DNA of 64,000 bases, taken from the IMG/VR virus record IMGVR_UViG_3300044957_001482, positions 1 through 64,000 of that record; one strand, 5' to 3'. Below, one piece after another: positions 1-64,000 of the stretch; position 1 is the stretch's first letter, and every line of letters begins with the position of its first letter. The notes under the pieces are model-generated. The model worked only from the letters and a program-made list of their open reading frames with translations. It did no database searches and was not told where the DNA came from. Origin of the DNA: a virus. Both the position numbers and the translations under genes were made by a program.

Positions 1-375
1 AGCTGCGCTCAGTGTACCACCTGTGGCCAGGTTGCCACCGGTCACGGTACTGGCTGCTGACACTGTACCAGCTGTGCTTACGTTAGCACCAGTGATGTTA
101 CCAGCTGCTGATACTGTACCAGCTGTGGCCAAGTTGCCACCGGTTACGGTACTGACTGCTGAAACTATGCCATTGCTTAACAGGTTACCGGCTGTGACGT
201 TGCCAGTAAATGTCTGTGAGCCGATACTGGCCAGAACCTGCACGTTACCAGAGGCGTCCTTGAAGAACAGTTTGCCATCGGCAGTGTTAATCGCGAGTTC
301 CCCTGACGACAGCACATTGGCCGTCGGTGCAACATTGGGTGTTTCACTGCGTTTAATAAGAATAGTATTAGCCAT
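1..375 (-). CDS. Tail fibre-type repeat protein, N-terminal part (runs off window)
   Basis: The reading frame starts at ATG 375 and is still open at base 1, so only about 125 N-terminal residues are visible. After a start MANTILIKRS come the segments SSGELAINTADGKLFFKD and then glycine/asparagine/threonine-rich beta repeats of the form VTGGNLATAGTVSAAGN. The first segment is typical of phage fibre N-termini, and the repeats recur in the proteins at 1146-1664 and 22594-25185. An AAAGGGA Shine-Dalgarno sequence precedes the ATG. It is probably a virion surface fibre; its receptor-binding end lies outside the window. Confidence 0.75.
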   Translation of the reverse strand, partial: MANTILIKRSETPNVAPTANVLSSGELAINTADGKLFFKDASGNVQVLASIGSQTFTGNVTAGNLLSNGIVSAVSTVTGGNLATAGTVSAAGNITGANVSTAGTVSAASTVTGGNLATGGTLSAA

Positions 376-414
376 CTCAAAATCCCTTTTGGTTATAGTA
401 GTTACTGCTTGTGA

Positions 415-1071
415 TTAAAACTGGCCACCATTGACAATTTGTGAATCATTGATGACCTTGTACCAAGGCGTCCAGAGATCGCTCCAGTAACTGCGATTGA
501 ACTGGACTGTGACATCGGCCTGCTGTTCACCCGGAAAAAACATCTGGGTTATTCCAGTCTCTGTACCGTTGGTGCTGTGCAAAACTTCCAAAATTCCAAC
601 AAATATCAAGCTGTCCGTCGGTGCACCGGTAACACCTGCCCACGATGTGCGGTCCACGGTATAAACTCCCATCAGGGTGAGATCGTCCCAATTGTTTGAA
701 TCTGCACCTCGATCAGCTAATACACCCTCGCTGAGATTCACCTGATAGCCATCTCCTACAGCAATCAATTGTCCATCTATGTCGGACAATGTCAGGGAGC
801 CAAGGTGTATGTTGTTGCCGGAAACATAGAGTTCTTTCCAGCCATATTCAGATGATCCTAGACTGTAAACATTGTTGGTCGACGGTATTAGGTTACCAGA
901 AATAACAGGATAAACACCGGCATAGGGAAGACTGTTCCATGCCGTGACACCGTCACCGTATTTAATCAGATTGGTATCGGTTTCTAGTCCGGGTTCGGCC
1001 AAGGCCAGAACTGGATTAGCCGTGGTCCAGTTCGCTGCGGTGTCGCGTCTAAGCTGTATTCTTGACGGCAT
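415..1071 (-). CDS. Phage tail fibre/tropism-determinant-type structural protein
   Basis: This 218-residue protein begins MPSRIQLRRDTAANWTTANP and continues through LALAEPGLETDTNLIKYGDG and TAWNSLPY. That pattern is the short N-terminal module of phage tail fibres and major tropism determinants that anchors a fibre to the virion. The rest is beta-rich and holds one SVTG/LGSSEYGWKELYVSGN-like segment found in other phage fibres. It is the middle of three fibre-like genes at this end of the window. A late-promoter-like GATAAATA box lies 25 nt upstream with AAGGAA before the ATG. The exact role, fibre or fibre-associated adhesin, is inferred. Confidence 0.7.
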   Translation of the reverse strand: MPSRIQLRRDTAANWTTANPVLALAEPGLETDTNLIKYGDGVTAWNSLPYAGVYPVISGNLIPSTNNVYSLGSSEYGWKELYVSGNNIHLGSLTLSDIDGQLIAVGDGYQVNLSEGVLADRGADSNNWDDLTLMGVYTVDRTSWAGVTGAPTDSLIFVGILEVLHSTNGTETGITQMFFPGEQQADVTVQFNRSYWSDLWTPWYKVINDSQIVNGGQF

Positions 1072-1096
1072 GGTTGTTCCTTTATGTTAACCCTGA

Positions 1097-1104
1097 TATT
1101 TATC
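1097..1104 (-). promoter_or_regulatory. Late promoter box GATAAATA
   Basis: On the minus strand GATAAATA matches the T4 late promoter octamer at seven of eight positions. It lies 25 nt before the ATG at 1071, with a purine-rich ribosome site between. Confidence 0.55.
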
Positions 1105-1145
1105 AGACAGGCAAATTTTTGTCTGTTGTGTATTTGTTTCGAAGG

Positions 1146-1664
1146 TCAAAAAGAATTGGCGTTGCCGCCGTCAATGAAACCGTTGAATCCGGCAGCGGTT
1201 ATCTCCCCAACTACCGAGATCGACCCGGATGCCATGACATTTGCGGCGGAGACTGTGCCTGATGCTGATACCGTGGCTCCTGTTACGGCACCTGCTGTTA
1301 CGACATTTCCTGCAGAAATGTTGCCTGTGACCGAAAGTGTGGATGTCTGTACGTTGCCCACAAAAAAAGCAGCATACACTGTGTCGAATCTCCGGGTAGG
1401 AGACCCAATGTCATGCACTCGATCGATGTTGGGTTGGATGGAACTGTTGCTCTGCACATTGCCTATGCCATTGCCGGCCAGTACCAAGTTGTTGTTGGTT
1501 CCTGTGACACCAATGGTATTACCGGTGATCACTACCTGCGAGTCTGCCAGTCCTGTGGCATAGATTTCGGCAAAATTGGCGTTGATCGCGACAAATGCCT
1601 CTTTCAGCGATTCCCCACTGCCATCGTTGATTACATTTCCGGTATTGATAATCTGCTGTGACAT
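1146..1664 (-). CDS. Short fibre-like protein with TGN beta repeats
   Basis: I start this gene at ATG 1664 (MSQQIINTGNVINDGSGES) rather than the upstream ATG at 1703, because the fibre-type sequence begins there. The 172-residue product has an N-terminal FVAINANFAEIYA segment, typical of phage tail fibre and collar proteins, followed by VTGNIS/AGNVVTAGAVTG repeats. It ends with a glycine/asparagine-rich tail. No catalytic motif is visible. It is probably a short tail fibre or fibre adaptor. The repeats resemble those at 1-375 and 22594-25185 closely enough to permit recombination among the three genes. Confidence 0.65.
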   Translation of the reverse strand: MSQQIINTGNVINDGSGESLKEAFVAINANFAEIYATGLADSQVVITGNTIGVTGTNNNLVLAGNGIGNVQSNSSIQPNIDRVHDIGSPTRRFDTVYAAFFVGNVQTSTLSVTGNISAGNVVTAGAVTGATVSASGTVSAANVMASGSISVVGEITAAGFNGFIDGGNANSF

Positions 1665-1791
1665 TGGTTTAATTCTTTTGTAATATTTTAAAGAGACACA
1701 CAATATATATCCATATTTCTTTTCCTGGCTGATAAAATCGATAATAGGCCACGGTAGCCAACTGTGTCGGCATCGTCAATCACAACAAGGA

Positions 1792-2178
1792 CTATCTAGG
1801 GTATCCGCAGAACGGTTTGAGAGGACTTTGCGCATTGACCAAGGCGGGTTCATTGCTGGTAGAAGAACTCCCCGGGCGTCGGCCGCCCGGGGTCTTGGTC
1901 ATGCTGAGTGCCTGGTCGATCACTTGCTCGATGCCTGCATCCATGCCCACTACTACGCTATGCTTACCGAACGCAGGTTCGGGTGACCACACAGGACGAT
2001 AAGGGTTAACATCATCGTCGATGTAATCTGACCTAGCACGGGCAATGGCCACTCCAAATCTATAGTGTTGGTAAGTATTATCGGTACTCAATCCCGGCAG
2101 TACATAGGTATAGCTCAGCGGTCCGTCTATCTCGGGCGGTAACTCTCGATGTTCTCGGATAAATTCGCGTGCTCTCAT
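1792..2178 (-). CDS. Conserved phage protein, MRAREFI family (paralogue 1)
   Basis: This 128-residue protein starts MRAREFI and ends PFCGYPR. The gene directly upstream starts with the same seven residues and ends FKGYTR, so the two look like a tandem duplication. The ATG overlaps the upstream stop codon by 4 nt (ATGA), which suggests translational coupling. The middle (SYTYVLPGLSTDNTYQHYRF, FGKHSVVVGMDAGIEQVI) matches no domain I know. A GC-rich hairpin with 9-bp arms lies inside the C-terminal coding part at 1870-1892. Small MRAREFI proteins recur near structural genes of T4-like environmental phages; their function is unknown. Confidence 0.65.
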   Translation of the reverse strand: MRAREFIREHRELPPEIDGPLSYTYVLPGLSTDNTYQHYRFGVAIARARSDYIDDDVNPYRPVWSPEPAFGKHSVVVGMDAGIEQVIDQALSMTKTPGGRRPGSSSTSNEPALVNAQSPLKPFCGYPR

Positions 2179-2549
2179 CGCGTATAACCCTTGAACCCCA
2201 CCACAGGACTACGTGTGTTGGTATCCGGTACCTCCTCGGACTCCATGTCACCGTGATTGAGGTCATACCAATCAGCACCAGCGGCCCGGAAAGCCATCTT
2301 GAGTATGTCTTGTTCCTCGCGGGTATACGGATGTGCAGATTTGTGTTTGCCTATCCAGGATTTTTTGTCCATGTCCGGTACAAAAGTGCCATCAGTGGCC
2401 GCAGCGGCCATCATCACACGATTCAGCGTGTAGTCTGTGTTCCACCGTTCGCGATCGCGAAAGAGATTGAGACCGCGCGTGGCATATCGTTTGCGCTTGC
2501 CGATGGGTGCGTTTCCGGCTACTTCCGCGATGAATTCTCTTGCACGCAC
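2175..2549 (-). CDS. Conserved phage protein, MRAREFI family (paralogue 2)
   Basis: This 124-residue basic protein starts MRAREFIAEVAGNAPIGKR and ends VVGFKGYTR. It shares its N-terminal heptad and C-terminal aromatic-glycine-tyrosine tail with the next gene (1792-2178) but little between, so a diverged tandem duplication is likely. Charged segments such as KRYATRGLNLFRDRERW and YTREEQDILKMAFRAAG look helical. The gene lies 5 nt after the 99-residue gene upstream, in the same late operon. Function is unknown; small virion-associated or morphogenetic proteins are common in this position. Confidence 0.65.
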   Translation of the reverse strand: MRAREFIAEVAGNAPIGKRKRYATRGLNLFRDRERWNTDYTLNRVMMAAAATDGTFVPDMDKKSWIGKHKSAHPYTREEQDILKMAFRAAGADWYDLNHGDMESEEVPDTNTRSPVVGFKGYTR

Positions 2550-2554
2550 GAGAA

Positions 2555-2854
2555 TCAGTGCCCAGTACCTGTGTTTGCGATCACTCCGGCCTGTGCAGAT
2601 GTTCTGGTGCCAAGTTCAGTCGCAGTCCAGTTGGCACCGGTCACTGTGACCCGATTTCCCACGCCCACATAGACCTGGTTAATCGAACTAGCCGGTAGCT
2701 GCACCGGAGCTGAATAAAGATTTCCAACCGCTGGTTGGCTGCCCAATGCAGTGGCATAGACCTGATAAGTCACTGCGGTGGTCGAAGTGGCAATTTCAAG
2801 TTTATCTGTATAGACCACTGCGTTGGCCAGAGCAGTATAGACGTTTGCAACCAT
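2555..2854 (-). CDS. Small beta-rich phage structural protein
   Basis: This 99-residue protein is rich in valine, threonine, alanine and asparagine (MVANVYTALANAVVYTDKL, VGVGNRVTVTGANWTATEL) and has few charges, like small virion decoration or fibre-associated proteins. Its start overlaps the stop of the upstream 57-codon gene (TAATG), so the two are probably translated together. I do not recognise a named family. Role in the virion is inferred from composition and operon position. Confidence 0.55.
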   Translation of the reverse strand: MVANVYTALANAVVYTDKLEIATSTTAVTYQVYATALGSQPAVGNLYSAPVQLPASSINQVYVGVGNRVTVTGANWTATELGTRTSAQAGVIANTGTGH

Positions 2855-3027
2855 TATTTGTTGTCCTTGGCGTCACGACCGGTGTAGGGCCGATAAAGAT
2901 TACGAGTTTGATTGAGCACTCCGGGAATTTCTACATAAGGTTGTGGAACTGCAACAGGTTGCGGCATAGTACGCATGAGATCCTCCGGGGTTTGAGATTG
3001 AGCAACGGTGGTGTATACTTTTAGCAT
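2854..3027 (-). CDS. Very small phage protein, 57 residues, start uncertain
   Basis: The frame from ATG 3027 reads MLKVYTTVAQSQTPEDLMRT and ends TGRDAKDNK, with TAA overlapping the next ATG (TAATG). There is no Shine-Dalgarno sequence before ATG 3027. A very good one, GGAGG with 5-nt spacing, precedes an internal ATG at 2976, which would give a 40-residue product starting MRTMPQPVAVPQPYVEIPG. The proline-rich middle and NLYRPYTGR segment have no assigned function. The tight coupling to the 99-residue gene supports a real gene. Confidence 0.5.
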   Translation of the reverse strand: MLKVYTTVAQSQTPEDLMRTMPQPVAVPQPYVEIPGVLNQTRNLYRPYTGRDAKDNK

Positions 3028-3036
3028 TTTATTTTT

Positions 3037-4581
3037 CTACCATTTACGACACGACCAATACCTAGCCGAAGTTCTATCTTTTGCAGTGTCGCAATTGTGA
3101 CGAGCGCGAAAACTTCTTCGGCGCGCGGGATTTGATTTTTTGATACGCATGTTAGGGTCGCCAAAGTTCACTTTCTTGACATTGCCTGTTTTAGGATCTT
3201 TGACATAAACCTTGAACTTTTTGACATCGCCTTGCATGGGCTTGCCCAAGGCCACTTCGCGTCCCTGATATTCGGCTTCGTCGATGCCCATTTCTTTTTG
3301 GCGTGTAGCAAATTCACGACGGTGTAGATCAGCAGCCTGTTCGAGATCTTGTAACGAAGCCTGCCAGTCACGGCTCTTGCTGGGCAAAAAACGCTCTTGT
3401 TTTCTAAAAACTGCCGGACGGTCGATCTTGTCGCGACTGGCACGCGCTGCTGCCACGTCGTATTCTGCAGCCTCGTCGAGTCCTTCTTCTGCAGCTCCCT
3501 TGCACCAGCCATCTTCCCACTCCATGGCTTTACTGGGATCAGTGTCTTGGAATGGGTTTGAACTACGGCTCTTGTGGTACAATGCAGCAGCACGATGGCC
3601 CATTTCGTAAGCATTGCCGGTTGGTTTATCGTCGCTGACGTTCCCCAGACGATCTAGTACTTCTCTCATGTATACGCATGATCCTTCCATGCTGGCGATA
3701 GGCCGGACCGGAGCATCAGCGATGTCTTTTTCCCGTTGCGAAATGTCGCCCTCAGCTAGACCTGCTCTACGGCGCATTTCGTCCAACTCATATGCTTCCG
3801 TGGCCTTGACTATGTCTCGGTACTTGGCCATCCAGGCATCCTTGGTCACACGGTATGCCGTAAAAAACTCCCTCGGCGACATCCGTTTCCAATCTTGGTA
3901 TTGGATCGCGATGGCTTTCATGGCACCTTCTTCTACCCAATCTTCTTCGACACCCATGAAGCCCGGAATATCGTTTTGTTCTTGCATACGACGTTGTGCT
4001 CTCTCAAGGCCGCATTCTCTGCGATCGGCCTCGCGTTCGTGCTCCTGTGCCTGCCAGTCCTCCGGGCCGTGCACATGACGCCGAGTCTTGGCTGCTGCTG
4101 CATGACGGGCCATGTCGCGCTGTGCTGCTTGCATGTAGCGTTCTACGCGGCCTGAGCTGAGTTCGTCCACACGGTCTGACCCTTCGAGGCCCTGGCGTAC
4201 TAAGTTGACAAATGCTGACACATCCGACGTACCAATTTCGTCAAGATCGCCGTTGCCATAATAATCCGCTGCATCATCGATGGCAGCCAGCACACGGTCG
4301 ATTCCGTGGCGGCTCAGTAGATCCATGTGATGGCTCATAATTCTGCGCGAGATAGCACTGCGTATTGCATCGCGACTGTCTTTGGACAGCATGCCATAAC
4401 TTTCCAGGATTTCCATGAACCGATCATCGGCTTCTAATATCACACTGTCTTCGACAACATCTACGATGGCAGTTTCCAGCAGGCATTCTTCTCGTATGTT
4501 GATCGAAAAGTGATCGCCCGACGCCGGATGATCCTGTGTGGATTCGGTTTCTGTTATGTAATCGCGCAGATTTTTTGTCAT
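3037..4581 (-). CDS. Large charged phage protein with conserved basic C-terminal domain
   Basis: This 514-residue protein has a helical, highly charged N-terminal two thirds, including an R/E-rich segment around residues 140-210 (ARHAAAAKTRRHVHGPEDW). It ends in a compact basic domain, about residues 440-514, with KKFKVYVKDPKTGNVKKV, a SNPARRRSFRARHNC segment and the ending ARYWSCRKW. That C-terminal module recurs in large proteins of T4-like environmental phages and looks like a small nucleic-acid-binding or packaged domain; its function is unknown. The gene lies 4 nt after the 661-residue gene, in one late unit. I infer a virion-internal or head-associated protein. Confidence 0.6.
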   Translation of the reverse strand: MTKNLRDYITETESTQDHPASGDHFSINIREECLLETAIVDVVEDSVILEADDRFMEILESYGMLSKDSRDAIRSAISRRIMSHHMDLLSRHGIDRVLAAIDDAADYYGNGDLDEIGTSDVSAFVNLVRQGLEGSDRVDELSSGRVERYMQAAQRDMARHAAAAKTRRHVHGPEDWQAQEHEREADRRECGLERAQRRMQEQNDIPGFMGVEEDWVEEGAMKAIAIQYQDWKRMSPREFFTAYRVTKDAWMAKYRDIVKATEAYELDEMRRRAGLAEGDISQREKDIADAPVRPIASMEGSCVYMREVLDRLGNVSDDKPTGNAYEMGHRAAALYHKSRSSNPFQDTDPSKAMEWEDGWCKGAAEEGLDEAAEYDVAAARASRDKIDRPAVFRKQERFLPSKSRDWQASLQDLEQAADLHRREFATRQKEMGIDEAEYQGREVALGKPMQGDVKKFKVYVKDPKTGNVKKVNFGDPNMRIKKSNPARRRSFRARHNCDTAKDRTSARYWSCRKW

Positions 4582-4585
4582 GTTG

Positions 4586-6571
4586 TCAGGCCTTGTATGC
4601 TTTCCACAGTTGACTCATGGCAAGAATGCTTTCTTGGACTTCTTTGTTGCCTTTGTGCTTTTCTGCCGCTGCCTTTTTCATGGATTCCTTGCGATCACCG
4701 TCGTTGTCCAAATCGATGTAGTCTGGCTTTGCTGCTTCTACGATGCCTGCCATTTCGCGCAGTCGATCCAGGTCATCATCATCGTCGTCCGACTCTATGC
4801 GATCCATCTGGCTGGCCACGATAGGTGCTGTGGTTTGGCCAGTTGACTTGGGCTTGTTGAGGCCACCTGCGTATTGCAGAGCATCATTGGATGTTTCAGT
4901 GTTGGTAGGCCAATCAGGTTGATTTTCATCTACCTGCTCAGCACAAACACAGGGCTCCTGACTGCAGGTAGGGCAAGCATGCGAATCTGCACCCATGGTG
5001 CCCACGCCGGCCATCTTTAGGAGTTTGATCAGCTTCACAGCATCTTGATCGGTAGCTTCGACTGTGACACTGGGTTGATTTTCTGTGCTGTATTCCATGC
5101 TGACTGCCATGCTTTCGGCGATAAGGTTTTCTACTTCGCGGTTGAACGAATCATAGATTCCTTTGCCAAGCTGCATGCTACCTTTGCCTTTAGTCGGTGC
5201 GTCAGCGGTAGGTGCCACTGATCCTGCTACCGTAGTTTCTTTTACTGGCTTTTCCTTTTTGTTTCCTTCGCTTTCTCGTTTGGTGCATTCGCGATGTTTG
5301 GCAAAAACTTTTTCGTTGTGTTCTTTGCCGGAAGGCACAGATCGACGAGCATCTGCTTGACCCGTGTCACCTTCTCGGACTTTCTCGGGTAGACCTTTTT
5401 CCTTGGTCTTGGCAAATTTCTTCAGTTCACCGGTAGGCATCTCGGCCATGGCCTTTGATGCGCCACGCAGTTCGCTACGTGGAATGTAGCCTTTTTGTGC
5501 TGCACGAGCGATGCCTGCGGCCCTGCGTTGAGCTTGACTCACTGCCTTTTCGGCTACCATTTCGTCTTCGGGACGATTGGCCTTGAGATAGTCGCGGGCC
5601 GAATCTATGTATTCCTGAGCCAAGGTAATTTTCTTCTGTACCCATTCGGGCAGGTTTTCATTGTCTGCCAGCATGTCTCGAAGATCCATGGCTGCGTCGG
5701 CAATGGTATAACTCTGACTCTTGGCCATTTCACCTTCTTTGTCGTATTCGTCGCGGTCGTAATCTTCGTCCATGTCGGATTCGCCAATGGCATCTTTCTT
5801 GAGCAGTTTGCTGCGACCTGTGGGTCCCGTGGCGCCAATGGCGCGCTTGGTGCCTGTGGGACGACCCATGGTCTTGAGCTTGTCATCGTCATCGTCCGCA
5901 ACTTCGCGTTCTTGTTCTGCTCGGCGGCGATGTGTCATCCCCGAGAGTGTTTTGGTAATGGTACCCTTGGCACCACGATAGGTATCCCCGGGCTGCGCCC
6001 GGAGATCAAACTTTTCTTTGGTATCAAATTCGCGTTCGTCTAGTTCGGCTTCTGTGACCTTGTAGATTTTGCCGTCGACTTTGAACGTGGACGATCCGGT
6101 CTCACGAGCCTTGGCCAGTGCACCCGAGAATTCGTTGCCTTCGTCCATGTCGGCTTCTTCTACCGATTCTTTAGCACGCAGTTTGGCCAGCACAGCACCT
6201 GCGACTTTTCCTCCGCGTTCTTCGCTGCCGTGGCGTTCCGACGCAGACTTGGCAATCTTGGCAAAGTTCTTGCTGGGTTTGCCAATGTCTTTGCCGGCAC
6301 GTGCTGCCCTGGCAGAATAAGAGACCTCTTCCATGCGACCGCAGGAACCTTCCTCCACAGCTTTGAGTTCTTTTTGGGTGGCGCCGGCACGTCGAGCAGC
6401 CGCAGCATCTTGGAGATCTCGAGTCTTGTGGTACTTGGCCGTCGACTCTTTGCGTGAACCCCCCTGACTTTTGGGATTGTAGTCAGTGGCACTGACACCT
6501 TCGTTTAGGGTTTCTTTTGGTGCAGCCAGTTCGTTGAGTCTGCGATTTAGATCGTAAAAAAATGTGCTCAC
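4586..6571 (-). CDS. Large charged low-complexity virion-associated protein
   Basis: The 661-residue product starts MSTFFYDLNRRLNELAAPKE and is dominated by K, E, A, D and G. Near residue 535 it has a four-cysteine cluster, CPTCSQEPCVC, which could bind zinc. Near residue 619 it has DYIDLDNDGDRKESM, which resembles a calcium-binding EF-hand/dockerin loop. A FKVDGKIYKVTEAE segment sits around residue 165. It follows a CATAAATA late promoter box and an AAGGAG ribosome site, and runs into the 514-residue gene. I infer an internal head protein or scaffold-type component; no enzyme domain is visible. Confidence 0.55.
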   Translation of the reverse strand: MSTFFYDLNRRLNELAAPKETLNEGVSATDYNPKSQGGSRKESTAKYHKTRDLQDAAAARRAGATQKELKAVEEGSCGRMEEVSYSARAARAGKDIGKPSKNFAKIAKSASERHGSEERGGKVAGAVLAKLRAKESVEEADMDEGNEFSGALAKARETGSSTFKVDGKIYKVTEAELDEREFDTKEKFDLRAQPGDTYRGAKGTITKTLSGMTHRRRAEQEREVADDDDDKLKTMGRPTGTKRAIGATGPTGRSKLLKKDAIGESDMDEDYDRDEYDKEGEMAKSQSYTIADAAMDLRDMLADNENLPEWVQKKITLAQEYIDSARDYLKANRPEDEMVAEKAVSQAQRRAAGIARAAQKGYIPRSELRGASKAMAEMPTGELKKFAKTKEKGLPEKVREGDTGQADARRSVPSGKEHNEKVFAKHRECTKRESEGNKKEKPVKETTVAGSVAPTADAPTKGKGSMQLGKGIYDSFNREVENLIAESMAVSMEYSTENQPSVTVEATDQDAVKLIKLLKMAGVGTMGADSHACPTCSQEPCVCAEQVDENQPDWPTNTETSNDALQYAGGLNKPKSTGQTTAPIVASQMDRIESDDDDDDLDRLREMAGIVEAAKPDYIDLDNDGDRKESMKKAAAEKHKGNKEVQESILAMSQLWKAYKA

Positions 6572-6595
6572 ATTGGACTCCTTGACATTATAAAT

Positions 6596-6603
6596 TATTT
6601 ATG
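6596..6603 (-). promoter_or_regulatory. Late promoter box CATAAATA
   Basis: CATAAATA on the minus strand differs from the T4 late octamer at one base. It lies 24 nt before the ATG at 6571, with AAGGAG between. It would drive the pair of large charged proteins. Confidence 0.6.
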
Positions 6604-6639
6604 AACGTATGCGATTGTTTATCTGATGAATACTGATGC

Positions 6640-6834
6640 TCAAAAGTCGCCTTGAGCATAATGTAAATCATAGTGTTCCTGTAGTGTCACTGCTATCAAG
6701 TTGGATGGATCATTGTTGACATGGTCTCTATCTTTATGATGTATTTCGTAACTTCTACCACTGGGTTCTTTTGGAATTGATCCAAAATGTTTCTCATAGA
6801 TTTTACGATAATTAACACGTGAATAAGTACTCAT
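6640..6834 (-). CDS. Small HNH endonuclease
   Basis: This 64-residue protein contains SYEIHHKDRDHVNNDPSNLI followed by EHYDLHY, the HNH nuclease signature (His-His, Asn, His). It is much shorter than most homing endonucleases and is essentially the catalytic finger plus a short basic N-terminus (YRKIYEKHFG). AGAGGAG with about 8-nt spacing precedes the ATG. It sits alone between two structural units, as T4-type free-standing homing endonucleases do. It could be a complete minimal enzyme or a relic of a longer one. Confidence 0.75.
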   Translation of the reverse strand: MSTYSRVNYRKIYEKHFGSIPKEPSGRSYEIHHKDRDHVNNDPSNLIAVTLQEHYDLHYAQGDF

Positions 6835-6902
6835 GCGGACGCTCCTCTATAGCGTTAGAGCAGTTAGGGGCGGCAATCCCGTGAACTACATTTTTGTTTA
6901 CC

Positions 6903-7511
6903 CTATCCCCGGGGCTGTGCGCCGGTGGGCGGCTTGGGCGGACGTTTGATACGGCTCATGGGACTGTTAGTTCCCATGGGCAATTCATTTGTGGTCTTGG
7001 CCAGGGCAGTGCGTCCGCCGGCCACGGTGAAGTCGGTGCGGTATGCGTTTTTGAGCACCACGTGATCATGTGGTTCGGCACTGTAGTCTTTTTTGAGCTC
7101 GCGCTGCTCTGCATCTGGTGCAGGATAGTCGGTATCTGTGAGCAGACCCTTGTTTTCCGACTCGATGTCTTGCATTTCCTGAGTCATGCTGTTGTCCCAG
7201 GTCACTGTGTGCATGACAATACGGTTGGGATCAAGGTGCAACAACTGTGCCAACTGCTTGATCTGCGGTTCGATAGCCGGGTAACGAAAGCTCACATCAA
7301 ACATGGTCACGGCGTCGTTGCGGAAGTTGGGAAAGTCTGTGAGCACTGACTGGATGGGAGTGGTCTTGACATCGCCCATGCGCACTGGGTCAAATTGGTC
7401 AAACTTTGATTTGAGTTTTTTTACGAACTCACTGGGCACGCGACCACAAATTTTGATGCGATAATCATAGGTGCGTTCACTTTCGGCTAGGTATTTGGCG
7501 AATGATTTCAT
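6903..7511 (-). CDS. Conserved T4-like phage protein of unknown function
   Basis: The 202-residue product starts MKSFAKYLAESERTYDYRIK, continues through KLKSKFDQFDPVRMGDVKTT and TMFDVSFRYPAIEPQIKQL, and ends in a proline-rich basic tail (KRPPKPPTGAQPRG). Proteins of this plan are conserved next to terminase and head-completion genes in environmental T4-like phages, but I know no function. Its ATG follows an AATAAATA late box by 18 nt. The ferredoxin-like alternation of strands and helices in the first 110 residues is only an impression from the sequence. Confidence 0.6.
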   Translation of the reverse strand: MKSFAKYLAESERTYDYRIKICGRVPSEFVKKLKSKFDQFDPVRMGDVKTTPIQSVLTDFPNFRNDAVTMFDVSFRYPAIEPQIKQLAQLLHLDPNRIVMHTVTWDNSMTQEMQDIESENKGLLTDTDYPAPDAEQRELKKDYSAEPHDHVVLKNAYRTDFTVAGGRTALAKTTNELPMGTNSPMSRIKRPPKPPTGAQPRG

Positions 7512-7529
7512 TTGAGATATCCTGTTGTA

Positions 7530-7537
7530 TATTTATT
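7530..7537 (-). promoter_or_regulatory. Late promoter box AATAAATA
   Basis: AATAAATA on the minus strand lies 18 nt before ATG 7511 and overlaps the stop codon of the gp16 gene, so the next transcription unit would begin exactly where gp16 ends. Confidence 0.5.
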
Positions 7538-8012
7538 CTTTGTTGTCATTTTGTTTGGTACCTAAAATGCGCCCCAACAAATCATTACGGCTCAGTACTA
7601 CACCAGTTCCCTGCGCCGTGGGGTGCGACGCCAACTCGGGCTGATTTTGATCCAGACGCATCTTCTTGAGTTGTAGATCGACCATTTTGAGCTTTTTATC
7701 TAATTTGGCTGTTTTTGCGGTGATCGCATGACCCAACATGTTTGAAGCTACAGAAAAGATATCACTGGCAAATCTTGAATCTACCTGCATACCAAGATCC
7801 ATGAGGTCTCGATAACTAGCTGCGGCCATCTCTGCCAGATCGTCCATTTCTTTGTCCGATGCATCCAGACCACGTACCTGTGGCAAGGCCGTGTCAATCT
7901 TGTCTATGGTCGCATCTATGGATATGATCTGATCATGCAGATTTTCCATGGGTCCGGAATCAAAATTTGTGCTGCGTGGCAGGTCAAAAAGTTCTTCCAA
8001 TTTTTTTGTCAT
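7533..8012 (-). CDS. gp16: Terminase small subunit (gp16)
   Basis: This 159-residue protein matches the T4-family small terminase: an acidic N-terminus, two helices (SYRDLMDLGMQVDSRFA and FSVASNMLGHAITAKTAKLD) forming the central oligomerising region, and a basic tail (KKLKMVDLQLKKMRL). Small terminases form rings that recognise concatemeric DNA and regulate the gp17 motor during head filling. Length is close to T4 gp16 (164 residues). It lies 14 nt downstream of gp4. The gp17 gene does not follow it here and is not in the window, unlike the gp16-gp17 pair in T4. Confidence 0.85.
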   Translation of the reverse strand: MTKKLEELFDLPRSTNFDSGPMENLHDQIISIDATIDKIDTALPQVRGLDASDKEMDDLAEMAAASYRDLMDLGMQVDSRFASDIFSVASNMLGHAITAKTAKLDKKLKMVDLQLKKMRLDQNQPELASHPTAQGTGVVLSRNDLLGRILGTKQNDNKE

Positions 8013-8026
8013 GCCGTATTTACCGG

Positions 8027-8458
8027 CTAACGGGATCCTGTGTGAAACATGTCAGATTCAGTGATTACCCGAAAGGTCATGCCATGTCGTTTGGCCCACT
8101 TGGTAGCACAATCCCATTTGGCATAGTTTACTGCCACTATCGCACGATCTCTGTTACTCATCTTTGATTCAACCACACTTTGTTTTTTGGGTTTGATTTC
8201 GATCAATTCGGCACGCACTGTGTTGTCGCGATTGCGATACACTATGATGAAGTCGGGCACATAGTTAGTGATCTTGCCGGTCAGCGGATGGCGATAGGGT
8301 ATGGTCACGCTTTCGCTGGCCCATTGCAGCACATGATCGTTGGTATCACAGAATTGCATGAAACTGTGCTCCCAACCCGACCGATAACGAGGTCTATGCT
8401 TGCCTACGTATTTTTGAGGATTCAGTACTTCATAGATGCCTTGCGCCCACCGTTTCAT
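8027..8458 (-). CDS. gp4: Head completion protein (gp4), nuclease-like fold
   Basis: The 143-residue product begins MKRWAQGIYEVLNPQKYVGK and carries the T4 gp4 signature: WEHSF (E30), VPDFII (D69) and AELIEIKPKKQ (E87, K89). This E...D...ExK pattern belongs to a TnsA/restriction-endonuclease-like fold. gp4 acts late in head assembly, probably trimming or protecting the packaged DNA end before the neck attaches. The length matches the family (about 150). Its ATG overlaps the upstream stop by 4 nt (ATGA). Confidence 0.85.
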   Translation of the reverse strand: MKRWAQGIYEVLNPQKYVGKHRPRYRSGWEHSFMQFCDTNDHVLQWASESVTIPYRHPLTGKITNYVPDFIIVYRNRDNTVRAELIEIKPKKQSVVESKMSNRDRAIVAVNYAKWDCATKWAKRHGMTFRVITESDMFHTGSR

Positions 8459-8820
8459 TGCAGCACATTGCGAGCAGCATAAAAGTTAGGAACCACTGGT
8501 ACCCCTAGACCCAACAAGGCAGCACGGCTACGCAGTTGATTGAGGTAGTAGGTCAAACTGGCCGACAACTCGATACCGTTGAGGCCTTGAAACTCGTTCA
8601 ACAAGGTCAGTGGTTCTATTCCAGACTGTTCGGCTACCTGGAACAGTGCCACGGTAAAATAGTCAGCTGTAATGGGACTGGTCATGACACTGCGGAAATA
8701 TGAGTTGATCACATCATATTCTGCAGCAGGCACGAATCGCTCAAACCCGTAGAATTGATCAAAAATCCTCACGGTCTGATCGATGTTGAAATTGACGTTG
8801 TTGATGGATCCAGTTGTCAT
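8455..8820 (-). CDS. Conserved T4-like phage structural/assembly protein
   Basis: This 121-residue protein (MTTGSINNVNFNIDQTVRIF, FQVAEQSGIEPLTLLNEFQG) is of a type that lies directly upstream of gp4 in many environmental T4-like phages. It is mostly helical with a hydrophobic C-terminus (RSRAALLGLGVPVVPNFY). The 4-nt overlap with gp4 and 17-nt spacing from the tube-fold protein place it in the tail-to-head operon. No enzymatic motif is seen. Confidence 0.6.
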   Translation of the reverse strand: MTTGSINNVNFNIDQTVRIFDQFYGFERFVPAAEYDVINSYFRSVMTSPITADYFTVALFQVAEQSGIEPLTLLNEFQGLNGIELSASLTYYLNQLRSRAALLGLGVPVVPNFYAARNVLQ

Positions 8821-8837
8821 GGGGTTATCTACTAGAT

Positions 8838-9980
8838 CTATTTTGGTACAAAAACGCCGCTTGACGAATTGACGAGAGATCGTGTTGCGCCGGGCAACGA
8901 CTGCCGGATCTGATTGCGTGCAATGATCTGTGCTTCATTGGCTATGGTAGCCTTGAGATTGGGGTTGTTGGACAGAGTCTGTGCTGCTCGTCCGGCAGTT
9001 TGCACTGCACCAATGAGACCGGCTCTGCCACCGGACTGTAGATCATTGATGATTCCAATGCCGGCATCCAACAAACCACCTTGGCCAAATATGGTTTGAT
9101 TGGCGCCGGGTCTCGCAATGGGACTGGGCCTGGTATCATAATGGCTGGGGTCTGCAAATCCCTGTACATTGGTGTCGGGTCTGCTGGAGCCAATGGCACC
9201 TTCGTAGTATTTCACGGTTTCATAGACTATGGTCATGGAATGCTGCATGATTCCAGTACCTTCGCTGTAGTTGTAGGTGTCGTGGTTCCAGGCAGATATA
9301 ATTGGGTTGATCAACACATATTCAGCAAATTTTCTCTGGTCCATGCCATAGATACGTATGTCTCGGAAAAACGGTGGTTTGCCCGATGTGGCACTGGTGC
9401 CGTCGGTCCAGGTTTCCCCGATGTATCCCCAGTCCTTGACCTGCATTTCGTTGTCATAGATATCTGCAGCGTTGTACCCAAATCCAGACTGGCGGTTGGC
9501 GCTGGAACCAGCAGATCCATTGGTCACGTTGGGTGTGAGATAGGGCTGTGTGGCATCTTTGTAGTAGTAGGTATAGTAGTAATACCACAGCCTGCGAGCA
9601 TTGTCTCCACCGTCGTCATGGAAGGCAAGATTCACCGGACTATAGTTGATGCGTTTCTGTATCAATCGTTTGCGATTGTATTGATTCATTACCTCGGTGT
9701 CGATGGTATACTTTGGCAGATCTACGTTCTTTACAATGAGGCTGAGTTCTTGTATGTCGCTGTTTGAAAATGCACCGCGCAGATAGGGTATTTCCGCGGT
9801 GTTGATGGTAAAACTCACATGGAATAGAAACTTGAAGCGAGGTTTGAGTTCGTAGCTGTTGGTTGCGAAAACACGACTTGCGTGAGTGTAATCACGCAAG
9901 GTGCTGTTGCCTAAAAACCCTCCTAGCGCCCGACCTAGGATGGAATTGCCGATCCCAAACGGGCCGCCGCCGTTGGACAC
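8838..9980 (-). CDS. Tail-tube-fold baseplate protein (gp54-like)
   Basis: This 380-residue protein starts at GTG 9980 with AAAGG upstream. Residues 45-150 (KPRFKFLFHVSFTINT, ELSLIVKNVDLPKYTIDTE, RRLWYYYYTYYYKD) match the tail-tube fold shared by gp19 and the tube initiator gp54 of T4-family phages. It sits just downstream of the real tube gene, gp19. T4 gp54 (320 residues) caps the baseplate and starts tube polymerisation, so that role is likely. The C-terminal 120 residues are low complexity and probably variable. The other T4 tube-fold paralogue, gp48, is at 52856. Confidence 0.7.
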   Translation of the reverse strand: MSNGGGPFGIGNSILGRALGGFLGNSTLRDYTHASRVFATNSYELKPRFKFLFHVSFTINTAEIPYLRGAFSNSDIQELSLIVKNVDLPKYTIDTEVMNQYNRKRLIQKRINYSPVNLAFHDDGGDNARRLWYYYYTYYYKDATQPYLTPNVTNGSAGSSANRQSGFGYNAADIYDNEMQVKDWGYIGETWTDGTSATSGKPPFFRDIRIYGMDQRKFAEYVLINPIISAWNHDTYNYSEGTGIMQHSMTIVYETVKYYEGAIGSSRPDTNVQGFADPSHYDTRPSPIARPGANQTIFGQGGLLDAGIGIINDLQSGGRAGLIGAVQTAGRAAQTLSNNPNLKATIANEAQIIARNQIRQSLPGATRSLVNSSSGVFVPK

Positions 9981-9990
9981 AGGCTAACCT

Positions 9991-10617
9991 TTAAATGCCA
10001 ACGCCGGTGACAATGTCGCCGACAGTTCTACCAATTTCGGTGCCGATACCAGTGCCTTCGGGAACTTGGTTGGCGTTGTCGTAGCGTATGGTCAGTGAGA
10101 TGGTTGCTGGTTCATTGGTACCATAGGCCATGGCACCATAGTCTGCGGCCTGCAGATAGCAACCATAGAGCTCCCAGGTTTCCAATACCACAGGTTCGGC
10201 AGCGCCGTTGCCACCGTCCAGCACTTCAAACTTGGTCAGGAATTTGTAGTCAATGCCTGATGCAGCCGATGCCATTTCCAGGAAATCCATCTGCTTCTGC
10301 ATTTGCTCGCCGACCAGTCTGCTGACCGCGCCCGACGCATCGTCGCGTATTTCGCAGGAAACATCGGCCCACGAGTGCTTGCCGGCCAACTTCAATACGC
10401 TGTTGTACACAGGCAGATCGATATTTTCAAACGTAAGATTGGGGCGGTTAAACGACACCACTTGTTTGGTCAATTCTGTAGTGGGTTTTGATATGCCAAA
10501 GTTTTCAAACATTACCCTGAAGCGATAACGCAGCTTGGGCATCAACAGACCTTGAGTGGACGATGACTGATCGCTGGCCAAGGGCACTGTCATTTTTTGT
10601 AGTGATGAGACTGCCAT
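9991..10617 (-). CDS. gp19: Tail tube protein (gp19)
   Basis: The 208-residue protein has the T4 gp19 tube-fold pattern: MPKLRYRFRVMFENFG near residue 30, VVSFNRPNLTFENIDL, and LAGKHSWADVSCEIRDDASG. It ends in NEPATISLTIRYDNANQVP. gp19 hexamers stack into the inner tube through which DNA passes. Length is somewhat above T4 gp19 (163), with a longer N-terminus and a glycine-rich tail. A GGTAAATA late box and a strong AGGAGAT ribosome site lie upstream, in keeping with the very high expression expected. Confidence 0.9.
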   Translation of the reverse strand: MAVSSLQKMTVPLASDQSSSTQGLLMPKLRYRFRVMFENFGISKPTTELTKQVVSFNRPNLTFENIDLPVYNSVLKLAGKHSWADVSCEIRDDASGAVSRLVGEQMQKQMDFLEMASAASGIDYKFLTKFEVLDGGNGAAEPVVLETWELYGCYLQAADYGAMAYGTNEPATISLTIRYDNANQVPEGTGIGTEIGRTVGDIVTGVGI

Positions 10618-10637
10618 TTTCTATCTCCTATATACTT

Positions 10638-10645
10638 TATTTACC
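10638..10645 (-). promoter_or_regulatory. Late promoter box GGTAAATA for gp19
   Basis: GGTAAATA on the minus strand lies 20 nt before the gp19 ATG. The same variant precedes gp18, gp14 and gp25, so it appears to be this phage's common form of the late octamer. Confidence 0.6.
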
Positions 10646-10676
10646 TTGGGCAGAGACTGCGAAATCTCTACCCAAG
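10645..10676 (-). terminator. Hairpin between gp18 and gp19
   Basis: An inverted repeat with 12-bp arms (one G-U pair) at 10645-10656 and 10665-10676 encloses an 8-nt loop. It lies just after the gp18 stop and directly before the gp19 late box. There is no T run after it, so it may act as a partial terminator or mRNA-processing or stability element rather than a full intrinsic terminator. Confidence 0.45.
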
Positions 10677-10683
10677 ATGCCCG

Positions 10684-13600
10684 TTACTGCTGTCCTGAAA
10701 TCTCACCGGTGTTCTTGATACGCAGCGGTATGTAGATAAATTCCACGGCTTTGACCGGCTCGATGGCGATGTCTACCCACAGTTCGTTGCGATCAATTCT
10801 GGCCGGAGTGTTGTTTGACAGATCGCACACAATCAGATAGTCGTAGATAGCTCGCTTGGCTATCAGGTCGATCATGAGGCTGTTGCACACACTGGCGATT
10901 TCATCACGCGTGATCTGGTCGTTGGGTTCGAACAAGAACAATTTACCGATTTCTGCCAAGCGTTCGCGCAGGAACGAAACCAATCGTGCAACGTTGATAC
11001 GGTCCAGTGCAGTGGTCACTGCGGCCGAAGTCTTGTTACCAAAGTTGGTGATACCCACTCCTGGAATAAAGGTTATAGGGTTAACGTTGCGTTCGTACAG
11101 TTTGTCTCTCAGCGATTCTCTCACGGCCAGAGTTTCAAACTCGCCGGTCTCGGCATTGATGTAGCCGATCGCACGAGCATTGTCCACCACACCGCGACGT
11201 GTGCCTGCAGGAGCCAACCACGGATAACTCACAGCATCGCTACGCAGTATGGTGCGTATCATCATGTGGCTGGGCGGTGCTACCACGGTGTTGCCCGAAA
11301 GATCCGTGGTCTGGCAACTTGGATAGAACGTGGCAGCGTAGTTGCTGGTTGCCACCTGTCCGTCTTCGTTGGGCAGTCCCAGTCCATTGTTATTGGTGGC
11401 CCAGGCGACCAAATCGTTGCCCGAAGGACTCAGGCGCACAGGAGTGTCCCCCACAACAAACAAGGTGTTGTTGCGTTCGTTGCTGAGTGCAATCATGTCC
11501 GCGATCAGTTCGGGATATCCCGGAGTGGCAATGATGTTGAACTGATTTTGCTCTTCTCTTGCGGCTTCGCTTGTGGTAATACCTGCACGCAGAGCTTTGA
11601 TAATGATCTGTCGTTGTGCCAATCGTCCGGCGAACATGGATCCGTTGGTCTTGTTACCACTGGCTGTGAGCCAGGTATTGGTCACCGTAGGCACTGTGTC
11701 ATCTGGGAATCGCTGAGCATTAAAATAGTTGACCTGGAAGCTCTTGATGTTGTATCCTGATCGACGGGTGTTGAACAGCAGCATGCCCTGTGGATACAAG
11801 GCAGGGTCCGGTGCATCCAGATCCAGGTAGTTGCTGATCAGCAGACTTTCGATGGTCGGTTCCGGATCTGTGATGGGATCTGTGGTTCCATTCGGGGCCC
11901 AACGAGCATCTGCAAACAGGATACCGTTTTCCGTGGTCTGGTCCGTGGTATCAATCAACACCCACTGGTCCAGGCCATTGACCTGTTGCCAACGATACAA
12001 TTGCGGATAATTTTCAAGATCGCTGGTATCAATCCAAAGATCACCGTATTGCAGTGGGCTTTCGGCTAGATCGTTTTGAGTGAGAGGTTCAGTGGCCGAC
12101 ACAATCGGCCCCGACGCATTGGTCAGGGTAAGGTCGAATCCTCGCACATCGTTGGACACATTTTGATAACCTTGCCAAACACCGTTGTCCTGTATCATGA
12201 TGTCCACATCGCTCACAGAACTGTAATACCACAGGCGTCCGTTGTCAGGATTCTGTTGTGGTGCCTCTGCACTGGGAATGTAGGTGAAGATAGGAGCAGT
12301 TACCCAATTACTCAAAACTAGTCGTTGAGACGCTCCAATTCCCAGTCTGCAGAAAGGAGTGTTTACTGTGAATCCTGCGGTTACAACTGCTGTCCCGACA
12401 GTATCAAGTAACCGTATTACGCCACCTTGGCTGTGAGTAAAAACTATATTTCCCGCTGAATTGACCGTCGCGCTAACAAAAGGAATGTCGGACGCACTCA
12501 CTGCTGCAATAAAGTCGGCCACAGTTCCGGTACCGCCGATAGTAACAGTGCCGTTATTTAAATCGGCAGATCCAGCCGCGGATCCACTGATAGAAAAGGT
12601 GTCACCGACTCTGAAACTGGTAGGAACCGTGGTGCCTGTGACTTCGGTCGCTCCAAATCGTGCTCGTTCCAATATCTGAAAGATAAAGGTATTGTCACCA
12701 TTTTGAAACTCAGTGTAGAAAGTGCCTACCGGAATATTTCTGCCACCGCCGGCAGGGTCCAATGCTAGATTGGCGCTCTGGTCTGTCAGATGTGTGGGAG
12801 CATTCTGAGCTACCCATTCGCCCAAGGTCGACGACCAAACTTTGATTTTCAGAGATGTACCGTTGTTAACTGCGCTGACGTTGTTCCATACCGAACCGGT
12901 GGGGCTGGCATTGATTCCGTCGGTGGTCCTCCAGCGAGGAATTTGATAGCTATAGGCCTGCAAGAACGCAGTAACTTGATATTCGCTTGACACAATACCG
13001 AGAGCTGCCAACAAGGCTGTCCCTCCGTTTGGACCGGGATCAACAGCGATAATGCCACCGAGGGAAGTACTACCATCATTGCTTGCTGTAGAGTCACCAT
13101 AGATATTGAGACGTCCGTTGACCGCCTCAGCAGTGATCCCGGTAATTGCAGCATTATTGATGGCCTGGGCAAATCCTGCCACAGTCAATGCCGTCGATCC
13201 GGCGCCAACCGTGATCAAAGTGTCATTGATAAACATGTTGGAGCCACTGGACAACGACGAAGGACTGGCCGCGCCGACTATGGTAGGCCAAGATCTTTTC
13301 CATGCATCTGAGCCCAGCTCAACCCAAGCATTGTCAGTATTTTTGTACCAACCACTATTGAGTAGATCCAATGTGACTACCGCATAGTCTCCGATGCTAC
13401 CCACGGTAGACAACGGTGTATAATCATCGTCCTCGGCATCTACTACCAGGGCTGTGTCTGTGATCTGGATGGGTGTTTTTACCGAAAATTTTCCGGTGGC
13501 TAGATTCCATTCCTGTATGCCCCATGTGGTAGTAGAAGTATCTAACCAATAGGTACCATTGGCTGGCTCCCCGCGTGGGCGGCTTAAACTAGCTGTCAAC

Positions 13601-13953
13601 TCTGGTAGATCAACATCAACTCGTTGTACATAAGCACGATTAGTGACTCCCAAGGCCGAATACGCTGCCAGAAGACCATATTCATTGAGTTCGTAACCAT
13701 TGATGGGTGTACCAGTAGTAGTACGGTAGAAGAACGGCACACCAAATGTGGCCACCAAGTCACGCTGACTACTAATCAAAAAAGTGCGATTTGCGTTGGC
13801 AGCAGTGGTGCCGGCGGCGACGGTAACACCGTCGCCGGAAACTTTGTTTTGTGCAGTGGCGACCAAGAAGTACGGAACTGTGTTGACAGCCGATGGAATG
13901 TATTGACTTTCGTCAATCACTACTACTTCTACACCCGGGGAAATTTGAGCCAT
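10684..13953 (-). CDS. gp18: Tail sheath protein (gp18), enlarged
   Basis: The 1089-residue product starts MAQISPGVEVVVIDESQYIP and ends with the conserved C-terminal sheath domain (FIPGVGITNFGNKTSAAVTT, FVSFLRERLAEIGKLFLFEP-type, AIEPVKAVEFIYIPLRI). This is the contractile sheath subunit. It is far longer than T4 gp18 (659). The extra length lies between about residues 130 and 690 and contains repeated Trp-rich modules such as ANGTYWLDTSTTTWGIQEW, NGRLWYYSSVSD and YGDLWIDTSDLENYPQLY, probably exposed on the tail surface. It follows a GGTAAATA late box by 27 nt with AAAGGAA before the ATG. Confidence 0.92.
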   Translation of the reverse strand: MAQISPGVEVVVIDESQYIPSAVNTVPYFLVATAQNKVSGDGVTVAAGTTAANANRTFLISSQRDLVATFGVPFFYRTTTGTPINGYELNEYGLLAAYSALGVTNRAYVQRVDVDLPELTASLSRPRGEPANGTYWLDTSTTTWGIQEWNLATGKFSVKTPIQITDTALVVDAEDDDYTPLSTVGSIGDYAVVTLDLLNSGWYKNTDNAWVELGSDAWKRSWPTIVGAASPSSLSSGSNMFINDTLITVGAGSTALTVAGFAQAINNAAITGITAEAVNGRLNIYGDSTASNDGSTSLGGIIAVDPGPNGGTALLAALGIVSSEYQVTAFLQAYSYQIPRWRTTDGINASPTGSVWNNVSAVNNGTSLKIKVWSSTLGEWVAQNAPTHLTDQSANLALDPAGGGRNIPVGTFYTEFQNGDNTFIFQILERARFGATEVTGTTVPTSFRVGDTFSISGSAAGSADLNNGTVTIGGTGTVADFIAAVSASDIPFVSATVNSAGNIVFTHSQGGVIRLLDTVGTAVVTAGFTVNTPFCRLGIGASQRLVLSNWVTAPIFTYIPSAEAPQQNPDNGRLWYYSSVSDVDIMIQDNGVWQGYQNVSNDVRGFDLTLTNASGPIVSATEPLTQNDLAESPLQYGDLWIDTSDLENYPQLYRWQQVNGLDQWVLIDTTDQTTENGILFADARWAPNGTTDPITDPEPTIESLLISNYLDLDAPDPALYPQGMLLFNTRRSGYNIKSFQVNYFNAQRFPDDTVPTVTNTWLTASGNKTNGSMFAGRLAQRQIIIKALRAGITTSEAAREEQNQFNIIATPGYPELIADMIALSNERNNTLFVVGDTPVRLSPSGNDLVAWATNNNGLGLPNEDGQVATSNYAATFYPSCQTTDLSGNTVVAPPSHMMIRTILRSDAVSYPWLAPAGTRRGVVDNARAIGYINAETGEFETLAVRESLRDKLYERNVNPITFIPGVGITNFGNKTSAAVTTALDRINVARLVSFLRERLAEIGKLFLFEPNDQITRDEIASVCNSLMIDLIAKRAIYDYLIVCDLSNNTPARIDRNELWVDIAIEPVKAVEFIYIPLRIKNTGEISGQQ

Positions 13954-13980
13954 GGTTGGTTCCTTTTGTTAAGTTGCAAA

Positions 13981-13988
13981 TATTTACC
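13981..13988 (-). promoter_or_regulatory. Late promoter box GGTAAATA for gp18
   Basis: GGTAAATA on the minus strand lies 27 nt before the sheath ATG, with AAAGGAA between. The spacing is that of a normal leader with a ribosome site. Confidence 0.6.
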
Positions 13989-14035
13989 GGCAACTATAAA
14001 AAAAGAGTTCTATATATCCCTTTCCAAAAGGTCCT

Positions 14036-14043
14036 TGTAAATA
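14036..14043 (+). promoter_or_regulatory. Late promoter box TGTAAATA abutting a start codon
   Basis: TGTAAATA on the plus strand ends 5 nt before ATG 14049. By the T4 late promoter geometry (octamer at about -13 to -6) transcription would begin at the A of the ATG, giving a leaderless message. Confidence 0.45.
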
Positions 14044-14048
14044 TAGAT

Positions 14049-14396
14049 ATGGAACGCCCTATCTGCCAGGCTTGCTATCAGCGACCTTGTGCAATAAATT
14101 ACTATCGCAACGGAGCCGCAAGATATCGCAGCCGCTGTGAAAGTTGTATGCGCCGAGGTCGTGGCCTAAGGTCTCGCACACCACGATGGAAGTCTGCTGG
14201 TTTTAAAAAAAAATCGCGATGCGATCGCTGCGGATTCCGTGCTAAATTCAGTGCACAGATAATAGTATATCACATCGACGGACGCTTGGACAATGTCGAT
14301 ATCAAAAATCTACGTTGTATATGTAGAAATTGCGAAACAGAAATTGCTAGGAGTGATTTACCGTGGCGTCCCGGGGACCTTGAACCAGATCGTTGA
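14049..14396 (+). CDS. Conserved phage zinc-finger/HNH-like protein
   Basis: The 115-residue protein starts MERPICQACYQRPCAINYYR and has paired CxxC motifs: C6/C9, ESCM, RCDRCGFR and RCICRNCE. The segment IVYHIDGRLDNVDIKNLRC is an HNH-like finger, and the ending WRPGDLEPDR is typical of this family in environmental T4-like phages. The gene stands alone on the plus strand between minus-strand genes. Its last 50 nt overlap the 3' end of gp1 in antiparallel orientation. I infer a structural zinc-binding or HNH-type DNA-binding protein; a complete catalytic HNH set is not clear. Confidence 0.75.
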   Translation: MERPICQACYQRPCAINYYRNGAARYRSRCESCMRRGRGLRSRTPRWKSAGFKKKSRCDRCGFRAKFSAQIIVYHIDGRLDNVDIKNLRCICRNCETEIARSDLPWRPGDLEPDR

Positions 14397-15057
14397 CTTG
14401 CCGATATAGGTTGTCTAGTGCTCCGTTGTTGTCTATTACACTGTCAAACCTGGTGCCAATCCAAGCAGTTTCGCTGGCATGAATATGATATTTTTCCAAA
14501 CAAGTTTTGCTCAACTCCCACTCAGTATTGCAATCGGGGCCACGATTTACACTTAAAGCTGCATTGTACCACTTGGGTTCCGGGCCACGAACAACACGGA
14601 TTACAATGCCACCGGCACGCCGGATACTTGAAATTTCGTTAGGAAATCTGCAGTCCGAAATTACCACATCATCATTGGTTTTTCTAAGTTTATTTTCTAG
14701 AGATGCAATCCAAATGTCATCGTGAAAGCTCTTACGGGCAACTTCGGTCCCCCATATCTGTAGTACATGTCTAGGTGTTAAATTAGGCATGTCAAGACGT
14801 TCTGCCCACCACGAATCTACTTGCTCACGCCAATGCCTGGACTCTTTGGTTCGTCCTTCCATCAATTCCCGATCCCAACCAAATATCTGTGCTACAGCAT
14901 CTTTGAGAGTATGGGCAAAACTTTCACGTCTAAATTGATGTATGTTTTGCAAGTAATCAGCGATGGTATCCTTTCCACTTCCAATCAGTCCCACCACTCC
15001 AATAATAATAGGTTTTTTACTTGTTGTGTTTACATCTGTCACCGTGCCATCTCCCAT
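14347..15057 (-). CDS. gp1: Deoxynucleoside monophosphate kinase (gp1)
   Basis: The 236-residue product has a P-loop GLIGSGKDT at residues 23-31 and the T4 gp1-type motifs RRESFAHTLKDAVAQIFGWD, TPRHVLQIWGTEVAR and DDVVISDCRFPNE. The enzyme phosphorylates dNMPs to dNDPs to supply phage DNA synthesis. The ATG at 15057 has no clear ribosome site; GTG 15042 (VTDVNTTSKKP) is preceded by GGGAG and is an alternative start that keeps the P-loop. The C-terminal 50 nt overlap the plus-strand zinc-finger gene. Confidence 0.88.
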   Translation of the reverse strand: MGDGTVTDVNTTSKKPIIIGVVGLIGSGKDTIADYLQNIHQFRRESFAHTLKDAVAQIFGWDRELMEGRTKESRHWREQVDSWWAERLDMPNLTPRHVLQIWGTEVARKSFHDDIWIASLENKLRKTNDDVVISDCRFPNEISSIRRAGGIVIRVVRGPEPKWYNAALSVNRGPDCNTEWELSKTCLEKYHIHASETAWIGTRFDSVIDNNGALDNLYRQVNDLVQGPRDATVNHS

Positions 15058-15080
15058 AGTTCATAGCGTCTACTGCTTTT

Positions 15081-15791
15081 TTACAATAATAACATATTTT
15101 TTTTGGTCGTGTAAGTTTTTCTTTTCTCTTTTTTGTCGTTGTTCTTCTGTGTGTTTCTTGTGATACATTGAGCGTAGGCTTCATGTGCATCACGTCTATA
15201 GTGAGCTATCATTCGTTGAAACCTATGTTTGTTGCAAAAATCAATCCAAGCAAGATCAACCACGTGATCTACATCGATAAGAGAGCTTTTTTTTACTCGG
15301 CGGTACTCTTCACCTAACACAAACCCAAATTGATAAGGTATATTGCGATTTTTTAGATAGGTTTGTAGCACTACCATTTGTGCAATATTAAAGTTGTCAA
15401 ACCAGGTGTTATTGAATTGTTTTAAATAAACACTGCGAGCAATGTTGAATATTAAGCCTGGAATGCCATTGAGATTGCTCTCGACAACCGCATTTCCGCT
15501 GTTGATACAAAACCACTCGTGTTCAACGCCTTGATCTTTGTAGAAAGGTATCTGAAGTTCGATACGATCAAAGTGAGTCCACTGAACATATACAAAATCA
15601 TAATTGTTTTTGTCAAGTTCTAAAATTGTTCTACGGCATATCGAATCATTGCTAGATGCAGCCATAGAAATATTAACCACACTGTCCCAATCATTGATTA
15701 AGTTTGGCCAAGTCATTGTTCTTGCAACTTCGTCGATGTCATTCAATTCAGTGCCGGCTATATGACTGCATCCGTTGACCAATACTTTCAC
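15081..15791 (-). CDS. SGNH hydrolase-like phage protein
   Basis: This 236-residue protein starts at GTG 15791 behind TGAGGT. MKVLVNGCSHIAGTEL holds the Ser of an SGNH-type GxSx block, NISMAASSNDSI resembles the second block, and RRDAHEAYAQ near residue 207 could supply the Asp-His pair. It is therefore probably an esterase-like or SGNH-fold protein that modifies a glycan or lipid; substrate unknown. The last 25 residues (NDKKEKRKTYTTKKNML) are lysine-rich. Base composition is more AT-rich than in neighbouring structural genes, suggesting separate acquisition. A TTGACA -35-like hexamer lies in the upstream gap, with only a weak -10. The 105-nt gap upstream also holds a possible 24-codon ORF (15797-15871, MHTLEDCYRHIDMLRETLKH) without a ribosome site. 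Confidence 0.6.
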   Translation of the reverse strand: MKVLVNGCSHIAGTELNDIDEVARTMTWPNLINDWDSVVNISMAASSNDSICRRTILELDKNNYDFVYVQWTHFDRIELQIPFYKDQGVEHEWFCINSGNAVVESNLNGIPGLIFNIARSVYLKQFNNTWFDNFNIAQMVVLQTYLKNRNIPYQFGFVLGEEYRRVKKSSLIDVDHVVDLAWIDFCNKHRFQRMIAHYRRDAHEAYAQCITRNTQKNNDKKEKRKTYTTKKNMLLL

Positions 15792-15896
15792 TTGATTTAC
15801 CTCACGGTTAAATGTTTTAAAGTTTCTCGAAGCATGTCAATATGTCTATAGCAATCTTCTAATGTATGCATGATGACTGGTTGGAAAATTAACCAA

Positions 15897-16664
15897 TTAT
15901 CCGATTACCCAGGTCAGCGGTTGGCCAGCATCCACATACAGCTTGAGTTCTTCGACCTTGGTATCCATGATGGCCTGTGCTTCGGCTTTCATAGCCGCAC
16001 CGTTCAGAGACGTACCGCCCTGCGGACCGGCGATGGCAGCAAATTTTTCACGAGCTTCGCCAATGATCATTTTGGCCGCACCAACCATGTAGTCCATGAT
16101 CCATTGCGAGATCTGCATGTCCGACAGCAATTGGATCTCAGGCTTGAGCTGATAGGTCCACAGCAGCACTGCTTCCCCTGTGCCGCGAGGATCACGTACA
16201 ATCTGCAATTTTTTAGTCACAGGGTTGAATGTGTAGTTGATATATCCACCGAACATACGAGACGCGAGTTCCACATACTGACTGTAGAAATCATAGGTGG
16301 CCAAGCCACCGGCCACGTTGAAATTCATGAGGTACACATTGAGGCTGGCCTGGGCAAACGGATCAAAATTGGATGCAAAAGGTCCTGTGGCATCACCAAA
16401 TGTTCTACGGAAAATCTGACGCACACTCATCACTTCTTGCGGCAAGGTATAGATATTTTCGTCCTTGACCAGATACATGAATATGTAGGCTTCTTCATAT
16501 GCATTTTGTGCACGTTGGCGATAGGTACCTATGGTTTTTTGATAGGCTGCTTGATAGTGTGCAGGATCTAATTCAAGATCGATGATCTGATCGCCCAGTT
16601 GAAGCCTCACATATTCAATGAGATTTTGCTTAAGTTCTGACAGCGAGTCTTGCTGTTGTTCCAT
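15897..16664 (-). CDS. gp13: Neck protein (gp13), head closure
   Basis: I start at ATG 16664 (MEQQQDSLSELKQNL), which has GGAG upstream; an in-frame extension to 16796 runs into the radical SAM gene and looks non-native. The 255-residue product has the gp13-family pattern: QLGDQIIDLELDPAHYQAAY, TYRQRAQNAYEEAYIFMYL, NIYTLPQEVMSVRQIFRRTF and YSQYVELASRMFGGYI. gp13 forms the head-closure ring joining the portal to gp14. Length is somewhat below T4 gp13 (309). It lies 20 nt after a radical SAM gene, away from gp14. Confidence 0.75.
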   Translation of the reverse strand: MEQQQDSLSELKQNLIEYVRLQLGDQIIDLELDPAHYQAAYQKTIGTYRQRAQNAYEEAYIFMYLVKDENIYTLPQEVMSVRQIFRRTFGDATGPFASNFDPFAQASLNVYLMNFNVAGGLATYDFYSQYVELASRMFGGYINYTFNPVTKKLQIVRDPRGTGEAVLLWTYQLKPEIQLLSDMQISQWIMDYMVGAAKMIIGEAREKFAAIAGPQGGTSLNGAAMKAEAQAIMDTKVEELKLYVDAGQPLTWVIG

Positions 16665-16684
16665 GGCGGGCTCCGGTGTGGTAT

Positions 16685-17572
16685 TTATTGCCTGTAACCT
16701 TTGCGTACCGGTGCAATTTTTATTGCGTGTTTGACCACTGGACAGAATTTGCATTGGGCAATGGGATTTTCCAGTGACTGCAGAAATTCTCCGCAATAGT
16801 CCTCAAAGTTGTCAGGAGTCAAGGGGCGATAGCTGTGTAGCAATTCCCGATCTTGGTCGGATATGTCAAAAGGATATTGCAAATCAAATTCGGGCATGAG
16901 TGCAGCAGGACCGCACTTGTAGAGTTTGCCTGCGATGAAATGATAACTTTTGTATTTTACAAACGAACACCCTTGATGTGCGTCTGCCGGGTTGCTGTCA
17001 AACAAAGTATAAACACCGTCTGCAGATCGTTGCACACTGGCAGTCCAAAATGTGTTTTGATAGTAGACATTGACCATTACCCCGTTGCGATCCACATATT
17101 GATGATCGCAACCCCATTGTTCGGGTTTTTGTGTCATCTGGGTAATAGGGCCCTGGAGGAACTGGCAGATGTCGCTTTCTACTTCGGCTAGATCATTGAG
17201 ATTGTGCAGACTTACTGCGATGGAATTGCGGCACCCTGATTTGGGTTTGGCAAATGCAATAGCTTCGTAGAGTCCGCGTGGCGCCTGACAAAATCTCGTG
17301 CCGTTGGTCAGTATCTGTACTTCGATACCAAAAACATCATTAATTCCGTGTACCCAATCCACGATGGTGGGATTGAGAAGGGGCTCTCCGCCCATGATGC
17401 TGCAGGCCTTAAGATCTATCAGCTCTGACCAACGGCGATATTCTGCTTCATAGTCGCTCCACCGTTGCCATCCACGAAAATTGTAGTTGTTAAATCGGTT
17501 GCACTGCTCGCAAGTGAGATTGCAAGTATTGGTAATGTAAAATTCTATCTTGCTGAAATATGGTTTGGTCAT
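16685..17572 (-). CDS. Radical SAM enzyme with C-terminal cysteine cluster
   Basis: The 295-residue protein has the radical SAM CxxxCxxC motif as CNLTCEQC (C17, C21, C24) and SIMGGEPLLNP for SAM binding. The C-terminal half holds further cysteines (HQGCSFVKYK, LYKCGPAA, EDYCGEFL, CKFCP) that could bind an auxiliary cluster, as in SPASM/twitch enzymes. Such enzymes modify peptides, nucleic acids or small molecules; the substrate cannot be read from sequence. It lies 11 nt after the 380-residue gene and 20 nt before gp13, so it shares the sigma70-like promoter at 18756-18784. Related genes occur in environmental T4-like phages. Confidence 0.8.
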   Translation of the reverse strand: MTKPYFSKIEFYITNTCNLTCEQCNRFNNYNFRGWQRWSDYEAEYRRWSELIDLKACSIMGGEPLLNPTIVDWVHGINDVFGIEVQILTNGTRFCQAPRGLYEAIAFAKPKSGCRNSIAVSLHNLNDLAEVESDICQFLQGPITQMTQKPEQWGCDHQYVDRNGVMVNVYYQNTFWTASVQRSADGVYTLFDSNPADAHQGCSFVKYKSYHFIAGKLYKCGPAALMPEFDLQYPFDISDQDRELLHSYRPLTPDNFEDYCGEFLQSLENPIAQCKFCPVVKHAIKIAPVRKGYRQ

Positions 17573-17583
17573 TAGACCAATAC

Positions 17584-18726
17584 TTAGCAGGTTTTGAGGA
17601 TCACGACATGTTCGTTGCCGCGGCCGTTGAATTGGGTTCCGGTCGTGGTAAGTTCTGCAAAAATCTTGCGGGCAGCAGGTTTGCCTGCTGCTGCAATCGC
17701 CTTGACTATTTCTGCCGGCTTGCGTAGAGTTTTTTGTAGGGTATCAGCCGGGCTGATACCAATCAACATGTTGTTTTTGATGGTAAATCGCCCCACGTGC
17801 CTGTCGGCTACCACATGGATCAGCTTGCGTTTCTTGACATCATACAACCATGCTTCCGAGCAATCGACCAGTCCAGTGGCCGGTAGACCCTTGACTCCAA
17901 ACTCCTCGATTTCTGTAGCACAACGAAACTTACGAGCACGTTGTTCGGGAGAAACTTTCTTGGCGCGGCGCGGTTTGGTTTCGATTTTCTTGATCTGCAC
18001 ATAGGCGCTGCAATTGTTGATCACAGACTCGCAGAATTTCTCAATTGACCGCAACTGAGCTTTGCTATAGTTGCTCCAGCCCTCGGTCAGCTGATCATCC
18101 TGGCCGCCCAGGACCTGTACGATTTCTTGCAGTCGCGCTTGCCACAGCGTGGCGATTTCTGCCACTAGATTTGGGGCTACATTTTTGCTTCTCAGCAGGT
18201 TCACGGGCTTGTGTTCCGCGGTGATCCGAGCACCACCCAGAAGGAAATCATCGAACATGCCTTCGATTTCGCCAGCACATTCGATCATTTTTTCGCGCAG
18301 ACGTTCCTGGATGTTGGGTTTGTCCACGACGGTCTGTGGTTCTTGTGTCACGGCCGCTTGGTTCATGGTTGTTTTCAACATACAGTCGATGCGATCTTGT
18401 AACTGTTGTTGCTCTTGCTCGGTCAACACCAGACCCAGCATGCTCATGCGGCAGAGCCAGGCCGCGGTAAGGTTGACATCGTTGTCGCCCACTTTGCGGA
18501 AATTCTTGACATCGTCCTTGCGTTCTTGATGTTCGAGATAAGCCGTGATGATGTCTCGCGCCTCTTTGCGTCCGTAGTGGTAGTTATACCAACTGAATGC
18601 TTTGGTGAGACGGCTCACTTGATCGCCGTATTGAGATTGTTGCTCCCAGCAAGGCTCGATGCCAGTGTACTTGACATCTGCGGTACCGGGATTCATTGGC
18701 TTCAATTTTGCAACTGTGGTGATCAT
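17584..18726 (-). CDS. Conserved phage protein of unknown function, 380 residues
   Basis: The protein starts MITTVAKLKPMNPGTADVKY with GGAAGGGA before the ATG. The N-terminal half (SWYNYHYGRKEARDIITAYL, LTAAWLCRMSMLGL) is helical. The middle has a basic stretch (IKKIETKPRRAKKVSPEQR). The C-terminus (WLYDVKKRKLIHVVADRHVG, FTIKNNMLIGI) is beta-rich and could bind nucleic acid. I recognise the family as common in aquatic T4-like phages but know no function. It is first in a unit driven by a near-consensus sigma70 promoter, so early expression is likely. A 9-bp-arm hairpin lies inside the gene at 17740-17760. Confidence 0.6.
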   Translation of the reverse strand: MITTVAKLKPMNPGTADVKYTGIEPCWEQQSQYGDQVSRLTKAFSWYNYHYGRKEARDIITAYLEHQERKDDVKNFRKVGDNDVNLTAAWLCRMSMLGLVLTEQEQQQLQDRIDCMLKTTMNQAAVTQEPQTVVDKPNIQERLREKMIECAGEIEGMFDDFLLGGARITAEHKPVNLLRSKNVAPNLVAEIATLWQARLQEIVQVLGGQDDQLTEGWSNYSKAQLRSIEKFCESVINNCSAYVQIKKIETKPRRAKKVSPEQRARKFRCATEIEEFGVKGLPATGLVDCSEAWLYDVKKRKLIHVVADRHVGRFTIKNNMLIGISPADTLQKTLRKPAEIVKAIAAAGKPAARKIFAELTTTGTQFNGRGNEHVVILKTC

Positions 18727-18755
18727 TGTGGTCCCTTCCTATCAACAGTATGGTA

Positions 18756-18784
18756 ATTATACTCAGAGTGATGTTTCTGGTCAA
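18756..18784 (-). promoter_or_regulatory. Early sigma70-type promoter (TTGACC-17-TATAAT)
   Basis: On the minus strand TTGACC and TATAAT are separated by exactly 17 nt, which is near consensus for bacterial housekeeping sigma. It lies 29 nt before ATG 18726, with GGAAGGGA between. It probably gives early expression of the 380-residue protein, the radical SAM enzyme and perhaps gp13. Confidence 0.7.
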
Positions 18785-18794
18785 GTGCCGACTC

Positions 18795-18802
18795 GGTAAA
18801 TA
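18795..18802 (+). promoter_or_regulatory. Late promoter box GGTAAATA abutting gp14 ATG
   Basis: GGTAAATA on the plus strand ends 5 nt before ATG 18808, so T4-type initiation would fall on the start codon itself. It lies back to back with the early promoter at 18756-18784. Confidence 0.5.
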
Positions 18803-18807
18803 GTGTT

Positions 18808-20202
18808 ATGCCAAGGCTCAGTCTCTATCGCTCCAATCGCACTCGCGACTATCAATTTCTCGATCGCACCATTTCAGAAATGTACACAGTGGGCGGAGCA
18901 GATGTTTATGTGCACAAATTTCTTGGACCTGACACCAGTGGCGAAGATTCTGCCCTGTCAAGCAAAGGTGATGCCACTCAGCCAATCTATGACACGCTGT
19001 CGCCCTTGCACATACAGGATCTGCTGCTGTTGGAAAACCGTGATCGGCGCTACGACAACGACATCTACGTCATGCGCGGAGTATTCAATACCTCGGACGT
19101 GGATTTTGACCTTACCCAGTTTGGGCTGTTTCTCAACAACGACACACTGTTTATCACATTCCACTTCAACGACATGCTCGACACCTTTGGCCGCAAACTC
19201 ATGACCGGTGACGTGTTAGAAATACCATCGTTGCTGGATTATTACCCTCTCAATGCCAATATTGCCCAGCCGCTGCCCAAATACTACGTGATACAAGATG
19301 CTGCATATGCATCGGAAGGATTCAGCCAGACCTGGTTACCGCACCTATGGAGAGTCAAAGCCACGCCTTTGACCAACGCGCAGGAATACGCTGACATACT
19401 CAAAAAACCCGTGGTTTCTCAACAGATCTGGGATCCAGGTAATTTTTATCCCGGCGGGTCCATCGTAAACTACGGAAACACCTACTATCAGGCCAGTCAA
19501 AATGTTCCGGCCGGAACCGACATCACCAACAATACTTTCTGGCAGATCTATGTTCCTCCAATGCAGAGCGACCAATTCAGTACCCGACCCAAGGATCAAG
19601 AAATCAACGATGCCATACTGACTCAGGCCGATGTTGAAGTTCCATTGTCAGGCTATGATGTATCCAAATATTATGTGTTGGCTACCCGGGCCAATGGTCA
19701 ACCTGCAGATCCCGCAGGTCTCACGGCCGACAGCGGGATCACAGTGGACGATCAGCAGGACGGGCTGGGAGTCAGCCCGCGTGCCGACGGATACACTGTT
19801 GGATATCTCACCGGAGACGGAATTCCTCCCAATGGACTGCCTGTGAGCACTGGTGTGACTTTCCCCCCAAATGCCAGCAGCGGAGATTTTTGCCTACGTC
19901 TAGACTATTTCCCCAACAGGCTGTTCCGTTTCAATGGTAACCGCTGGGTCAAAATCGAAGACAAAGTGCGCACCAACCTCAACAACCGCCCAGACAACAA
20001 CACACTGCGCAGCAGTTTTGTCAACAATGACTACACAGTGCCCACTACTGATCAAGGAAACATTCCCAGTCGCCAGAGCCTGAGTGAACTGTTGAGACCT
20101 CGTGCGGACAATGGCAATGACAACGGCAACAAGCCCACACGGCTGCGGCCTGGCACCCAGCCCGGGCAGCCCAATGTGAAGTATCCACCATTTAGCGAGT
20201 AG
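18808..20202 (+). CDS. gp14: Neck protein (gp14) with carbohydrate-binding-like insert
   Basis: The 464-residue product starts MPRLSLYRSNRTRDYQFLDR and continues MYTVGGADVYVHKFLGP and DIQDLLLLENRDRRYD-type sequence, the gp14 neck family of T4-like phages. gp14 completes the neck between head and tail. T4 gp14 is 256 residues. The extra length includes residues 208-249, IWDPGNFYPGGSIVNYGNTY followed by YQASQNVPAGTDITN, which looks like a CBM5/12 carbohydrate-binding module. That suggests a neck-mounted adhesive domain. The C-terminus is Asn/Pro/Arg-rich. No Shine-Dalgarno sequence is present and a late box abuts the ATG. Confidence 0.85.
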   Translation: MPRLSLYRSNRTRDYQFLDRTISEMYTVGGADVYVHKFLGPDTSGEDSALSSKGDATQPIYDTLSPLHIQDLLLLENRDRRYDNDIYVMRGVFNTSDVDFDLTQFGLFLNNDTLFITFHFNDMLDTFGRKLMTGDVLEIPSLLDYYPLNANIAQPLPKYYVIQDAAYASEGFSQTWLPHLWRVKATPLTNAQEYADILKKPVVSQQIWDPGNFYPGGSIVNYGNTYYQASQNVPAGTDITNNTFWQIYVPPMQSDQFSTRPKDQEINDAILTQADVEVPLSGYDVSKYYVLATRANGQPADPAGLTADSGITVDDQQDGLGVSPRADGYTVGYLTGDGIPPNGLPVSTGVTFPPNASSGDFCLRLDYFPNRLFRFNGNRWVKIEDKVRTNLNNRPDNNTLRSSFVNNDYTVPTTDQGNIPSRQSLSELLRPRADNGNDNGNKPTRLRPGTQPGQPNVKYPPFSE

Positions 20203-20206
20203 GATT

Positions 20207-20764
20207 ATGCACATTTATAAGATTACTAACAAGATCAATAACAAAGTGTACATTGGACAAACGGTTCAAAAAAATCCTAAGATAAGATGGTATGCCCATT
20301 GTGATTACATGCATAAAGGACGCAAAAGCTATCTTTATGATAGCGTGAGAAAATATGGCATCGAAAATTTTTTGTGGAAAGTGATAGATGCCGCCAACAA
20401 TATCAACAAGCTAAACGAAAAAGAACAGGCCTGGTTGGAACATTATCAAAAAATTGCTGTTGTTTATAACAATAGAGAAGCCGGTGGCAACAAATTACAT
20501 AACCCAAAAAGCATAGAAAAAATGCGAGAATCACAAAGAAAGGCTCATGCACGTCGGCGCGCGTTAGGTACCGATACCCGGACAAGACGAGATGGTGGTG
20601 CTATGAAGGGTAAAGCTCATACTGGAAGAGGAATAAAAGGACGATGGTCTATGCCAGATTGTGCTAAAGAAAAAATTAGACAAATCCAATTAGAACGCAG
20701 TGGTACTCGTGGTAAAACTTGGAAAATTGTAGATGGCAAAAGAATTTATATGGAAAAAGAATAA
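20207..20764 (+). CDS. GIY-YIG homing endonuclease between gp14 and gp15
   Basis: The 185-residue protein begins MHIYKITNKINNKVYIGQTV, the GIY-YIG signature, followed by the catalytic-type Arg (KIRWYAHCD) and Glu (EKEQAWLEHY). The basic middle (HARRRALGTDTRTRR) and tail (GKTWKIVDGKRIYMEKE) resemble the DNA-binding NUMOD-type repeats of phage Seg endonucleases. It starts 4 nt after the gp14 stop, and its TAA overlaps the gp15 ATG (TAATG). It therefore sits precisely between two neck/tail genes. It is AT-rich relative to both, as expected for an invading free-standing homing endonuclease. Confidence 0.88.
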   Translation: MHIYKITNKINNKVYIGQTVQKNPKIRWYAHCDYMHKGRKSYLYDSVRKYGIENFLWKVIDAANNINKLNEKEQAWLEHYQKIAVVYNNREAGGNKLHNPKSIEKMRESQRKAHARRRALGTDTRTRRDGGAMKGKAHTGRGIKGRWSMPDCAKEKIRQIQLERSGTRGKTWKIVDGKRIYMEKE

Positions 20765-22170
20765 TGGTATCTCAATTTTTCTACGACGAACAAATACGCA
20801 GATTTCTCCTTCAGTTCACTCGCATTGTCAGCAACTTTCAGGTCGAATATGGCAGAGATGAAGATGGCAATGCTGCTGCGTTGATACGTGTGCCTGTGCG
20901 CTACGGGGATGCCAGCCGCCAGGCCCAGACCATACTGCAGGAAAACAGCAAAAATTCCATGCCTGCTACGCCTATGATGACCTTTTACATCGCAGCACTG
21001 AACTATGATCGGCCGCGCATGCAAGAACCCTATCATGTAAGCAAGGTATCGGTAAGACAGCGGACCTACGATACCTCCACTGAAACCTACGAAACCACAC
21101 AAGGCAATGCATTTACCATAGAACGACTGATGCCGGTTCCGTATCAATTAACTATCAATCTTGACATCTGGACCTCCAACACCAATCAGAAACTACAACT
21201 GTTGGAACAGATGTTGACACTGTTCAATCCCAGTCTCGAAATCCAGAGCACAGACAACTTTATCGACTGGACCAGTCTTACTGTGCTGGAACTGGAATCG
21301 GTTAACTGGTCCAGTCGTGTGATTCCCGTAGGCACTGAAAATCCCATCGACATCGCAACCGTGAAATTCAACCTGCCGATCTGGTTGTCACCCCCGGCCA
21401 AGGTAAAAAAACTGGGCGTGGTAGAACGCATAATCATAAGCATGCATGATGCCCAGGGCGATCTAGCCGAGGCCGTGATCAACAATGATCTATTGTTGGG
21501 TACCAGAGTGGTTGTGACTCCGTTTAACTATGCGCTGGTAGTGCTTGGCAATCGAATACAATGTCTTGAGCAGCAGGATCTCAGCCGAGAGCCCGACAAC
21601 GACGCGTTGGTCGATCCTGAGCCACTGCTAACTTCAACCCTACAATGGCCTGCTGTGATCAACATGTATGGAACTCTGCGTCCAGGAATCAGCCAGATTC
21701 GACTGGAACAGCCCGATGGCACCGACGTGATTGGTACCATTGTGGTTGATCCCAACGATGATATCTTTGTGATCTACGACGTAGACATCGATACTATTCC
21801 GCAAAACACCTTGCCCCCAGTTGATGCTGTGGTTGATCCATTAATCAGCGGACCCGGCGACAGGCTGCCTCCCACACAACCTGGGCAAAGATATCTGCTT
21901 ACCGAAGCCACTGGAAATTTTGACAACCAAAGCAATCCCACAGCCTGGATCGGGCACAACGGACGGTCTTTGATCGCCGAAGCCAATGATATCATCGAGT
22001 ACGATGACGATTACGGTTACTGGCGTGTGCTGTTTCATGCTGCGCAGGAAACTGCCATACAATATATTACCAACATTACCAGTGGTATCCAGTATCGATG
22101 GACCGGGGAGATGTGGGTCAAAAGTTATCAAGGAACATATGTGGGGGGCAAATGGAGACTGGTGTTGTAA
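20764..22170 (+). CDS. gp15: Proximal tail sheath stabiliser/tail terminator (gp15)
   Basis: I start at ATG 20764 (MVSQFFYDEQIRRFLLQFTR), which overlaps the endonuclease stop; an upstream in-frame ATG at 20719 lies inside that gene. The 468-residue protein matches gp15 of T4-like phages: NFQVEYGRD, RVPVRYGDASRQ, TIERLMPVPYQLTINLDIWT, LFNPSLEIQSTDNFIDWTSL and LPIWLSPPAKVKKLG. gp15 caps the top of the tail tube and sheath before head joining. The C-terminal 180 residues extend beyond T4 gp15 (272) and are beta-rich. Confidence 0.85.
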   Translation: MVSQFFYDEQIRRFLLQFTRIVSNFQVEYGRDEDGNAAALIRVPVRYGDASRQAQTILQENSKNSMPATPMMTFYIAALNYDRPRMQEPYHVSKVSVRQRTYDTSTETYETTQGNAFTIERLMPVPYQLTINLDIWTSNTNQKLQLLEQMLTLFNPSLEIQSTDNFIDWTSLTVLELESVNWSSRVIPVGTENPIDIATVKFNLPIWLSPPAKVKKLGVVERIIISMHDAQGDLAEAVINNDLLLGTRVVVTPFNYALVVLGNRIQCLEQQDLSREPDNDALVDPEPLLTSTLQWPAVINMYGTLRPGISQIRLEQPDGTDVIGTIVVDPNDDIFVIYDVDIDTIPQNTLPPVDAVVDPLISGPGDRLPPTQPGQRYLLTEATGNFDNQSNPTAWIGHNGRSLIAEANDIIEYDDDYGYWRVLFHAAQETAIQYITNITSGIQYRWTGEMWVKSYQGTYVGGKWRLVL

Positions 22171-22571
22171 AGGCAGTGGGTGTATGGTTCAGGAGTGCTG
22201 CCACTGAGCGGTATCTCTACTTGCTAAGAAATGATTGTAAAAATCCCGGAACTTGGGGATTGCCCGGTGGAAAAATTGAGCCTGGGGAAACCCTGCTACA
22301 AGGCATGCAAAGAGAATGCAGCGAAGAATTGGGGCATTTTCCGACCTATCGTCGGTTGGTTCCATTGGAAAAGTTCACCACAGCCGACGGTAGATTTGAA
22401 TACAACACCTGGATCTGTGTGATCAAGGACGAGTTCCAACCGCGACTGAACACCGAGCACCTGGGATATGCCTGGATCGACCCAGGTCAATGGCCTCGGC
22501 CCATGCACCCTGGACTATGGAATACCGTGAACATAGAGTCTGTATTACAAAAACTCGACTCGGTGACCTAG
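22152..22571 (+). CDS. NUDIX hydrolase
   Basis: This 139-residue protein starts at ATG 22152 inside the last codons of gp15 (19-nt overlap). The Nudix box is complete: GGKIEPGETLLQGMQREC then SEELG, residues 39-61, with the metal-binding REXXEE-type core RECSEEL. WGLPGG precedes it. NUDIX enzymes split nucleoside diphosphates linked to another group, such as damaged dNTPs, ADP-ribose, NAD or capped RNA. The specificity is not evident. Overlap with gp15 suggests late expression. It ends 22 nt from a convergent fibre gene. Confidence 0.85.
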   Translation: METGVVKAVGVWFRSAATERYLYLLRNDCKNPGTWGLPGGKIEPGETLLQGMQRECSEELGHFPTYRRLVPLEKFTTADGRFEYNTWICVIKDEFQPRLNTEHLGYAWIDPGQWPRPMHPGLWNTVNIESVLQKLDSVT

Positions 22572-22593
22572 GCAGTACTGTCCAGGTCTGACA

Positions 22594-25185
22594 TCACAGG
22601 CGGCCCACTATTATTTCGATAGTGCCGTGGATTCCATCGAAATCCTCGAGACTTTTGCCAATCACGGTACCAATCGCAGGTGCGGTGCAGGACTGTGCGC
22701 GGCCGTTACCAGCTGCTACCATCATGTCTCCTTTGCGTACTGGGCCAATCACATTGGTAGGAACGCGACCGGCCAATGCCAATGCTACTGGATATTGTGC
22801 CTGGATAGTTGTGTTCATGATATAGGCCGGATTGGCCGACACTACTCCGGCCACTCGTTGATCGTTGGCATGATTAGATAATGTTACTTCGTGGGTTCCG
22901 CCCATGGACAATACTGTGCCCGTTTCGTAGTGACTGTCTGCTGCATACATTTCGGCCAAGTCCGCGTATTGCGCAGACGTAGCCTTGGCAAACACTGTAT
23001 CGAAATACAACGAAGCACTGCCGATATTGCCTACTCCGTTGCCGTTGGCATTTACGATATTGCCAAGGGTAACTGTGCCAAGCCCGGCCGACAAGTTACC
23101 GCCTGACACATTGCCAGTGGCCGAAATCAGGCCTGCGGTTAGGACATTACCACCAACAATGTTACCGGTGGCCGTGGCCGTGGTTGTATTGATCGCACCG
23201 TTGCCGTCCAGTGTGAGACTGTTGCCTGTAGCATTGCCAATGTTGGGTGTGACTAGGTTGGCTCCAGATTTAACTACTACCACATCGGCCACGATGGCCG
23301 TGGTAGTGTTGTCAATATTAACACTGAATGTGGTGCCAGTCAGTGTCAGCCCATCGCCGGCTTGATAGGCCTTGCTGGCTGAAAATTGTGTGAACACCAG
23401 ATTGTTGTAGCCTATGATCAGTGGACCCACTGGTAAGGTCATCACATAGCTTTCGCCCTCGCCGGTGTCACCTTGTTGTACAAAAAAATAATCACCGGCG
23501 TCCAAGGCGTTGATGTCGTCTGGTGCATATGTATCTGTGTCGGAAGACCTGGTCATGACCCAGGCCACAGTGGCATTGCCCACGTTGCTCACTGTGTATA
23601 CACCATTGTGAGCAGCATTGGCCTGAGTATACACTAATACCCGATCGTTGGCTGCCAGTGTGATACCATCGATTATCAATGCAGCATTGTCCCCGGCATT
23701 GGTCAGGGTGGCACCGACACCTGAATTCACACGCACCGATTGAGTCATCCCCGACGCCGATGTGATATTGCTGACCGGCAAACCATTGTAGGTAGTGGTC
23801 AACACCGCTGCGCTGGTGTTGGGTGCGGACACCACGAAATAAGCGTTGTTGGCTGTGATACCTTGGAAAGAATTGGCAAACCACAACTGGTCGTTGACCT
23901 GCAGGTTGGCCGCGGTGCTGAACACCACGGTGTTGCCGTCTATGGTATCGGTCACCGTGAACACATTTCCCCCCGGTGCATACGTGGCAGTCAGAGCTGT
24001 GGGCGACTCCACACGAACCGGGGTGTGTATGATGATTCCGGTGGACACCGAATCGTCTACATATTGTTTGGTAGCTGCATCACTGCCTTGTATGGGAGAG
24101 TTTACATTGTTGATATAACTGGTGCCTAGATTTACATTGCCTGACAGCGCAAAGGTCACATTTGCTGCTGTCATGGTAAGGTTGCTGGACACAATGTTGC
24201 TGGAAATCAGGTTGCCACCAGTGACGTTACCGGTCACAGAAACTGCGGTTCCGGTATACGTGGTGGCATTGACCGTGTCCCCGACCAACACATTGCCTGC
24301 GGTGACATTGCCGGTTGCTGATATCTGATCAGCGGTATTGACGTTGCCAGCCACGACGTTGCCTGTGACTGTGGCCGTACCTGCCACAGTCAGAGTATTA
24401 CCGGCCGAGTCAAAGGTAAATGCACTTGATGCCGCTGCATTGTCCTGATTGTTGAAAATGATCTGTGTGTTGGATCCGGGCACTGTTAAATTTCCAGTGA
24501 TGTTGCCTGAAAAATTACCAACAAAGGTTCCTGCAGTAACGATATTACCAGTGGCAGTGATTGTTCCTGCAGTGATGAAATTGCCGCCAGTGACGTTGCC
24601 CAGTGCTGCTACTGAGTTAGCAAAGATACAACTGTCAATGGCATCCACGATCAAGCTGGAATCGTCAGCAAACACACTGCCAATCAGGTCACCACGGAAC
24701 TGCGTGGCAATTACATTGCCTTGAGAGGACACATTGCCCGATGTCAGCAGGTTGCCGCCAGTGACATCGCCTGTGGCCGAGATCTGATCAGCGGTACGCA
24801 CATTGCCTGCATCGATATTTCCGGTCACGCTGAGAGTGGGTATCACGCCAAGATCCGTGGCTACCACCCCGATCAACTGACTGCCGTTGCCTAGAAAGTA
24901 GTTGCCTGCAATGTTGCCAGACACCGACAGCGTCGATGACGAAAACACCGCTACGTTGCTGGTTCCGTCCACTGACACCGCGACATTGCCGCCCGGAACA
25001 GGTATTTCCACGCTGGAATTACCATAAAAAATACGATCAGCATTGATATTACCAACCAATGTGGCATTGCCCTGCACTGTTAGATCGCCGGTGATCACAG
25101 TGTTGACAGCGTCCACAGTGACTGTGTCCGTGTGATTTAGAGTTTTGATAGTATAATTGCCATTGATGCGCTTGAAAGTGGCCAT
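22594..25185 (-). CDS. Large tail fibre protein with TGN beta repeats
   Basis: The 863-residue protein starts MATFKRINGNYTIKTLNHTD. Residues 30-360 are tandem repeats of the type VTGGNLLTSGNVSSQGNVIA, and a second block of repeats follows residue 660. Between them is a unique beta domain (around 370-620, TPVRVESPTALTATYAPGGN). The last 125 residues (QYADLAEMYAADSHYETGTV, VAGVVSANPAYIMN, GRVPTNVIGPVRKGDMMVAA) form a conserved C-terminal domain found on many phage fibres. It is probably a long tail fibre. It has the best late promoter in the window, TATAAATA, 17 nt upstream, with AAAGGAT as ribosome site. Confidence 0.8.
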   Translation of the reverse strand: MATFKRINGNYTIKTLNHTDTVTVDAVNTVITGDLTVQGNATLVGNINADRIFYGNSSVEIPVPGGNVAVSVDGTSNVAVFSSSTLSVSGNIAGNYFLGNGSQLIGVVATDLGVIPTLSVTGNIDAGNVRTADQISATGDVTGGNLLTSGNVSSQGNVIATQFRGDLIGSVFADDSSLIVDAIDSCIFANSVAALGNVTGGNFITAGTITATGNIVTAGTFVGNFSGNITGNLTVPGSNTQIIFNNQDNAAASSAFTFDSAGNTLTVAGTATVTGNVVAGNVNTADQISATGNVTAGNVLVGDTVNATTYTGTAVSVTGNVTGGNLISSNIVSSNLTMTAANVTFALSGNVNLGTSYINNVNSPIQGSDAATKQYVDDSVSTGIIIHTPVRVESPTALTATYAPGGNVFTVTDTIDGNTVVFSTAANLQVNDQLWFANSFQGITANNAYFVVSAPNTSAAVLTTTYNGLPVSNITSASGMTQSVRVNSGVGATLTNAGDNAALIIDGITLAANDRVLVYTQANAAHNGVYTVSNVGNATVAWVMTRSSDTDTYAPDDINALDAGDYFFVQQGDTGEGESYVMTLPVGPLIIGYNNLVFTQFSASKAYQAGDGLTLTGTTFSVNIDNTTTAIVADVVVVKSGANLVTPNIGNATGNSLTLDGNGAINTTTATATGNIVGGNVLTAGLISATGNVSGGNLSAGLGTVTLGNIVNANGNGVGNIGSASLYFDTVFAKATSAQYADLAEMYAADSHYETGTVLSMGGTHEVTLSNHANDQRVAGVVSANPAYIMNTTIQAQYPVALALAGRVPTNVIGPVRKGDMMVAAGNGRAQSCTAPAIGTVIGKSLEDFDGIHGTIEIIVGRL

Positions 25186-25773
25186 TTATAGATCCTTTAG
25201 ATTATTTATACGGTCTAAAAATTCCGTTATTGGCATGACACAGTGATTGTGATGTGTTTGGAATTCCGCAACAGGAGCAGTGGTATCTCCGGCTACTCTG
25301 ACAAAACTCACTCGCTGAAAGGTTTTCATTATCTGACAGATTTGCCGGACCCAGTTACCAGTAAAGGTGGGACTGGCCGAGCTTTTTTTATAAAATTCTG
25401 TGTCAACATAGACATTGTTGAATTTGCCCAAGGCATCTGGACCAAGGTCAAATCCCAGGAGATACAGCACACAATGGCCGTCCAGTGCGGCCTGTGCCAT
25501 TGCGATTGGCCCTGAACTGAATCCATAGTATTCTTGAGGTACCGGCAAAGCCCCCCATTGAGCCATGGGCTTGCGGGTATACATGCGATTTTTAAGCGCA
25601 TATCCTTCCTGCTGTATGCGCTCACTGATAGGTCGATCTGTGCTGATCAATGTGTCAGGAACAAATTCCCTATAGAGAGCATTGCATCCATAGATAGGCC
25701 CGCGAAGTTTTAATTCGTGGAGATTCACTGCTAGACGACTGCGTCCATTACCTAACACAAATGCTGCGGGCAT
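25186..25773 (-). CDS. Conserved phage protein, possible glycan-related (FVLGNGRSR family)
   Basis: I start at ATG 25773 because GGAAGGA lies at ideal distance; an upstream GTG at 25815 has no such site. The 195-residue product begins MPAAFVLGNGRSRLAVNLHE and contains GPIYGCNALYREFVPDTLIS and TDRPISERIQQEGYALKNRM. This looks like a small Rossmann-type protein related to DUF115/glycan-processing families. DGHCVLYLLGFDLG is a core strand. Its stop is adjacent to the fibre ATG at 25185, and that fibre's late box lies in its last codons. Activity is unproven. Confidence 0.5.
   Translation of the reverse strand: MPAAFVLGNGRSRLAVNLHELKLRGPIYGCNALYREFVPDTLISTDRPISERIQQEGYALKNRMYTRKPMAQWGALPVPQEYYGFSSGPIAMAQAALDGHCVLYLLGFDLGPDALGKFNNVYVDTEFYKKSSASPTFTGNWVRQICQIMKTFQRVSFVRVAGDTTAPVAEFQTHHNHCVMPITEFLDRINNLKDL
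25203..25210 (-). promoter_or_regulatory. Consensus late promoter TATAAATA for the large fibre
   Basis: An exact TATAAATA on the minus strand lies 17 nt before ATG 25185, inside the last codons of the upstream gene. Confidence 0.75.
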
Positions 25774-25822
25774 AAAAAGTCCTTCCAGTATGTATCTGGA
25801 AGGACCGGATATCACAACACTT

Positions 25823-26572
25823 TTATGAGGTGACGTTGTCTACTATGGCCAGTTCCACAGCGGTTTGCGGTGTGCCTGACTTGATCACTGTGCCTTCGTC
25901 GGTGAAGAAGTTGGCCGCATAGCGTTGATTATTGACCACACTGGTAGCAGCATAATCACTGCCGCCGGCCCAGTTCAACAACCACTTGTTGGTTAATTTG
26001 CTGATGGTAGTGGCCGTGGAGTCGCCCAGGGTATAGGTAATGGCCATCAATCCTGCAGCAGGTGTGGTATCGTCATCCAGCACGCAGACTCCCACTAGGT
26101 TACAGGTACCATTGCCGTTGTTGGAACCTTCTGCAGTGGCTGTAAACACTGTGCCCACTGCATAGCCAGCTGGTGCGCCAAACAGTGTCCAGTCAGTGCT
26201 GCCCACTGTGGCAATGATGTAGGAATTTCCAGTCACGATGCCTTCGTCCTGGACGGTAGTGGTTGATCCTACCAGGTACTTGTGGGCACCTTTTTGGCGG
26301 ATGATGTAACCAGTGGCCACACCTTGACCCGATCCTGATGTCAGCTGTATGTTGACAATCACTCTCACTCGAGGAAATGTGGTGCTGGGGGTATCTGTGG
26401 GGTTGGCTCCACCAACCACACCCAGAAACTGTGTGCTGTTGAGGGTGTCAGCGGTGTTGTAGACCGGATTGGTCAGGCTTCCAAAGTTAGGAAAGCCAAG
26501 ATCCACACCGACTGACTCTCCGCTGTTGCCCGAGCCGGTGGAAAGTTTTTGAATTTTGAGAGGACGTCCCAT
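25823..26572 (-). CDS. Virion structural protein
   Basis: The 249-residue product starts MGRPLKIQKLSTGSGNSGES and has FPNFGSLTNPVYNTADTLNS, FPRVRVIVNIQLTSG and GYIIRQKGAHKYLVG, features of a structural protein conserved in aquatic T4-like phages. Residues 110-155 (NSYIIATVGSTDWTLFGAPA, GTVFTATAEGS) resemble a small repeat module seen in many phage virion proteins. AAAGGAG precedes the ATG. It is probably a virion surface or decoration protein; its exact location is unknown. Confidence 0.65.
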   Translation of the reverse strand: MGRPLKIQKLSTGSGNSGESVGVDLGFPNFGSLTNPVYNTADTLNSTQFLGVVGGANPTDTPSTTFPRVRVIVNIQLTSGSGQGVATGYIIRQKGAHKYLVGSTTTVQDEGIVTGNSYIIATVGSTDWTLFGAPAGYAVGTVFTATAEGSNNGNGTCNLVGVCVLDDDTTPAAGLMAITYTLGDSTATTISKLTNKWLLNWAGGSDYAATSVVNNQRYAANFFTDEGTVIKSGTPQTAVELAIVDNVTS

Positions 26573-26656
26573 TTGTTTTCTCCTTTAAAGAAGTCCGATG
26601 TGGGTTCTAGCCACTACGCGGTGGTTTCCGCATAAAACGCCGTTTGCGTTGACAAG

Positions 26657-26664
26657 TATTTACC
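26657..26664 (-). promoter_or_regulatory. Late promoter box GGTAAATA (minus)
   Basis: GGTAAATA on the minus strand lies 84 nt before ATG 26572, which gives a longer leader than elsewhere. The leader contains a short GCCAC...GTGGT hairpin. Confidence 0.45.
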
Positions 26665-26692
26665 AATAATCTACAATCAATTATCTAGCGTG

Positions 26693-26700
26693 AGTAAATA
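26693..26700 (+). promoter_or_regulatory. Late promoter box AGTAAATA abutting an ATG (plus)
   Basis: AGTAAATA on the plus strand ends 6 nt before ATG 26707. It lies 28 nt from the opposing GGTAAATA box, so the intergenic region is a divergent late promoter pair. Confidence 0.45.
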
Positions 26701-26706
26701 TCTTCC

Positions 26707-27855
26707 ATGCAAACCCAAGAACTCATTGTAATCGGCAATCAACACAGAGAACAGCGTCAGTACGAGCAGGCACTGACCTGTTATGCACAGGCCTTTGCAC
26801 AGGATCGCAGATCAGCTGCGGCCTTTAACAACTACGGCAACGTGCTGCGAGAAATAGGGGAGCCAGGATCAGCCGTACCTTTTTTACAGCAGGCTCTGAC
26901 GCTGGAACCCAACAATGTCACTGCACAGTTCAATCTGGCTGTCACTCATCTTCTCATGGGCAATCTGCGCCAGGGATGGCCGGCCTACGAGGCCCGATGG
27001 AACTACGAACATCTAGCCGGAACCGAACCCAAGTTTGCACAGCCGCGATGGCGTGGTGAAGACCTCCAGGGCAAGACTGTGCTAATCGTAGGCGAGCAAG
27101 GCCACGGAGACAACATACAGTTTTCTCGTTTTGCCTACAATCTGCATGTCATGGGTGCACGAATAAAATTGCAGGTCACCGCGGGCCTGGTGCCCATGTT
27201 CCAAGGCAGTGCTGTGGTTGCCTGGGCTGGTACCTACACCGATGACCCGGGCGAGTTTGATGTTTGGGTGCCTGTCATGAGCATTCCCGGAATATTGGGT
27301 GTGACCTACGACAATCTGCCGCGGCCAGTCAGTTACATGTCTGCGGACCGTGAGTTGACCCAGAGATGGCAGGAGCGCCTGGGACCAAAAACTCGCATGC
27401 GTGTGGGTTTTTCCTGGTCCGGCCGTAGAGATTCCTGGCTGAACCAGCACAAGGGCATGCCTTTCCGAGTCATGCTAGATCTAATTGAGAAAAATCCTCA
27501 GTATGAGTGGACCAATCTACAGATCGACGCCACCGAAGAGGAAAGTGCTGCTCTGGCTGCAGCCGGTGTGAAACTGTATCCCGGTACCATACGCGGATTC
27601 CACGACACCGCTGCCTTGATCGCTCATCAAGATGTCATACTCAGTGTGGACACTGCGATCGCACACCTCGGTGGTGCGTTGGGTCGTCCCACCTGGGTGA
27701 TGTTGCAAAAGTTTGGAGTGGACTGGCGCTGGCTGTTGGATCGCGATGATTCGCCGTGGTATTCCGCCGCGAGACTGTTTCGGCAATCGGCATTTGATGA
27801 CTGGGCGTCAGTGACCAATCGGGTGCATCAGTACCTGTCGTGGTTCAAGATCTAG
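26707..27855 (+). CDS. TPR protein with GT9-like glycosyltransferase domain
   Basis: The 382-residue protein has about three tetratricopeptide repeats in residues 1-95 (QYEQALTCYAQAFAQDRRSA, AFNNYGNVLREIGEPGSAVP, AQFNLAVTHLLMGNLRQGWP). The segment AYEARWNYE then leads into a glycosyltransferase-family-9-like domain (KTVLIVGEQGHGDNIQFSRF, RVGFSWSGRRDS, VILSVDTAIAHLGGALGRPT). The ending DRDDSPWYSAARLFRQ is typical of bacterial TPR-GT proteins, mainly proteobacterial. It may glycosylate virion or host surface components. It has no Shine-Dalgarno sequence; a late box abuts the ATG. It abuts the convergent nuclease gene with no gap, and is likely of bacterial origin. Confidence 0.8.
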   Translation: MQTQELIVIGNQHREQRQYEQALTCYAQAFAQDRRSAAAFNNYGNVLREIGEPGSAVPFLQQALTLEPNNVTAQFNLAVTHLLMGNLRQGWPAYEARWNYEHLAGTEPKFAQPRWRGEDLQGKTVLIVGEQGHGDNIQFSRFAYNLHVMGARIKLQVTAGLVPMFQGSAVVAWAGTYTDDPGEFDVWVPVMSIPGILGVTYDNLPRPVSYMSADRELTQRWQERLGPKTRMRVGFSWSGRRDSWLNQHKGMPFRVMLDLIEKNPQYEWTNLQIDATEEESAALAAAGVKLYPGTIRGFHDTAALIAHQDVILSVDTAIAHLGGALGRPTWVMLQKFGVDWRWLLDRDDSPWYSAARLFRQSAFDDWASVTNRVHQYLSWFKI

Positions 27856-28302
27856 TTACCGGCACCAGCTCTGTTTGGTTTCGCCGTGGTACTCACGCGC
27901 CAGCCCTTGTTCGATTAGCATGGCACGCAGGCTGCGACCGTCCAACATGATGTCGCCCAGCACGCGTCCACCAAACTTGTCCCAACCATAGAGTACCACT
28001 CGTCGCTCCGTGCTCTGGGCCACGGCCTGTGTGGTAAACTTGGTAGCCAGTTGCCCACGTTGATCTTCGCTTGGGCACTGCGCACGGTGGCCTTTTTCCG
28101 GAGTGTCCACTCCGTAGATGCGAACTGCGAGTTCTGGCTTGAGTGGTGCTGGCAGGAATGGTGCTGAGATAATGATGGTATCGCCGTCAATCACACGCAG
28201 GACCTGTGCGTCATTTGTGGCTGAATTTTTGGGCTGCTTCTGCGCATAGGCTGAGCCCATCATTGCGAATACTGTAAACACTGTTGCTAAGATTGTTTTC
28301 AT
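27856..28302 (-). CDS. Secreted thermonuclease-like nuclease (SNase family)
   Basis: The 148-residue protein has a signal peptide (MKTILATVFTVFAMMGSAYA, cleavage after AYA). The mature part is a staphylococcal-nuclease domain: VIDGDTIII with metal-binding Asp39 and Asp41, then VRIYGVDTPEKG with Arg61 and Glu69, and FGGRVLGDI with Arg113. These correspond to the usual catalytic set. It would cut DNA or RNA in the periplasm or outside the cell. Its ATG overlaps the stop of a disrupted 49-codon reading frame (ATGA). A signal peptide on a phage nuclease is uncommon and could serve in exclusion of other DNA or in nucleotide scavenging. Confidence 0.85.
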   Translation of the reverse strand: MKTILATVFTVFAMMGSAYAQKQPKNSATNDAQVLRVIDGDTIIISAPFLPAPLKPELAVRIYGVDTPEKGHRAQCPSEDQRGQLATKFTTQAVAQSTERRVVLYGWDKFGGRVLGDIMLDGRSLRAMLIEQGLAREYHGETKQSWCR

Positions 28303-28445
28303 TTTGATTCCGTCTGGTTTGTGGGTTCTTCCCAGCCCAGTTTATATAACAAGTCACTGTTGGTACCGGTATAGGACACTGCCAGGGTCAAGGTGATGTT
28401 GCGCAGATATCAAGGGGTTACTTCAGTAGGTTTGGGTTTGACCAT
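28299..28445 (-). pseudogene. Small late gene interrupted by in-frame TGA
   Basis: From ATG 28445 the frame reads MVKPKPTEVTP, then TGA, then continues open as YLRNITLTLAVSYTGTNSDL to KLGWEEPTNQTESK and ends in a TGA that overlaps the nuclease ATG. The second half keeps frame and 4-nt coupling, so this looks like one 48-residue gene broken by a single base change. A CATAAATA late box lies 25 nt upstream. A sequence error is also possible. No function known. Confidence 0.5.
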
Positions 28446-28470
28446 GCGTTATCTCGGTGTTCTACGAAAT

Positions 28471-28478
28471 TATTTATG
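28471..28478 (-). promoter_or_regulatory. Late promoter box CATAAATA
   Basis: CATAAATA on the minus strand lies 25 nt before ATG 28445. It marks where phage-like sequence resumes after the GC-rich cytochrome segment. Confidence 0.55.
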
Positions 28479-29159
28479 AATTTTTGCAGACTCGCCCAGC
28501 TGATCGGTCAGGTCAAGCACACAAACACCTGTCCCGATTGCCGGTAGTAAGCCGCGCCAATGCCAATACCGGCCGCGTCGCCCATCTCGTCCGTTCTCGG
28601 CAGTTACCGTGCCTCTATGGATCGCCCCGATGGCAAACTGAGCATCGCCCACCGGACTTACTTGTTTTTCTCACATCGGGAGGCGCCAACCGGCAGGAGC
28701 GGCTTACTCGAACGACTTGACCTTGGTCGGAAATGCGCCGTCAGATCGACCCTTGAGGTAAGAGTAGAGCGCATCGATTTTTTCGGCACCGAGCGCGTCG
28801 TGCGGGGGCATGCCCCTTTCCGGCCGGCCTTTGGCGATCGTGGTCATCACCTCGTCCTTGGTCATCTTTTTGAGCGAATCAATCAGGGCTGGACCGACCA
28901 GGCCCTCCTGGTTGGCACCGTGGCAACGCTCGCAGGCCGCCGAGCGCCACGTTTGGAAACCCTTGAAGGTCTTGCTATCGACCAGCCCGTCCTTGACCGT
29001 GTAGGGGGCATCGTCGGCCAGGACCGGAGCGGCAAAGCCCAACAGCAGGGCAGTCAGAACAACGCGCTTCATCTAAACATCTCCTTCTTGACAATTTGGG
29101 TCGCTGAACAACATCGGAAGTTTAGATTGTGTCGGCACCCTTGTATACAACGCTGTCAC
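28479..29159 (-). other. GC-rich inserted segment carrying a cytochrome gene
   Basis: This segment of about 680 bp is visibly more GC-rich than the phage sequence on either side and is bounded by two phage late elements: the disrupted small gene ending at 29160 and the late box at 28471-28478. It contains the cytochrome gene. The 225 nt after that gene hold fragments of coding-like sequence on the minus strand (for example GDAAGIGIGAAYYRQSGQVF) broken by stop codons. I see no terminal repeats or transposase. Direct capture of a bacterial fragment is inferred. Confidence 0.5.
28704..29072 (-). CDS. Secreted class I c-type cytochrome, methanol-dehydrogenase-partner-like
   Basis: The 122-residue protein has a signal peptide (MKRVVLTALLLGFAAPVLAD, cleavage after VLA). 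It has one haem c site, CERCH (C47, C50, H51), and a likely axial Met at M88 in RGMPPHD. The context YTVKDGLVDSKTFKGFQTW, HGANQEGLVGPALIDSLKK and YSYLKGRSDGA resembles the short cytochromes that accept electrons from PQQ alcohol dehydrogenases (XoxG/cytochrome c-L type) in methylotrophs. That subfamily is a tentative call. AAGGAG precedes the ATG. It is complete and GC-rich, unlike phage neighbours, so recent acquisition from a bacterium is likely. A c-type cytochrome is very unusual in a lytic phage. Confidence 0.85.
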   Translation of the reverse strand: MKRVVLTALLLGFAAPVLADDAPYTVKDGLVDSKTFKGFQTWRSAACERCHGANQEGLVGPALIDSLKKMTKDEVMTTIAKGRPERGMPPHDALGAEKIDALYSYLKGRSDGAFPTKVKSFE

Positions 29160-29334
29160 TCAGAACCCGTTTAGCGGGCCACTGCCAAATTTACCACTAT
29201 TCTCCGGGTCGAGCATTACCGTTGTAGTTGGCAATGGTTTCCCGCGCATTGTCTTTCATCACAGCGCGGCTGATACCAGTGATGTTGTCGTAGGGTGGTT
29301 TGGTGCCACCAAACCACCTTTCCTTATACTTCAT
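29160..29334 (-). pseudogene. Small late phage gene with likely frameshift and internal palindrome
   Basis: ATG 29334 opens MKYKERWFGGTKPPYDNITG and then ISRAVMKDNARETIANYNGN, ending at TAG 29197 after 45 residues. The N-terminal sequence resembles the start of phage fibre or structural proteins. Shifting one frame near the TAG continues as ENSGKFGSGPLNGF and stops at 29160, so the gene probably suffered a one-base indel. A 25-nt palindrome lies at 29294-29318, within codons 6-14. The start region (ATG AAG TAT AAG GAA AG) is duplicated in tandem as a 17-bp repeat. An exact TATAAATA late box lies 37 nt upstream. Confidence 0.5.
29294..29318. repeat. 25-nt perfect palindrome
   Basis: Arms GGTGGTTTGGTG and CACCAAACCACC flank a single central base. 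It lies inside the small late gene and would form a strong hairpin near the 5' end of its message. Confidence 0.85.
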
Positions 29335-29351
29335 CTTTCCTTATACTTCAT
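29318..29351 (-). repeat. 17-bp tandem duplication at a start codon
   Basis: ATGAAGTATAAGGAAAG occurs twice in a row on the minus strand, starting at 29351 and 29334. The first copy gives only a six-codon ORF (MKYKER, stop), and its AAGGAAAG then serves as the ribosome site of the second copy's ATG. Confidence 0.8.
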
Positions 29352-29364
29352 ACAGCAATACCTA

Positions 29365-30567
29365 CTATCTATATTTATATTTTGTCGCCTCTTCACTACC
29401 ACCTGTGGCATTACCTTTGGAGTAACTGTGGGCGCCAACACCGGCCAACACACCATCTTTGACCACTAAGTACTCATTGCGAATAGGGCGGTGTTCAAAA
29501 TAACATTCCAATACTTCTCGCACACCTGCCGCATAACGAGTCTGAGCACTCAAACTGGTTCCAGAAATATGTGGAGTCATGCCATGATTTGGCATAGTGC
29601 GCCATGGATGGTTTTGGGGTGCTGGTTGTGGAAACCAGACATCTCCTGCGTATCCTGCTAAATGACCACTTTCTAAAGCTCGGGCGATCGCATCACGATC
29701 ACAGATTTTACCTCGGGCAGTATTGACAATGTAACTGCCTCGTTTCATTTTTGCTATCATTTCTTCATCGAACAAGTGTTCTGTTTCTGGATGCAACGGA
29801 CAATTGATCGTAACAATGTCGACTGCCTCGACCAGACTTTCTACACTATCATGCCAGGTCAAGCTCAATTCTTGTTCTACCCGTGTCGGCAAACGATGAC
29901 GATCAAAATAATGTAAATGCACATCAAATGCTTTTAATAACTTCAATGCTCTTAATCCAATACGACCTGCGGCAACAGTGCCCACATGCATACCTTCAAT
30001 ATCATAGCTTTTGACAACACAATCTGCGATATTCCATCCGCCCTCGATGACTTGTTTGTAACTAGGAATATAATTACGCACTAAACTCAACATCTGCATT
30101 ACAATATGTTCAGCTACCGAATTACTATTACAGTAGGTGATTTCTGCCACTGTGATGCCACGCTCCATCGCAGCTTGTAGATCTACGTGATCGGATCCAA
30201 TACCTGCTGTAAGAGCCATTTTAAGTTTTGGCGCACTAGCGATCCGTTCGGCAGTTAAATATGCCGGCCAAAAAGGTTGGCTGATTACTATTTCTGCATC
30301 TGGCAAATGTCGATCAAATTCTGAATCTGCACCGTCTTTGTCTGATGTGACAACCAACTCATGTCCCATACTTTCTAAAAATTTTCTTAGACCCAATTCG
30401 CCAGTTACGCTGCCTAATAATGTGCCAGCCTGAAAATCCACTTGATGTGGATTAGGAACTGTTTGTCCATCTGGATAATGCGTTATTCTAGGAATATTAT
30501 TTCTTGCATAGCTGGTTGGATAGCCGTTTACAGGATCATCATATAAAACACAAAGCACTTTTGACAT
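29365..30567 (-). CDS. fdh: NAD-dependent formate dehydrogenase
   Basis: The 400-residue protein is a complete member of the bacterial NAD-dependent formate dehydrogenase family (D-2-hydroxyacid dehydrogenase superfamily), the same length as the Pseudomonas sp. 101 enzyme. It oxidises formate to CO2 and makes NADH. Family residues are all present, one position later: SQPFWP (F99), YCNSNS (N147), VGTVAAGRIG for NAD, YFDRHRLP (D222, NAD preference), NTARGKICD (R285), WFPQPAPQNHPW (Q314) and MTPHISGTSLSAQ (H333). The C-terminal SYSKGNATGGSEEATKY is conserved; the final codons coincide with a TATAAATA late box. AGGAGAG precedes the ATG. It follows damaged isc genes. An intact FDH in a T4-like phage suggests a methylotroph-directed auxiliary metabolic gene. 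Confidence 0.95.
   Translation of the reverse strand: MSKVLCVLYDDPVNGYPTSYARNNIPRITHYPDGQTVPNPHQVDFQAGTLLGSVTGELGLRKFLESMGHELVVTSDKDGADSEFDRHLPDAEIVISQPFWPAYLTAERIASAPKLKMALTAGIGSDHVDLQAAMERGITVAEITYCNSNSVAEHIVMQMLSLVRNYIPSYKQVIEGGWNIADCVVKSYDIEGMHVGTVAAGRIGLRALKLLKAFDVHLHYFDRHRLPTRVEQELSLTWHDSVESLVEAVDIVTINCPLHPETEHLFDEEMIAKMKRGSYIVNTARGKICDRDAIARALESGHLAGYAGDVWFPQPAPQNHPWRTMPNHGMTPHISGTSLSAQTRYAAGVREVLECYFEHRPIRNEYLVVKDGVLAGVGAHSYSKGNATGGSEEATKYKYR
29372..29379 (-). promoter_or_regulatory. Consensus late promoter TATAAATA inside the fdh 3' end
   Basis: An exact TATAAATA on the minus strand encodes part of the last FDH residues (KYKY). It lies 37 nt before ATG 29334. It probably belonged to the small late gene before fdh was inserted. 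Confidence 0.7.
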
Positions 30568-30689
30568 ATAAATTTCTCTCCTAGGTATATGTAATATATC
30601 TGCTGCCCAAATAAGACTTTATCTCTTGCGAGATGCGCTTTCACACAGGTCTCAAGTATATTTTACATTATTTGTTAACAGGATGCAAA
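30568..30689 (-). other. Leader region of fdh with GCAA-loop hairpin
   Basis: This 122-nt gap between iscA and fdh is AT-rich. It holds a short hairpin, ATCTC-GCAA-GAGAT, at about 30631-30644, and an AGGAGAG ribosome site. I see no NNTAAATA late box here and no convincing -35/-10 pair, so how fdh is transcribed is unclear. Confidence 0.4.
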
Positions 30690-31008
30690 TTAAACTGAAA
30701 AACTACTGCCACATCCGCATGTTGTTTTTTTCATTTGAATTTGAACTTGAACTAACAAATTGTGAGCCTTGTAGTTTATCTGTTTTGTAATCTATAGTTG
30801 CTCTATCAAAATACTGCATACTTAATGAATCTACTAGTAATTTATTGATAATAAAATCATCTTCATTCTTTTCATCTTCAATGGTAAATACATGGTTAAA
30901 TCCTGCACACCCGCCGCCAGAAATAAATGCTCTTACATATCTTGTGGTGGGTTCATCAAGTAAAATTTCTTTAATTTTTTTCTGTGCATCTTGGATTATT
31001 GTTAACAT
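30690..31008 (-). pseudogene. iscA: A-type Fe-S carrier (IscA/ErpA-like), frameshifted at A7
   Basis: From ATG 31008 the frame gives an IscA-family protein (MLTIIQDAQKKIKEILLDEP; AFISGGGCAGFNHVFTIEDE with the first cluster Cys, C34; LLVDSLSMQYFDRATIDYK). As sequenced it stops at 30703 with a scrambled tail. Removing one A from a run of seven (minus strand, 30725-30731) restores NEKTTCGCGSSFSV, stop 30690, which is the conserved CGC motif needed to bind Fe-S. The gene is thus broken, mis-sequenced, or expressed by slippage. It follows the iscU remnant by 9 nt in the usual bacterial order. It is AT-rich compared with phage neighbours. Confidence 0.85.
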
Positions 31009-31017
31009 ATTTAGTTC

Positions 31018-31341
31018 CTAACTACAAACACATTTTAAATGATAGTCTTTGACTGCTGCCTTAATTGTATCTTCGGCAAGAATACTGCAATGTATTTTTA
31101 CAGGCGGCAATGATAACTCTTCCGCAATGTGAGTATTCTTTATGCTGACAGCTTCATTGAGTGTTTTACCTTTAATTCATCTGATTACAAGACTTGAACT
31201 GGCAATAGCACTACTGCAGCTGTAAGTCTTGAATTTTGTATCTTCAATAATACCTTGATCGTTAACTTTAATTTGTAGTTTCATTACATCGCCGCAGGCA
31301 GGTGCACCTACCATACCTGTTCCTACAGTTATTTTACCCAA
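31018..31341 (-). pseudogene. iscU: Fe-S scaffold IscU remnant, 5'-truncated, TGA at a conserved Trp
   Basis: The minus-strand frame reads TVGTGMVGAPACGDVMKLQI, VNDQGIIEDTKFKTYSCSSA, IASSSLVIR, then TGA at 31177-31179, then IKGKTLNEAVSIKNTHIAEE, LSLPPVKIHCSILAEDTIK, ending at TAG 31018. This is IscU with its three cluster cysteines and LPPVK chaperone motif, but the TGA stands where the family has Trp (SLV..W.KGK). The first 35 or so residues are missing: the sequence starts at the capsid gene's terminator. I infer a decayed capture of a bacterial iscUA pair. Readthrough cannot be excluded. Confidence 0.85.
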
Positions 31342-31342
31342 C

Positions 31343-31368
31343 AAAAAAGCACCCGAAGGTGCTTTTTT
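31343..31368 (-). terminator. Intrinsic terminator after the capsid gene
   Basis: Minus strand AAAAAAGCACC-TTCG-GGTGCTTTTTT: a 5-bp GC-containing stem extended by A/T pairs, a UUCG tetraloop and a T6 tract, 26 nt after the gp23 stop. A classic terminator for the head operon; it also marks the junction with the isc fragment. Confidence 0.9.
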
Positions 31369-31394
31369 GATACTTCGTAAAACTGATTTTTTGA

Positions 31395-32591
31395 TCAGCT
31401 GAACGAGAGATTGCTCACTGCGATTTCTCCCACATAGTCGCCAGCATTGCCGAACGACGAAGCAGTGTTGGTCAGTTCGATGTAGCCATAGCGAGTCATG
31501 AAGCTCACGACCGGTTCAAACGTGGTTGGATCCAGCACAACACCCGAGCTCATCAGCGGGATGTACGGGCAGTAGAACGCAGGAGCGTCTGCTTCCGACG
31601 AACCCTTGTAGCCGACCAGAACCGGAGTGGTGTCTGCGGCATACGAGTCAACGAACACACGCATAGCGCCATTGAGCGTACCAACGAACTTGGTGTTAGT
31701 CGGGGCTTCAAAGACGCCTTCGGTGGTGCGAGCAAAGGCCGAGGTTGTAGCCGATTGCAGCACGGTGAGAGCAGCACTTGAAACCACTGCATAGTTACCA
31801 GCACCGCGACGTGTGCGCTGAGCGATCAAGTTGGCAACACGGTTGATCAACACAGCCAGAGCAGCATGTTCGTCGCCAACGAATGTGGCAGTGCCCGAAA
31901 CAGTGGCTTGGTTGTAAGTGAACTCGGTGCTGGCCAGGCTGCGCAGACTCAAGAGGATTTCTTGGTCGATTTCAGCGGTGATTTCTTGGGCCAGAGCAGC
32001 CATGATTTCGGCTTCAACGTCGATGCCGTGCATGGCTTGAGCATCTTGGGCCGATTCAAATGTCCAACGTGCCTGCAGTTTGCGAGTTTTGGCTTCAACT
32101 GCTTGCTTGAGGATTTGAACCGAAATCTGCTTACCACCAGTGCCTTCCATGGTCGCTGTGTTGCCACCGGTATAGGCAGTGGCAGTGCTCACGTCCTTGG
32201 GCACTGTTGAGTATGCCGTGGCAATGGTGAACGGGCTCAGTGCTTCCTGGCCTGCTGTTACCGAAGTGGCAGCAGCCGACGAGTCAGTTAACGATTGAGC
32301 ATAACGCACACGCAGAGTATGTATCTGACCAACCGGGCCGGTCATGGGCTGCACACCAACCAATTCATTGGCGATCACAGTGGGCATGACCCGACGGATC
32401 ACTGGCAGGATCACACGATTGAGTGTGGCGATGTTGCCAGAAGCGGTTGAACCAGACGAGGCATTTTCTTTGAGGTACTTGCGAGTATTCTCAAGGATAA
32501 CCTTCATGCTGTTGCGCCGGGTTCCGTTCAGACCTTCAAGAAGGGCCTCTTTGGTCTCTTCCCACCGGCTTTCTAATAATTCTTGTGACAT
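31395..32591 (-). CDS. gp23: Major capsid protein (gp23)
   Basis: The 398-residue protein has the T4-like capsid pattern: an N-terminal helical segment (ESRWEETKEALLEGLNGTRR, SMKVILENTRKYLKENAS), VILPVIRRVMPTVIANELVG, QPMTGPVGQIHTLRVRYA, and the C-terminal FYCPYIPLMSSGVVLDPTTF and SFMTRYGYIELTN. It forms the hexamers of the head shell. It is shorter than T4 gp23 (521), as in aquatic relatives. gp21 would cleave the N-terminal part. A CAGGAGAC ribosome site precedes the ATG, and a strong terminator follows. Confidence 0.95.
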   Translation of the reverse strand: MSQELLESRWEETKEALLEGLNGTRRNSMKVILENTRKYLKENASSGSTASGNIATLNRVILPVIRRVMPTVIANELVGVQPMTGPVGQIHTLRVRYAQSLTDSSAAATSVTAGQEALSPFTIATAYSTVPKDVSTATAYTGGNTATMEGTGGKQISVQILKQAVEAKTRKLQARWTFESAQDAQAMHGIDVEAEIMAALAQEITAEIDQEILLSLRSLASTEFTYNQATVSGTATFVGDEHAALAVLINRVANLIAQRTRRGAGNYAVVSSAALTVLQSATTSAFARTTEGVFEAPTNTKFVGTLNGAMRVFVDSYAADTTPVLVGYKGSSEADAPAFYCPYIPLMSSGVVLDPTTFEPVVSFMTRYGYIELTNTASSFGNAGDYVGEIAVSNLSFS

Positions 32592-32614
32592 TTAAGTCTC
32601 CTGTTTTTAAAAAA

Positions 32615-33709
32615 TTAAAGCCCGGCCAGACGTTTGAGATCGATAACGTTGCTGGCTGCATTGCTATCTTCGGGCTGGATCGGAACTTCCTTATCACCAG
32701 TCACTGCTGTGATAGATTCTGTGATCACCCGACTAGCTTTCGCAGAACGATCTTCCAACACTGCTGGTAGATACTTTTCAAACGCGCTCTTCAAACGTGA
32801 AGTTTGCACGCTTTCTAGCAAATTACGCATGACTTCGGCTTTTTCACGGTTGAGCGGAGCCAGTAACTCGGCCATGAGATCACGGCGTTCGTTGTGTTCG
32901 CTTATCATGCGTATTTCGCGGTCTTTTGACTCAACAAGGACTTTGGCCTTCTCGCTGAGTTCGATGGCTTCTGCCAATCTGCGATTCTTGTCCGACAGCA
33001 GCGAGTTCAGGCGGCGCACTTCTGCATTCTCATTGAGGTGAGTGGCACCGAATTCTGCTGCGTATGCTTCAAAAATCCTACGTCCAAAGTTGTTCTCGCG
33101 AGCAACACGGATGTCTTCTTGCAGTTGGGTCAGTTCGGCCGTGAGATGACGGCTGACTGCTTGGCTCATCTTTTTAGCACTTTCCTTGACGAAACGTGCC
33201 TTGAGATCCTGCAACTTGCCGCGTGCTTCGCGTATCAAGCGAACCTTGGTTTCGACTACATCACGCTTGTCGGCAGCAAATTCTTGTATCTCACGAGCCA
33301 ATGCATGTACCACGAAGTTTTCCAGCTTCTGGACACCTTCGGTGTGCATGCGGCGGTCTTGGCGCAGTTCGGTGATTTCTTCGGCCAATTTTTTCACTAG
33401 GAAGTCATTGAACTTGGTCGCCGACTCCATCATCTTGGTTTGGAAACGCACACGGTCTTGGGCCAGCGCACGACGTTCGTCGGCGACGGCTTGTACTTCT
33501 GCTTGCAGACCTTCAGTAACCATACGATCTAGGGCTTCAACCATCACTGTCTTGTCATGCTCGTAGCGTTGTGCGAATTCCTCACGGAGCTCGCTGCGTA
33601 CCTGTTCACGGGTCTCGTTGAGCTTGGATTCCCAGGCCTCATTGATTTCCCGACCGATTTCTTCGGTGATCAGGTTACTGTCAAGCAATGGTTTAATAGC
33701 ATCAAACAT
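32615..33709 (-). CDS. gp22: Prohead core scaffold protein (gp22)
   Basis: This 364-residue protein is almost wholly charged and helical (ESKLNETREQVRSELREEFA, VRFQTKMMESATKFNDFLVK, LTAELTQLQEDIRVARENNF), as expected of the coiled-coil scaffold that fills the prohead. It lies between gp21 and gp23 in the standard T4 order. gp21 digests gp22 during maturation. The C-terminal ASNVIDLKRLAGL is conserved in the family. It is longer than T4 gp22 (269). Confidence 0.9.
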   Translation of the reverse strand: MFDAIKPLLDSNLITEEIGREINEAWESKLNETREQVRSELREEFAQRYEHDKTVMVEALDRMVTEGLQAEVQAVADERRALAQDRVRFQTKMMESATKFNDFLVKKLAEEITELRQDRRMHTEGVQKLENFVVHALAREIQEFAADKRDVVETKVRLIREARGKLQDLKARFVKESAKKMSQAVSRHLTAELTQLQEDIRVARENNFGRRIFEAYAAEFGATHLNENAEVRRLNSLLSDKNRRLAEAIELSEKAKVLVESKDREIRMISEHNERRDLMAELLAPLNREKAEVMRNLLESVQTSRLKSAFEKYLPAVLEDRSAKASRVITESITAVTGDKEVPIQPEDSNAASNVIDLKRLAGL

Positions 33710-33721
33710 GCCTGCTTCTCC

Positions 33722-34366
33722 TTAGATTTTGAGATCTCTGATGAGGCGCTTTAGTTCCTCGGCCAGATATCTCCGTACCTTGTCGCCCTCACCTGCTTCC
33801 TGTGCCATCTCAAGTATGCGATGTCCGTGTCTCATGTTGATGAGACCTTCGTAGATCGCTTGAGGATAGGCATTGGGAGCACTGGGTTGTGCGACCACAT
33901 CTATAGTGACTATTTCAAAGTCACTTACATGTCCTGTTCTATCGTCAACGTTGCCCGACCCGCGGCTGCTAACACCAAGTTTTACCCCTGACTGCAACAG
34001 TGTGCGTATCAGTTCACCCATGGGTGTGGGCAGTATCTTGAGTTTGCCACAACCGGCATTGCCGTCCATCCACATGCCTTCTACCGAGTGACACACACGA
34101 TCTAGGTTGATCTTGAGGTCATCAGGGTGATCCACTTCGCCCAGCACCGAGTTGCCATCGCGTATCTGTTCATTGATGGTTTCTACAGCCTTGAGTATTT
34201 CGTGGCGCGGGTAGATGCGTTCGTTGGCGTTGCGCTTGTCACCTTCGATACAGATGCCCTTGAGATAAAGGTTTTTTCCGCCTTTACCCGTGGCATCATC
34301 TTCGGTGATTACCTCGATCCGGGCCTGGTTAAAGGTTAGATCTTCTCTGAGGTATCGTGCGCTCAT
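33722..34366 (-). CDS. gp21: Prohead maturation protease (gp21)
   Basis: The 214-residue serine protease has the gp21/herpesvirus-assemblin-type catalytic residues: GEVDHPDDLKINL (His80) and VKLGVSSRGSG (Ser133/134). YLKGICIEGDKRNANERIYP near residue 35 is also typical. It cleaves gp22, gp23 and other core proteins before DNA packaging. Its length equals T4 gp21 (212). It lies 6 nt after the core protein gene and 12 nt before gp22. Confidence 0.93.
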   Translation of the reverse strand: MSARYLREDLTFNQARIEVITEDDATGKGGKNLYLKGICIEGDKRNANERIYPRHEILKAVETINEQIRDGNSVLGEVDHPDDLKINLDRVCHSVEGMWMDGNAGCGKLKILPTPMGELIRTLLQSGVKLGVSSRGSGNVDDRTGHVSDFEIVTIDVVAQPSAPNAYPQAIYEGLINMRHGHRILEMAQEAGEGDKVRRYLAEELKRLIRDLKI

Positions 34367-34372
34367 TGCTGA

Positions 34373-35176
34373 TTAGCCTCTGGTACCACCGGGCAGCGGG
34401 CTCTTGACGTTGACGCCAGTGGCCTGATCCAGATGTGGTTTGACTGCTGGGCTGGGCTTCTGTGTGCCCTGTGCAGGTGTATTACCAACCTTGCCAATGA
34501 GATCCTTGGTGGTAGGGGCCGGACGACCTTGTGCAGTGTCGCCAGTCATCCTGACCGGATCTGCTATGGCACCACGCGCACCCGAATTGTTGGCGTTTGT
34601 GCTCTTCTTGTTGACCGAGCCTTCCTCCGAAGTAACAGGCTTGGGTGCGGCCTTGAGGCTGACTGCTTCCATGGCTGGCTTGGGTTCCATGTTCATTTCT
34701 TTGGTTTCGTCGGCGTCGCCACCTTTGTCGGGGTCCATCATGTCTTCGTTGCCTTGGTTGTTGCCCATGAGTTCTTCAAACTCGGCCATGAGCTCTTCCA
34801 GTTTGTCTTCCAGATCCATGACTCGGTCTTCGAGTTCTTCGTCACTGCCCATGTCATCGTGATGATCTACATCATCTTCGCCCATTTCAAACTCTTCTTC
34901 TTCTTCTTCTTCTTCTTCCTCGTCTACGCATGAGGCTTCGTCTACGCATGAGGCTTCCATGTGCATGTCGTTTTCTTCGTCCATTTCGACATCGTCGATC
35001 AGGTCGTCAGCAGCATCACCGCCCATGGCTTCGTCCAGTTCTTCTTCGGCTTCTTCAGCCATGATATTTTCATAAATCTCGCGGCTCTTTTCTACCACGA
35101 TGTCGTGGAAAAGTTCGCGAGCCTTTTGTTCTTCATCGTTGATCACGTACTCGATCAACTGTTCAAATCTGTTCAT
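34373..35176 (-). CDS. Acidic prohead core protein
   Basis: The 267-residue product is strongly acidic: residues 36-150 contain long Asp/Glu runs, including ten consecutive Glu, and a tandem EASCVDEASCVDE duplication. The C-terminal 100 residues are Pro/Lys/Thr-rich. N-terminal MNRFEQLIEYVINDEEQKA matches the core proteins found between portal and protease in T4-like phages (gp67/gp68 position). It probably forms part of the internal core and is degraded by gp21. GAA-triplet repeats near 34890-34917 are prone to length change. Confidence 0.75.
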   Translation of the reverse strand: MNRFEQLIEYVINDEEQKARELFHDIVVEKSREIYENIMAEEAEEELDEAMGGDAADDLIDDVEMDEENDMHMEASCVDEASCVDEEEEEEEEEEFEMGEDDVDHHDDMGSDEELEDRVMDLEDKLEELMAEFEELMGNNQGNEDMMDPDKGGDADETKEMNMEPKPAMEAVSLKAAPKPVTSEEGSVNKKSTNANNSGARGAIADPVRMTGDTAQGRPAPTTKDLIGKVGNTPAQGTQKPSPAVKPHLDQATGVNVKSPLPGGTRG

Positions 35177-35206
35177 GATAGAGGCTCCTATAGGAAAGTG
35201 TGTTTT

Positions 35207-35214
35207 TATTTACA
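35207..35214 (-). promoter_or_regulatory. Late promoter box TGTAAATA for the prohead operon
   Basis: TGTAAATA on the minus strand lies 30 nt before ATG 35176, with TATAGGAG between. It would drive the core-gp21-gp22-gp23 genes up to the terminator at 31343-31368. The rest of the gap 35177-35280 shows only a small TTGCA...TGCAA inverted repeat. Confidence 0.55.
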
Positions 35215-35280
35215 TAACTTGTTGAAACTCATTGTAGTTGACGTGGAAAATGGTGAAAATTGCAGATTTATTGCAATGAG

Positions 35281-35499
35281 TTAGATCGCAGACGCTGCTG
35301 GCGGTGCGTACTGGGTACGAATTTTTTTGAGTTTTTCGCTGTGTTCAAACTTGCGTACATCGTTCATGCGACGCAGTTTGGTTAACTGACGCAGAGTGAG
35401 TCGAGTTTTTCTTAGGTCATGTTTGGTAATCTGGCTGTTGTCTTGGCCAAGGTCTTGATATGATTCCGGCTCACGGTTCCAGATTTCAGTTAGCAACAT
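35281..35499 (-). CDS. Small conserved head-cassette protein (gp67-like position)
   Basis: The 72-residue basic protein (MLLTEIWNREPESYQDLGQD, KHDLRKTRLTLRQLTKLRRM) is conserved between portal and core genes in aquatic T4-like phages. The position corresponds to T4 gp67/gp68 core proteins, though T4 gp67 is acidic at its C-terminus and this protein is basic. It may help start prohead core assembly. No ribosome site is seen; a GATAAATA box abuts the ATG. Confidence 0.65.
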   Translation of the reverse strand: MLLTEIWNREPESYQDLGQDNSQITKHDLRKTRLTLRQLTKLRRMNDVRKFEHSEKLKKIRTQYAPPAASAI

Positions 35500-35504
35500 G
35501 CGAT

Positions 35505-35512
35505 TATTTATC
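35505..35512 (-). promoter_or_regulatory. Late promoter box GATAAATA abutting an ATG
   Basis: GATAAATA on the minus strand ends 5 nt before ATG 35499 and overlaps the gp20 stop codon. T4 geometry predicts transcription starting at the ATG. Confidence 0.45.
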
Positions 35513-37304
35513 CGCCTGTCGGGATCGTCGGTGTGGACGCTGCCGGGAGTACTCCGCCCGGTGCACCTGGTGCAGCCGGCGAGCCTGGCACTTCACCGGC
35601 TCCACCTTCGATTCCGGCCAATTCTTCACCTGCAGCGATATCGCTTTCGATGCCGCCCGGTGTAATTCCGATGGTGCGCAGATCTTTCCCGGCTGCGGCT
35701 GCCAGTTCGGCCTGATCGCGTTCTTCTTGCCACAGTCGCTCGTTTTCGGAGATTTCGTCCTTGCTGAGACCCAGGAATCGTTCTAACAGAAATCGCTTGG
35801 ACAGATAAGGAAACGGGTCGAGTCTTGAAAATGCATCTATGCGTGTGATATCCAGTTCGGCCTGCCGATAACTGGCGAAATTCTGTGGCGGACAAAATGC
35901 CAGGGTAAACAGTCCCGAATCGATGTTGAATCCACGCCATTTCAAGAACATCTTGAATTCGTCGTCCAGTTTTTGTGCAATTGCTGTCTGCAGGCGTTCG
36001 CAATATTGGTTGAATCGATATTCCTGTATCAGCGCAGTGCCCACACGTCCATCGTTAAGTGCGCGGTCAGATTCGTCGGGTCCTGTGGGTAAATAGCTGC
36101 TGGGCACTCTGAGCCCGCGAGCCATTTTGTTGTTGAAGTATCTGAGGTCGTCAATTTCTCCTAGATTCTGACCGCCAGGCAAGGTTTCCACCGATGACCC
36201 GCGACCGTCTTGTCCCTGTGGGAAAAAGTAATCTTCGTTGATCGAAAGTGGATTGTAACTGGCATCCATCATGTTGGCACCGCCGCCGGTTACCGTGGGT
36301 ATGCGACGTTGATGCATTTCGTTTTTCACCCGTTCCACAAACTGCATGGCCAGGTGACTGGGCATGTTGCCCACGTCAATCTTGAAAATCCTGCGCTCGG
36401 GTGCACGGCTTACGCGATAGATCAGTATGGCGTCTTCCAGCAGCTCTTTCTGCTTGAATACTTTGTAGATGTTTTCCAAGATCGAACGGCCAAAGGGCCA
36501 GAACACATCCAATCCCTCATTGAGACTGAGGTGCACCACGTGCTTGGCATCGATGCAGGTTTCATTCATGGCCGTCATGAAGCGTGCATTGCCCACACCT
36601 CCGCCCACACCACCACTGGGCATGGTATAGTTGGCCGATCCCGATATGGTCCCTGTCACCGGATTGGTCATGTAGTCCGTGGTGGTCTTTTGTGCGATGG
36701 ACAGACTTTGAAAATTGGGGTTGATGTCGCGAATCACATACTGCTCAGGACGTTTGCCTTCGCTTTCGTTGACAATGATACGCATGACCTTTGATGTGTC
36801 CACCCAATACATTTCAAAGGTCTCAGGATCTCGCACAAAAACCTGGTCGCCGTACTTGATGGTATTGCGGAACAGTTTGAAGATACGTTGGTCAAACTGA
36901 TTGAGCTTGGTCCATTGTTGTAGTTGTTTGCGAATGATCTGAATTTCGTGATCAGTGGGATCGTCGCGAAACCTGATTTCAAACGGCGTGTCGTTGTCTT
37001 TGTTGGTCTGTGTAGAAAACTCTGCAACAATGTCCAGACATGCATTGATCTCGGAATCCATGTCCATGTTTTCGTACTGATTGTATCGTTCGATACGATT
37101 GGGGTGACCCGAATACACTTCGGGCAATCTGGATGCATAGTTTCGAAACACAAAATCCGCAGGCATGCCCATGCTGCCATCGTTGCGTCTGTAGTTGGGC
37201 AATCCGTATTGATTGTGTCCAGATATCGGACTTATCACACCCGATGTATCTGCGACTTTGAAATACTTACGCCATGACTTGGATTGATTTTCTCGATTAG
37301 CCAT
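35508..37304 (-). CDS. gp20: Portal vertex protein (gp20)
   Basis: The 598-residue protein matches T4-family portals: FRNYASRLPEVYSGHPNRIE, YENMDMDSEINACLDIVAEF, LKWRGFNIDSGLFTLAF, RVSRAPERRIFKIDVGNMPS and KMARGLRVPSSYLPTGPDES. Twelve copies form the ring through which gp17 packages DNA and onto which gp13 docks. It is longer than T4 gp20 (524) because of a Gly/Pro/Ala-rich C-terminal extension and an insert near residue 225. The ATG overlaps the upstream endonuclease by 8 nt. Confidence 0.95.
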   Translation of the reverse strand: MANRENQSKSWRKYFKVADTSGVISPISGHNQYGLPNYRRNDGSMGMPADFVFRNYASRLPEVYSGHPNRIERYNQYENMDMDSEINACLDIVAEFSTQTNKDNDTPFEIRFRDDPTDHEIQIIRKQLQQWTKLNQFDQRIFKLFRNTIKYGDQVFVRDPETFEMYWVDTSKVMRIIVNESEGKRPEQYVIRDINPNFQSLSIAQKTTTDYMTNPVTGTISGSANYTMPSGGVGGGVGNARFMTAMNETCIDAKHVVHLSLNEGLDVFWPFGRSILENIYKVFKQKELLEDAILIYRVSRAPERRIFKIDVGNMPSHLAMQFVERVKNEMHQRRIPTVTGGGANMMDASYNPLSINEDYFFPQGQDGRGSSVETLPGGQNLGEIDDLRYFNNKMARGLRVPSSYLPTGPDESDRALNDGRVGTALIQEYRFNQYCERLQTAIAQKLDDEFKMFLKWRGFNIDSGLFTLAFCPPQNFASYRQAELDITRIDAFSRLDPFPYLSKRFLLERFLGLSKDEISENERLWQEERDQAELAAAAGKDLRTIGITPGGIESDIAAGEELAGIEGGAGEVPGSPAAPGAPGGVLPAASTPTIPTGG

Positions 37305-37812
37305 TATCTTGCTCCATCAATTTTGCTGCTTTTTTTGCGGCAAAATATTTTTTTAATGTGTCAGAAATTTTTTTGGCTCGAAACGGATCGTAAGGTCTTC
37401 CAAGATTGGCTAGTCTGACTTTTTCTCTATGGTCTGCAGTCACAGTTCCTTTATAATTCTTTAGCTGCTCGGGGGTTCGTTTTTTTCCTTTGTTTCCTTC
37501 AGAAATCTTTCTTTTAGTTTCTTCAGAATGCTTCCAACCAACTGCGCACGCCCATTGATTGATTTTGATGTTATCTAGCAAGCCGCCATCAATTTTTCTT
37601 TTATACCTAGAAATTAACTCGCCCTCGAGTTTTTTTGCCTCATCGTTTGTTAATCCGTCCTGAACAATTACCCTGCGTTCAAGAGGAAGTAGTTGGGTTC
37701 GTGTGTGCGGTCGATGCAACCGTCTGCCAAATCCTTTTCCAATGTAGTACGGTTGACTGTCTTCATTTGCATATTGATATACATAGAATGTACGAGAATC
37801 GTGTTCTGCCAT
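37297..37812 (-). CDS. GIY-YIG homing endonuclease upstream of gp20
   Basis: The 171-residue protein has RTFYVYQYANEDSQPYYIGK (GIY-YIG block), the catalytic-type Arg in GFGRRLHRPH, and Glu in AKKLEGELISRYKRK. A NUMOD3-type DNA-binding segment follows (HSEETKRKISEGNKGKKRTP). It overlaps the gp20 start by 8 nt and directly follows the tape-measure-like gene. A GTTAAATA box sits 7 nt before its ATG. Its codon use is AT-rich. It is a free-standing homing endonuclease, the second GIY-YIG at a structural gene boundary. Confidence 0.85.
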   Translation of the reverse strand: MAEHDSRTFYVYQYANEDSQPYYIGKGFGRRLHRPHTRTQLLPLERRVIVQDGLTNDEAKKLEGELISRYKRKIDGGLLDNIKINQWACAVGWKHSEETKRKISEGNKGKKRTPEQLKNYKGTVTADHREKVRLANLGRPYDPFRAKKISDTLKKYFAAKKAAKLMEQDNG

Positions 37813-37819
37813 GGTAGTT

Positions 37820-37827
37820 TATTTAAC
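37820..37827 (-). promoter_or_regulatory. Late-like box GTTAAATA before the endonuclease/gp20 unit
   Basis: GTTAAATA on the minus strand ends 7 nt before ATG 37812. If used, it would also transcribe gp20. Confidence 0.35.
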
Positions 37828-37828
37828 C

Positions 37829-40800
37829 CTAGTTTGCTGCTGCTTGGGCCATTTTCTGGTTGGCATCAGCGGTTCTGCTTTGACTTGTTGCTATCATCTG
37901 CAGTGTTTCCAGTATACGCCGCTGTGTCCCATCGTCTTTGTTTTGCAATGAATTGACCACTTGTTGCAGGGTAGATTTGAATTCTTGTGTTACCTGTTGT
38001 ATGGCTGCGGATTGATCAACATTGGATTGTTGTATGACATCCTTGATAGCAGTGCCCAGTATTTCACCTATGTCAGGGCCAAACATTTTGCTACCGGCCT
38101 GAACACCGGCAAAGTCAAAATTCATCAACATGCCCGACTTGACAATCTCTTTCCAGGTGTTAGGGTCGGTAATAGTCTGTGTGGCGGAATCGTAGGCTCC
38201 CAGCTGCCCGGCAATTTTCTTCAGGGCTTCTATGTCGGTGGTGATTGGACCCTGGTTGAACCCGGTATAGTCGTCATACTGCCCGAGCAGTCTAGCCTGG
38301 TCGACGACCAGGCCCGGGTCGATCAAACCATTTTGCTGATTGAATCCAAATGCATTGGCAGCAACATAGTCGTCCAGGCTACGAGAGTAGCGGGAGATCA
38401 AACCATTTTGCTGATTGAATCCAAATGCATTGGCAGCAACATAGTCGTCCAGGCTACGAGAGTAGCGGGAGATCAAACCATTTTGCTGATTGAATCCAAA
38501 TGCATTTCTGTCCGCTGCAGCAGCATAGGCAGCAACATAGTCGTCCAGGCTACGAGAGTAACGGGAGATTGCTGCGAGATCTGTGCTTATAGTACCAGTG
38601 TCATTCACATTCCGAATGAGTTTGACTTTGACGTTATCATCGGTGCCCCGACGAGTGATATTTGAATTAACCATGCTTCGGAGGTCATGCAAGGTCTTTT
38701 CCAGCTTCGGCGAAAGACTGACCGGAATAGTGTCGCCATCGGGCAGTGGAACCACTGCCTCAGGGCCGGCTTCGCCAGCAATGGCTATGCCATCGGTCAC
38801 ACCGCCTTTGGCCATAGCAGGTATTTCCACATGAAAGTGACCGCCGGTGGAGTGGCGACTGGGGTTGGTATATTCATCGCGAACATATGACGCACCATTG
38901 CTTTTTAGCCACTCGACGATTTTCTCTGACTGTTCCGGAGTGGGAGGTTTTTGCAAAACAAAATCCAAGGCCGCACCTTTGTTGTGTGCACTCCCTGGGA
39001 CTTCTTTTTGATGGTAGTGATCGAAAAAGCCAGAAAAATACCCAAAACCTGGCACCCCTTCCTGGATGTTTTGGGCCAAATTGATCAATCGCCGATCCAG
39101 CTGAGCCCCGGCCTGTTGGACATCACCGCGCTTGACACGCAGACCGAAATTTTGGAGATCGCCCACTGTGAAGCTTTGTTTTTGCGCGGGTCCCAGTGGA
39201 GCAGCAGTGCTTTTGTTGGCGGCTGCGGCTGCCGCAGGTGCAGCACCAGGTGCTGCACCAGGTGCTGCACCTCCAAACATCGAAGTCGGAGCAGGTAGAA
39301 TATCAGCAGGTGCCACGTAACCCCCTGGGCCAGCGCCTGGCACTCGCACACTTTGGCTAGAACTCTGCCATTGTTTACGGAAATCGTCTTCGATCTTACG
39401 CTTCTGGTCCAGGCTCAGTTCAACATCTTTCTTGAACAGTTTGCCAATTACCCCGTAGGCCCGGGTATTGGCTTCGGCCTGTGCATCACCGACAGCACTG
39501 CGCAGACCCGATTCGTACATTTCTTGTGCTTGTTTGATACCACGCAGTTTCTGCTCTTCGTCAAAGAGGGTTTGTTCTAATTTGCGTTCATTCGCAGTCT
39601 TTCCTATGCCCAGGATCCGACCAAGCAAATTGGCCTGGCTCTTGTTACGCTCGTCTTGCAGCTGTTTTCTAAGATTATCGACTTTGCTCCGGGCCGCTGC
39701 TTCTTGTTCGCTCTTGGGTTCTGTCTCGGTAACTCCAAACATCTCGTTGAGCTTTTTTGTGCTAATGGCCACCGCCTCGGCAAAGGCCAGCGATGCCGCA
39801 GTGGCTGCAGGAAGACCTTTGGCTGACACGAAGCGTTCTACAGCTTCGTTGGCACGGATCTGCGTGGCACGCAGTTTGGCTTGATCGGTCAACATCTTGT
39901 CGGCTTTTTGACCCTCGGCCTCGGCCGATTTCTTGCGGTCAGCCTCGATTTTTTCTAGGATCTCGACAATGTCTTTCTCGGCCAGCCCGGCCAATTTCAA
40001 ATCACCGGCCAGATCGCCAAAGACCTGATTGTAAGTACCGATCATGCCCATGGTAGTGCCCAGGCTGCGTGCAGTTTGGCCGTGGGCACGTGCGATGCGT
40101 TGTGCTCCTTCGGCAGCACTTATCTGACCAGCTATGATCTGTTGTGCCACGCGCATGCTTTCACCATTCGTGCCCATCAATGACTTTTGTGCTTTTTCGG
40201 TCTGTATGTAGCCGGTCTGTATGTCAGCAAAGCCCTGAGCTGCTTCGGCATTCAGACTCTGCAGTATCAGGAATGTGTCTTCCAAGGCCTTGGCCTCTTT
40301 GAATTTCCCTTGCTGGCGCAGGCTTTCCAACTGTGCAGCAAAGCGTTCCTGGCTGCGCACCTGTTCGCGTGCTTTTTCCTGTTCTTGGCGTGACAGGCCA
40401 GTGAGTTTGGTCAGTGCATCCTGTTCTTCGAGATATCGTCGAGCCCCCTGGGCCAGGCGGTTGAGATCATCAGCACTGCGCTCAGCACTGCGCACAGTGT
40501 AGTCACCGGCCACGCGTTGCTGTTTGACATAGTTGGCCATGATCTCGGCGACGTCGGTCATGTCGTAACCTAGTCTGAAAAAATATTCTCGCGATCCTGC
40601 CAGAGCCAGGCTCATCTTGGCCAACTGTTGTCGTCCGGTGACCACGCCGCCGCCAAACAGTGTGAGTTCAGTGGCATTCCGTGTTATGACCGATATCAGG
40701 CCTTCCAGTTCACTTGATTGCGCTGACACTGCGATACCAAACCGCTTGGCATCATCAAACACTCCAGTCAGGCCGTCACTGGCAGCAGCACCCGATTGGG

Positions 40801-41308
40801 CCAGGTCCGAATATCCTTTGTACAGTCTATCGGACTGCTCGTTGGCTGCTTTCATCAGATCCGTAAAGCCCTGGGCAGCCAAGGCCGCGCCGGCAACGCC
40901 CGCGGTCATGGCCACTGCTCCGACATTGACCTTGGCCACATTGATTCCCAATGCACTCAACACTCCGCCCAGAGGTTTCAAAGCACGTCCCAGGGGAATC
41001 AACAGTCCTAGCACTGTGATCATACCAATGATACCGGTTGCGGCTTGATCTATGGAGTCATTGAATGCAGCAGCGCCCTTGGCACCGTTATTCATGGCCG
41101 TGGCCGCGGTGAGCACTGACCCTGCGAGATCCAACAGTGCATTCACGGCTTTTGCACCGGCTATTTCCAGCTGCTTGGATGTCTGTGTGCTGCCCACACT
41201 GAGAGCGCGTGCAGTCTGATCGGTCACATAGCCCAGTGTGCGCAGTTCTTCATTGATCTGTGCCAGCAGTCTTGCACTTTCTTCCAGCTCTTGATTTGGA
41301 TCGGCCAT
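37829..41308 (-). CDS. Tape-measure-like tail protein with M15-type peptidase domain
   Basis: The 1159-residue protein has a helical N-terminus, a hydrophobic region at about 60-150 (IIGMITVLGLLIPLGRALKP), long coiled-coil stretches to 650, then a peptidase-like domain at 730-830 with AHNKGAALDFVL (His, Asp) and GGHFHVEIP (HxH near residue 823), as in M15-type peptidoglycan peptidases. AKGGVTDGIAIAGEAGPEAV follows, a classic tape-measure motif. It probably sets tail length and helps breach the cell wall during DNA entry. Residues 911-996 hold three 25-residue repeats (ISRYSRSLDDYVAANAFGF). An Ala/Pro linker is at about 670-690. A TATAAATA box precedes it. Confidence 0.8.
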   Translation of the reverse strand: MADPNQELEESARLLAQINEELRTLGYVTDQTARALSVGSTQTSKQLEIAGAKAVNALLDLAGSVLTAATAMNNGAKGAAAFNDSIDQAATGIIGMITVLGLLIPLGRALKPLGGVLSALGINVAKVNVGAVAMTAGVAGAALAAQGFTDLMKAANEQSDRLYKGYSDLAQSGAAASDGLTGVFDDAKRFGIAVSAQSSELEGLISVITRNATELTLFGGGVVTGRQQLAKMSLALAGSREYFFRLGYDMTDVAEIMANYVKQQRVAGDYTVRSAERSADDLNRLAQGARRYLEEQDALTKLTGLSRQEQEKAREQVRSQERFAAQLESLRQQGKFKEAKALEDTFLILQSLNAEAAQGFADIQTGYIQTEKAQKSLMGTNGESMRVAQQIIAGQISAAEGAQRIARAHGQTARSLGTTMGMIGTYNQVFGDLAGDLKLAGLAEKDIVEILEKIEADRKKSAEAEGQKADKMLTDQAKLRATQIRANEAVERFVSAKGLPAATAASLAFAEAVAISTKKLNEMFGVTETEPKSEQEAAARSKVDNLRKQLQDERNKSQANLLGRILGIGKTANERKLEQTLFDEEQKLRGIKQAQEMYESGLRSAVGDAQAEANTRAYGVIGKLFKKDVELSLDQKRKIEDDFRKQWQSSSQSVRVPGAGPGGYVAPADILPAPTSMFGGAAPGAAPGAAPAAAAAANKSTAAPLGPAQKQSFTVGDLQNFGLRVKRGDVQQAGAQLDRRLINLAQNIQEGVPGFGYFSGFFDHYHQKEVPGSAHNKGAALDFVLQKPPTPEQSEKIVEWLKSNGASYVRDEYTNPSRHSTGGHFHVEIPAMAKGGVTDGIAIAGEAGPEAVVPLPDGDTIPVSLSPKLEKTLHDLRSMVNSNITRRGTDDNVKVKLIRNVNDTGTISTDLAAISRYSRSLDDYVAAYAAAADRNAFGFNQQNGLISRYSRSLDDYVAANAFGFNQQNGLISRYSRSLDDYVAANAFGFNQQNGLIDPGLVVDQARLLGQYDDYTGFNQGPITTDIEALKKIAGQLGAYDSATQTITDPNTWKEIVKSGMLMNFDFAGVQAGSKMFGPDIGEILGTAIKDVIQQSNVDQSAAIQQVTQEFKSTLQQVVNSLQNKDDGTQRRILETLQMIATSQSRTADANQKMAQAAAN
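38321..38573 (-). repeat. 75-bp tandem repeats in the tape-measure-like gene
   Basis: Copies start at 38321, 38396 and 38471. The first two are identical over 75 bp; the third carries a 21-bp insertion and a few changes. Each encodes 25 residues containing RYSRSLDDYVA and NAFGFNQQNGL. A 19-nt palindrome (38295-38313) lies 7 bp from the array edge. Confidence 0.9.
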
Positions 41309-41318
41309 AAAAACATCC

Positions 41319-41326
41319 TATAAATA
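41319..41326 (+). promoter_or_regulatory. Consensus late promoter TATAAATA (plus) for gp26
   Basis: An exact TATAAATA on the plus strand lies 29 nt before ATG 41356. It faces the minus-strand box at 41340-41347. Confidence 0.75.
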
Positions 41327-41339
41327 AACTACTACTGCA

Positions 41340-41347
41340 TATTTATA
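41340..41347 (-). promoter_or_regulatory. Consensus late promoter TATAAATA (minus) for tape measure
   Basis: An exact TATAAATA on the minus strand lies 31 nt before ATG 41308. The two promoters face each other with only 13 nt between, so their 5' transcripts overlap and the two start sites nearly coincide. Confidence 0.75.
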
Positions 41348-41355
41348 GGTGCCCA

Positions 41356-42198
41356 ATGACCATGACTACCAACCCATTACAACAGTTTTTCCGGCAGCCT
41401 GCGATCTATCTACGCCTGCCCAGCGGTGGCCAATTCTGGCCACCGGGCAGTGTTGACATCCCGCAGACCGGAGAACTACCGGTGTTTCCCATGACTGCTG
41501 CCGACGAGATAACCTATCGTACGCCCGACGCACTGTTCAACGGGCAGGCTGTGGTCGACGTGGTGCAGAGCTGCATACCCGCGATCAAAAATGCCTGGGC
41601 CATACCCAGCATCGATCTCAATCCCATCCTGGTGGCCATACGCATCGCCAGCTATGGACACGAAATGGAGATTGGAACCACTTGTCCTGCCTGCAGCACC
41701 AATGCTGAATTTTCGCTGGACCTGAGATCAGTGCTGGATCAGATGCGAGCACCAGACTACACCACAGCTCTGCGCCAAGGAGACCTTGAAATCGCATTCC
41801 ACCCCATGAGCTATCAGCAGCAGAATGCCAGCAATCTCGAACAGTTTGAAAGCCAGCAGATCATGCGTTCGGTGCCCGACAGCGGACTGCCTGAGCGTGA
41901 AAAAGTGCAACAGATGTCAGAACTGATAAAGACCATAACACGTCTCACCATACGAGCACTCACTGCCAGCATTGCCAGCGTGCGCACTCCGCACGCCCTG
42001 GTCACTGATCCTGCACACATCCAGGAATGGCTGGAAAACTGCGACCGAGCACTGTTCACTGAGATACGCAATCATGCGATCAAACTGCGCACTGACACCG
42101 AACTGCGGCCCATGGATCTCACTTGTCGTGACTGCGGACATCGATACGAGCAAGGACTGACTCTGGACATGGCAAGTTTTTTCGAACTCGCCTCCTGA
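41356..42198 (+). CDS. gp26: Baseplate hub assembly protein (gp26)
   Basis: The 280-residue protein matches the T4 baseplate gp26 family: NPLQQFFRQPAIYLRLPSGG, LPVFPMTAADEITYRTPDAL, FNGQAVVDVVQSCIPAIKNA and IDLNPILVAIRIASYGHEME. Two zinc-ribbon-like CxxC pairs (CPACSTNAEF and CRDCGHRYEQG) are present. gp26 takes part in central hub assembly. Length is above T4 gp26 (208). It is first in a plus-strand operon behind TATAAATA. Confidence 0.85.
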   Translation: MTMTTNPLQQFFRQPAIYLRLPSGGQFWPPGSVDIPQTGELPVFPMTAADEITYRTPDALFNGQAVVDVVQSCIPAIKNAWAIPSIDLNPILVAIRIASYGHEMEIGTTCPACSTNAEFSLDLRSVLDQMRAPDYTTALRQGDLEIAFHPMSYQQQNASNLEQFESQQIMRSVPDSGLPEREKVQQMSELIKTITRLTIRALTASIASVRTPHALVTDPAHIQEWLENCDRALFTEIRNHAIKLRTDTELRPMDLTCRDCGHRYEQGLTLDMASFFELAS

Positions 42199-42200
42199 TC

Positions 42201-42413
42201 TTGAGCAATGACGAGATCTCTAAATATGTGGAACAACTGGATCAGGAGGCCAAAAACATACGCGCAGACAGCATGCGTCTGGCCTGGCACATGCGCGGCG
42301 GCGCTAGCTACGCACAGGTCATGATGATGAGTGCCGACGAGCGCAGGGCCATTTCTGAACTGATCAAAGAAAACATAGAAACCACGAAAAAATCTCGTTT
42401 ACCCTGGTTCTGA
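42201..42413 (+). CDS. Small conserved protein downstream of gp26
   Basis: The 70-residue protein starts at TTG 42201, 2 nt after the gp26 stop, so translation is probably coupled. Its sequence (DQEAKNIRADSMRLAWHMRG, YAQVMMMSADERRAISELIK, ETTKKSRLPWF) is of a type found just after gp26 in other environmental T4-like phages. In many tailed phages small helical proteins here act as tail assembly chaperones, and I suggest that role. Confidence 0.65.
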   Translation: MSNDEISKYVEQLDQEAKNIRADSMRLAWHMRGGASYAQVMMMSADERRAISELIKENIETTKKSRLPWF

Positions 42414-42416
42414 CCC

Positions 42417-42920
42417 GTGAACATCGACACTGTCACACAACAACTCATTCAATGGCTGGAAACATTTGTCGAAAAGCCACACCCGGCTCTGGGCGGCTGG
42501 TCGCCCTGTCCCTATGCACGGCAGGCTCGCATGACCGGTCAGATAAAAATCGTCCCGGGCACCGAGCTCGTAGACAATGCCCGTCAGGCCGCTGCACAGG
42601 GACTATGGCAGAGAGAAGTGGTGATATATTGCTATCCCACTGATCGTTGGTCTGGCCGGGAGTTTGCCGATCAGGTCAGTCAAATAAACCAATTTTTACG
42701 ACCACAGGGCATGTTTGCTCTGGATGATCACCCAGACAATGCCGAAATAGTCAATGGCATCAGTTTCAATTTTGGCGAGTGTGCGCTGATGATACTGCAA
42801 CTCACTGACAAACTTGACACAGCAGCACGCGCCTTGGCAGCCAAAGGCTACTACGATGGCTGGCCCGAAGAGTATCTAGCGCAGTTGTTTCACGGACGCA
42901 CGGATCCTAGGAAAATATAA
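42417..42920 (+). CDS. Conserved protein with WSPCPYAR motif, unknown function
   Basis: The 167-residue protein starts at GTG 42417, 3 nt after the preceding stop. It contains FVEKPHPALGGWSPCPYARQ early on, DNARQAAAQGLWQREVVIYC and GISFNFGECALMILQLT. The PCP-Y-A-R motif resembles a family of small conserved proteins often found in phages and bacteria; Cys may be functional. It lies 2 nt before the amidinotransferase gene, so it may belong functionally to that metabolic group. Confidence 0.55.
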   Translation: MNIDTVTQQLIQWLETFVEKPHPALGGWSPCPYARQARMTGQIKIVPGTELVDNARQAAAQGLWQREVVIYCYPTDRWSGREFADQVSQINQFLRPQGMFALDDHPDNAEIVNGISFNFGECALMILQLTDKLDTAARALAAKGYYDGWPEEYLAQLFHGRTDPRKI

Positions 42921-42922
42921 TC

Positions 42923-44155
42923 ATGTACAGTGTGTATCAACCATGGGATCCGTTGAAAATCTGCGTGGTAGGACGCAGCTATCCTCCCGAGTTTTACAGT
43001 TTCATCGACAACCCTCGCTTGCGAGCACTGTTTGAAAAAATCGCAATCGAAACCGAAGAGGACTACCAAAAACTCATAGTCACATTAACCAATCTAGGAG
43101 TCAGAGTCATACGCCCAAACGTTCCCAGTGTGTGTGCAGATGATTTTGTAAGCAATTATCAACGGATCCCTGGCCCAATCAGCATGGTGCCCAGAGACCA
43201 GATGATCATGGTCGGAGAGAAATTTTTCGTATTTCCATACGACAGGATTTCGGTCAAATCGTCAGGCAGAAATATCCCCCGCGGGAACTGGACCGAGGAT
43301 CTCTATCACAGGATCAAGGGGCCCGATTGGCCACAAGCATTTACACCCTATGAAAAATTACCATTGTGGATACAGGATGAATGTCATACGATTCTCAAAA
43401 TTGATGTCTGCCCTGGGGAAGATTTTGAAAATTTCGTCAAGGTTTCCAGCGGGTATCATTGGTGGTCTCCGATTACCAGTCTGGTCCAAGCAGCCGGCAA
43501 TCCTGTGATCCAAAATCAGCACCATGCCGCGCTCAATTGTATTCCTGCAAACGGCGTTACCCAGATTGGAAAAGATTTATATTTTGGAATATCAAACAAT
43601 CATGGAGAAAATACCGACATAAAAAATCTCATCGATGATTTTTTTCAGGATTATCGATGCCACTTGATAACATCCGGCGGTCATATCGATGGATGTTTCA
43701 ATCCAGTGATTCCGGGTCTAATCATAAGCACACGCGATATCTCTACCTATCAATCCACGTTTCCTGGGTGGCAAGTGGTTTTTTTACCAGGGGAAAGTTA
43801 TGGAAAATTACAGCCGTTCCTGGACCTCAAAAAAAAGAATCAAGGAAAATGGTGGATCAAGGGCAGTGAGTACGATCACGAGTTGATCGATTATGTAGAA
43901 ACCTGGCTAGGCGACTGGGTAGGATATGTCGAAGAAAGTGTGTTTGACGTCAACTGCCTGACCGTTGACACAAAAAATGTCATAGTTTCTTCTTATAACA
44001 GCTCAGTGTTTGATACGTTCGATCAGCACGGAATCACTGCACACATTTGTCCGTTGAGACACAGATATTTCTGGGACGGTGGAATACACTGCGTGACCCT
44101 GGACATAGATCGCGACGGCTATCAACAGGACTGGTTCCCAGACAGATCAAGATGA
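42923..44155 (+). CDS. Amidinotransferase-family enzyme (arginine guanidino-group transfer)
   Basis: The 410-residue protein begins with WDPLKICVVGR, typical of the amidinotransferase/arginine-deiminase-like (GME) fold. The catalytic elements are present: SGGHIDGCFNP (His254, Asp256) and WDGGIHCVTLDIDRDG (Cys390). Family members move an amidino group from arginine to an amine such as glycine or an aminocyclitol. The acceptor cannot be deduced. Its TGA overlaps the next ATG (ATGA), and that gene overlaps a third, forming a tight operon after gp26. It probably makes a guanidino metabolite or adjusts arginine metabolism during infection. Confidence 0.82.
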   Translation: MYSVYQPWDPLKICVVGRSYPPEFYSFIDNPRLRALFEKIAIETEEDYQKLIVTLTNLGVRVIRPNVPSVCADDFVSNYQRIPGPISMVPRDQMIMVGEKFFVFPYDRISVKSSGRNIPRGNWTEDLYHRIKGPDWPQAFTPYEKLPLWIQDECHTILKIDVCPGEDFENFVKVSSGYHWWSPITSLVQAAGNPVIQNQHHAALNCIPANGVTQIGKDLYFGISNNHGENTDIKNLIDDFFQDYRCHLITSGGHIDGCFNPVIPGLIISTRDISTYQSTFPGWQVVFLPGESYGKLQPFLDLKKKNQGKWWIKGSEYDHELIDYVETWLGDWVGYVEESVFDVNCLTVDTKNVIVSSYNSSVFDTFDQHGITAHICPLRHRYFWDGGIHCVTLDIDRDGYQQDWFPDRSR

Positions 44156-44595
44156 CCTACCAATTTGCTCGCATAGATCTCAACAAGACATCTTACCAGG
44201 CCACAGTGGACTGGCAATATATCACGGATCGCGATGACCCGACACTGACCAAATTAAATAATATCTACCGCACCTACTGTATCTACAAACGCTTTGCCTC
44301 GGTCATGCCCGTGTTTCCAAGTAGATACCGTGACTCCATGTCCGATGTCATTGGCTATTATGACCAGGGTGAATTGGTGGCCTGGAGCCTGATACGAAGA
44401 TTTGACTCTCACAATGCATTGTGTGATCAATTTGCCTGGACTTATCATCGACCAGGCATGAGACTGGGAATCGAAAGCATGAAGACCGAATGCGCCATCT
44501 ATCGAGCACGAGGTTTTCACTATCTCTACCTTGAGCAAGCGCATTTGTACAAGCAAGAGATCGACGGATTTGAATTACTAGGACCTATGACATAA
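44152..44595 (+). CDS. GNAT-like protein coupled to the amidinotransferase
   Basis: I start at ATG 44152, which overlaps the amidinotransferase stop. The 147-residue protein has GYYDQGELVAWSLIRRFD, QFAWTYHRPGMRLGIESMKT and YRARGFHYLYLEQAHLYKQE. The order of strand, helix and a Gly-containing turn resembles acyltransferases of the GNAT or aminoacyl-tRNA-protein transferase type. No family is certain. Its stop overlaps the next gene (TAATG). The genetic coupling suggests it acts on the amidinotransferase product. Confidence 0.55.
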   Translation: MTYQFARIDLNKTSYQATVDWQYITDRDDPTLTKLNNIYRTYCIYKRFASVMPVFPSRYRDSMSDVIGYYDQGELVAWSLIRRFDSHNALCDQFAWTYHRPGMRLGIESMKTECAIYRARGFHYLYLEQAHLYKQEIDGFELLGPMT

Positions 44596-44927
44596 TGGAT
44601 TTATACACTATCTGGGCCGACAAGGACGGCGACATTTCGGATGTAGAGTGGGTAGCAGGAATGAAGCAATTTTTTGATCATCTGGTTACCGAGGGCAAGA
44701 TGCAGGGCTACAGAATCACACGTTGCAAAATGGGATTTCGTAGCATCTCAGACATGCCCGAATGGATGATCATCATGGAATTCCGGGACATGGCACAGAT
44801 GGATCAGGCATTCCGCCGTGTGGCTCGCAAAGAAGGCGAACTGGAGGATGCTCATAGATCGTTCAATCAGTTTGTGGCAGGCAACATACAACATGCACTG
44901 TTCCGAGACTGGCCAGATGACATCTAA
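44595..44927 (+). CDS. DUF6614-like small protein, third gene of the amidinotransferase operon
   Basis: The 110-residue protein reads MDLYTIWADKDGDISDVEWV, FFDHLVTEGKMQGYRITRCK, MGFRSISDMPEWMIIMEFRD and ends HALFRDWPDDI. It looks like a small ferredoxin-like alpha-beta protein of the DUF6614 type, known from aquatic bacteria without assigned function. The ATG overlaps the upstream stop. Conservation of this gene with an amidinotransferase and an acyltransferase-like protein would point to a joint pathway. Confidence 0.6.
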   Translation: MDLYTIWADKDGDISDVEWVAGMKQFFDHLVTEGKMQGYRITRCKMGFRSISDMPEWMIIMEFRDMAQMDQAFRRVARKEGELEDAHRSFNQFVAGNIQHALFRDWPDDI

Positions 44928-45335
44928 GATGTGCTTCGCACATCTGTTCTTCGCTTGCGCTCGAACTGTTTGTCTGTACTAAGTATCATCCAGATTTAGT
45001 GGTCATACTTGCCCGTTGCCGGGCAAGTAATGGTCGCATCATCCGAGTTTACGCAGCCATTTTGCACGAGAAGATTTGTACTTGATGAACAGACAATTCT
45101 GTCGAGAACTGTCGGTCTAATACGTACAACGGAGGTGGTTGTGCTGTACCCCCTACTTCAGCCTTGACTCACAACGGAACGTGTGTGACCCTGTGCAAAC
45201 AAAGTCGACCACGCCAAGGTTGTGTCTTTTTCACAGAGCCTTGATCATTTCAGCCTTAGTTAGCTGTTGCCTTTGACACCCAAGATCCGCCGGTAAACTA
45301 ATACAAGCTCAATGGGGACCAGTCCTGTTCACTGG
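44928..45335. ncRNA. Hairpin-rich 400-bp gap, candidate structured RNA
   Basis: No convincing gene is present here. Instead at least seven local inverted repeats follow one another: 44927-44945 (AGATGTG/CACATCT, TTC loop region), 45007-45028 (ACTTGCCCG/CGGGCAAGT, 9 bp), 45093-45112 (8 bp, one mismatch), 45126-45142 (ACAAC/GTTGT), 45169-45188 (TCACA/TGTGA), 45216-45242 (AAGG/CCTT around TGTG/CACA) and 45317-45337 (GACCAGT/ACTGGTC). Strand is undecided. A short minus-strand stretch (QQLTKAEMIKAL, then stop) hints at a decayed gene. A phage non-coding RNA, a processed trailer or a degenerate gene are all possible. Confidence 0.4.
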
Positions 45336-46364
45336 TCACAGAGTCTTTGAAAGTTGCCTTACGAAAGTGTGATATGTGTTTGGTTCTAACAGTTGATGTA
45401 ATTGTTGTGTGTTGGTAAATTTTTTGAGGCCATACGATCTAAGATTGAGATTATGATGATATAGTAAATGATGTTGAATAGCTGCTTCACGCATAAGGTC
45501 GAGGTCAAATCGGTCAAGCGCAAGATTCTGTCCGTTGAGTATGGCCTGTATGATGCGGTCAAATGCCCAGACAAATCGCATACGGTCATAGTGAATCCTG
45601 GACCAAACTCGATAGAGGCTCAACCAGGACGACCATCTATCTTCGACCAACTCAACACCAACATGCTTCAAAAGATCGGGCATTGCTTGATCTAGACAGA
45701 ACCAATTTTCTGTGGCTTCTAGACCATAGTAATTACAATGATCGAATCGCTCGTCGCTGAATCCTGGCTGTGCAGGGGGCATGTTGAGAGCCAGGAATTC
45801 TCGCAGATCCCAGATTTGATCGAGTCCTTGTGATTTCCATATCGCATAATCCCGGCCAAAGAAAAATTCAATGAAATCGTGATTTTGTTGGTCCGCGGTC
45901 TGGTTGACAGCCGAAGCATCTTGCCATTTTTTTCTCAGTTTCCGAGGTTCCCATTTTGTATGGTACCGATGATACTGGCTGGACAACCGCACACGTATCA
46001 TGTAGTCGCTGTGTGTACATGCTAGATCCACGGTTTTTTGATCTAGCACAGGGTCAAATGGCCATTTATTGTCCGAGTCGATGTCAATTTGACCACGTTC
46101 AAAATTGTGAAGATACACTATCTGTGTGGTTGATTGGGACAATGGCCGTAGCGTGTCAACACACTGTTGAAGTTCGTTGAGGCTGGTAGCATGATTCACA
46201 GCAAACTGGTGAGCATTTCGCTCAGTCAATGGGTTGTCTCCGACTTCACAGGTGCTGTTGGATTTTACATGGTAGTGATGATCCTGGCCAGACAGCCTCA
46301 GGATGCTCCAGGCCAAAAAGGTGCCTCCGACTGCAGGATCTGTGATTAGAGAAATCAACGGCAT
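45336..46364 (-). CDS. Phage protein of unknown function, 342 residues
   Basis: The protein starts MPLISLITDPAVGGTFLAWS and ends FVRQLSKTL. The early GGTFLAWSILRLSGQ is reminiscent of the nucleotide-binding turn of sulfotransferase-like proteins, but the rest does not let me confirm this. It is rich in His, Trp, Asp and Gln (HDFIEFFFGRDYAIW, RFVWAFDRIIQAILNG). It overlaps the upstream endonuclease-like gene by 10 nt and is last in the minus-strand DNA-metabolism operon. Function is unknown. Confidence 0.5.
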   Translation of the reverse strand: MPLISLITDPAVGGTFLAWSILRLSGQDHHYHVKSNSTCEVGDNPLTERNAHQFAVNHATSLNELQQCVDTLRPLSQSTTQIVYLHNFERGQIDIDSDNKWPFDPVLDQKTVDLACTHSDYMIRVRLSSQYHRYHTKWEPRKLRKKWQDASAVNQTADQQNHDFIEFFFGRDYAIWKSQGLDQIWDLREFLALNMPPAQPGFSDERFDHCNYYGLEATENWFCLDQAMPDLLKHVGVELVEDRWSSWLSLYRVWSRIHYDRMRFVWAFDRIIQAILNGQNLALDRFDLDLMREAAIQHHLLYHHNLNLRSYGLKKFTNTQQLHQLLEPNTYHTFVRQLSKTL

Positions 46365-46870
46365 AAATCACGCACGGTATTGGCATTGAGTTCCCAGAAC
46401 AGCTCATGGTCCATGATGATCCACTGGCCACGAAGCCCGGCGGCATAATTGAAATGTCTGGTATAGATCAATGAAGTCTGATTGGGCTGCAACTGAACAG
46501 CCACATACGTGCCTTTGCGATTGAACTTCATAAAAATAATGTTGAAATCGCCGAGATCAGACACAGCCATGCATTGATCGATCCAGTCGTCCAAAATTTT
46601 GACCGATCCTGAAAAAAGCTGATGAAAAGGAAAGTTCTGGTAATTTTTGCATTCTGCGTTGAGCCTGGAAAACGATTCGCCGGGTATGATGTCGCCCTTG
46701 AATGTGCGTATCTGTCCTTCGTGCAACAACTGTTTGCGATGGGTGTTTTTTCCACCTATGTACGCGCCCGACCCCGGCGCTCGCATGAATCGCTCACCGT
46801 AGAGTTCGGTGAGAAAATCCGCGATGTAACGCTCAAAGGAGTTGCCTTTGGTTTTGCTGGGACTGGGCAT
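46355..46870 (-). CDS. PD-(D/E)XK nuclease, Holliday-junction-resolvase-like
   Basis: The 171-residue protein begins SKTKGNSFERYIADFLTELY and has RAPGSGAYIGGKN, FKGDIIPGE and LNAECKNY. Glu13, Asp60, Glu73 and Lys75 form the archaeal Hjc-type E...D...ExK site. Such enzymes resolve branched DNA. It lies in the same operon as gp46 and gp47, which fits recombination-dependent replication and the need to trim branches before packaging. T4's own resolvase (gp49) belongs to another family, so this may replace it. Confidence 0.75.
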   Translation of the reverse strand: MPSPSKTKGNSFERYIADFLTELYGERFMRAPGSGAYIGGKNTHRKQLLHEGQIRTFKGDIIPGESFSRLNAECKNYQNFPFHQLFSGSVKILDDWIDQCMAVSDLGDFNIIFMKFNRKGTYVAVQLQPNQTSLIYTRHFNYAAGLRGQWIIMDHELFWELNANTVRDLCR

Positions 46871-46874
46871 GGTG

Positions 46875-47453
46875 TTATTGTTTATGATCTAGATTGACCC
46901 AGGCAGTAATTTCCTCTATACAGGTGTTACTTTGCATGGCAAGACACAGCGTTATCATGTCAATGATATCAGTTAGAGAATGGCCAAGGTCTGTGGGTTC
47001 TGCGAGTGCCCGACTCGTTGGCTTCGCCAATTGATCGACATTGAGCAACGTTGTCCTGAATCTCACATGGTTTTGCTTAAAGGCTCTGCTCCATTGATGA
47101 CTGTGATATCGCAAAACTGCTTTGTTGGCAGCATAGAGATCATGGTCCAACACAGGCGGAATTTCCGAGACACTGGCCACTCCACCTATATTAATAATGT
47201 AGCCGGATTTATCACACTGCTTCCAGGTTGTAGCAAGTTGGTTGAGTAATTTGGTTTGGCAAAAATCACCGTTGATTTCGCCATATACCCCATCATATGC
47301 ATTGTTTATAAAAATATCATGGTCAAGACTTGCCTGTACTAGATCATTGATATTATTTCGTAGATCGTGCCCGGTACTGCGGCTAACACTGCTTCCCTTA
47401 AAATGTTGACAAATGGCCAGGCCCAGGCCTTGATTTCCGCCGGTTATCAACAT
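46875..47453 (-). CDS. Short-chain dehydrogenase/reductase-like protein
   Basis: The 192-residue protein starts MLITGGNQGLGLAICQHF (glycine-rich cofactor loop). It has FINNAYDG (NNA motif), IINIGGVASVSE with candidate Ser, and DLYAANKAVLRYHS (Tyr107, Lys111 as YxxxK). These are classical SDR features; the protein is shorter than typical SDRs (about 250) and lacks part of the C-terminal substrate region. The substrate is unknown. It overlaps the gp46 stop by 7 nt. An SDR between recombination genes is an accessory insertion. Confidence 0.75.
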   Translation of the reverse strand: MLITGGNQGLGLAICQHFKGSSVSRSTGHDLRNNINDLVQASLDHDIFINNAYDGVYGEINGDFCQTKLLNQLATTWKQCDKSGYIINIGGVASVSEIPPVLDHDLYAANKAVLRYHSHQWSRAFKQNHVRFRTTLLNVDQLAKPTSRALAEPTDLGHSLTDIIDMITLCLAMQSNTCIEEITAWVNLDHKQ

Positions 47454-49213
47454 TTGACTTCTATGTCGGAACTATAATTGGTAAATCCGCCTTCTTTGAC
47501 CACACGCAAGATATTGTTCACACGCCCGACCAATTCGTCTCGATGACTTACTAGCCAAATTGATTTTTTACGATCTCGGCTTATCTTTTTCAATAACGAT
47601 AGAGAATTTTCCATGCCTGCAGTGTCCATGCCCGAATCAATTAATTCATCAATAAACAGGAGATTGATGGAGGAATACAAACTTTCCCACACATCACGGA
47701 ATGCCCAGCTCATTGACAGTATCAATCGATTGCGCTCGCCGCGACTCAAGTTATCAAAATCAAGATCGCGCCCTAGCTCTGAGATCTCGACTGTGAGATC
47801 GTTCTGGAATATGACCCGATGAGGCAATCCAATGCGGTCAAGATAATAAGTGAGACGAGAATTTAGATAGGAAAGATTTTGTTCGATGATTTTTTTGCGT
47901 ATGAACGAATCTTTGTTGGTGAGAAGCTTGAGCAAGAAGTCCTGGTGATCTTGCAGCCGAACAAGTTCGTTTAGCGAGTCATAGTCTACCACTTGCAGAG
48001 CCTGTTTCTGCATCTCTACGATTTGCTCACCGTAGGGATCAATTTCCCCTTGCCGCAGCGCAAGGTCTCGACGCAACTGATCTAGGCTGCTGCGATGATT
48101 CAGCGCCTGTTCTAGATCATCATAGAACACTGCGGGCATTGGACCAGCGATGCCCAGCCGAGCCAAGGCATCGGTATGTTCTGTTCGTTGGGTCTGATTT
48201 GCAAGTAGTTGCGCGACAGTGTCTTTGAGCTCGATCTGCTTGTTTTGTAGCAAGTCGTCCTGGTGATGGTCGTGCAGTTCGTGCCCGCAGGCGTGACACC
48301 GGCGTTCCTGTAATTTTTGTATATCCTTCCTGAGAGCAGCCTCGGCCTTGACAAGACGTGCCAGATCAAGGTCTATGCTGACAATCCATTTTTGTGCGTC
48401 CACACGCGCTGTAACAGCGCGGTTGTATTCGTCTAATGCACGGTGCGATCTGATTTCCTGATCGATATCGATATGCTCCAGTTGGTCTATAGCAGTCTGC
48501 AGTGCAACACAATCTTCTTGTTGCTTTTTGATCCACAGTGTCTGGCGCGTTTTAAGACTTTCGATCTGTTGTTCGATTCTACGATTGGCTTCCTGCAACG
48601 CTCGGATACGTAACTCTTCGGCAACAATGGTTTCCCTGGTAGAACGATTCAGCTCCTTGATACGTTCTGCTCGCTCGCTCAGCTGTGTAATGCCCAACAG
48701 TTGTTCGATGATTGCTCTCTGATCATTGGATTTGAGACTAAGAAACGGTTCGGTATAGGTATTTAGAGCTACAATGTGTCGGAACATGTCGTGGCTCATT
48801 CCTAGCAATGTGTCGATGGCAACCTGTGTTTCTCTGCTATCGCCTTGGCTGTCATCGGTTACCACTTGTTCCTGGTGGTTAACATAAAATCTGAGTACAT
48901 TGGGTTTGCGACCTCGTTCCACTCGGTATTCCTGTCCGTTGACAGAAAAATCAAGACTGACCAACATGTTCTTACCGTTGGTTTTGTTGATGAGATTGTC
49001 TCGACGGATGTTGGTCAGGGCCTGACCATACAGCGCGTAACTCAGTGCATTGATAATAGTGGTTTTACCGGTTCCGTTTCTCGATCCATCGCCACCGAGG
49101 TCTAGATTTTCTCCCAGCACCAACGTAAGATCCTGTCGGTCAAAATTAACAGTCTGCGATGCGTTGCCCACACTCATGAAATTTCGCACAATAAGATGTT
49201 TTATCTGAATCAT
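47447..49213 (-). CDS. gp46: Recombination nuclease ATPase subunit (gp46, Rad50/SbcC-like)
   Basis: I start at ATG 49213 (MIQIKHLIVRNFMSVGNASQ), where the SMC-type fold begins. The 588-residue protein has Walker A in GDGSRNGTGKTTIINALSYA, a coiled coil with a zinc hook RCHACGH in the middle, and the ABC signature LSRGERNRLILSMSWAF plus Walker B NLLFIDELIDSGMD near the C-terminus. With gp47 it resects DNA ends for recombination-dependent replication and host DNA breakdown. T4 gp46 has 560 residues. A radical SAM gene separates it from gp47. The 93-nt gap upstream has a C7 run (minus strand, near 49273) and no clear promoter. Confidence 0.93.
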   Translation of the reverse strand: MIQIKHLIVRNFMSVGNASQTVNFDRQDLTLVLGENLDLGGDGSRNGTGKTTIINALSYALYGQALTNIRRDNLINKTNGKNMLVSLDFSVNGQEYRVERGRKPNVLRFYVNHQEQVVTDDSQGDSRETQVAIDTLLGMSHDMFRHIVALNTYTEPFLSLKSNDQRAIIEQLLGITQLSERAERIKELNRSTRETIVAEELRIRALQEANRRIEQQIESLKTRQTLWIKKQQEDCVALQTAIDQLEHIDIDQEIRSHRALDEYNRAVTARVDAQKWIVSIDLDLARLVKAEAALRKDIQKLQERRCHACGHELHDHHQDDLLQNKQIELKDTVAQLLANQTQRTEHTDALARLGIAGPMPAVFYDDLEQALNHRSSLDQLRRDLALRQGEIDPYGEQIVEMQKQALQVVDYDSLNELVRLQDHQDFLLKLLTNKDSFIRKKIIEQNLSYLNSRLTYYLDRIGLPHRVIFQNDLTVEISELGRDLDFDNLSRGERNRLILSMSWAFRDVWESLYSSINLLFIDELIDSGMDTAGMENSLSLLKKISRDRKKSIWLVSHRDELVGRVNNILRVVKEGGFTNYSSDIEVKC

Positions 49214-49306
49214 TCTATTTTTATAGATTCCTATAGTGATAATACAAAAGTTCGATAACTGATTGTGATGTTCGCCGGGGGGGTCGTCGACAAAAATACA
49301 TTGCAA

Positions 49307-50824
49307 TTATACTTGATATCCCATTGCAGATGCAATTTCTCGATGAGTATCGGCAAACGTTTCATGTCTTCGTTGGTCAAGCATTGACATGTATTCCACG
49401 AATTCCTGACCGTTGCTACCGGCACTGGCTGATATTCTTTTTGCCAAATTTGAAAGTTCTTTGATATTGTGATTTTTATACTTGGAAACCACCAATTCCT
49501 TTGCTAAATCGGTCATGTAATCGACACAAAGATATGTTGGCTGGTCTAGATAGTTAAGAGTGATATTTAGATCTTGTTCGCTGGCCCAAAAAAACAATGA
49601 CTCGAGATACAAAACATTCTGTATGTTAACTGTTGGCATTATGTAAATGCGTAGTTGGCTGTCGGCCCAACTTTTTAACTTGTTGATATTGTCTTGTATT
49701 TCTTTCCAAGATCCGCCACGTTGCAATTCAAATCTTTGGTTGGTGTCATCGATGCTGACAGCTATGTCTACCGATTGAAATTTTTTTAACAATGGCATGA
49801 ATTTTTCTGGATAAACAGAACCATTGGTATTGATGTGTAGACGTATGTGATCACTGTCTCCGGACTGGATAGCCAGTTCTAAAAACAAATATATGTTTTT
49901 GAGCAACAACGGCTCGCCACCGTAAAAATCGATATTGATAAGGTTGGGCAACAGATTGATCAGTTGTTCGAGAAAATCTTTGTTGTGGTCAAACCATCTG
50001 CCCTGGTACAGTAAAGACAAAATTTCAGTTTTATCATCGTGTGCGGAGTATCTCAACTTTTCAACAGCGATACTCGAGCTGGAGGCCGGGGAACATATCC
50101 TGCATTTGAAATTGCAAATATTACCGGCCTTGATGTCAATGGATTGCAGCGTTGGATTGTCAATGAGCTCACTCAACAAATGTTGTCGATACAGACTCAA
50201 ATGATTTTGTCGATTGCTGGTCAGCCCATTTTTTTCAAGATTCCAGCAATGACTGCATCCAACCGGCTGCTTGCCGTCAGACAATTCTCGACGCAGAGCG
50301 GTAAGGCTGGTGCCGTGAAATATATTTTGCATGGTATCCGTGGATACCGAACCAATTTTGCCTTGATAAACACAACACGGTGCATAATGTCCGGTATTGC
50401 TAACAGCCAGGTGCATCCAGGGCATGGGGCAAAGGGTCTGTTCGTTGATCAAAAAATTGTCAGGCAATATTTTACCGGAATCTATGTCGTGAATTTCACA
50501 AACAATGGGCGACGAATCTGCATCACCGTATACTCGGTGGCTGAGATCAAACAGATGCTGAGTTGGCTCGCCGCAAAAAATCAATATAAAAAAATTGCTG
50601 ATATCTACAAGTTTGGCTGCCCGTTGTATATGATCGGCCAATTGCTGGCTTGGCGCATGTTGACAATAAAAAACAATACGTTCATTGTGTTGATACTCAA
50701 ATCGATGCAGGCTTGTTAATTTTCTATAGATAGACCCGGTGGACTGATTGATTGTAGACAGATCGATCGACTCGATGACCAAATATCTCGTTCCGATGTA
50801 ATCCGATACTCCTCTATTCATCAT
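49307..50824 (-). CDS. Radical SAM enzyme with N-terminal SPASM/twitch-like half
   Basis: The 505-residue protein has the radical SAM motif CNFKCRIC (C237, C241, C244) and FYGGEPLLLKN. Before it, residues 130-195 (LCPMPWMHLAVSNTG, APCCVYQGKIGS, GCSHCWNLE) carry a SPASM/twitch-type cysteine set, here upstream of the core domain. This layout is seen in phage and bacterial twitch-domain radical SAM proteins. The first 120 residues are a separate domain. Substrate unknown; peptide or glycan modification is plausible. It starts with a 4-nt overlap with the gp47 stop and so is embedded in the recombination operon. Confidence 0.8.
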   Translation of the reverse strand: MMNRGVSDYIGTRYLVIESIDLSTINQSTGSIYRKLTSLHRFEYQHNERIVFYCQHAPSQQLADHIQRAAKLVDISNFFILIFCGEPTQHLFDLSHRVYGDADSSPIVCEIHDIDSGKILPDNFLINEQTLCPMPWMHLAVSNTGHYAPCCVYQGKIGSVSTDTMQNIFHGTSLTALRRELSDGKQPVGCSHCWNLEKNGLTSNRQNHLSLYRQHLLSELIDNPTLQSIDIKAGNICNFKCRICSPASSSSIAVEKLRYSAHDDKTEILSLLYQGRWFDHNKDFLEQLINLLPNLINIDFYGGEPLLLKNIYLFLELAIQSGDSDHIRLHINTNGSVYPEKFMPLLKKFQSVDIAVSIDDTNQRFELQRGGSWKEIQDNINKLKSWADSQLRIYIMPTVNIQNVLYLESLFFWASEQDLNITLNYLDQPTYLCVDYMTDLAKELVVSKYKNHNIKELSNLAKRISASAGSNGQEFVEYMSMLDQRRHETFADTHREIASAMGYQV

Positions 50825-51837
50825 AGTGTGCGATAGATGTTCATTAGCAATTTTGGATCGTAAAATTCCGATTCAAGCCGGGCAATCTGATCGATCACAA
50901 TCTGATCCACGGATTCAAACTTTACATCACCGGGCGCCATATCTTCTTCCAGTGCAGATTGTTTGTTGGGCATAAGTGCTATCTCTTGCAATGCATATTT
51001 GCCAGCAAATGTTTCTTTAATATAATTGGCTTCCTCATAAGAAATTTCAATATCTAGCTGGACTCGGACATGCATCTTGGGTTTCAGTATTTGATCCCCG
51101 CGATCAATTAAGGTTGACAAGTCAAATACATTGTAAAGAGGCTGATCGGGCCAGGCATGATATTCGGGCTCCGCACCCCAAGGCAATATCATGCAACCAC
51201 GTTGGTCATCGCCGGCATCGGCAAAGTTATGGGGGAAACAGTTTCCAATGTAATTGATGTTGTTCTTGTGCTGACGTAGATGAAAATGTCCAGAAAAGAC
51301 TTTTCCAAACCCTCGAAAGTGCTCGGCCTTGATCTCACCATGATCGGGCATTTCGACCATGGCATTCATTTTAAAATGTGGTAATTCAAAATGACCAAAC
51401 ATATACTGACCGGACATTTTTTGGATTCGCTTGTGATCATCTCCTACCAGCCACGGCGCGATCACAACATCACCTTCGCGGAACCAATCATTGCATATGT
51501 GTATGTTGGGCAGGTGCTGTGCCCAGGAAGCTCCGTGTATGTCGCGCCGATCTCGATAGTAGAGATCGTGGTTGCCGGGAATGAAGAAAAATTGCGAAAA
51601 TGCCGATGACAATTTTTCTAGGCTCCTGAGGCTGAAATCCAGAGTATGCAAATTGATAGATGCTCGGTGATGATGCCAGTCGCCTAGAAATAGTCCGGTT
51701 TCGCATTCATGTTCTTGAGCCATTTCGATGACCCAATCAACAAATCGTTCACAGTCTTGATTGTGAACCACACTGTTTGATTTCAACCCAAAATGAATGT
51801 CAGTGAATGCGATTGCCTTACAAAACAAGTTTGCCAT
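50821..51837 (-). CDS. gp47: Recombination nuclease subunit (gp47, Mre11/SbcD-like)
   Basis: The 338-residue metallophosphoesterase has the standard motifs: AFTDIHFG (Asp13, His15), GLFLGDWHHHR, FFIPGNHDLYYRDR and VFSGHFHLRQHK. It pairs with gp46. Length equals T4 gp47 (339). It lies 12 nt downstream of gp55, an order typical of T4-like phages (gp55-gp47-gp46), here with a radical SAM gene inserted. Confidence 0.93.
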   Translation of the reverse strand: MANLFCKAIAFTDIHFGLKSNSVVHNQDCERFVDWVIEMAQEHECETGLFLGDWHHHRASINLHTLDFSLRSLEKLSSAFSQFFFIPGNHDLYYRDRRDIHGASWAQHLPNIHICNDWFREGDVVIAPWLVGDDHKRIQKMSGQYMFGHFELPHFKMNAMVEMPDHGEIKAEHFRGFGKVFSGHFHLRQHKNNINYIGNCFPHNFADAGDDQRGCMILPWGAEPEYHAWPDQPLYNVFDLSTLIDRGDQILKPKMHVRVQLDIEISYEEANYIKETFAGKYALQEIALMPNKQSALEEDMAPGDVKFESVDQIVIDQIARLESEFYDPKLLMNIYRTL

Positions 51838-51849
51838 GAGACGATTTCT

Positions 51850-52743
51850 TTATTCCTCTGAGGTGGTCACAGTCACAGCGCCTCTTCCAAACGGGTACTT
51901 CCCGGAGTTTTGTCGTGTCCAAGAAGGATTCAGTCCATTCATTTCCAAGATATCATCTCGGATGTTTTGATTTTTCTTTTCGATGTTGAGTATGCGAGTA
52001 AATGAATTGGTTATGGCCGCAGTATAGTAGGCAAAAGGATTTTGGCTCTTGGATTCGTCAAACTGCAGACCAATCTGACTGAGTTGCAGCAGCGCCTGAC
52101 CTCGCATTTCTTCGTTGTAGGTATAGCCACGCCAGTTCGATCTAGTGGCATAGCGTTCGCACAGTTTTATGAACATCTCGGCCAAGCGTCGCGTCATGGC
52201 GCCGTGATCCTTGGAAAATTCGCCGGTGTCTAGATCCCCGCGCCAGTGGCTTTTGCCCACGATGCAAGGCACGCGATCCTCGCGAATACGATAGTGCCAG
52301 AACGGAGGGAAATTCAAACGTATGTGTGTGGGATCCAATGTCGGCATGTCTGCTAACTCGGTCAGTGAATCATCCTCGAGGTCCTCGAGCTCCAGGATAT
52401 CCTCCACTGTGCGTTTTTTTGCCTGCGCCTTGGCGACTTTTTTGGCGGCCATGGGTATGTGATCCCACACCGTGACGCGAAACACAAGATCGGTATTGGC
52501 AATGCGTTTGGGATCTACGACTTCTCCGGTCTCGCGGCGGATGCGATCTGCTCGATTGCGTCGAGCCTCGGCCACAGTGCGTTGATTGATGCGATCCGCA
52601 GACGCCAGTATGATATCATATTGGTGATCCTGTGCTGGGTCTAGGAAGCTGCAGTAGGTATTTTTGCTGAGATGTATTTCTTTTAGTAGGTCACGGTTGT
52701 TGAGGTAGTTGACCTTGGGCCAAGGCCGAGTGTAATAAGTCAT
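51850..52743 (-). CDS. gp55: Late-transcription sigma factor (gp55)
   Basis: The C-terminal half of this 297-residue protein matches gp55: RRLAEMFIKLCERYATRSNW, YTYNEEMRGQALLQLSQIGL, FDESKSQNPFAYYTAAITNS and RILNIEKKNQNIRDDILEMN. gp55 directs host RNA polymerase to TATAAATA late promoters, which are plentiful here. It is longer than T4 gp55 (185) by an N-terminal extension (VNYLNNRDLLKEIHLSKNTY, HIPMAAKKVAKAQAKK). In the divergent upstream region a TTGTTC-16-TACAAT pair on the minus strand may be an early or middle promoter. Confidence 0.9.
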   Translation of the reverse strand: MTYYTRPWPKVNYLNNRDLLKEIHLSKNTYCSFLDPAQDHQYDIILASADRINQRTVAEARRNRADRIRRETGEVVDPKRIANTDLVFRVTVWDHIPMAAKKVAKAQAKKRTVEDILELEDLEDDSLTELADMPTLDPTHIRLNFPPFWHYRIREDRVPCIVGKSHWRGDLDTGEFSKDHGAMTRRLAEMFIKLCERYATRSNWRGYTYNEEMRGQALLQLSQIGLQFDESKSQNPFAYYTAAITNSFTRILNIEKKNQNIRDDILEMNGLNPSWTRQNSGKYPFGRGAVTVTTSEE

Positions 52744-52829
52744 TGGTAGATGATCTCCAGAACATATACTTATTGTAACAGGTTTTGACAGTAGAACAAT
52801 AATTCTTAAACTGGGTATTTTACCAAAAG

Positions 52830-52837
52830 GTTAAATA
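52830..52837 (+). promoter_or_regulatory. Late-like box GTTAAATA for the baseplate operon
   Basis: GTTAAATA on the plus strand lies 18 nt before ATG 52856, with AGGAAAAA between. It would transcribe gp48, gp53 and following genes. Confidence 0.5.
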
Positions 52838-52855
52838 CATAATAGGAAAAATGTC

Positions 52856-53932
52856 ATGGCCGAAGAATCAGATTTTTTTTCAAAATTCCGTACCCGTAAA
52901 TCACCACGGCCTGTAAATACTGCCACAGATCCGGTGTTTGTAAGCCGAGCCCCCGAGGTCACGGTGACCGCGAGCGGTACTACTACCAGGTTTGATCAGC
53001 CAGATGCAGGCAGTACAACCACTGTAACAGAACCTGGTGTCCCCAGGTTGGTTGGTGGACCAGACCCGGAAGCACAACAGGCAGCCGAGGATAGGTCTGG
53101 CACGGCAAACGCACAACAACAGGCCGGCAACCAGCAAGGGCTCAACCAGACCACACAACGTGATTGGCGGGTCAGAATAGAGCTGGCGCCAGGGTCGGAT
53201 TATCTCTATCGCGCCGAAGATGCTGGTTCTGGTATCCTAAAGCCTCTGATAGCTACCAACGGCGTAATCTTTCCGTATGTTCCTGCCATTGCCACCAATT
53301 ACACCGCCAACTACGAAAAATATGAACTCACACACAGCAACATACGTGGCTATTTTTATAAAAATAGCCACGTAGGCGATATCACAGTGGCCGGCACATT
53401 CACTGCTCAGAACACGCAGGAGGCACAGTATCTCCTGGCAGTGATACATTTCTTTAGATCCGTGACCAAGATGTTCTACGGTCAGGATTCGAAGCGCGGA
53501 ACTCCACCACCCTTGGTGTATCTCAGCGGGTTCGGCGAATATCAGTACAACAATCATTCTTGCCTGGTCAGTAACTTCAACTACAATCTACCCAACACAG
53601 TTGATTACATACGAGTGAGTCCCAATAATCTTGGGTTGAGCCTGGCCGCTCGCAGACCGACCACAAGTTCAAATCCGTTTACCATCAACAGCATCGTGAG
53701 CCGTCTGCGGAATGCCACTCCAGGAGGATTACCACCGGGTGCCGAGCCCGGGCCTGTAAACTTTGGCATCGTGGAGCAAACACAATCGGGCACTGCAGAC
53801 ACTACCTATGTGCCCACGCGTATTGACATCACTGTGACCTTGCTGCCGTTACAGACTCGCAGCCAGGTCAGCCAGCAGTTCAGCTTGCGAAACTTTGCCA
53901 ACGGCAACGCCCTGCGTGGAGGATTCTGGTAA
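52856..53932 (+). CDS. gp48: Baseplate tail-tube cap protein (gp48)
   Basis: The 358-residue protein matches gp48 of T4-like phages (T4 gp48 is 364): IFPYVPAIATNYTANYEKYE, LTHSNIRGYFYKNSHVGDIT, TEAQYLLAVIHFFRSVTKMF-type sequence, YLSGFGEYQYNNHSCLVSNF and the C-terminal TLLPLQTRSQVSQQFSLRNF. It sits under the tail tube on the baseplate. Residues 20-55 are a cassette (PVFVSRAPEVTVTASGTTTR) shared almost identically in DNA with the 899-residue baseplate gene. A 32-nt perfect palindrome covers the GYFYKNSHV codons. The stop overlaps the gp53 ATG. Confidence 0.85.
   Translation: MAEESDFFSKFRTRKSPRPVNTATDPVFVSRAPEVTVTASGTTTRFDQPDAGSTTTVTEPGVPRLVGGPDPEAQQAAEDRSGTANAQQQAGNQQGLNQTTQRDWRVRIELAPGSDYLYRAEDAGSGILKPLIATNGVIFPYVPAIATNYTANYEKYELTHSNIRGYFYKNSHVGDITVAGTFTAQNTQEAQYLLAVIHFFRSVTKMFYGQDSKRGTPPPLVYLSGFGEYQYNNHSCLVSNFNYNLPNTVDYIRVSPNNLGLSLAARRPTTSSNPFTINSIVSRLRNATPGGLPPGAEPGPVNFGIVEQTQSGTADTTYVPTRIDITVTLLPLQTRSQVSQQFSLRNFANGNALRGGFW
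52935..53017 (+). repeat. 83-bp cassette, copy 1 (in gp48)
   Basis: This stretch is identical to 54311-54393 at 80 of 83 positions, in the same reading frame, encoding PEVTVTASGTTTRFDQP near both N-termini. Confidence 0.95.
53343..53374. repeat. 32-nt perfect palindrome inside gp48
   Basis: The arm TACGTGGCTATTTTTA (53343-53358) is followed directly by its exact reverse complement (53359-53374). It encodes conserved gp48 residues and would form a 14- to 16-bp hairpin in RNA or a cruciform in DNA. Confidence 0.95.
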
Positions 53933-54231
53933 TGGCTACCTATGATGCCACCAGTCCATACTATCTCACTTCGTACAGCCAATTTTTCTTGGATGTCATG
54001 GACAATCGTCCCATACCCAAGCAGAACGATGACATTCTGTTTTCCATCAACTTGACCTACCAATATCGTCCTGATCTCTTGGCCTTTGATCTCTACGGAA
54101 CACCAACACTATGGTGGGTATTTTACCAACGCAATCCCGACACACTCACTGCGCCTCCGTTGGATTTTGCTGTGGGCACAAGCATCTATCTGCCCAAACT
54201 CGGTACATTGAAATCGATCCTGGGGTTCTAG
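53932..54231 (+). CDS. gp53: Baseplate wedge protein (gp53)
   Basis: The 99-residue protein corresponds to the N-terminal half of T4 gp53 (196 residues): SPYYLTSYSQFFLDVMDNRP, SINLTYQYRPDLLAFDLYGT and LWWVFYQRNPDTL. The ending GTSIYLPKLGTLKSILGF has the look of a short LysM-like unit. gp53 joins wedges to the hub. Short gp53 forms are usual in aquatic T4-like phages. Start and stop overlap or adjoin neighbours (TAATG with gp48; 3 nt before the next gene). Confidence 0.88.
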   Translation: MATYDATSPYYLTSYSQFFLDVMDNRPIPKQNDDILFSINLTYQYRPDLLAFDLYGTPTLWWVFYQRNPDTLTAPPLDFAVGTSIYLPKLGTLKSILGF

Positions 54232-54234
54232 TCG

Positions 54235-56934
54235 ATGGCTCTTCCTGTTGTTCCCCAAACCCAAGACAACGGTAATCTAGACACAGGAACCAATCCACCG
54301 ATCACTCCACTGTTTGTAAGCCAAACCCCCGAGGTCACGGTGACCGCGAGCGGTACTACTACCAGGTTTGATCAGCCAGGTGCAGGCAGTACACGCACTG
54401 AATTTGTCAACGAGGCCGGTGAGGTAACTGCTGTCACCACGTCTTTCCCGGTGACTCGTACGGACGAGACTGTTACCAATCGTGACCAACAGACCGAGCG
54501 CATAGATCCTCAACCCAATGTACTCAGTAGATTTAGCAGCTATACCTATGCTGCATCGGTATATCTCTTGACTCCCCAGCAGTTTGAAGTGTATCAAGAG
54601 CAAAAAAAGAAAAATGTCAATGGCTACTATTTGCTGTTCCAGAGCGGCGGTGCGCCGCCCAATGTGCAAGGTCCCCAGACCAGCACGCAACGCTCGGCAC
54701 AGACCAACATCAATGGTGCGATCTCCGGCGGGCAGATCGAACCAGCCACCATCCAGCCCGACGGTCGCAATCCATATTTCGCTGACGATTTTTACATAGA
54801 CACTATCACCATTGAGAATTTTCTGCCAGGCCGGGCCACACGAAGCGCACACTCAGTGTCGACGTTGAAGTTCACGGTGATCGAACCCAACAATATCACT
54901 TTGATCGATCGACTGTATCTGGCAGTGAAAAATTCAGCACCACTAAACCCTGCGGGCATAGTAAACTATAGCGCGGCTGTGTATCTCATGGTCATTAGAT
55001 TCTACGGGTACGATGCCAACGGCAACATGCAGATCGTGGGCGCAGCTGATGCCCAGACCGGGCTCACTGATCCCAGTGCTGTGATTGAAAAATTCATACC
55101 ATTCAGGATCACCCAAATCAACTGGGAGATCGGCAGCAATCTGGTCACATATGAATTAAACTGCGTAGCCCTCGGTCTGCAGGTGGCCGGTGGAACTCGC
55201 CGCGGCACCATACCGGCTGATGTTGAACTGTCCGGGTCGACCGTGGAAAGTCTCCTCCGAGGCGAAGTGATCTACAGCACTGCGCAGGCCCCGACTGCTG
55301 CACCGGGCGGAACTACCACTGCGGCACGCACCAATCAAGCAGCCAATGGCAGCATTGGCGGTGGCCGGCCTGTGAACACTCCACCGGCCCCGCTCAAGGC
55401 CGATGCAGCGCCCACTCCACGTCGGGTCATACGCCAGGGCTTGATCGCGGCCATGAACGAACTGCAACAGCAGTATGTTCGCGAAGGCAAGGTTACCTAC
55501 GCGGATGAGTACGAACTCGTGTTTGCCAATGGGGCCGAGACCATTGCCGCGGCCACCATAGCCAAGCCCGGTCGCAAGGTCAACAAATCAGCCACGGCCA
55601 CGCCTCGGGGCACACAGGACACCCAAGTCAACAGTCCTGACAAACAAAACGTAGACATGACCACACGCAACTGGCCGATCACAGCCGGCATGCAACTGCT
55701 ACAGGCCATAGAAAAGATCATTCGAAACAGCAACTATATCACAGACCAAGCCGAGCAAGTACGCACAGAAAGCACCGGCACTACCGAACCCAACCCCAAG
55801 AGTGCCAGCGAAACCTTTAGCTGGTTTAACATCTTGACCACGGCCACTCAGCTGCAATTTGATCCCTTGCGAAACGATTATGCCTATCGGGTAAAATACA
55901 CCGTGGTACCCTATCGTGTGACCGATTTCCGGAGTGTGTATTTTTCCGAGACCAAATTTCTGGGCGTGCACAAACGCTATCCCTGGTGGTTCACTGGGCT
56001 CAACACCGAAGTTCGAGAATACCGAGCCAAATTCAACTCTCTCTACCATGAAACGGTGACGCTCGGCAATCTCGCCGGCAATGGCCTACAGGCTTATCGA
56101 GAAAAATTTTCAAACAGTGGAGTGGTCATACCGTTTCTACAGGTACAGGCTCGCAGCACGGAATCGCAGCAAGGTGCCGAAGGCGGAGCCAACGAATTGG
56201 CAGCATCGGCAGCTGAGTATCTCTATTCAGCGTCAGACAATGGCAACGTGAGTCTGCGCATACTGGGCGACCCGGCCTGGATTCTACAGGGCAGCGTGAC
56301 CGGGGCGGTGGATGAGGGCAGCATCAACTATTCGCCATTCGAGCCCGATGGTAGCATCAATTTTGAAACCAATGATGTGTTGTTTGAGATTGTGTGGCAA
56401 CGTCCTGAAGATTACGACCTACAGACCGGACTGGCTGATCCTTACAGCCGCACTTCGCGACAGTTTGGCACTCGATTGCCTCTGCAGAGTGTGATATATC
56501 GAGCCACGAAAACCAACAGCGAATTTCGGCGCGGCAGTTTTGAAACTGTGGTCGAAGGTACCTTGTATCAATATCCAGTGCCCGATAGTGCTGCAGCCAC
56601 GGTGTCAGGACGAGCCACCAGGGCCGCTGCTGGAGCACAAGACCGTGCACGCCAGAGTGTCTCTTCCGTTGACAATGCAGGTTCAGAATCCTCCAACGTA
56701 GTTTTGCGATCCGCAGTGTTGAGCAGCAACGGAGCAGGTCCAGTGGTAGCACCCGCGTCGCCGGGAGCCCAGACCGACGCAAGACCATCCACCGGGCAGC
56801 TCGATCAGTCGGGCACAGATTTCTACGATAGAGTTCGGGAAGCACCCGCGTCGCCGGGAGCCCAGACCGGCGCAAGACCATCCACCGGGCAGCTCGATCA
56901 GCCGGGCACAGGTTTCTACGATAGATTTCGGTAG
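54235..56934 (+). CDS. Large baseplate-associated virion protein
   Basis: The 899-residue protein lies between gp53 and gp5, the usual site of a large virion protein in aquatic T4-like phages. Residues 90-360 (SRFSSYTYAASVYLLTPQQF, DDFYIDTITIENFLPG, FTVIEPNNITLIDRLYLAVK) form a conserved domain. The middle (ETFSWFNILTTATQLQFDPL, YRVKYTVVPYRVTDFRSVYF) is also conserved. The N-terminus shares a cassette with gp48. The C-terminus ends in two 31-residue repeats (APASPGAQTDARPSTGQLDQ). A hub or inner baseplate role is inferred, possibly functionally like T4 gp27. Confidence 0.7.
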   Translation: MALPVVPQTQDNGNLDTGTNPPITPLFVSQTPEVTVTASGTTTRFDQPGAGSTRTEFVNEAGEVTAVTTSFPVTRTDETVTNRDQQTERIDPQPNVLSRFSSYTYAASVYLLTPQQFEVYQEQKKKNVNGYYLLFQSGGAPPNVQGPQTSTQRSAQTNINGAISGGQIEPATIQPDGRNPYFADDFYIDTITIENFLPGRATRSAHSVSTLKFTVIEPNNITLIDRLYLAVKNSAPLNPAGIVNYSAAVYLMVIRFYGYDANGNMQIVGAADAQTGLTDPSAVIEKFIPFRITQINWEIGSNLVTYELNCVALGLQVAGGTRRGTIPADVELSGSTVESLLRGEVIYSTAQAPTAAPGGTTTAARTNQAANGSIGGGRPVNTPPAPLKADAAPTPRRVIRQGLIAAMNELQQQYVREGKVTYADEYELVFANGAETIAAATIAKPGRKVNKSATATPRGTQDTQVNSPDKQNVDMTTRNWPITAGMQLLQAIEKIIRNSNYITDQAEQVRTESTGTTEPNPKSASETFSWFNILTTATQLQFDPLRNDYAYRVKYTVVPYRVTDFRSVYFSETKFLGVHKRYPWWFTGLNTEVREYRAKFNSLYHETVTLGNLAGNGLQAYREKFSNSGVVIPFLQVQARSTESQQGAEGGANELAASAAEYLYSASDNGNVSLRILGDPAWILQGSVTGAVDEGSINYSPFEPDGSINFETNDVLFEIVWQRPEDYDLQTGLADPYSRTSRQFGTRLPLQSVIYRATKTNSEFRRGSFETVVEGTLYQYPVPDSAAATVSGRATRAAAGAQDRARQSVSSVDNAGSESSNVVLRSAVLSSNGAGPVVAPASPGAQTDARPSTGQLDQSGTDFYDRVREAPASPGAQTGARPSTGQLDQPGTGFYDRFR
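54311..54393 (+). repeat. 83-bp cassette, copy 2 (in the 899-residue baseplate gene)
   Basis: This is the second copy of the cassette at 52935-53017, with three substitutions. The sequences around it are unrelated, so the cassette was copied between genes. Confidence 0.95.
56749..56934 (+). repeat. 93-bp tandem duplication at the C-terminus of the baseplate gene
   Basis: Two copies begin at 56749 and 56842 and encode 31-residue units with ASPGAQT, ARPSTGQLDQ and FYDR. They differ at only a few bases; the gene stops at the end of the second copy. Confidence 0.9.
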
Positions 56935-56957
56935 ATCTGACCAATGGAGACAATGCC

Positions 56958-57140
56958 ATGCTGCTTGAAGACCCCAAACAGACTGCTGCCAGCAACGGAG
57001 ATATCACTTCCAGAACTGCCATCATCAGTGGTGTTACCGTTGAGGAAGGTGTTGCGGGCGCAGGCCGACTAACATCCTTCCAGAAGGATCAGGTCTATGT
57101 TTCACTAAACTCTCCGCAACGACTAAACAAGGATATGTAA
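56958..57140 (+). CDS. Small protein between baseplate genes
   Basis: The 60-residue product reads MLLEDPKQTAASNGDITSRT, AIISGVTVEEGVAGAGRLTS and ends SPQRLNKDM. AATGGAG lies at suitable distance upstream. It fills the gap between two baseplate genes (4 nt before gp5), so it is probably real. The sequence matches no family I know; a small baseplate accessory is inferred from position. Confidence 0.55.
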   Translation: MLLEDPKQTAASNGDITSRTAIISGVTVEEGVAGAGRLTSFQKDQVYVSLNSPQRLNKDM

Positions 57141-57144
57141 TTGC

Positions 57145-58647
57145 ATGCCTGAAGAAATACAACGCAGCCGAGGTCGGCCTTCTAACTATCGTCAGGATCG
57201 CGGCGGCGTGCCTGCCGAATATGGTCCGTTTGTTGGTGTGGTCATGAACAATGTTGATGTCACACGCAACGGTCGCTTGCAGGTCTTTATCGAAGTGTTT
57301 GCTGCCGGAGACATGAACGATGATTCAAAATGGACCACGGTAAGTTATCTTCCGCATTTTTACGGAGCCACACCACCGGGCAACACCGGAACAGCCAACG
57401 ACGGTCAATATCCCGGCAACCAGAATTCCTATGGCATGTGGTTCACACCGCCCGATCTCGGAGTCAAAGTCATTTGTATTTTTGCCAACGGTGATCGTAG
57501 CCAGGGCTATTACATTGGTGTGATACCGGAAAACAGTCTCAACCACATGATTCCGGCCATTGGTGCCGAGGGCAACTATATTCCCGGCAATGAGAACCAG
57601 ACCGTGTATTTTAAAAACGCACCGTTGATGCCGGTCACAGAGATCAACACTGCCAACGAGCGCTTGGACAATGCCGGACGATTCTTTGAGCAGGCCAAGC
57701 CCATACAGTCAGTGGTGGCCAGTGCCATGTTCCAGCAGGGTCTGGCACGAGACATCGAACGTGGGCCCATACGCAGCAGCGCCCAACGCGAAAGCCCCAG
57801 TGCCTGCTTTGGTTTCAGCACACCCGGGGTAGCCATCTATCAGGGCGGGCTGACTCCACGAGAAATACGAGCACAACTCAACAGTGGTACAGTGCAACCC
57901 GCTGACCTACGAGTGATTGGTCGCATGGGCGGACACACCCTGGTCATGGACGACGGTGACATCGACGGCACCAACAGCCTGTTTAGATTGCGCACAGCCA
58001 AGGGCCATCAGATAACCATGAATGATTCGGGAAATTTCCTGTACATCATACATGCCAACGGACAGACCTGGATCGAACTGGGAGTAGAAGGCACAGTGGA
58101 CATATTTTCCACCAATTCGGTCAATGTGCGCACTCAAGGCGATGTCAATCTGCATGCAGATCGAGACATCAACATGTGGGCCGGGCGAGATTTCAATGTC
58201 AAGGCCGTGGGCAACGTGATCATGGAGGCCGGAGTCAACTGCAACATCACTGCTACCGATGATTTCAAAATCTACAGCAAAGCCACGCTGGGAGTTCGTG
58301 CCGACGGTACTCTGGCATTGCAGAGCAAGGGCGGTTCCTGGAACGCTGGTCCCAGCATGAAAGTCACAGCGGGCATGATCGATCTCAACGGCCCTCGGGC
58401 GCCCACGGTGGAACGACCAGTTCCTCTCAAGAAGACCAAGCTGGACGAAACCGAATTCAACGCAGCCACGGGGTGGGAAGTCAAGACTGAAAAACTCGAA
58501 AGCATCGTACCGCGGGCGCCCACGCACGAACCCTGGCCCTATCACAATCAAGGGGTAGATGTGGATGTAAGTCTGCAACAAAGTGGCAACCAGGCTCCTC
58601 CGGGCTCGTCGCCGATACCAGCCGGTGTAAACATTTCTAGATCATGA
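57145..58647 (+). CDS. gp5: Baseplate hub spike protein (gp5), without lysozyme domain
   Basis: The 500-residue protein has an N-terminal OB-fold (YGPFVGVVMNNVDVTRNGRL, WFTPPDLGVKVICIFANGDR, YYIGVIPENSLNHMIPA) and a C-terminal beta-helix-type spike (TNSLFRLRTAKGHQITMNDS, VNVRTQGDVNLHADRDINMW, DFNVKAVGNVIMEAGVNCNI), as in T4 gp5 and VgrG proteins. The lysozyme domain of T4 gp5 is absent, as in other aquatic relatives. It forms the membrane-piercing needle. Cell-wall cutting may instead come from the peptidase domain of the tape-measure-like protein. Confidence 0.88.
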   Translation: MPEEIQRSRGRPSNYRQDRGGVPAEYGPFVGVVMNNVDVTRNGRLQVFIEVFAAGDMNDDSKWTTVSYLPHFYGATPPGNTGTANDGQYPGNQNSYGMWFTPPDLGVKVICIFANGDRSQGYYIGVIPENSLNHMIPAIGAEGNYIPGNENQTVYFKNAPLMPVTEINTANERLDNAGRFFEQAKPIQSVVASAMFQQGLARDIERGPIRSSAQRESPSACFGFSTPGVAIYQGGLTPREIRAQLNSGTVQPADLRVIGRMGGHTLVMDDGDIDGTNSLFRLRTAKGHQITMNDSGNFLYIIHANGQTWIELGVEGTVDIFSTNSVNVRTQGDVNLHADRDINMWAGRDFNVKAVGNVIMEAGVNCNITATDDFKIYSKATLGVRADGTLALQSKGGSWNAGPSMKVTAGMIDLNGPRAPTVERPVPLKKTKLDETEFNAATGWEVKTEKLESIVPRAPTHEPWPYHNQGVDVDVSLQQSGNQAPPGSSPIPAGVNISRS

Positions 58648-60002
58648 GTCTCTTTTCTTTTATAGATCCTGCCACCGGTGCTCGGTTTCGAGTGGAAGGC
58701 CGTACTGATCTCACCGAAGCACAGGCACGCACTATTTTTGAGCAGCAACGCACAGCTGGCGGTCTGGTAGGCATGCGCGCCGGCGACACTGTTAATTCCT
58801 GGACCCAGGCCATGTCAGGACTCGACTCTGCGCGTGCCGAAGTAGCGCAGAGCGTGGCTCAGGCACCGCGGCCTGGCACAGCAGTGCAAACAGTCAGTCG
58901 TCTCACACAGGCCAGTTTTTCTGGTGTGCCATCGGCGGGTATCTCTGTAGCTGACTATGGTCGACAACTCCCGGCCTTGCGCAGCATAGCCAATCTTGAC
59001 CAATCAGTGGTACGTGGTACAGTGGCCCAGGCAGCAACCCTGTCCGGCCAGACCGTGGACCAGATTTCCAATCTGGGAGGAGTGGGGAAATTTGGTCTAT
59101 CGGCCATGCAACTGGAACGCCAGGGAGTGATCAAGCCAGGCACTGTGGCGAGGTTTCTGGGACCGGGCAGTACCAATACTCTCCAGAGTGTTCTCAAAAG
59201 CCCTGCGGTATGGACCGGCAAGCAAGGCATGTCGGGTTTGTCTGATATGTTGAGCAACGGCCCGGCACAGGACCGCATGCAACAAGACCTTATGAAAACA
59301 GGCCTGAAACAAATCAAATCGTTCGGCATACCAGTTGATTCGCTCAGCGCCCAATCCGTGGCCGGTCTGACCTTGACCTCGGCCAAGAGTGTGGAAGGTG
59401 CAGTGGACTGGGCACAAGGACGGGCCGGCGGCATTGCTTCGGGACTGCAGAGTCAGTTTGACAACATCGCACGCAATGCCAGTTTCGCTGTGGGCTTTAC
59501 CAACACCAAGGTCAGCAATGCCATGAAAGGCATAGAAATACCTCAACCCGCCACTGACACTGTGCAAAGACAAACCGTAGATGCTGCTGCCACCCGTGTG
59601 GTAGGCAACGAAAAAGTGCCACCGGTCAGTTACAATACACAAAAACAAACCGTAGATGCTGCTGCTCTCGATAGCATCCTACTGGAACAAAAGGAAGCGA
59701 TAGATCGGGTAAAAGTGTTGAATGAGCGATGGGGCACCACCCTAGACCAAGAAGATCTCATCGCAGACAATCCAAACATTGCAGTTGATATTGTGAGAGA
59801 ACTTGAAAGCATAGCCTCAGATCTAACCGATACCAAAGCTCAATTCCAGAATATAAAACAGCGCGCCGAAGCATTCAAGCCCCCTCGGACTGTCATATCA
59901 GAACGGGCAGAGCTTTTTATCAGATTGATATTAAGCACCCTTAAAAGTGTGGATCAGAGTGTTGTAAGAGTGCGCCAAAAAGCTGAAGCCGCCCGGCGGT
60001 AA
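58644..60002 (+). CDS. Baseplate/tail structural protein with peptidoglycan-binding-like segment
   Basis: The 452-residue protein overlaps gp5 by 4 nt (ATGA). Residues 140-215 (GGVGKFGLSAMQLERQGVIK, PGTVARFLGPG, SVLKSPAVWTGKQGMSGL) form a conserved segment found downstream of gp5 in aquatic T4-like phages, sometimes likened to peptidoglycan-binding domains. The segment KQTVDAAA occurs twice near residues 310-335 from a short internal DNA duplication. The C-terminal 120 residues are coiled-coil-like. A hub-associated role is inferred. Confidence 0.65.
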   Translation: MSLFSFIDPATGARFRVEGRTDLTEAQARTIFEQQRTAGGLVGMRAGDTVNSWTQAMSGLDSARAEVAQSVAQAPRPGTAVQTVSRLTQASFSGVPSAGISVADYGRQLPALRSIANLDQSVVRGTVAQAATLSGQTVDQISNLGGVGKFGLSAMQLERQGVIKPGTVARFLGPGSTNTLQSVLKSPAVWTGKQGMSGLSDMLSNGPAQDRMQQDLMKTGLKQIKSFGIPVDSLSAQSVAGLTLTSAKSVEGAVDWAQGRAGGIASGLQSQFDNIARNASFAVGFTNTKVSNAMKGIEIPQPATDTVQRQTVDAAATRVVGNEKVPPVSYNTQKQTVDAAALDSILLEQKEAIDRVKVLNERWGTTLDQEDLIADNPNIAVDIVRELESIASDLTDTKAQFQNIKQRAEAFKPPRTVISERAELFIRLILSTLKSVDQSVVRVRQKAEAARR

Positions 60003-60005
60003 ATA
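59998..60005 (+). promoter_or_regulatory. Late promoter box GGTAAATA just before gp25
   Basis: GGTAAATA on the plus strand spans the stop of the preceding gene and ends 7 nt before ATG 60013, leaving almost no leader. Confidence 0.4.
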
Positions 60006-60012
60006 ATTTGCT

Positions 60013-60387
60013 ATGCCCACATTCATCGGCTTTAATACTATCGGACAGGTAAAGAAGTTTACTTTGACCGATTTTGACCTGATCAAGCGCGATCTGCTCA
60101 ATGCATTCCTCATCCGCCAGGGAGAACTGCCAGGCCGCCCTGGCTACGGCACACAGTTGTGGAACCTCCATTTTGAAAATCAGATCGAGCCCTTGCAGGC
60201 AGCCATAGTCAACGAAATACAGCGAGTGGCCGGCGGCGATCCGCGCATACAGGTCACAGACGTACAGGTATTTCCACAACAGAACGGCATATTGATACAG
60301 TTGCAAATCGTGGTAGTGCCCACTACCACAGCAGAGATACTCAGCATATTTTTCGACCTACAGAAACGCAACGCCAGTTACGTATAA
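60013..60387 (+). CDS. gp25: Baseplate wedge protein (gp25)
   Basis: The 124-residue protein is gp25 of the T4/type VI secretion family: DFDLIKRDLLNAFLIRQGEL, PGRPGYGTQLWNLHFENQIE, VNEIQRVAGGDPRIQVTDV and the C-terminal QLQIVVVPTTTAEIL. It starts sheath polymerisation at the baseplate periphery. T4 gp25 has 132 residues. No ribosome site is visible before the ATG. Confidence 0.93.
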   Translation: MPTFIGFNTIGQVKKFTLTDFDLIKRDLLNAFLIRQGELPGRPGYGTQLWNLHFENQIEPLQAAIVNEIQRVAGGDPRIQVTDVQVFPQQNGILIQLQIVVVPTTTAEILSIFFDLQKRNASYV

Positions 60388-60406
60388 CTAAGCTGTTTTT
60401 GATAGC

Positions 60407-60414
60407 TATAAATA
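60407..60414 (+). promoter_or_regulatory. Consensus late promoter TATAAATA for gp6
   Basis: An exact TATAAATA on the plus strand lies 28 nt before ATG 60443. Only a weak ribosome site (CGGAAT) follows. Confidence 0.75.
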
Positions 60415-60442
60415 TCACTACACAACCCAAAGTCGGAATTCA

Positions 60443-63400
60443 ATGGCACAAACTACAAGACAAACAGCGATATTTGGTGTAGAGGACTGGAAACAGATTT
60501 ACCAGACCTATCGCGAAGCAGATTTTCAAAGCTATGACTTTGAAACCCTGCGCAAAAGTTTCATTGACTACCTACGCCTGTATTATCCCGAAACATTCAA
60601 CGACTACATCGAATCATCGGAATTCATCGCCTTGCTGGATGTGATCGCGTTCATGGGACAGGCCATGGCATTCCGAGCCGATCTCAATGCCAGAGAAAAC
60701 TATCTAGACACTGCCGAGCGCAGAGATTCGGTGGTGAGACTGGCAAATCTGGTCAGCTATACCGCCAAGCGCAACACTGCAGCATCGGGTTATCTCAAGG
60801 TATTCAATGTGGTTACCACCGAAAACGTGGTAGACTACAACGGAGTCAATTTGAGCAATGTCACGGTGAACTGGACCGACCCTACCAACCCAGACTGGCA
60901 AGAGCAGTTCACGGCCATAATCAATGCAGCCATGGTCAGCGGACAACGAGTGGGGCGCCCGGGAAATCGCCAGACCATCCTGGGAGTGCGCACCGACGAA
61001 TACGCCATAAATCTTGTTCCTGGCTTCCTGCCCGTGGTCACATATTCGGCCACAGTGGACGGCATCAATATGCCGTTTGAGGCAGTGACTGCTACGTCAC
61101 AAGGCGAACCCTATGTCTATGAACCGCCTCCCAGACCTGGCACACCATTCAATGTTTTATTCCGCAATGATCAACTGGGATTCAGCAGTGCTGACACCGG
61201 TTATTTTTTCCTGTTCAAGCAAGGCACCCTGCAAAATCAAGATTTCAACTTGGCCGAACGCATTTCCAATCGCACAGTCAATGTCAATATCGAAGGCGTC
61301 AACAACCAGGATCGCTGGCTGTTTCAGTTGGACAATGTTGGTACCGTGACCCGCGAGTGGGTTTACGTCGATAATATCTATGCCGCGGCCGGAGAACCCG
61401 GTCTGCGTCCAGTATACTCCACTACCAGTCGTGCCAACGATCAGATTACCCTGGTATTTGGTGATGGTGTGTTTGCCGAGATACCCGTGGGAACTTTCCG
61501 TGCCTACGTGCGCGCCTCCAATGGCCTGCAATACATCATCAATCCCGAAGAAATGCAGAATGTGGTCATACCCATATCCTACATCAGTCGCAGTGGCAAC
61601 CTGGAAACCATAACTTTTACCTGTGGTATCACGCGTCCGATATCCAATGCCCAGACCCGCGAGCGCATTGATTCTATCAAACAACGTGCCCCGGCACGGT
61701 ACTATGCTCAAAATCGCATGGTCAACGGTGAAGACTACAATCTTTTTCCTTTCACTGCATTCAATTCTATCATCAAGAGCAAGGCACTGAACCGCGCATC
61801 CATCGGTACCAGTCGTTATCTTGATCTGGTAGATAACACTGGCAAATATTCCAGCACCAACACTTTTGGTAGCGACGGTGGGATGTGGCAAGAAAATCCA
61901 CTGCCAACCATACTGTTTTCCTGGACCAATCGCAACGAGATCGTAGACATCATTACCAATCAAGTGCAACCACAACTGGGCGAAGCCATCACCAAACAGT
62001 TTTACTATGCCAACTTTCCGAGAAAATTGGTCAACACCGTGGAATTTGTGTGTACGTCGACCAGCTCCACTACCAATGCCATCAGTACCAGTTCGCAGGA
62101 ATTTTTCCAATACGTGAGTGAACTCCTGGGCCAGCAAATCAAGTTTGCCGATACCATTGGTGGCCTGATCGCCGGACTGCCTTACTATGTCAGGACCGTG
62201 GACACAACCAATCTGCGATTCACGGTGAGCGCCACAGTGGGTGGCCCGTCGGTGGCCTTGACCACGGCCACTCAGGGCGCGATGACCGCTCGTGCTGAGC
62301 TGATCACGTTCAACACCACCTGGAATCAGAGTACCACCTTTACCAACGAAACCACTGGTTATTTTAAAAACAACAGCGGCAGCCCGGTGTCGGTGGGGGC
62401 AGATTCCAGCCAGGTACTCAAATACATCGTGCCTAGAGCATTGATACTGTTCCGTGCCCCTGCTGGTTATTATTTTGATCGTAACAATCGCCTCCGGTTA
62501 GGTGAACCCACACGTGCCGACGAAAGAGTCACACTGTGGGCATCGCCATTGCGTGTGGACGGCGATGGATCCAACGGCGGTATCGGCAATTTTTCCAACG
62601 AAACCGGACCGGTGGTACTCAACAACTTTGTCCCCACCGGTGCCATAGTAGACACCGTGATTCCTCAGTTCATAGCTGATTTGCCCAGATCCGTGGAGAA
62701 TCAGGCTCGCGAGCAGATCGAACTGTTTCGCAATTTTGGCCTGGGATATGACAACAGTGGGTCCTTGACTGGAACTCCGAGTACGTGGTATCTCATAAAT
62801 CAGCAAAGCCTAGATATTGATGCTCCTTTTGCCATCACTCCGGGAATCAGCGGTCGTAATACCAACACCGGGCAGGACGCATCGTGGATGGTGCAGTTCG
62901 TGGTAGAAAATCAGAACTACGCTATAACATTCCGCGGTCTTGCCTATTACTTTGGATCGGTGTTGCAGACAAGATTTTTCTTCTACGAAGGGCAACAAGT
63001 GTATGACAGTCGCACTGGTACAATTATCCGCGACTTTGTCAACGTGCTGGCCGTCAACACTCGCCCGGATTCAACCGATCCCTTGCCAGGAGACATACCG
63101 GTGACCATCATAGGACAACCGGTACAAAGCGATGGCTTTGTGGATGATTTCCAGGTCCTGATTGGTTTTCGTGACAGCGACAATGACGGCGTGCCCGACG
63201 ACCCGGATTTCTTTAACGAAATCGTGTCTCCAGCAGTGAATCCCAACCAAAAGCTGGTATTTTTTGAACAAACTGTTGACTTTGATAACCTGCAGCGGTA
63301 TCTACTGGTCCAACCCGGACGAGTGACCAGCGACTATCCTACCCGGGATGCGATTGAGCTGGCCAAATTCGCATGGTCGCCGGGCCAAGTGTTTTATGCA

Positions 63401-64000
63401 TACGACGAACAAACTTTCTACCAACTATCACGCACTGTGACTGGGGTTCTGACGATCGACCCGGTTAGTGGTTGGATCGCCCGCACAGGACGCCAGGCTC
63501 TGTACTATCAATATCGGCACAATTCTCCGCTGACCAATCGCATCGATCCGGGTACCACCAATATCATTGATCTTTACGTGGTCACACTGAGTTACTACAC
63601 TGCCTATCAGAACTGGCTCAAAGACACCACCGAGACCATACCCGAACCTCTGCCGCCCACGATCAATGATCTCAATGTCGAGTATCAACATCTCAACGAT
63701 TTCAAAATGATTTCTGACAACTTGGTGTTGAATTCAGTGTCATTCAAGCCGCTGTTTGGCGCCAAAGCTTCTCCAGAATTACGAGCCACAATCAAAGTCA
63801 TACGAGCACAGAATTCCACAGCCAGCGTCAGCGAAATCAAGAGTTCGGTCCTGGCTGAAATGAACAACTATTTCAGCATTGACAAATGGGACTTTGGATC
63901 TACCTTTTACTTCAGCGAACTGGCAGGGGTCCTGCATCGGCAATTGGGTACCATTATCAGTTCTGTGATCCTGGTACCCCTGGATCCACAAAAATCATTT
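60443..64000 (+). CDS. gp6: Baseplate wedge protein (gp6), C-terminus outside window
   Basis: The frame opens at ATG 60443 (MAQTTRQTAIFGVEDWKQIY) and is still open at 64000, giving at least 1186 residues. It matches gp6 of T4-like phages: FQSYDFETLRKSFIDYLRLY, YPETFNDYIESSEFIALLDV, LDTAERRDSVVRLANLVSYT and RPISNAQTRERIDSIKQRAP, where the conserved gp6 core begins. gp6 forms the iris ring of the baseplate with gp7 and gp53. It is much longer than T4 gp6 (660), as usual in cyanophage-type relatives. TATAAATA precedes it. Confidence 0.92.
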   Translation, partial: MAQTTRQTAIFGVEDWKQIYQTYREADFQSYDFETLRKSFIDYLRLYYPETFNDYIESSEFIALLDVIAFMGQAMAFRADLNARENYLDTAERRDSVVRLANLVSYTAKRNTAASGYLKVFNVVTTENVVDYNGVNLSNVTVNWTDPTNPDWQEQFTAIINAAMVSGQRVGRPGNRQTILGVRTDEYAINLVPGFLPVVTYSATVDGINMPFEAVTATSQGEPYVYEPPPRPGTPFNVLFRNDQLGFSSADTGYFFLFKQGTLQNQDFNLAERISNRTVNVNIEGVNNQDRWLFQLDNVGTVTREWVYVDNIYAAAGEPGLRPVYSTTSRANDQITLVFGDGVFAEIPVGTFRAYVRASNGLQYIINPEEMQNVVIPISYISRSGNLETITFTCGITRPISNAQTRERIDSIKQRAPARYYAQNRMVNGEDYNLFPFTAFNSIIKSKALNRASIGTSRYLDLVDNTGKYSSTNTFGSDGGMWQENPLPTILFSWTNRNEIVDIITNQVQPQLGEAITKQFYYANFPRKLVNTVEFVCTSTSSTTNAISTSSQEFFQYVSELLGQQIKFADTIGGLIAGLPYYVRTVDTTNLRFTVSATVGGPSVALTTATQGAMTARAELITFNTTWNQSTTFTNETTGYFKNNSGSPVSVGADSSQVLKYIVPRALILFRAPAGYYFDRNNRLRLGEPTRADERVTLWASPLRVDGDGSNGGIGNFSNETGPVVLNNFVPTGAIVDTVIPQFIADLPRSVENQAREQIELFRNFGLGYDNSGSLTGTPSTWYLINQQSLDIDAPFAITPGISGRNTNTGQDASWMVQFVVENQNYAITFRGLAYYFGSVLQTRFFFYEGQQVYDSRTGTIIRDFVNVLAVNTRPDSTDPLPGDIPVTIIGQPVQSDGFVDDFQVLIGFRDSDNDGVPDDPDFFNEIVSPAVNPNQKLVFFEQTVDFDNLQRYLLVQPGRVTSDYPTRDAIELAKFAWSPGQVFYAYDEQTFYQLSRTVTGVLTIDPVSGWIARTGRQALYYQYRHNSPLTNRIDPGTTNIIDLYVVTLSYYTAYQNWLKDTTETIPEPLPPTINDLNVEYQHLNDFKMISDNLVLNSVSFKPLFGAKASPELRATIKVIRAQNSTASVSEIKSSVLAEMNNYFSIDKWDFGSTFYFSELAGVLHRQLGTIISSVILVPLDPQKSF

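Follow-up and report, generated by a model that had tools for sequence, protein, structure and literature searches.

A predicted NAD-dependent formate dehydrogenase gene in a partly decayed iron-sulfur gene cassette of a jumbo phage

The window, i.e., the whole stretch of 64,000 nucleotides analyzed here, is part of a virus record of 98,178 bases. It contains fdh, a gene for an NAD-dependent formate dehydrogenase, which is open on the minus strand, while the plus strand across the same positions is full of stops. In the direction of transcription, gp23 is followed by a hairpin, an iscU relic, an iscA-like gene, fdh and a cytochrome gene (Table 1). Upstream of fdh on the same strand lie gp23, one unassigned gene, the prohead protease gene and, further on, the gp20 portal gene. 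The preliminary description of this DNA had placed fdh between phage late genes, and its position in a phage, beside head genes, was confirmed. No clear promoter of its own was found for fdh (8 sigma-70-like sites, compared with 6.2 in shuffled sequences), its 136-nt leader folded no better than shuffled sequences (z -0.08), and Rfam gave no match up to E 0.5 between positions 27800 and 32000.

Table 1. Features of the fdh region of the window and of related fdh loci.
Feature	Sequence	Position	Strand	Evidence or remark
Staphylococcal-nuclease-like protein, signal-peptide-like N-terminus by eye	Window	27856..28302	minus	SNase 40.3 bits; next minus-strand gene after cytochrome
c-type cytochrome, CxxCH, signal-peptide-like N-terminus by eye	Window	28704..29072	minus	122 aa, GC3 0.76; PF13442 (Cytochrome_CBB3) 42.4 bits
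fdh, NAD-dependent formate dehydrogenase, intact	Window	29365..30567	minus	400 aa from ATG; profile, PDB and residue evidence
TATAAATA motif inside the 3' end of fdh, upstream of cytochrome	Window	29372..29379	minus	Motif scan
iscA/ErpA-like gene, C-terminus frameshifted, CGC motif out of frame	Window	30703..31008	minus	Fe-S_biosyn 28.5 bits; L003 alignment
iscU relic, one internal TGA, N-terminus lost	Window	31027..31335	minus	NifU_N PF01592, 130.2 bits, profile positions 21-125 of 127
Terminator-like hairpin AAAAAAGCACC-TTCG-GGTGCTTTTTT, between gp23 and cassette	Window	31343..31368	minus	Read from sequence; absent from consensus scan list
gp23 major capsid protein	Window	31395..32591	minus	Pfam Gp23, 323 bits; 66% to PA5oct-like phages
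Prohead protease	Window	33722-34366	minus	Pfam Peptidase_S77
gp20 portal	Window	35508-37304	minus	Portal_T4
Permuted beta-type tmRNA at fdh end	L003	8153-8632
Permuted beta-type tmRNA at fdh end	L080	494-848
Permuted beta-type tmRNA at fdh end	L009	8963-9335
Permuted beta-type tmRNA at fdh end	L010	4332-4704
Permuted beta-type tmRNA at fdh end	L011	11158-11530
Peptide deformylase near fdh	L008	11898-12329
Peptide deformylase near fdh	L012	17348-17857
Peptide deformylase near fdh	Five other fdh loci

The fdh product scored 693.1 bits against NCBIfam NF005750 (cut-off of 329), with residues 1-385 aligned to positions 1-385 of the 386 in the profile. PDB entry 2gsd aligned with residues 1-398 (E 1.8e-218), and 3fn4, 2go1 and 2nac covered nearly the same span with E < 1e-200. 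A chance match to formate dehydrogenase is excluded by these profile and PDB scores. F99, I123, N147, D222, R285, Q314, H333 and S335 were all present in the translation. I123, N147, R285, Q314, H333 and S335 are what we take to be the formate-site and catalytic residues of NAD-dependent formate dehydrogenase, and the pair D222-R223, contained in the YFDRHR motif, presumably determines the preference for NAD. In a comparison of the window protein with 160 viral and bacterial relatives (near-identical rows retained, four shorter fragments dropped beforehand), seven of the eight positions were invariant, with D222 in 161 of 161 rows, and position 123 was I in 160 rows and V in one. The claim of a complete enzyme with its listed family residues kept was thus upheld: a curated family score over the whole length, the catalytic and formate-site residues and the NAD-preference residues were found together. 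Judged by its family, the gene product is predicted to be a metal-free NAD-dependent formate dehydrogenase of full length; the enzyme itself is ordinary, and what is unusual is its carrier. It shares family, full length, catalytic and NAD-binding residues with the bacterial enzymes 2gsd and 2nac (presumably from Moraxella C2 and Pseudomonas 101, respectively), but differs from them in being phage-encoded and in having phage genes as its nearest copies.

Two other viral records cover the locus. L002 (IMG 3300044953) matched window positions 29059-40642 at 99.8-100%, comprising the portal gene, gp23, the whole of fdh and the very start of the cytochrome gene. G001 (IMG 3300044997; 215,330 bases) matched positions 1-29723 at 99.99%, comprising roughly the 3'-terminal 30% of fdh, the cytochrome gene and everything beyond. 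The two overlap by 665 identical bases. Thus, each fdh junction was seen in another viral record, and the objection of an assembly join at the fdh borders was answered at contig level. G001 and the part of the window's record beyond the start of G001 together comprise 283,785 bases; hence, the genome has at least 283.8 kb and the phage is a jumbo phage.

Genes of the T4 head and packaging type (gp23-, gp20-, gp21- and gp17-type) were found, and a Terminase_6N domain was present in G001. Late transcription also appears to be of the T4 type, with a gp55-like late sigma homologue (29%) and putative late promoters: the motif TATAAATA, which we take to be T4 late-promoter-like, occurred five times in the window, compared with 0.66 expected. 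The capsid protein was nearest to that of PA5oct-like Pseudomonas phages (66%), which have a similar genome size (~286 kb), whereas the portal protein was closer to that of Sinorhizobium phage Phosso (53%), followed by Agrobacterium phage Atu_ph07 (51%) and PA5oct-like phages (48.5%). The initial label of a T4-like phage therefore fits as regards the head genes and the late sigma factor, but this is a jumbo phage with a PA5oct-like capsid and no close relative of T4. Domains of NAD synthase, superoxide dismutase, ribonucleotide reductase and ThyX were also found in the genome. By clustering and motifs, G001 carries an NAD-synthase-like gene (126926-127798) and a third iscA-like gene adjacent to one that resembles superoxide dismutase (123746-124773).

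The cassette of iscU, iscA and fdh was found in the same order, with all three genes intact, in L003, an 8.9-kb contig with PhoH and a phage exonuclease homologue. L003 and window positions 29346-31329 are 94% identical in DNA, and no other match of more than 150 bases was found between L003 and the window. The damaged stretch 30703-31394 is letter-for-letter identical in L002; thus, the lesions in iscU and iscA are not the error of a single assembly. Between the window and L003, fdh differs by 62 nucleotides and 8 amino acids (dN 0.017, dS 0.201, dN/dS 0.08; a pairwise value for both branches jointly). When the fdh substitutions were placed at random in 2000 trials, a mean of 39.7 amino-acid changes resulted, with a minimum of 24 and never 8 or fewer, and a stop was created in 89% of the trials. 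In comparison with L080 (537 usable bases), fdh showed two window-specific sites, both in third position. The first 84 codons of iscA gave dN 0.054 and dS 0.095, and iscU gave dN 0.039 and dS 0.190 (stop codon excluded). Taken alone, the substitution pattern of iscU points to no more than mild relaxation; that the gene is decaying is evident from its missing N-terminus and its internal stop.

An intact second iscU/iscA pair is present elsewhere in the genome of the window phage (G001 165841-166541). Since this pair is intact, iscU and iscA of the cassette are broken and fdh is clean, fdh looks selectively retained, and the evidence that the phage keeps it is good. As judged from the window-L003 pair, fdh qualifies as an auxiliary metabolic gene, i.e., a host-type metabolic gene in a phage genome that is kept by selection. 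L006, L007, L032 and L034 have, ahead of iscU-fdh, the same five genes that G001 has ahead of its intact iscU. In these four loci, fdh follows iscU at the old place, whereas in the window phage it is absent there and stands at gp23 instead. The simplest history would be that fdh was lost from, or absent at, the old place and that a second cassette then arrived from a low-GC phage. The base composition agrees with a low-GC origin of the cassette, as GC3 rises from 0.32 in fdh to 0.58 in gp23 and 0.76 in the cytochrome gene, and the overall GC of L003 is 0.37. Sharing of the cassette with a low-GC phage is shown by DNA identity and composition; the direction of transfer proposed here would be towards the jumbo phage.

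A scan of viral contigs for fdh gave 92 stretches, of which 85 were confirmed and 80 kept. The DNA retrieved for the 80 loci was compared with the structural, replication and late-transcription genes of Pelagibacter phage HTVC008M (E 1e-6 or better); at least one such T4-core homologue was found in 55 loci (including L002, the window phage itself), and 22 of these had a structural gene. For some of the 55, the evidence is weaker, as their sole match was the clamp-loader ATPase (gp44), at 32-36%. In the other 25, L003-L011 among them, none of the tested T4-core genes was found. HTVC008M has no annotated fdh. The insertion points of fdh vary: in one group it is flanked by the small and large terminase genes, and in others it is near gp32, gp41, gp44 or nrdA. 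Intact iscU was next to fdh in L006, L007, L032, L033 and L034, of which L032 and L034 share the same gene string, and one gene away in L003. As a further difference from the PA5oct-like phages, no FDH above 47% identity was found among 50,697 phage records, of which 47 matched. The best matches (47%) were in OR845000.1 and OR849882.1, unannotated 'Staphylococcus phage' records whose sister records contain other dehydrogenases; they probably represent bacterial contamination of the phage collection.

A database search and a tree, as proposed with the preliminary description, identified phage L003 as the nearest relative and placed viral and bacterial rows intermixed. The tree comprised 40 rows: each 93% cluster was represented once, L003 and L107 were retained in addition, and the L107 duplicate was omitted. 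The window and L003 were sisters (support 100/100) within a clade of nine rows (100/99), six viral and three bacterial (two Actinomycetota and one Methylotenera MAG). Another 25 rows formed a second clade (100/99), in which 15 viral rows were joined by SAR11, SAR86 and Rhodobiaceae. The virus label required five changes on the tree, three of them forced by starred branches; therefore, phages and bacteria exchanged fdh several times. Six bacterial copies (L104-L108 and L111) appear to lie in chromosomes, as their flanking translations read like gyrase, rho and similar proteins. A near-identical bacterial fdh, which the preliminary description had named as counter-evidence if from the same sample and of differing coverage, was not found: the nearest bacterial copies, from Actinomycetota and Methylotenera MAGs, reached at most 86% identity (best 80 of 523).

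The initial statement that no T4-like phage with this enzyme had been described proved too strong, as relatives are common in viral contigs and formate dehydrogenase was named, with a suggested energy role, among the genes unique to a putatively deep (SAR11) pelagimyophage (PMC7029224). Both cases concern a formate dehydrogenase gene of an uncultured T4-like myophage that is read as an energy gene; the passage concerned in PMC7029224 is brief, cites a molybdenum enzyme and is silent on sequence type, cassette, selection and distribution. Viral iscU and A-type carriers are described as auxiliary metabolic genes of environmental viral genomes in PMC5332604, whose relevant sections do not mention formate, whereas 6 of the 80 loci found here have an intact iscU either adjacent to fdh or separated from it by a single gene. 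According to the passages concerned, a viral gene labelled fwdH was reported as formate dehydrogenase (PMC13394424), the viral enrichment of fdnI refers to a different enzyme (PMC4022391), and PMC12753301, PMC3686209 and PMC6081815 deal with host genes rather than viral ones; in the text available for the T4-type methylophage of PMC9004378, the word formate is absent. Among CC-licensed PMC papers, no title or abstract was found on an iscU-fdh cassette or on a phage FDH beside a cytochrome. In our reading, phage fdh is a real, little-noticed auxiliary metabolic gene with relatives in many uncultured T4-like viruses that have hardly been described.

The cytochrome encoded downstream of fdh scored below the cut-offs for XoxG/cytochrome cL (TIGR03872: 22.3 versus 147.8 bits; TIGR03874: 43.3 versus 161.75 bits), and this assignment was rejected. 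No relatives of it were found in phage records or in a set of four bacterial genomes, and among 11 pattern stretches of viral contigs the only one with the cytochrome belonged to the same phage. Of 300 genomes from the order of the Methylotenera MAG, presumably Burkholderiales, 120 showed some match, with three full copies (75-81% identical) and one split over two contigs. The four cytochrome-bearing genomes (G063, G108, G148 and G013) are drafts of 1.8-2.1 Mb that encode PQQ methanol/ethanol-type dehydrogenases and molybdenum formate dehydrogenase above the family cut-offs; NAD-FDH was not detected in these drafts, which yielded 31-34% paralogues only. A true NAD-FDH (66-84%) was present in 5 of the 300 genomes. 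Since one relative of 61% identity (G155) adjoins a PQQ dehydrogenase gene, the phage cytochrome may work in the manner of XoxG/cytochrome cL, as a methanol dehydrogenase partner. Based on few genes, i.e., the cytochrome gene and a beta-type permuted tmRNA in G001 (48131-48519), a Burkholderiales host is likely. Other methanol-pathway genes of the phage were absent among the matches listed, which covered 175 of 219 ORFs of at least 140 aa (8 more crossed stretch borders), and pmoC (PF04896, methane monooxygenase) gave no match in six viral records, nor in the controls. The stretches flanking the cytochrome gene (28303-28703 and 29073-29364) have no assigned minus-strand gene and are perhaps remains of phage genes.

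Taken from sequence comparisons, the fdh of the window is probably a functional and selectively maintained auxiliary metabolic gene that was acquired via the iscU-iscA-fdh cassette and would supply NADH. The jumbo phage would have acquired the cassette from a low-GC phage, with the redundant Fe-S genes decaying and fdh being kept. The single-gene, cofactor-free enzyme, whose activity is predicted from its homology-based identity, would oxidize host formate to CO2 and reduce NAD+. The NADH would enter the host respiratory chain, yielding ATP, and provide reductant for the synthesis of nucleotides (indirectly deoxynucleotides) and virions. Unlike the formate dehydrogenase of the likely hosts, the phage enzyme would require no molybdenum enzyme or cofactor assembly, and the adjacent, supposedly periplasmic cytochrome may pass electrons towards a terminal oxidase. 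The supply of energy or reductant during infection, as suggested in the preliminary description, is thus plausible. We infer the expression of fdh, its benefit to the phage, the host and the role of the cytochrome. More tentatively, and with some doubt, these genes might form a C1-respiration kit for methylotroph-like Burkholderiales, in which the FDH bypassing molybdenum FDH, the cytochrome, the Fe-S genes, NAD synthase and superoxide dismutase would carry electrons from formate to oxygen, the iscU-fdh pair being a transferable cassette that passes between unrelated phages. Photosynthesis genes are a known feature of cyanophages. If the enzyme is active, many phages would carry the last step of one-carbon oxidation, obtaining NADH from formate without molybdenum, and phage fdh would be the heterotroph counterpart to the cyanophage genes. 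With two redundant genes rotting while fdh stays clean, the locus offers a natural experiment by which the benefit to the phage can be tested directly.

GTP cyclohydrolase I and peptide deformylase both release formate. The FDH might thus recycle formate from the phage's own enzymes, either from GTP cyclohydrolase I, in the formation of deazaguanine/queuosine precursors, or from peptide deformylase, during massive protein synthesis. GTP cyclohydrolase I was indeed found in two of nine fdh-bearing records searched (G001, i.e., the window phage, and G006) and peptide deformylase in three (G004, G006 and G008); the latter was also found by clustering in the fetched DNA of 7 of the 80 fdh loci, with both motifs in six. 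However, no deformylase was detected in the window phage (G000 and G001), and five of the nine records, most of them fragments and corresponding to four of eight phages since G000 and G001 are one, had neither gene. In our judgement, the formate yield would be small compared with the host C1 flux, and we regard disposal of formate as an unlikely role of fdh.

It could also be argued that fdh was merely brought in with the cassette by hot-spot recombination and is of no use to the phage yet. The foreign composition of the cassette, the breakage of both its other genes and the mosaic locus, in which the high-GC3 cytochrome gene is nearest to bacterial genes, would fit such a passenger. Yet fdh carries no lesions beside two decaying neighbours, its dN/dS for the window-L003 pair is low (0.08), and it recurs in many phages at several places, which makes a useless passenger quite improbable. 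The joining of fdh to the phage contig by an assembly artefact or by bacterial contamination is very improbable. G001 and L078-L081 start inside fdh, and such frequent assembler breaks are a sign of ambiguity, but they are also expected if several phages share the gene. Against an artefact, both junctions were reproduced by L002 and G001, no bacterial genome exceeded 86% identity among the best 80 of 523, and the cassette or the gene occurs in other phage surroundings in L003 and L080. Retention of fdh as an auxiliary metabolic gene is therefore the reading that we prefer.

A permuted tmRNA match overlapped or followed the fdh end in five of eight fdh loci scanned (Table 1); three of these, L009-L011, look like one phage. 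In the window, no more than some 20 bases of the L003 sequence remain after the fdh stop, and the sequence there is without a tmRNA match. Phage tmRNAs are known from Bacillus phage G and mycobacteriophages, as noted in the relevant part of PMC4131195. Positions 38396-38473 of the window mark a repeat region within the gene for a 1159-aa protein (37829-41308), where L002 is about 96 bases longer. Positions 1-165, at the start of the record, are a repeat with further, partly diverged copies in G001 at 29739-30479, and this repeat probably ended the contig.
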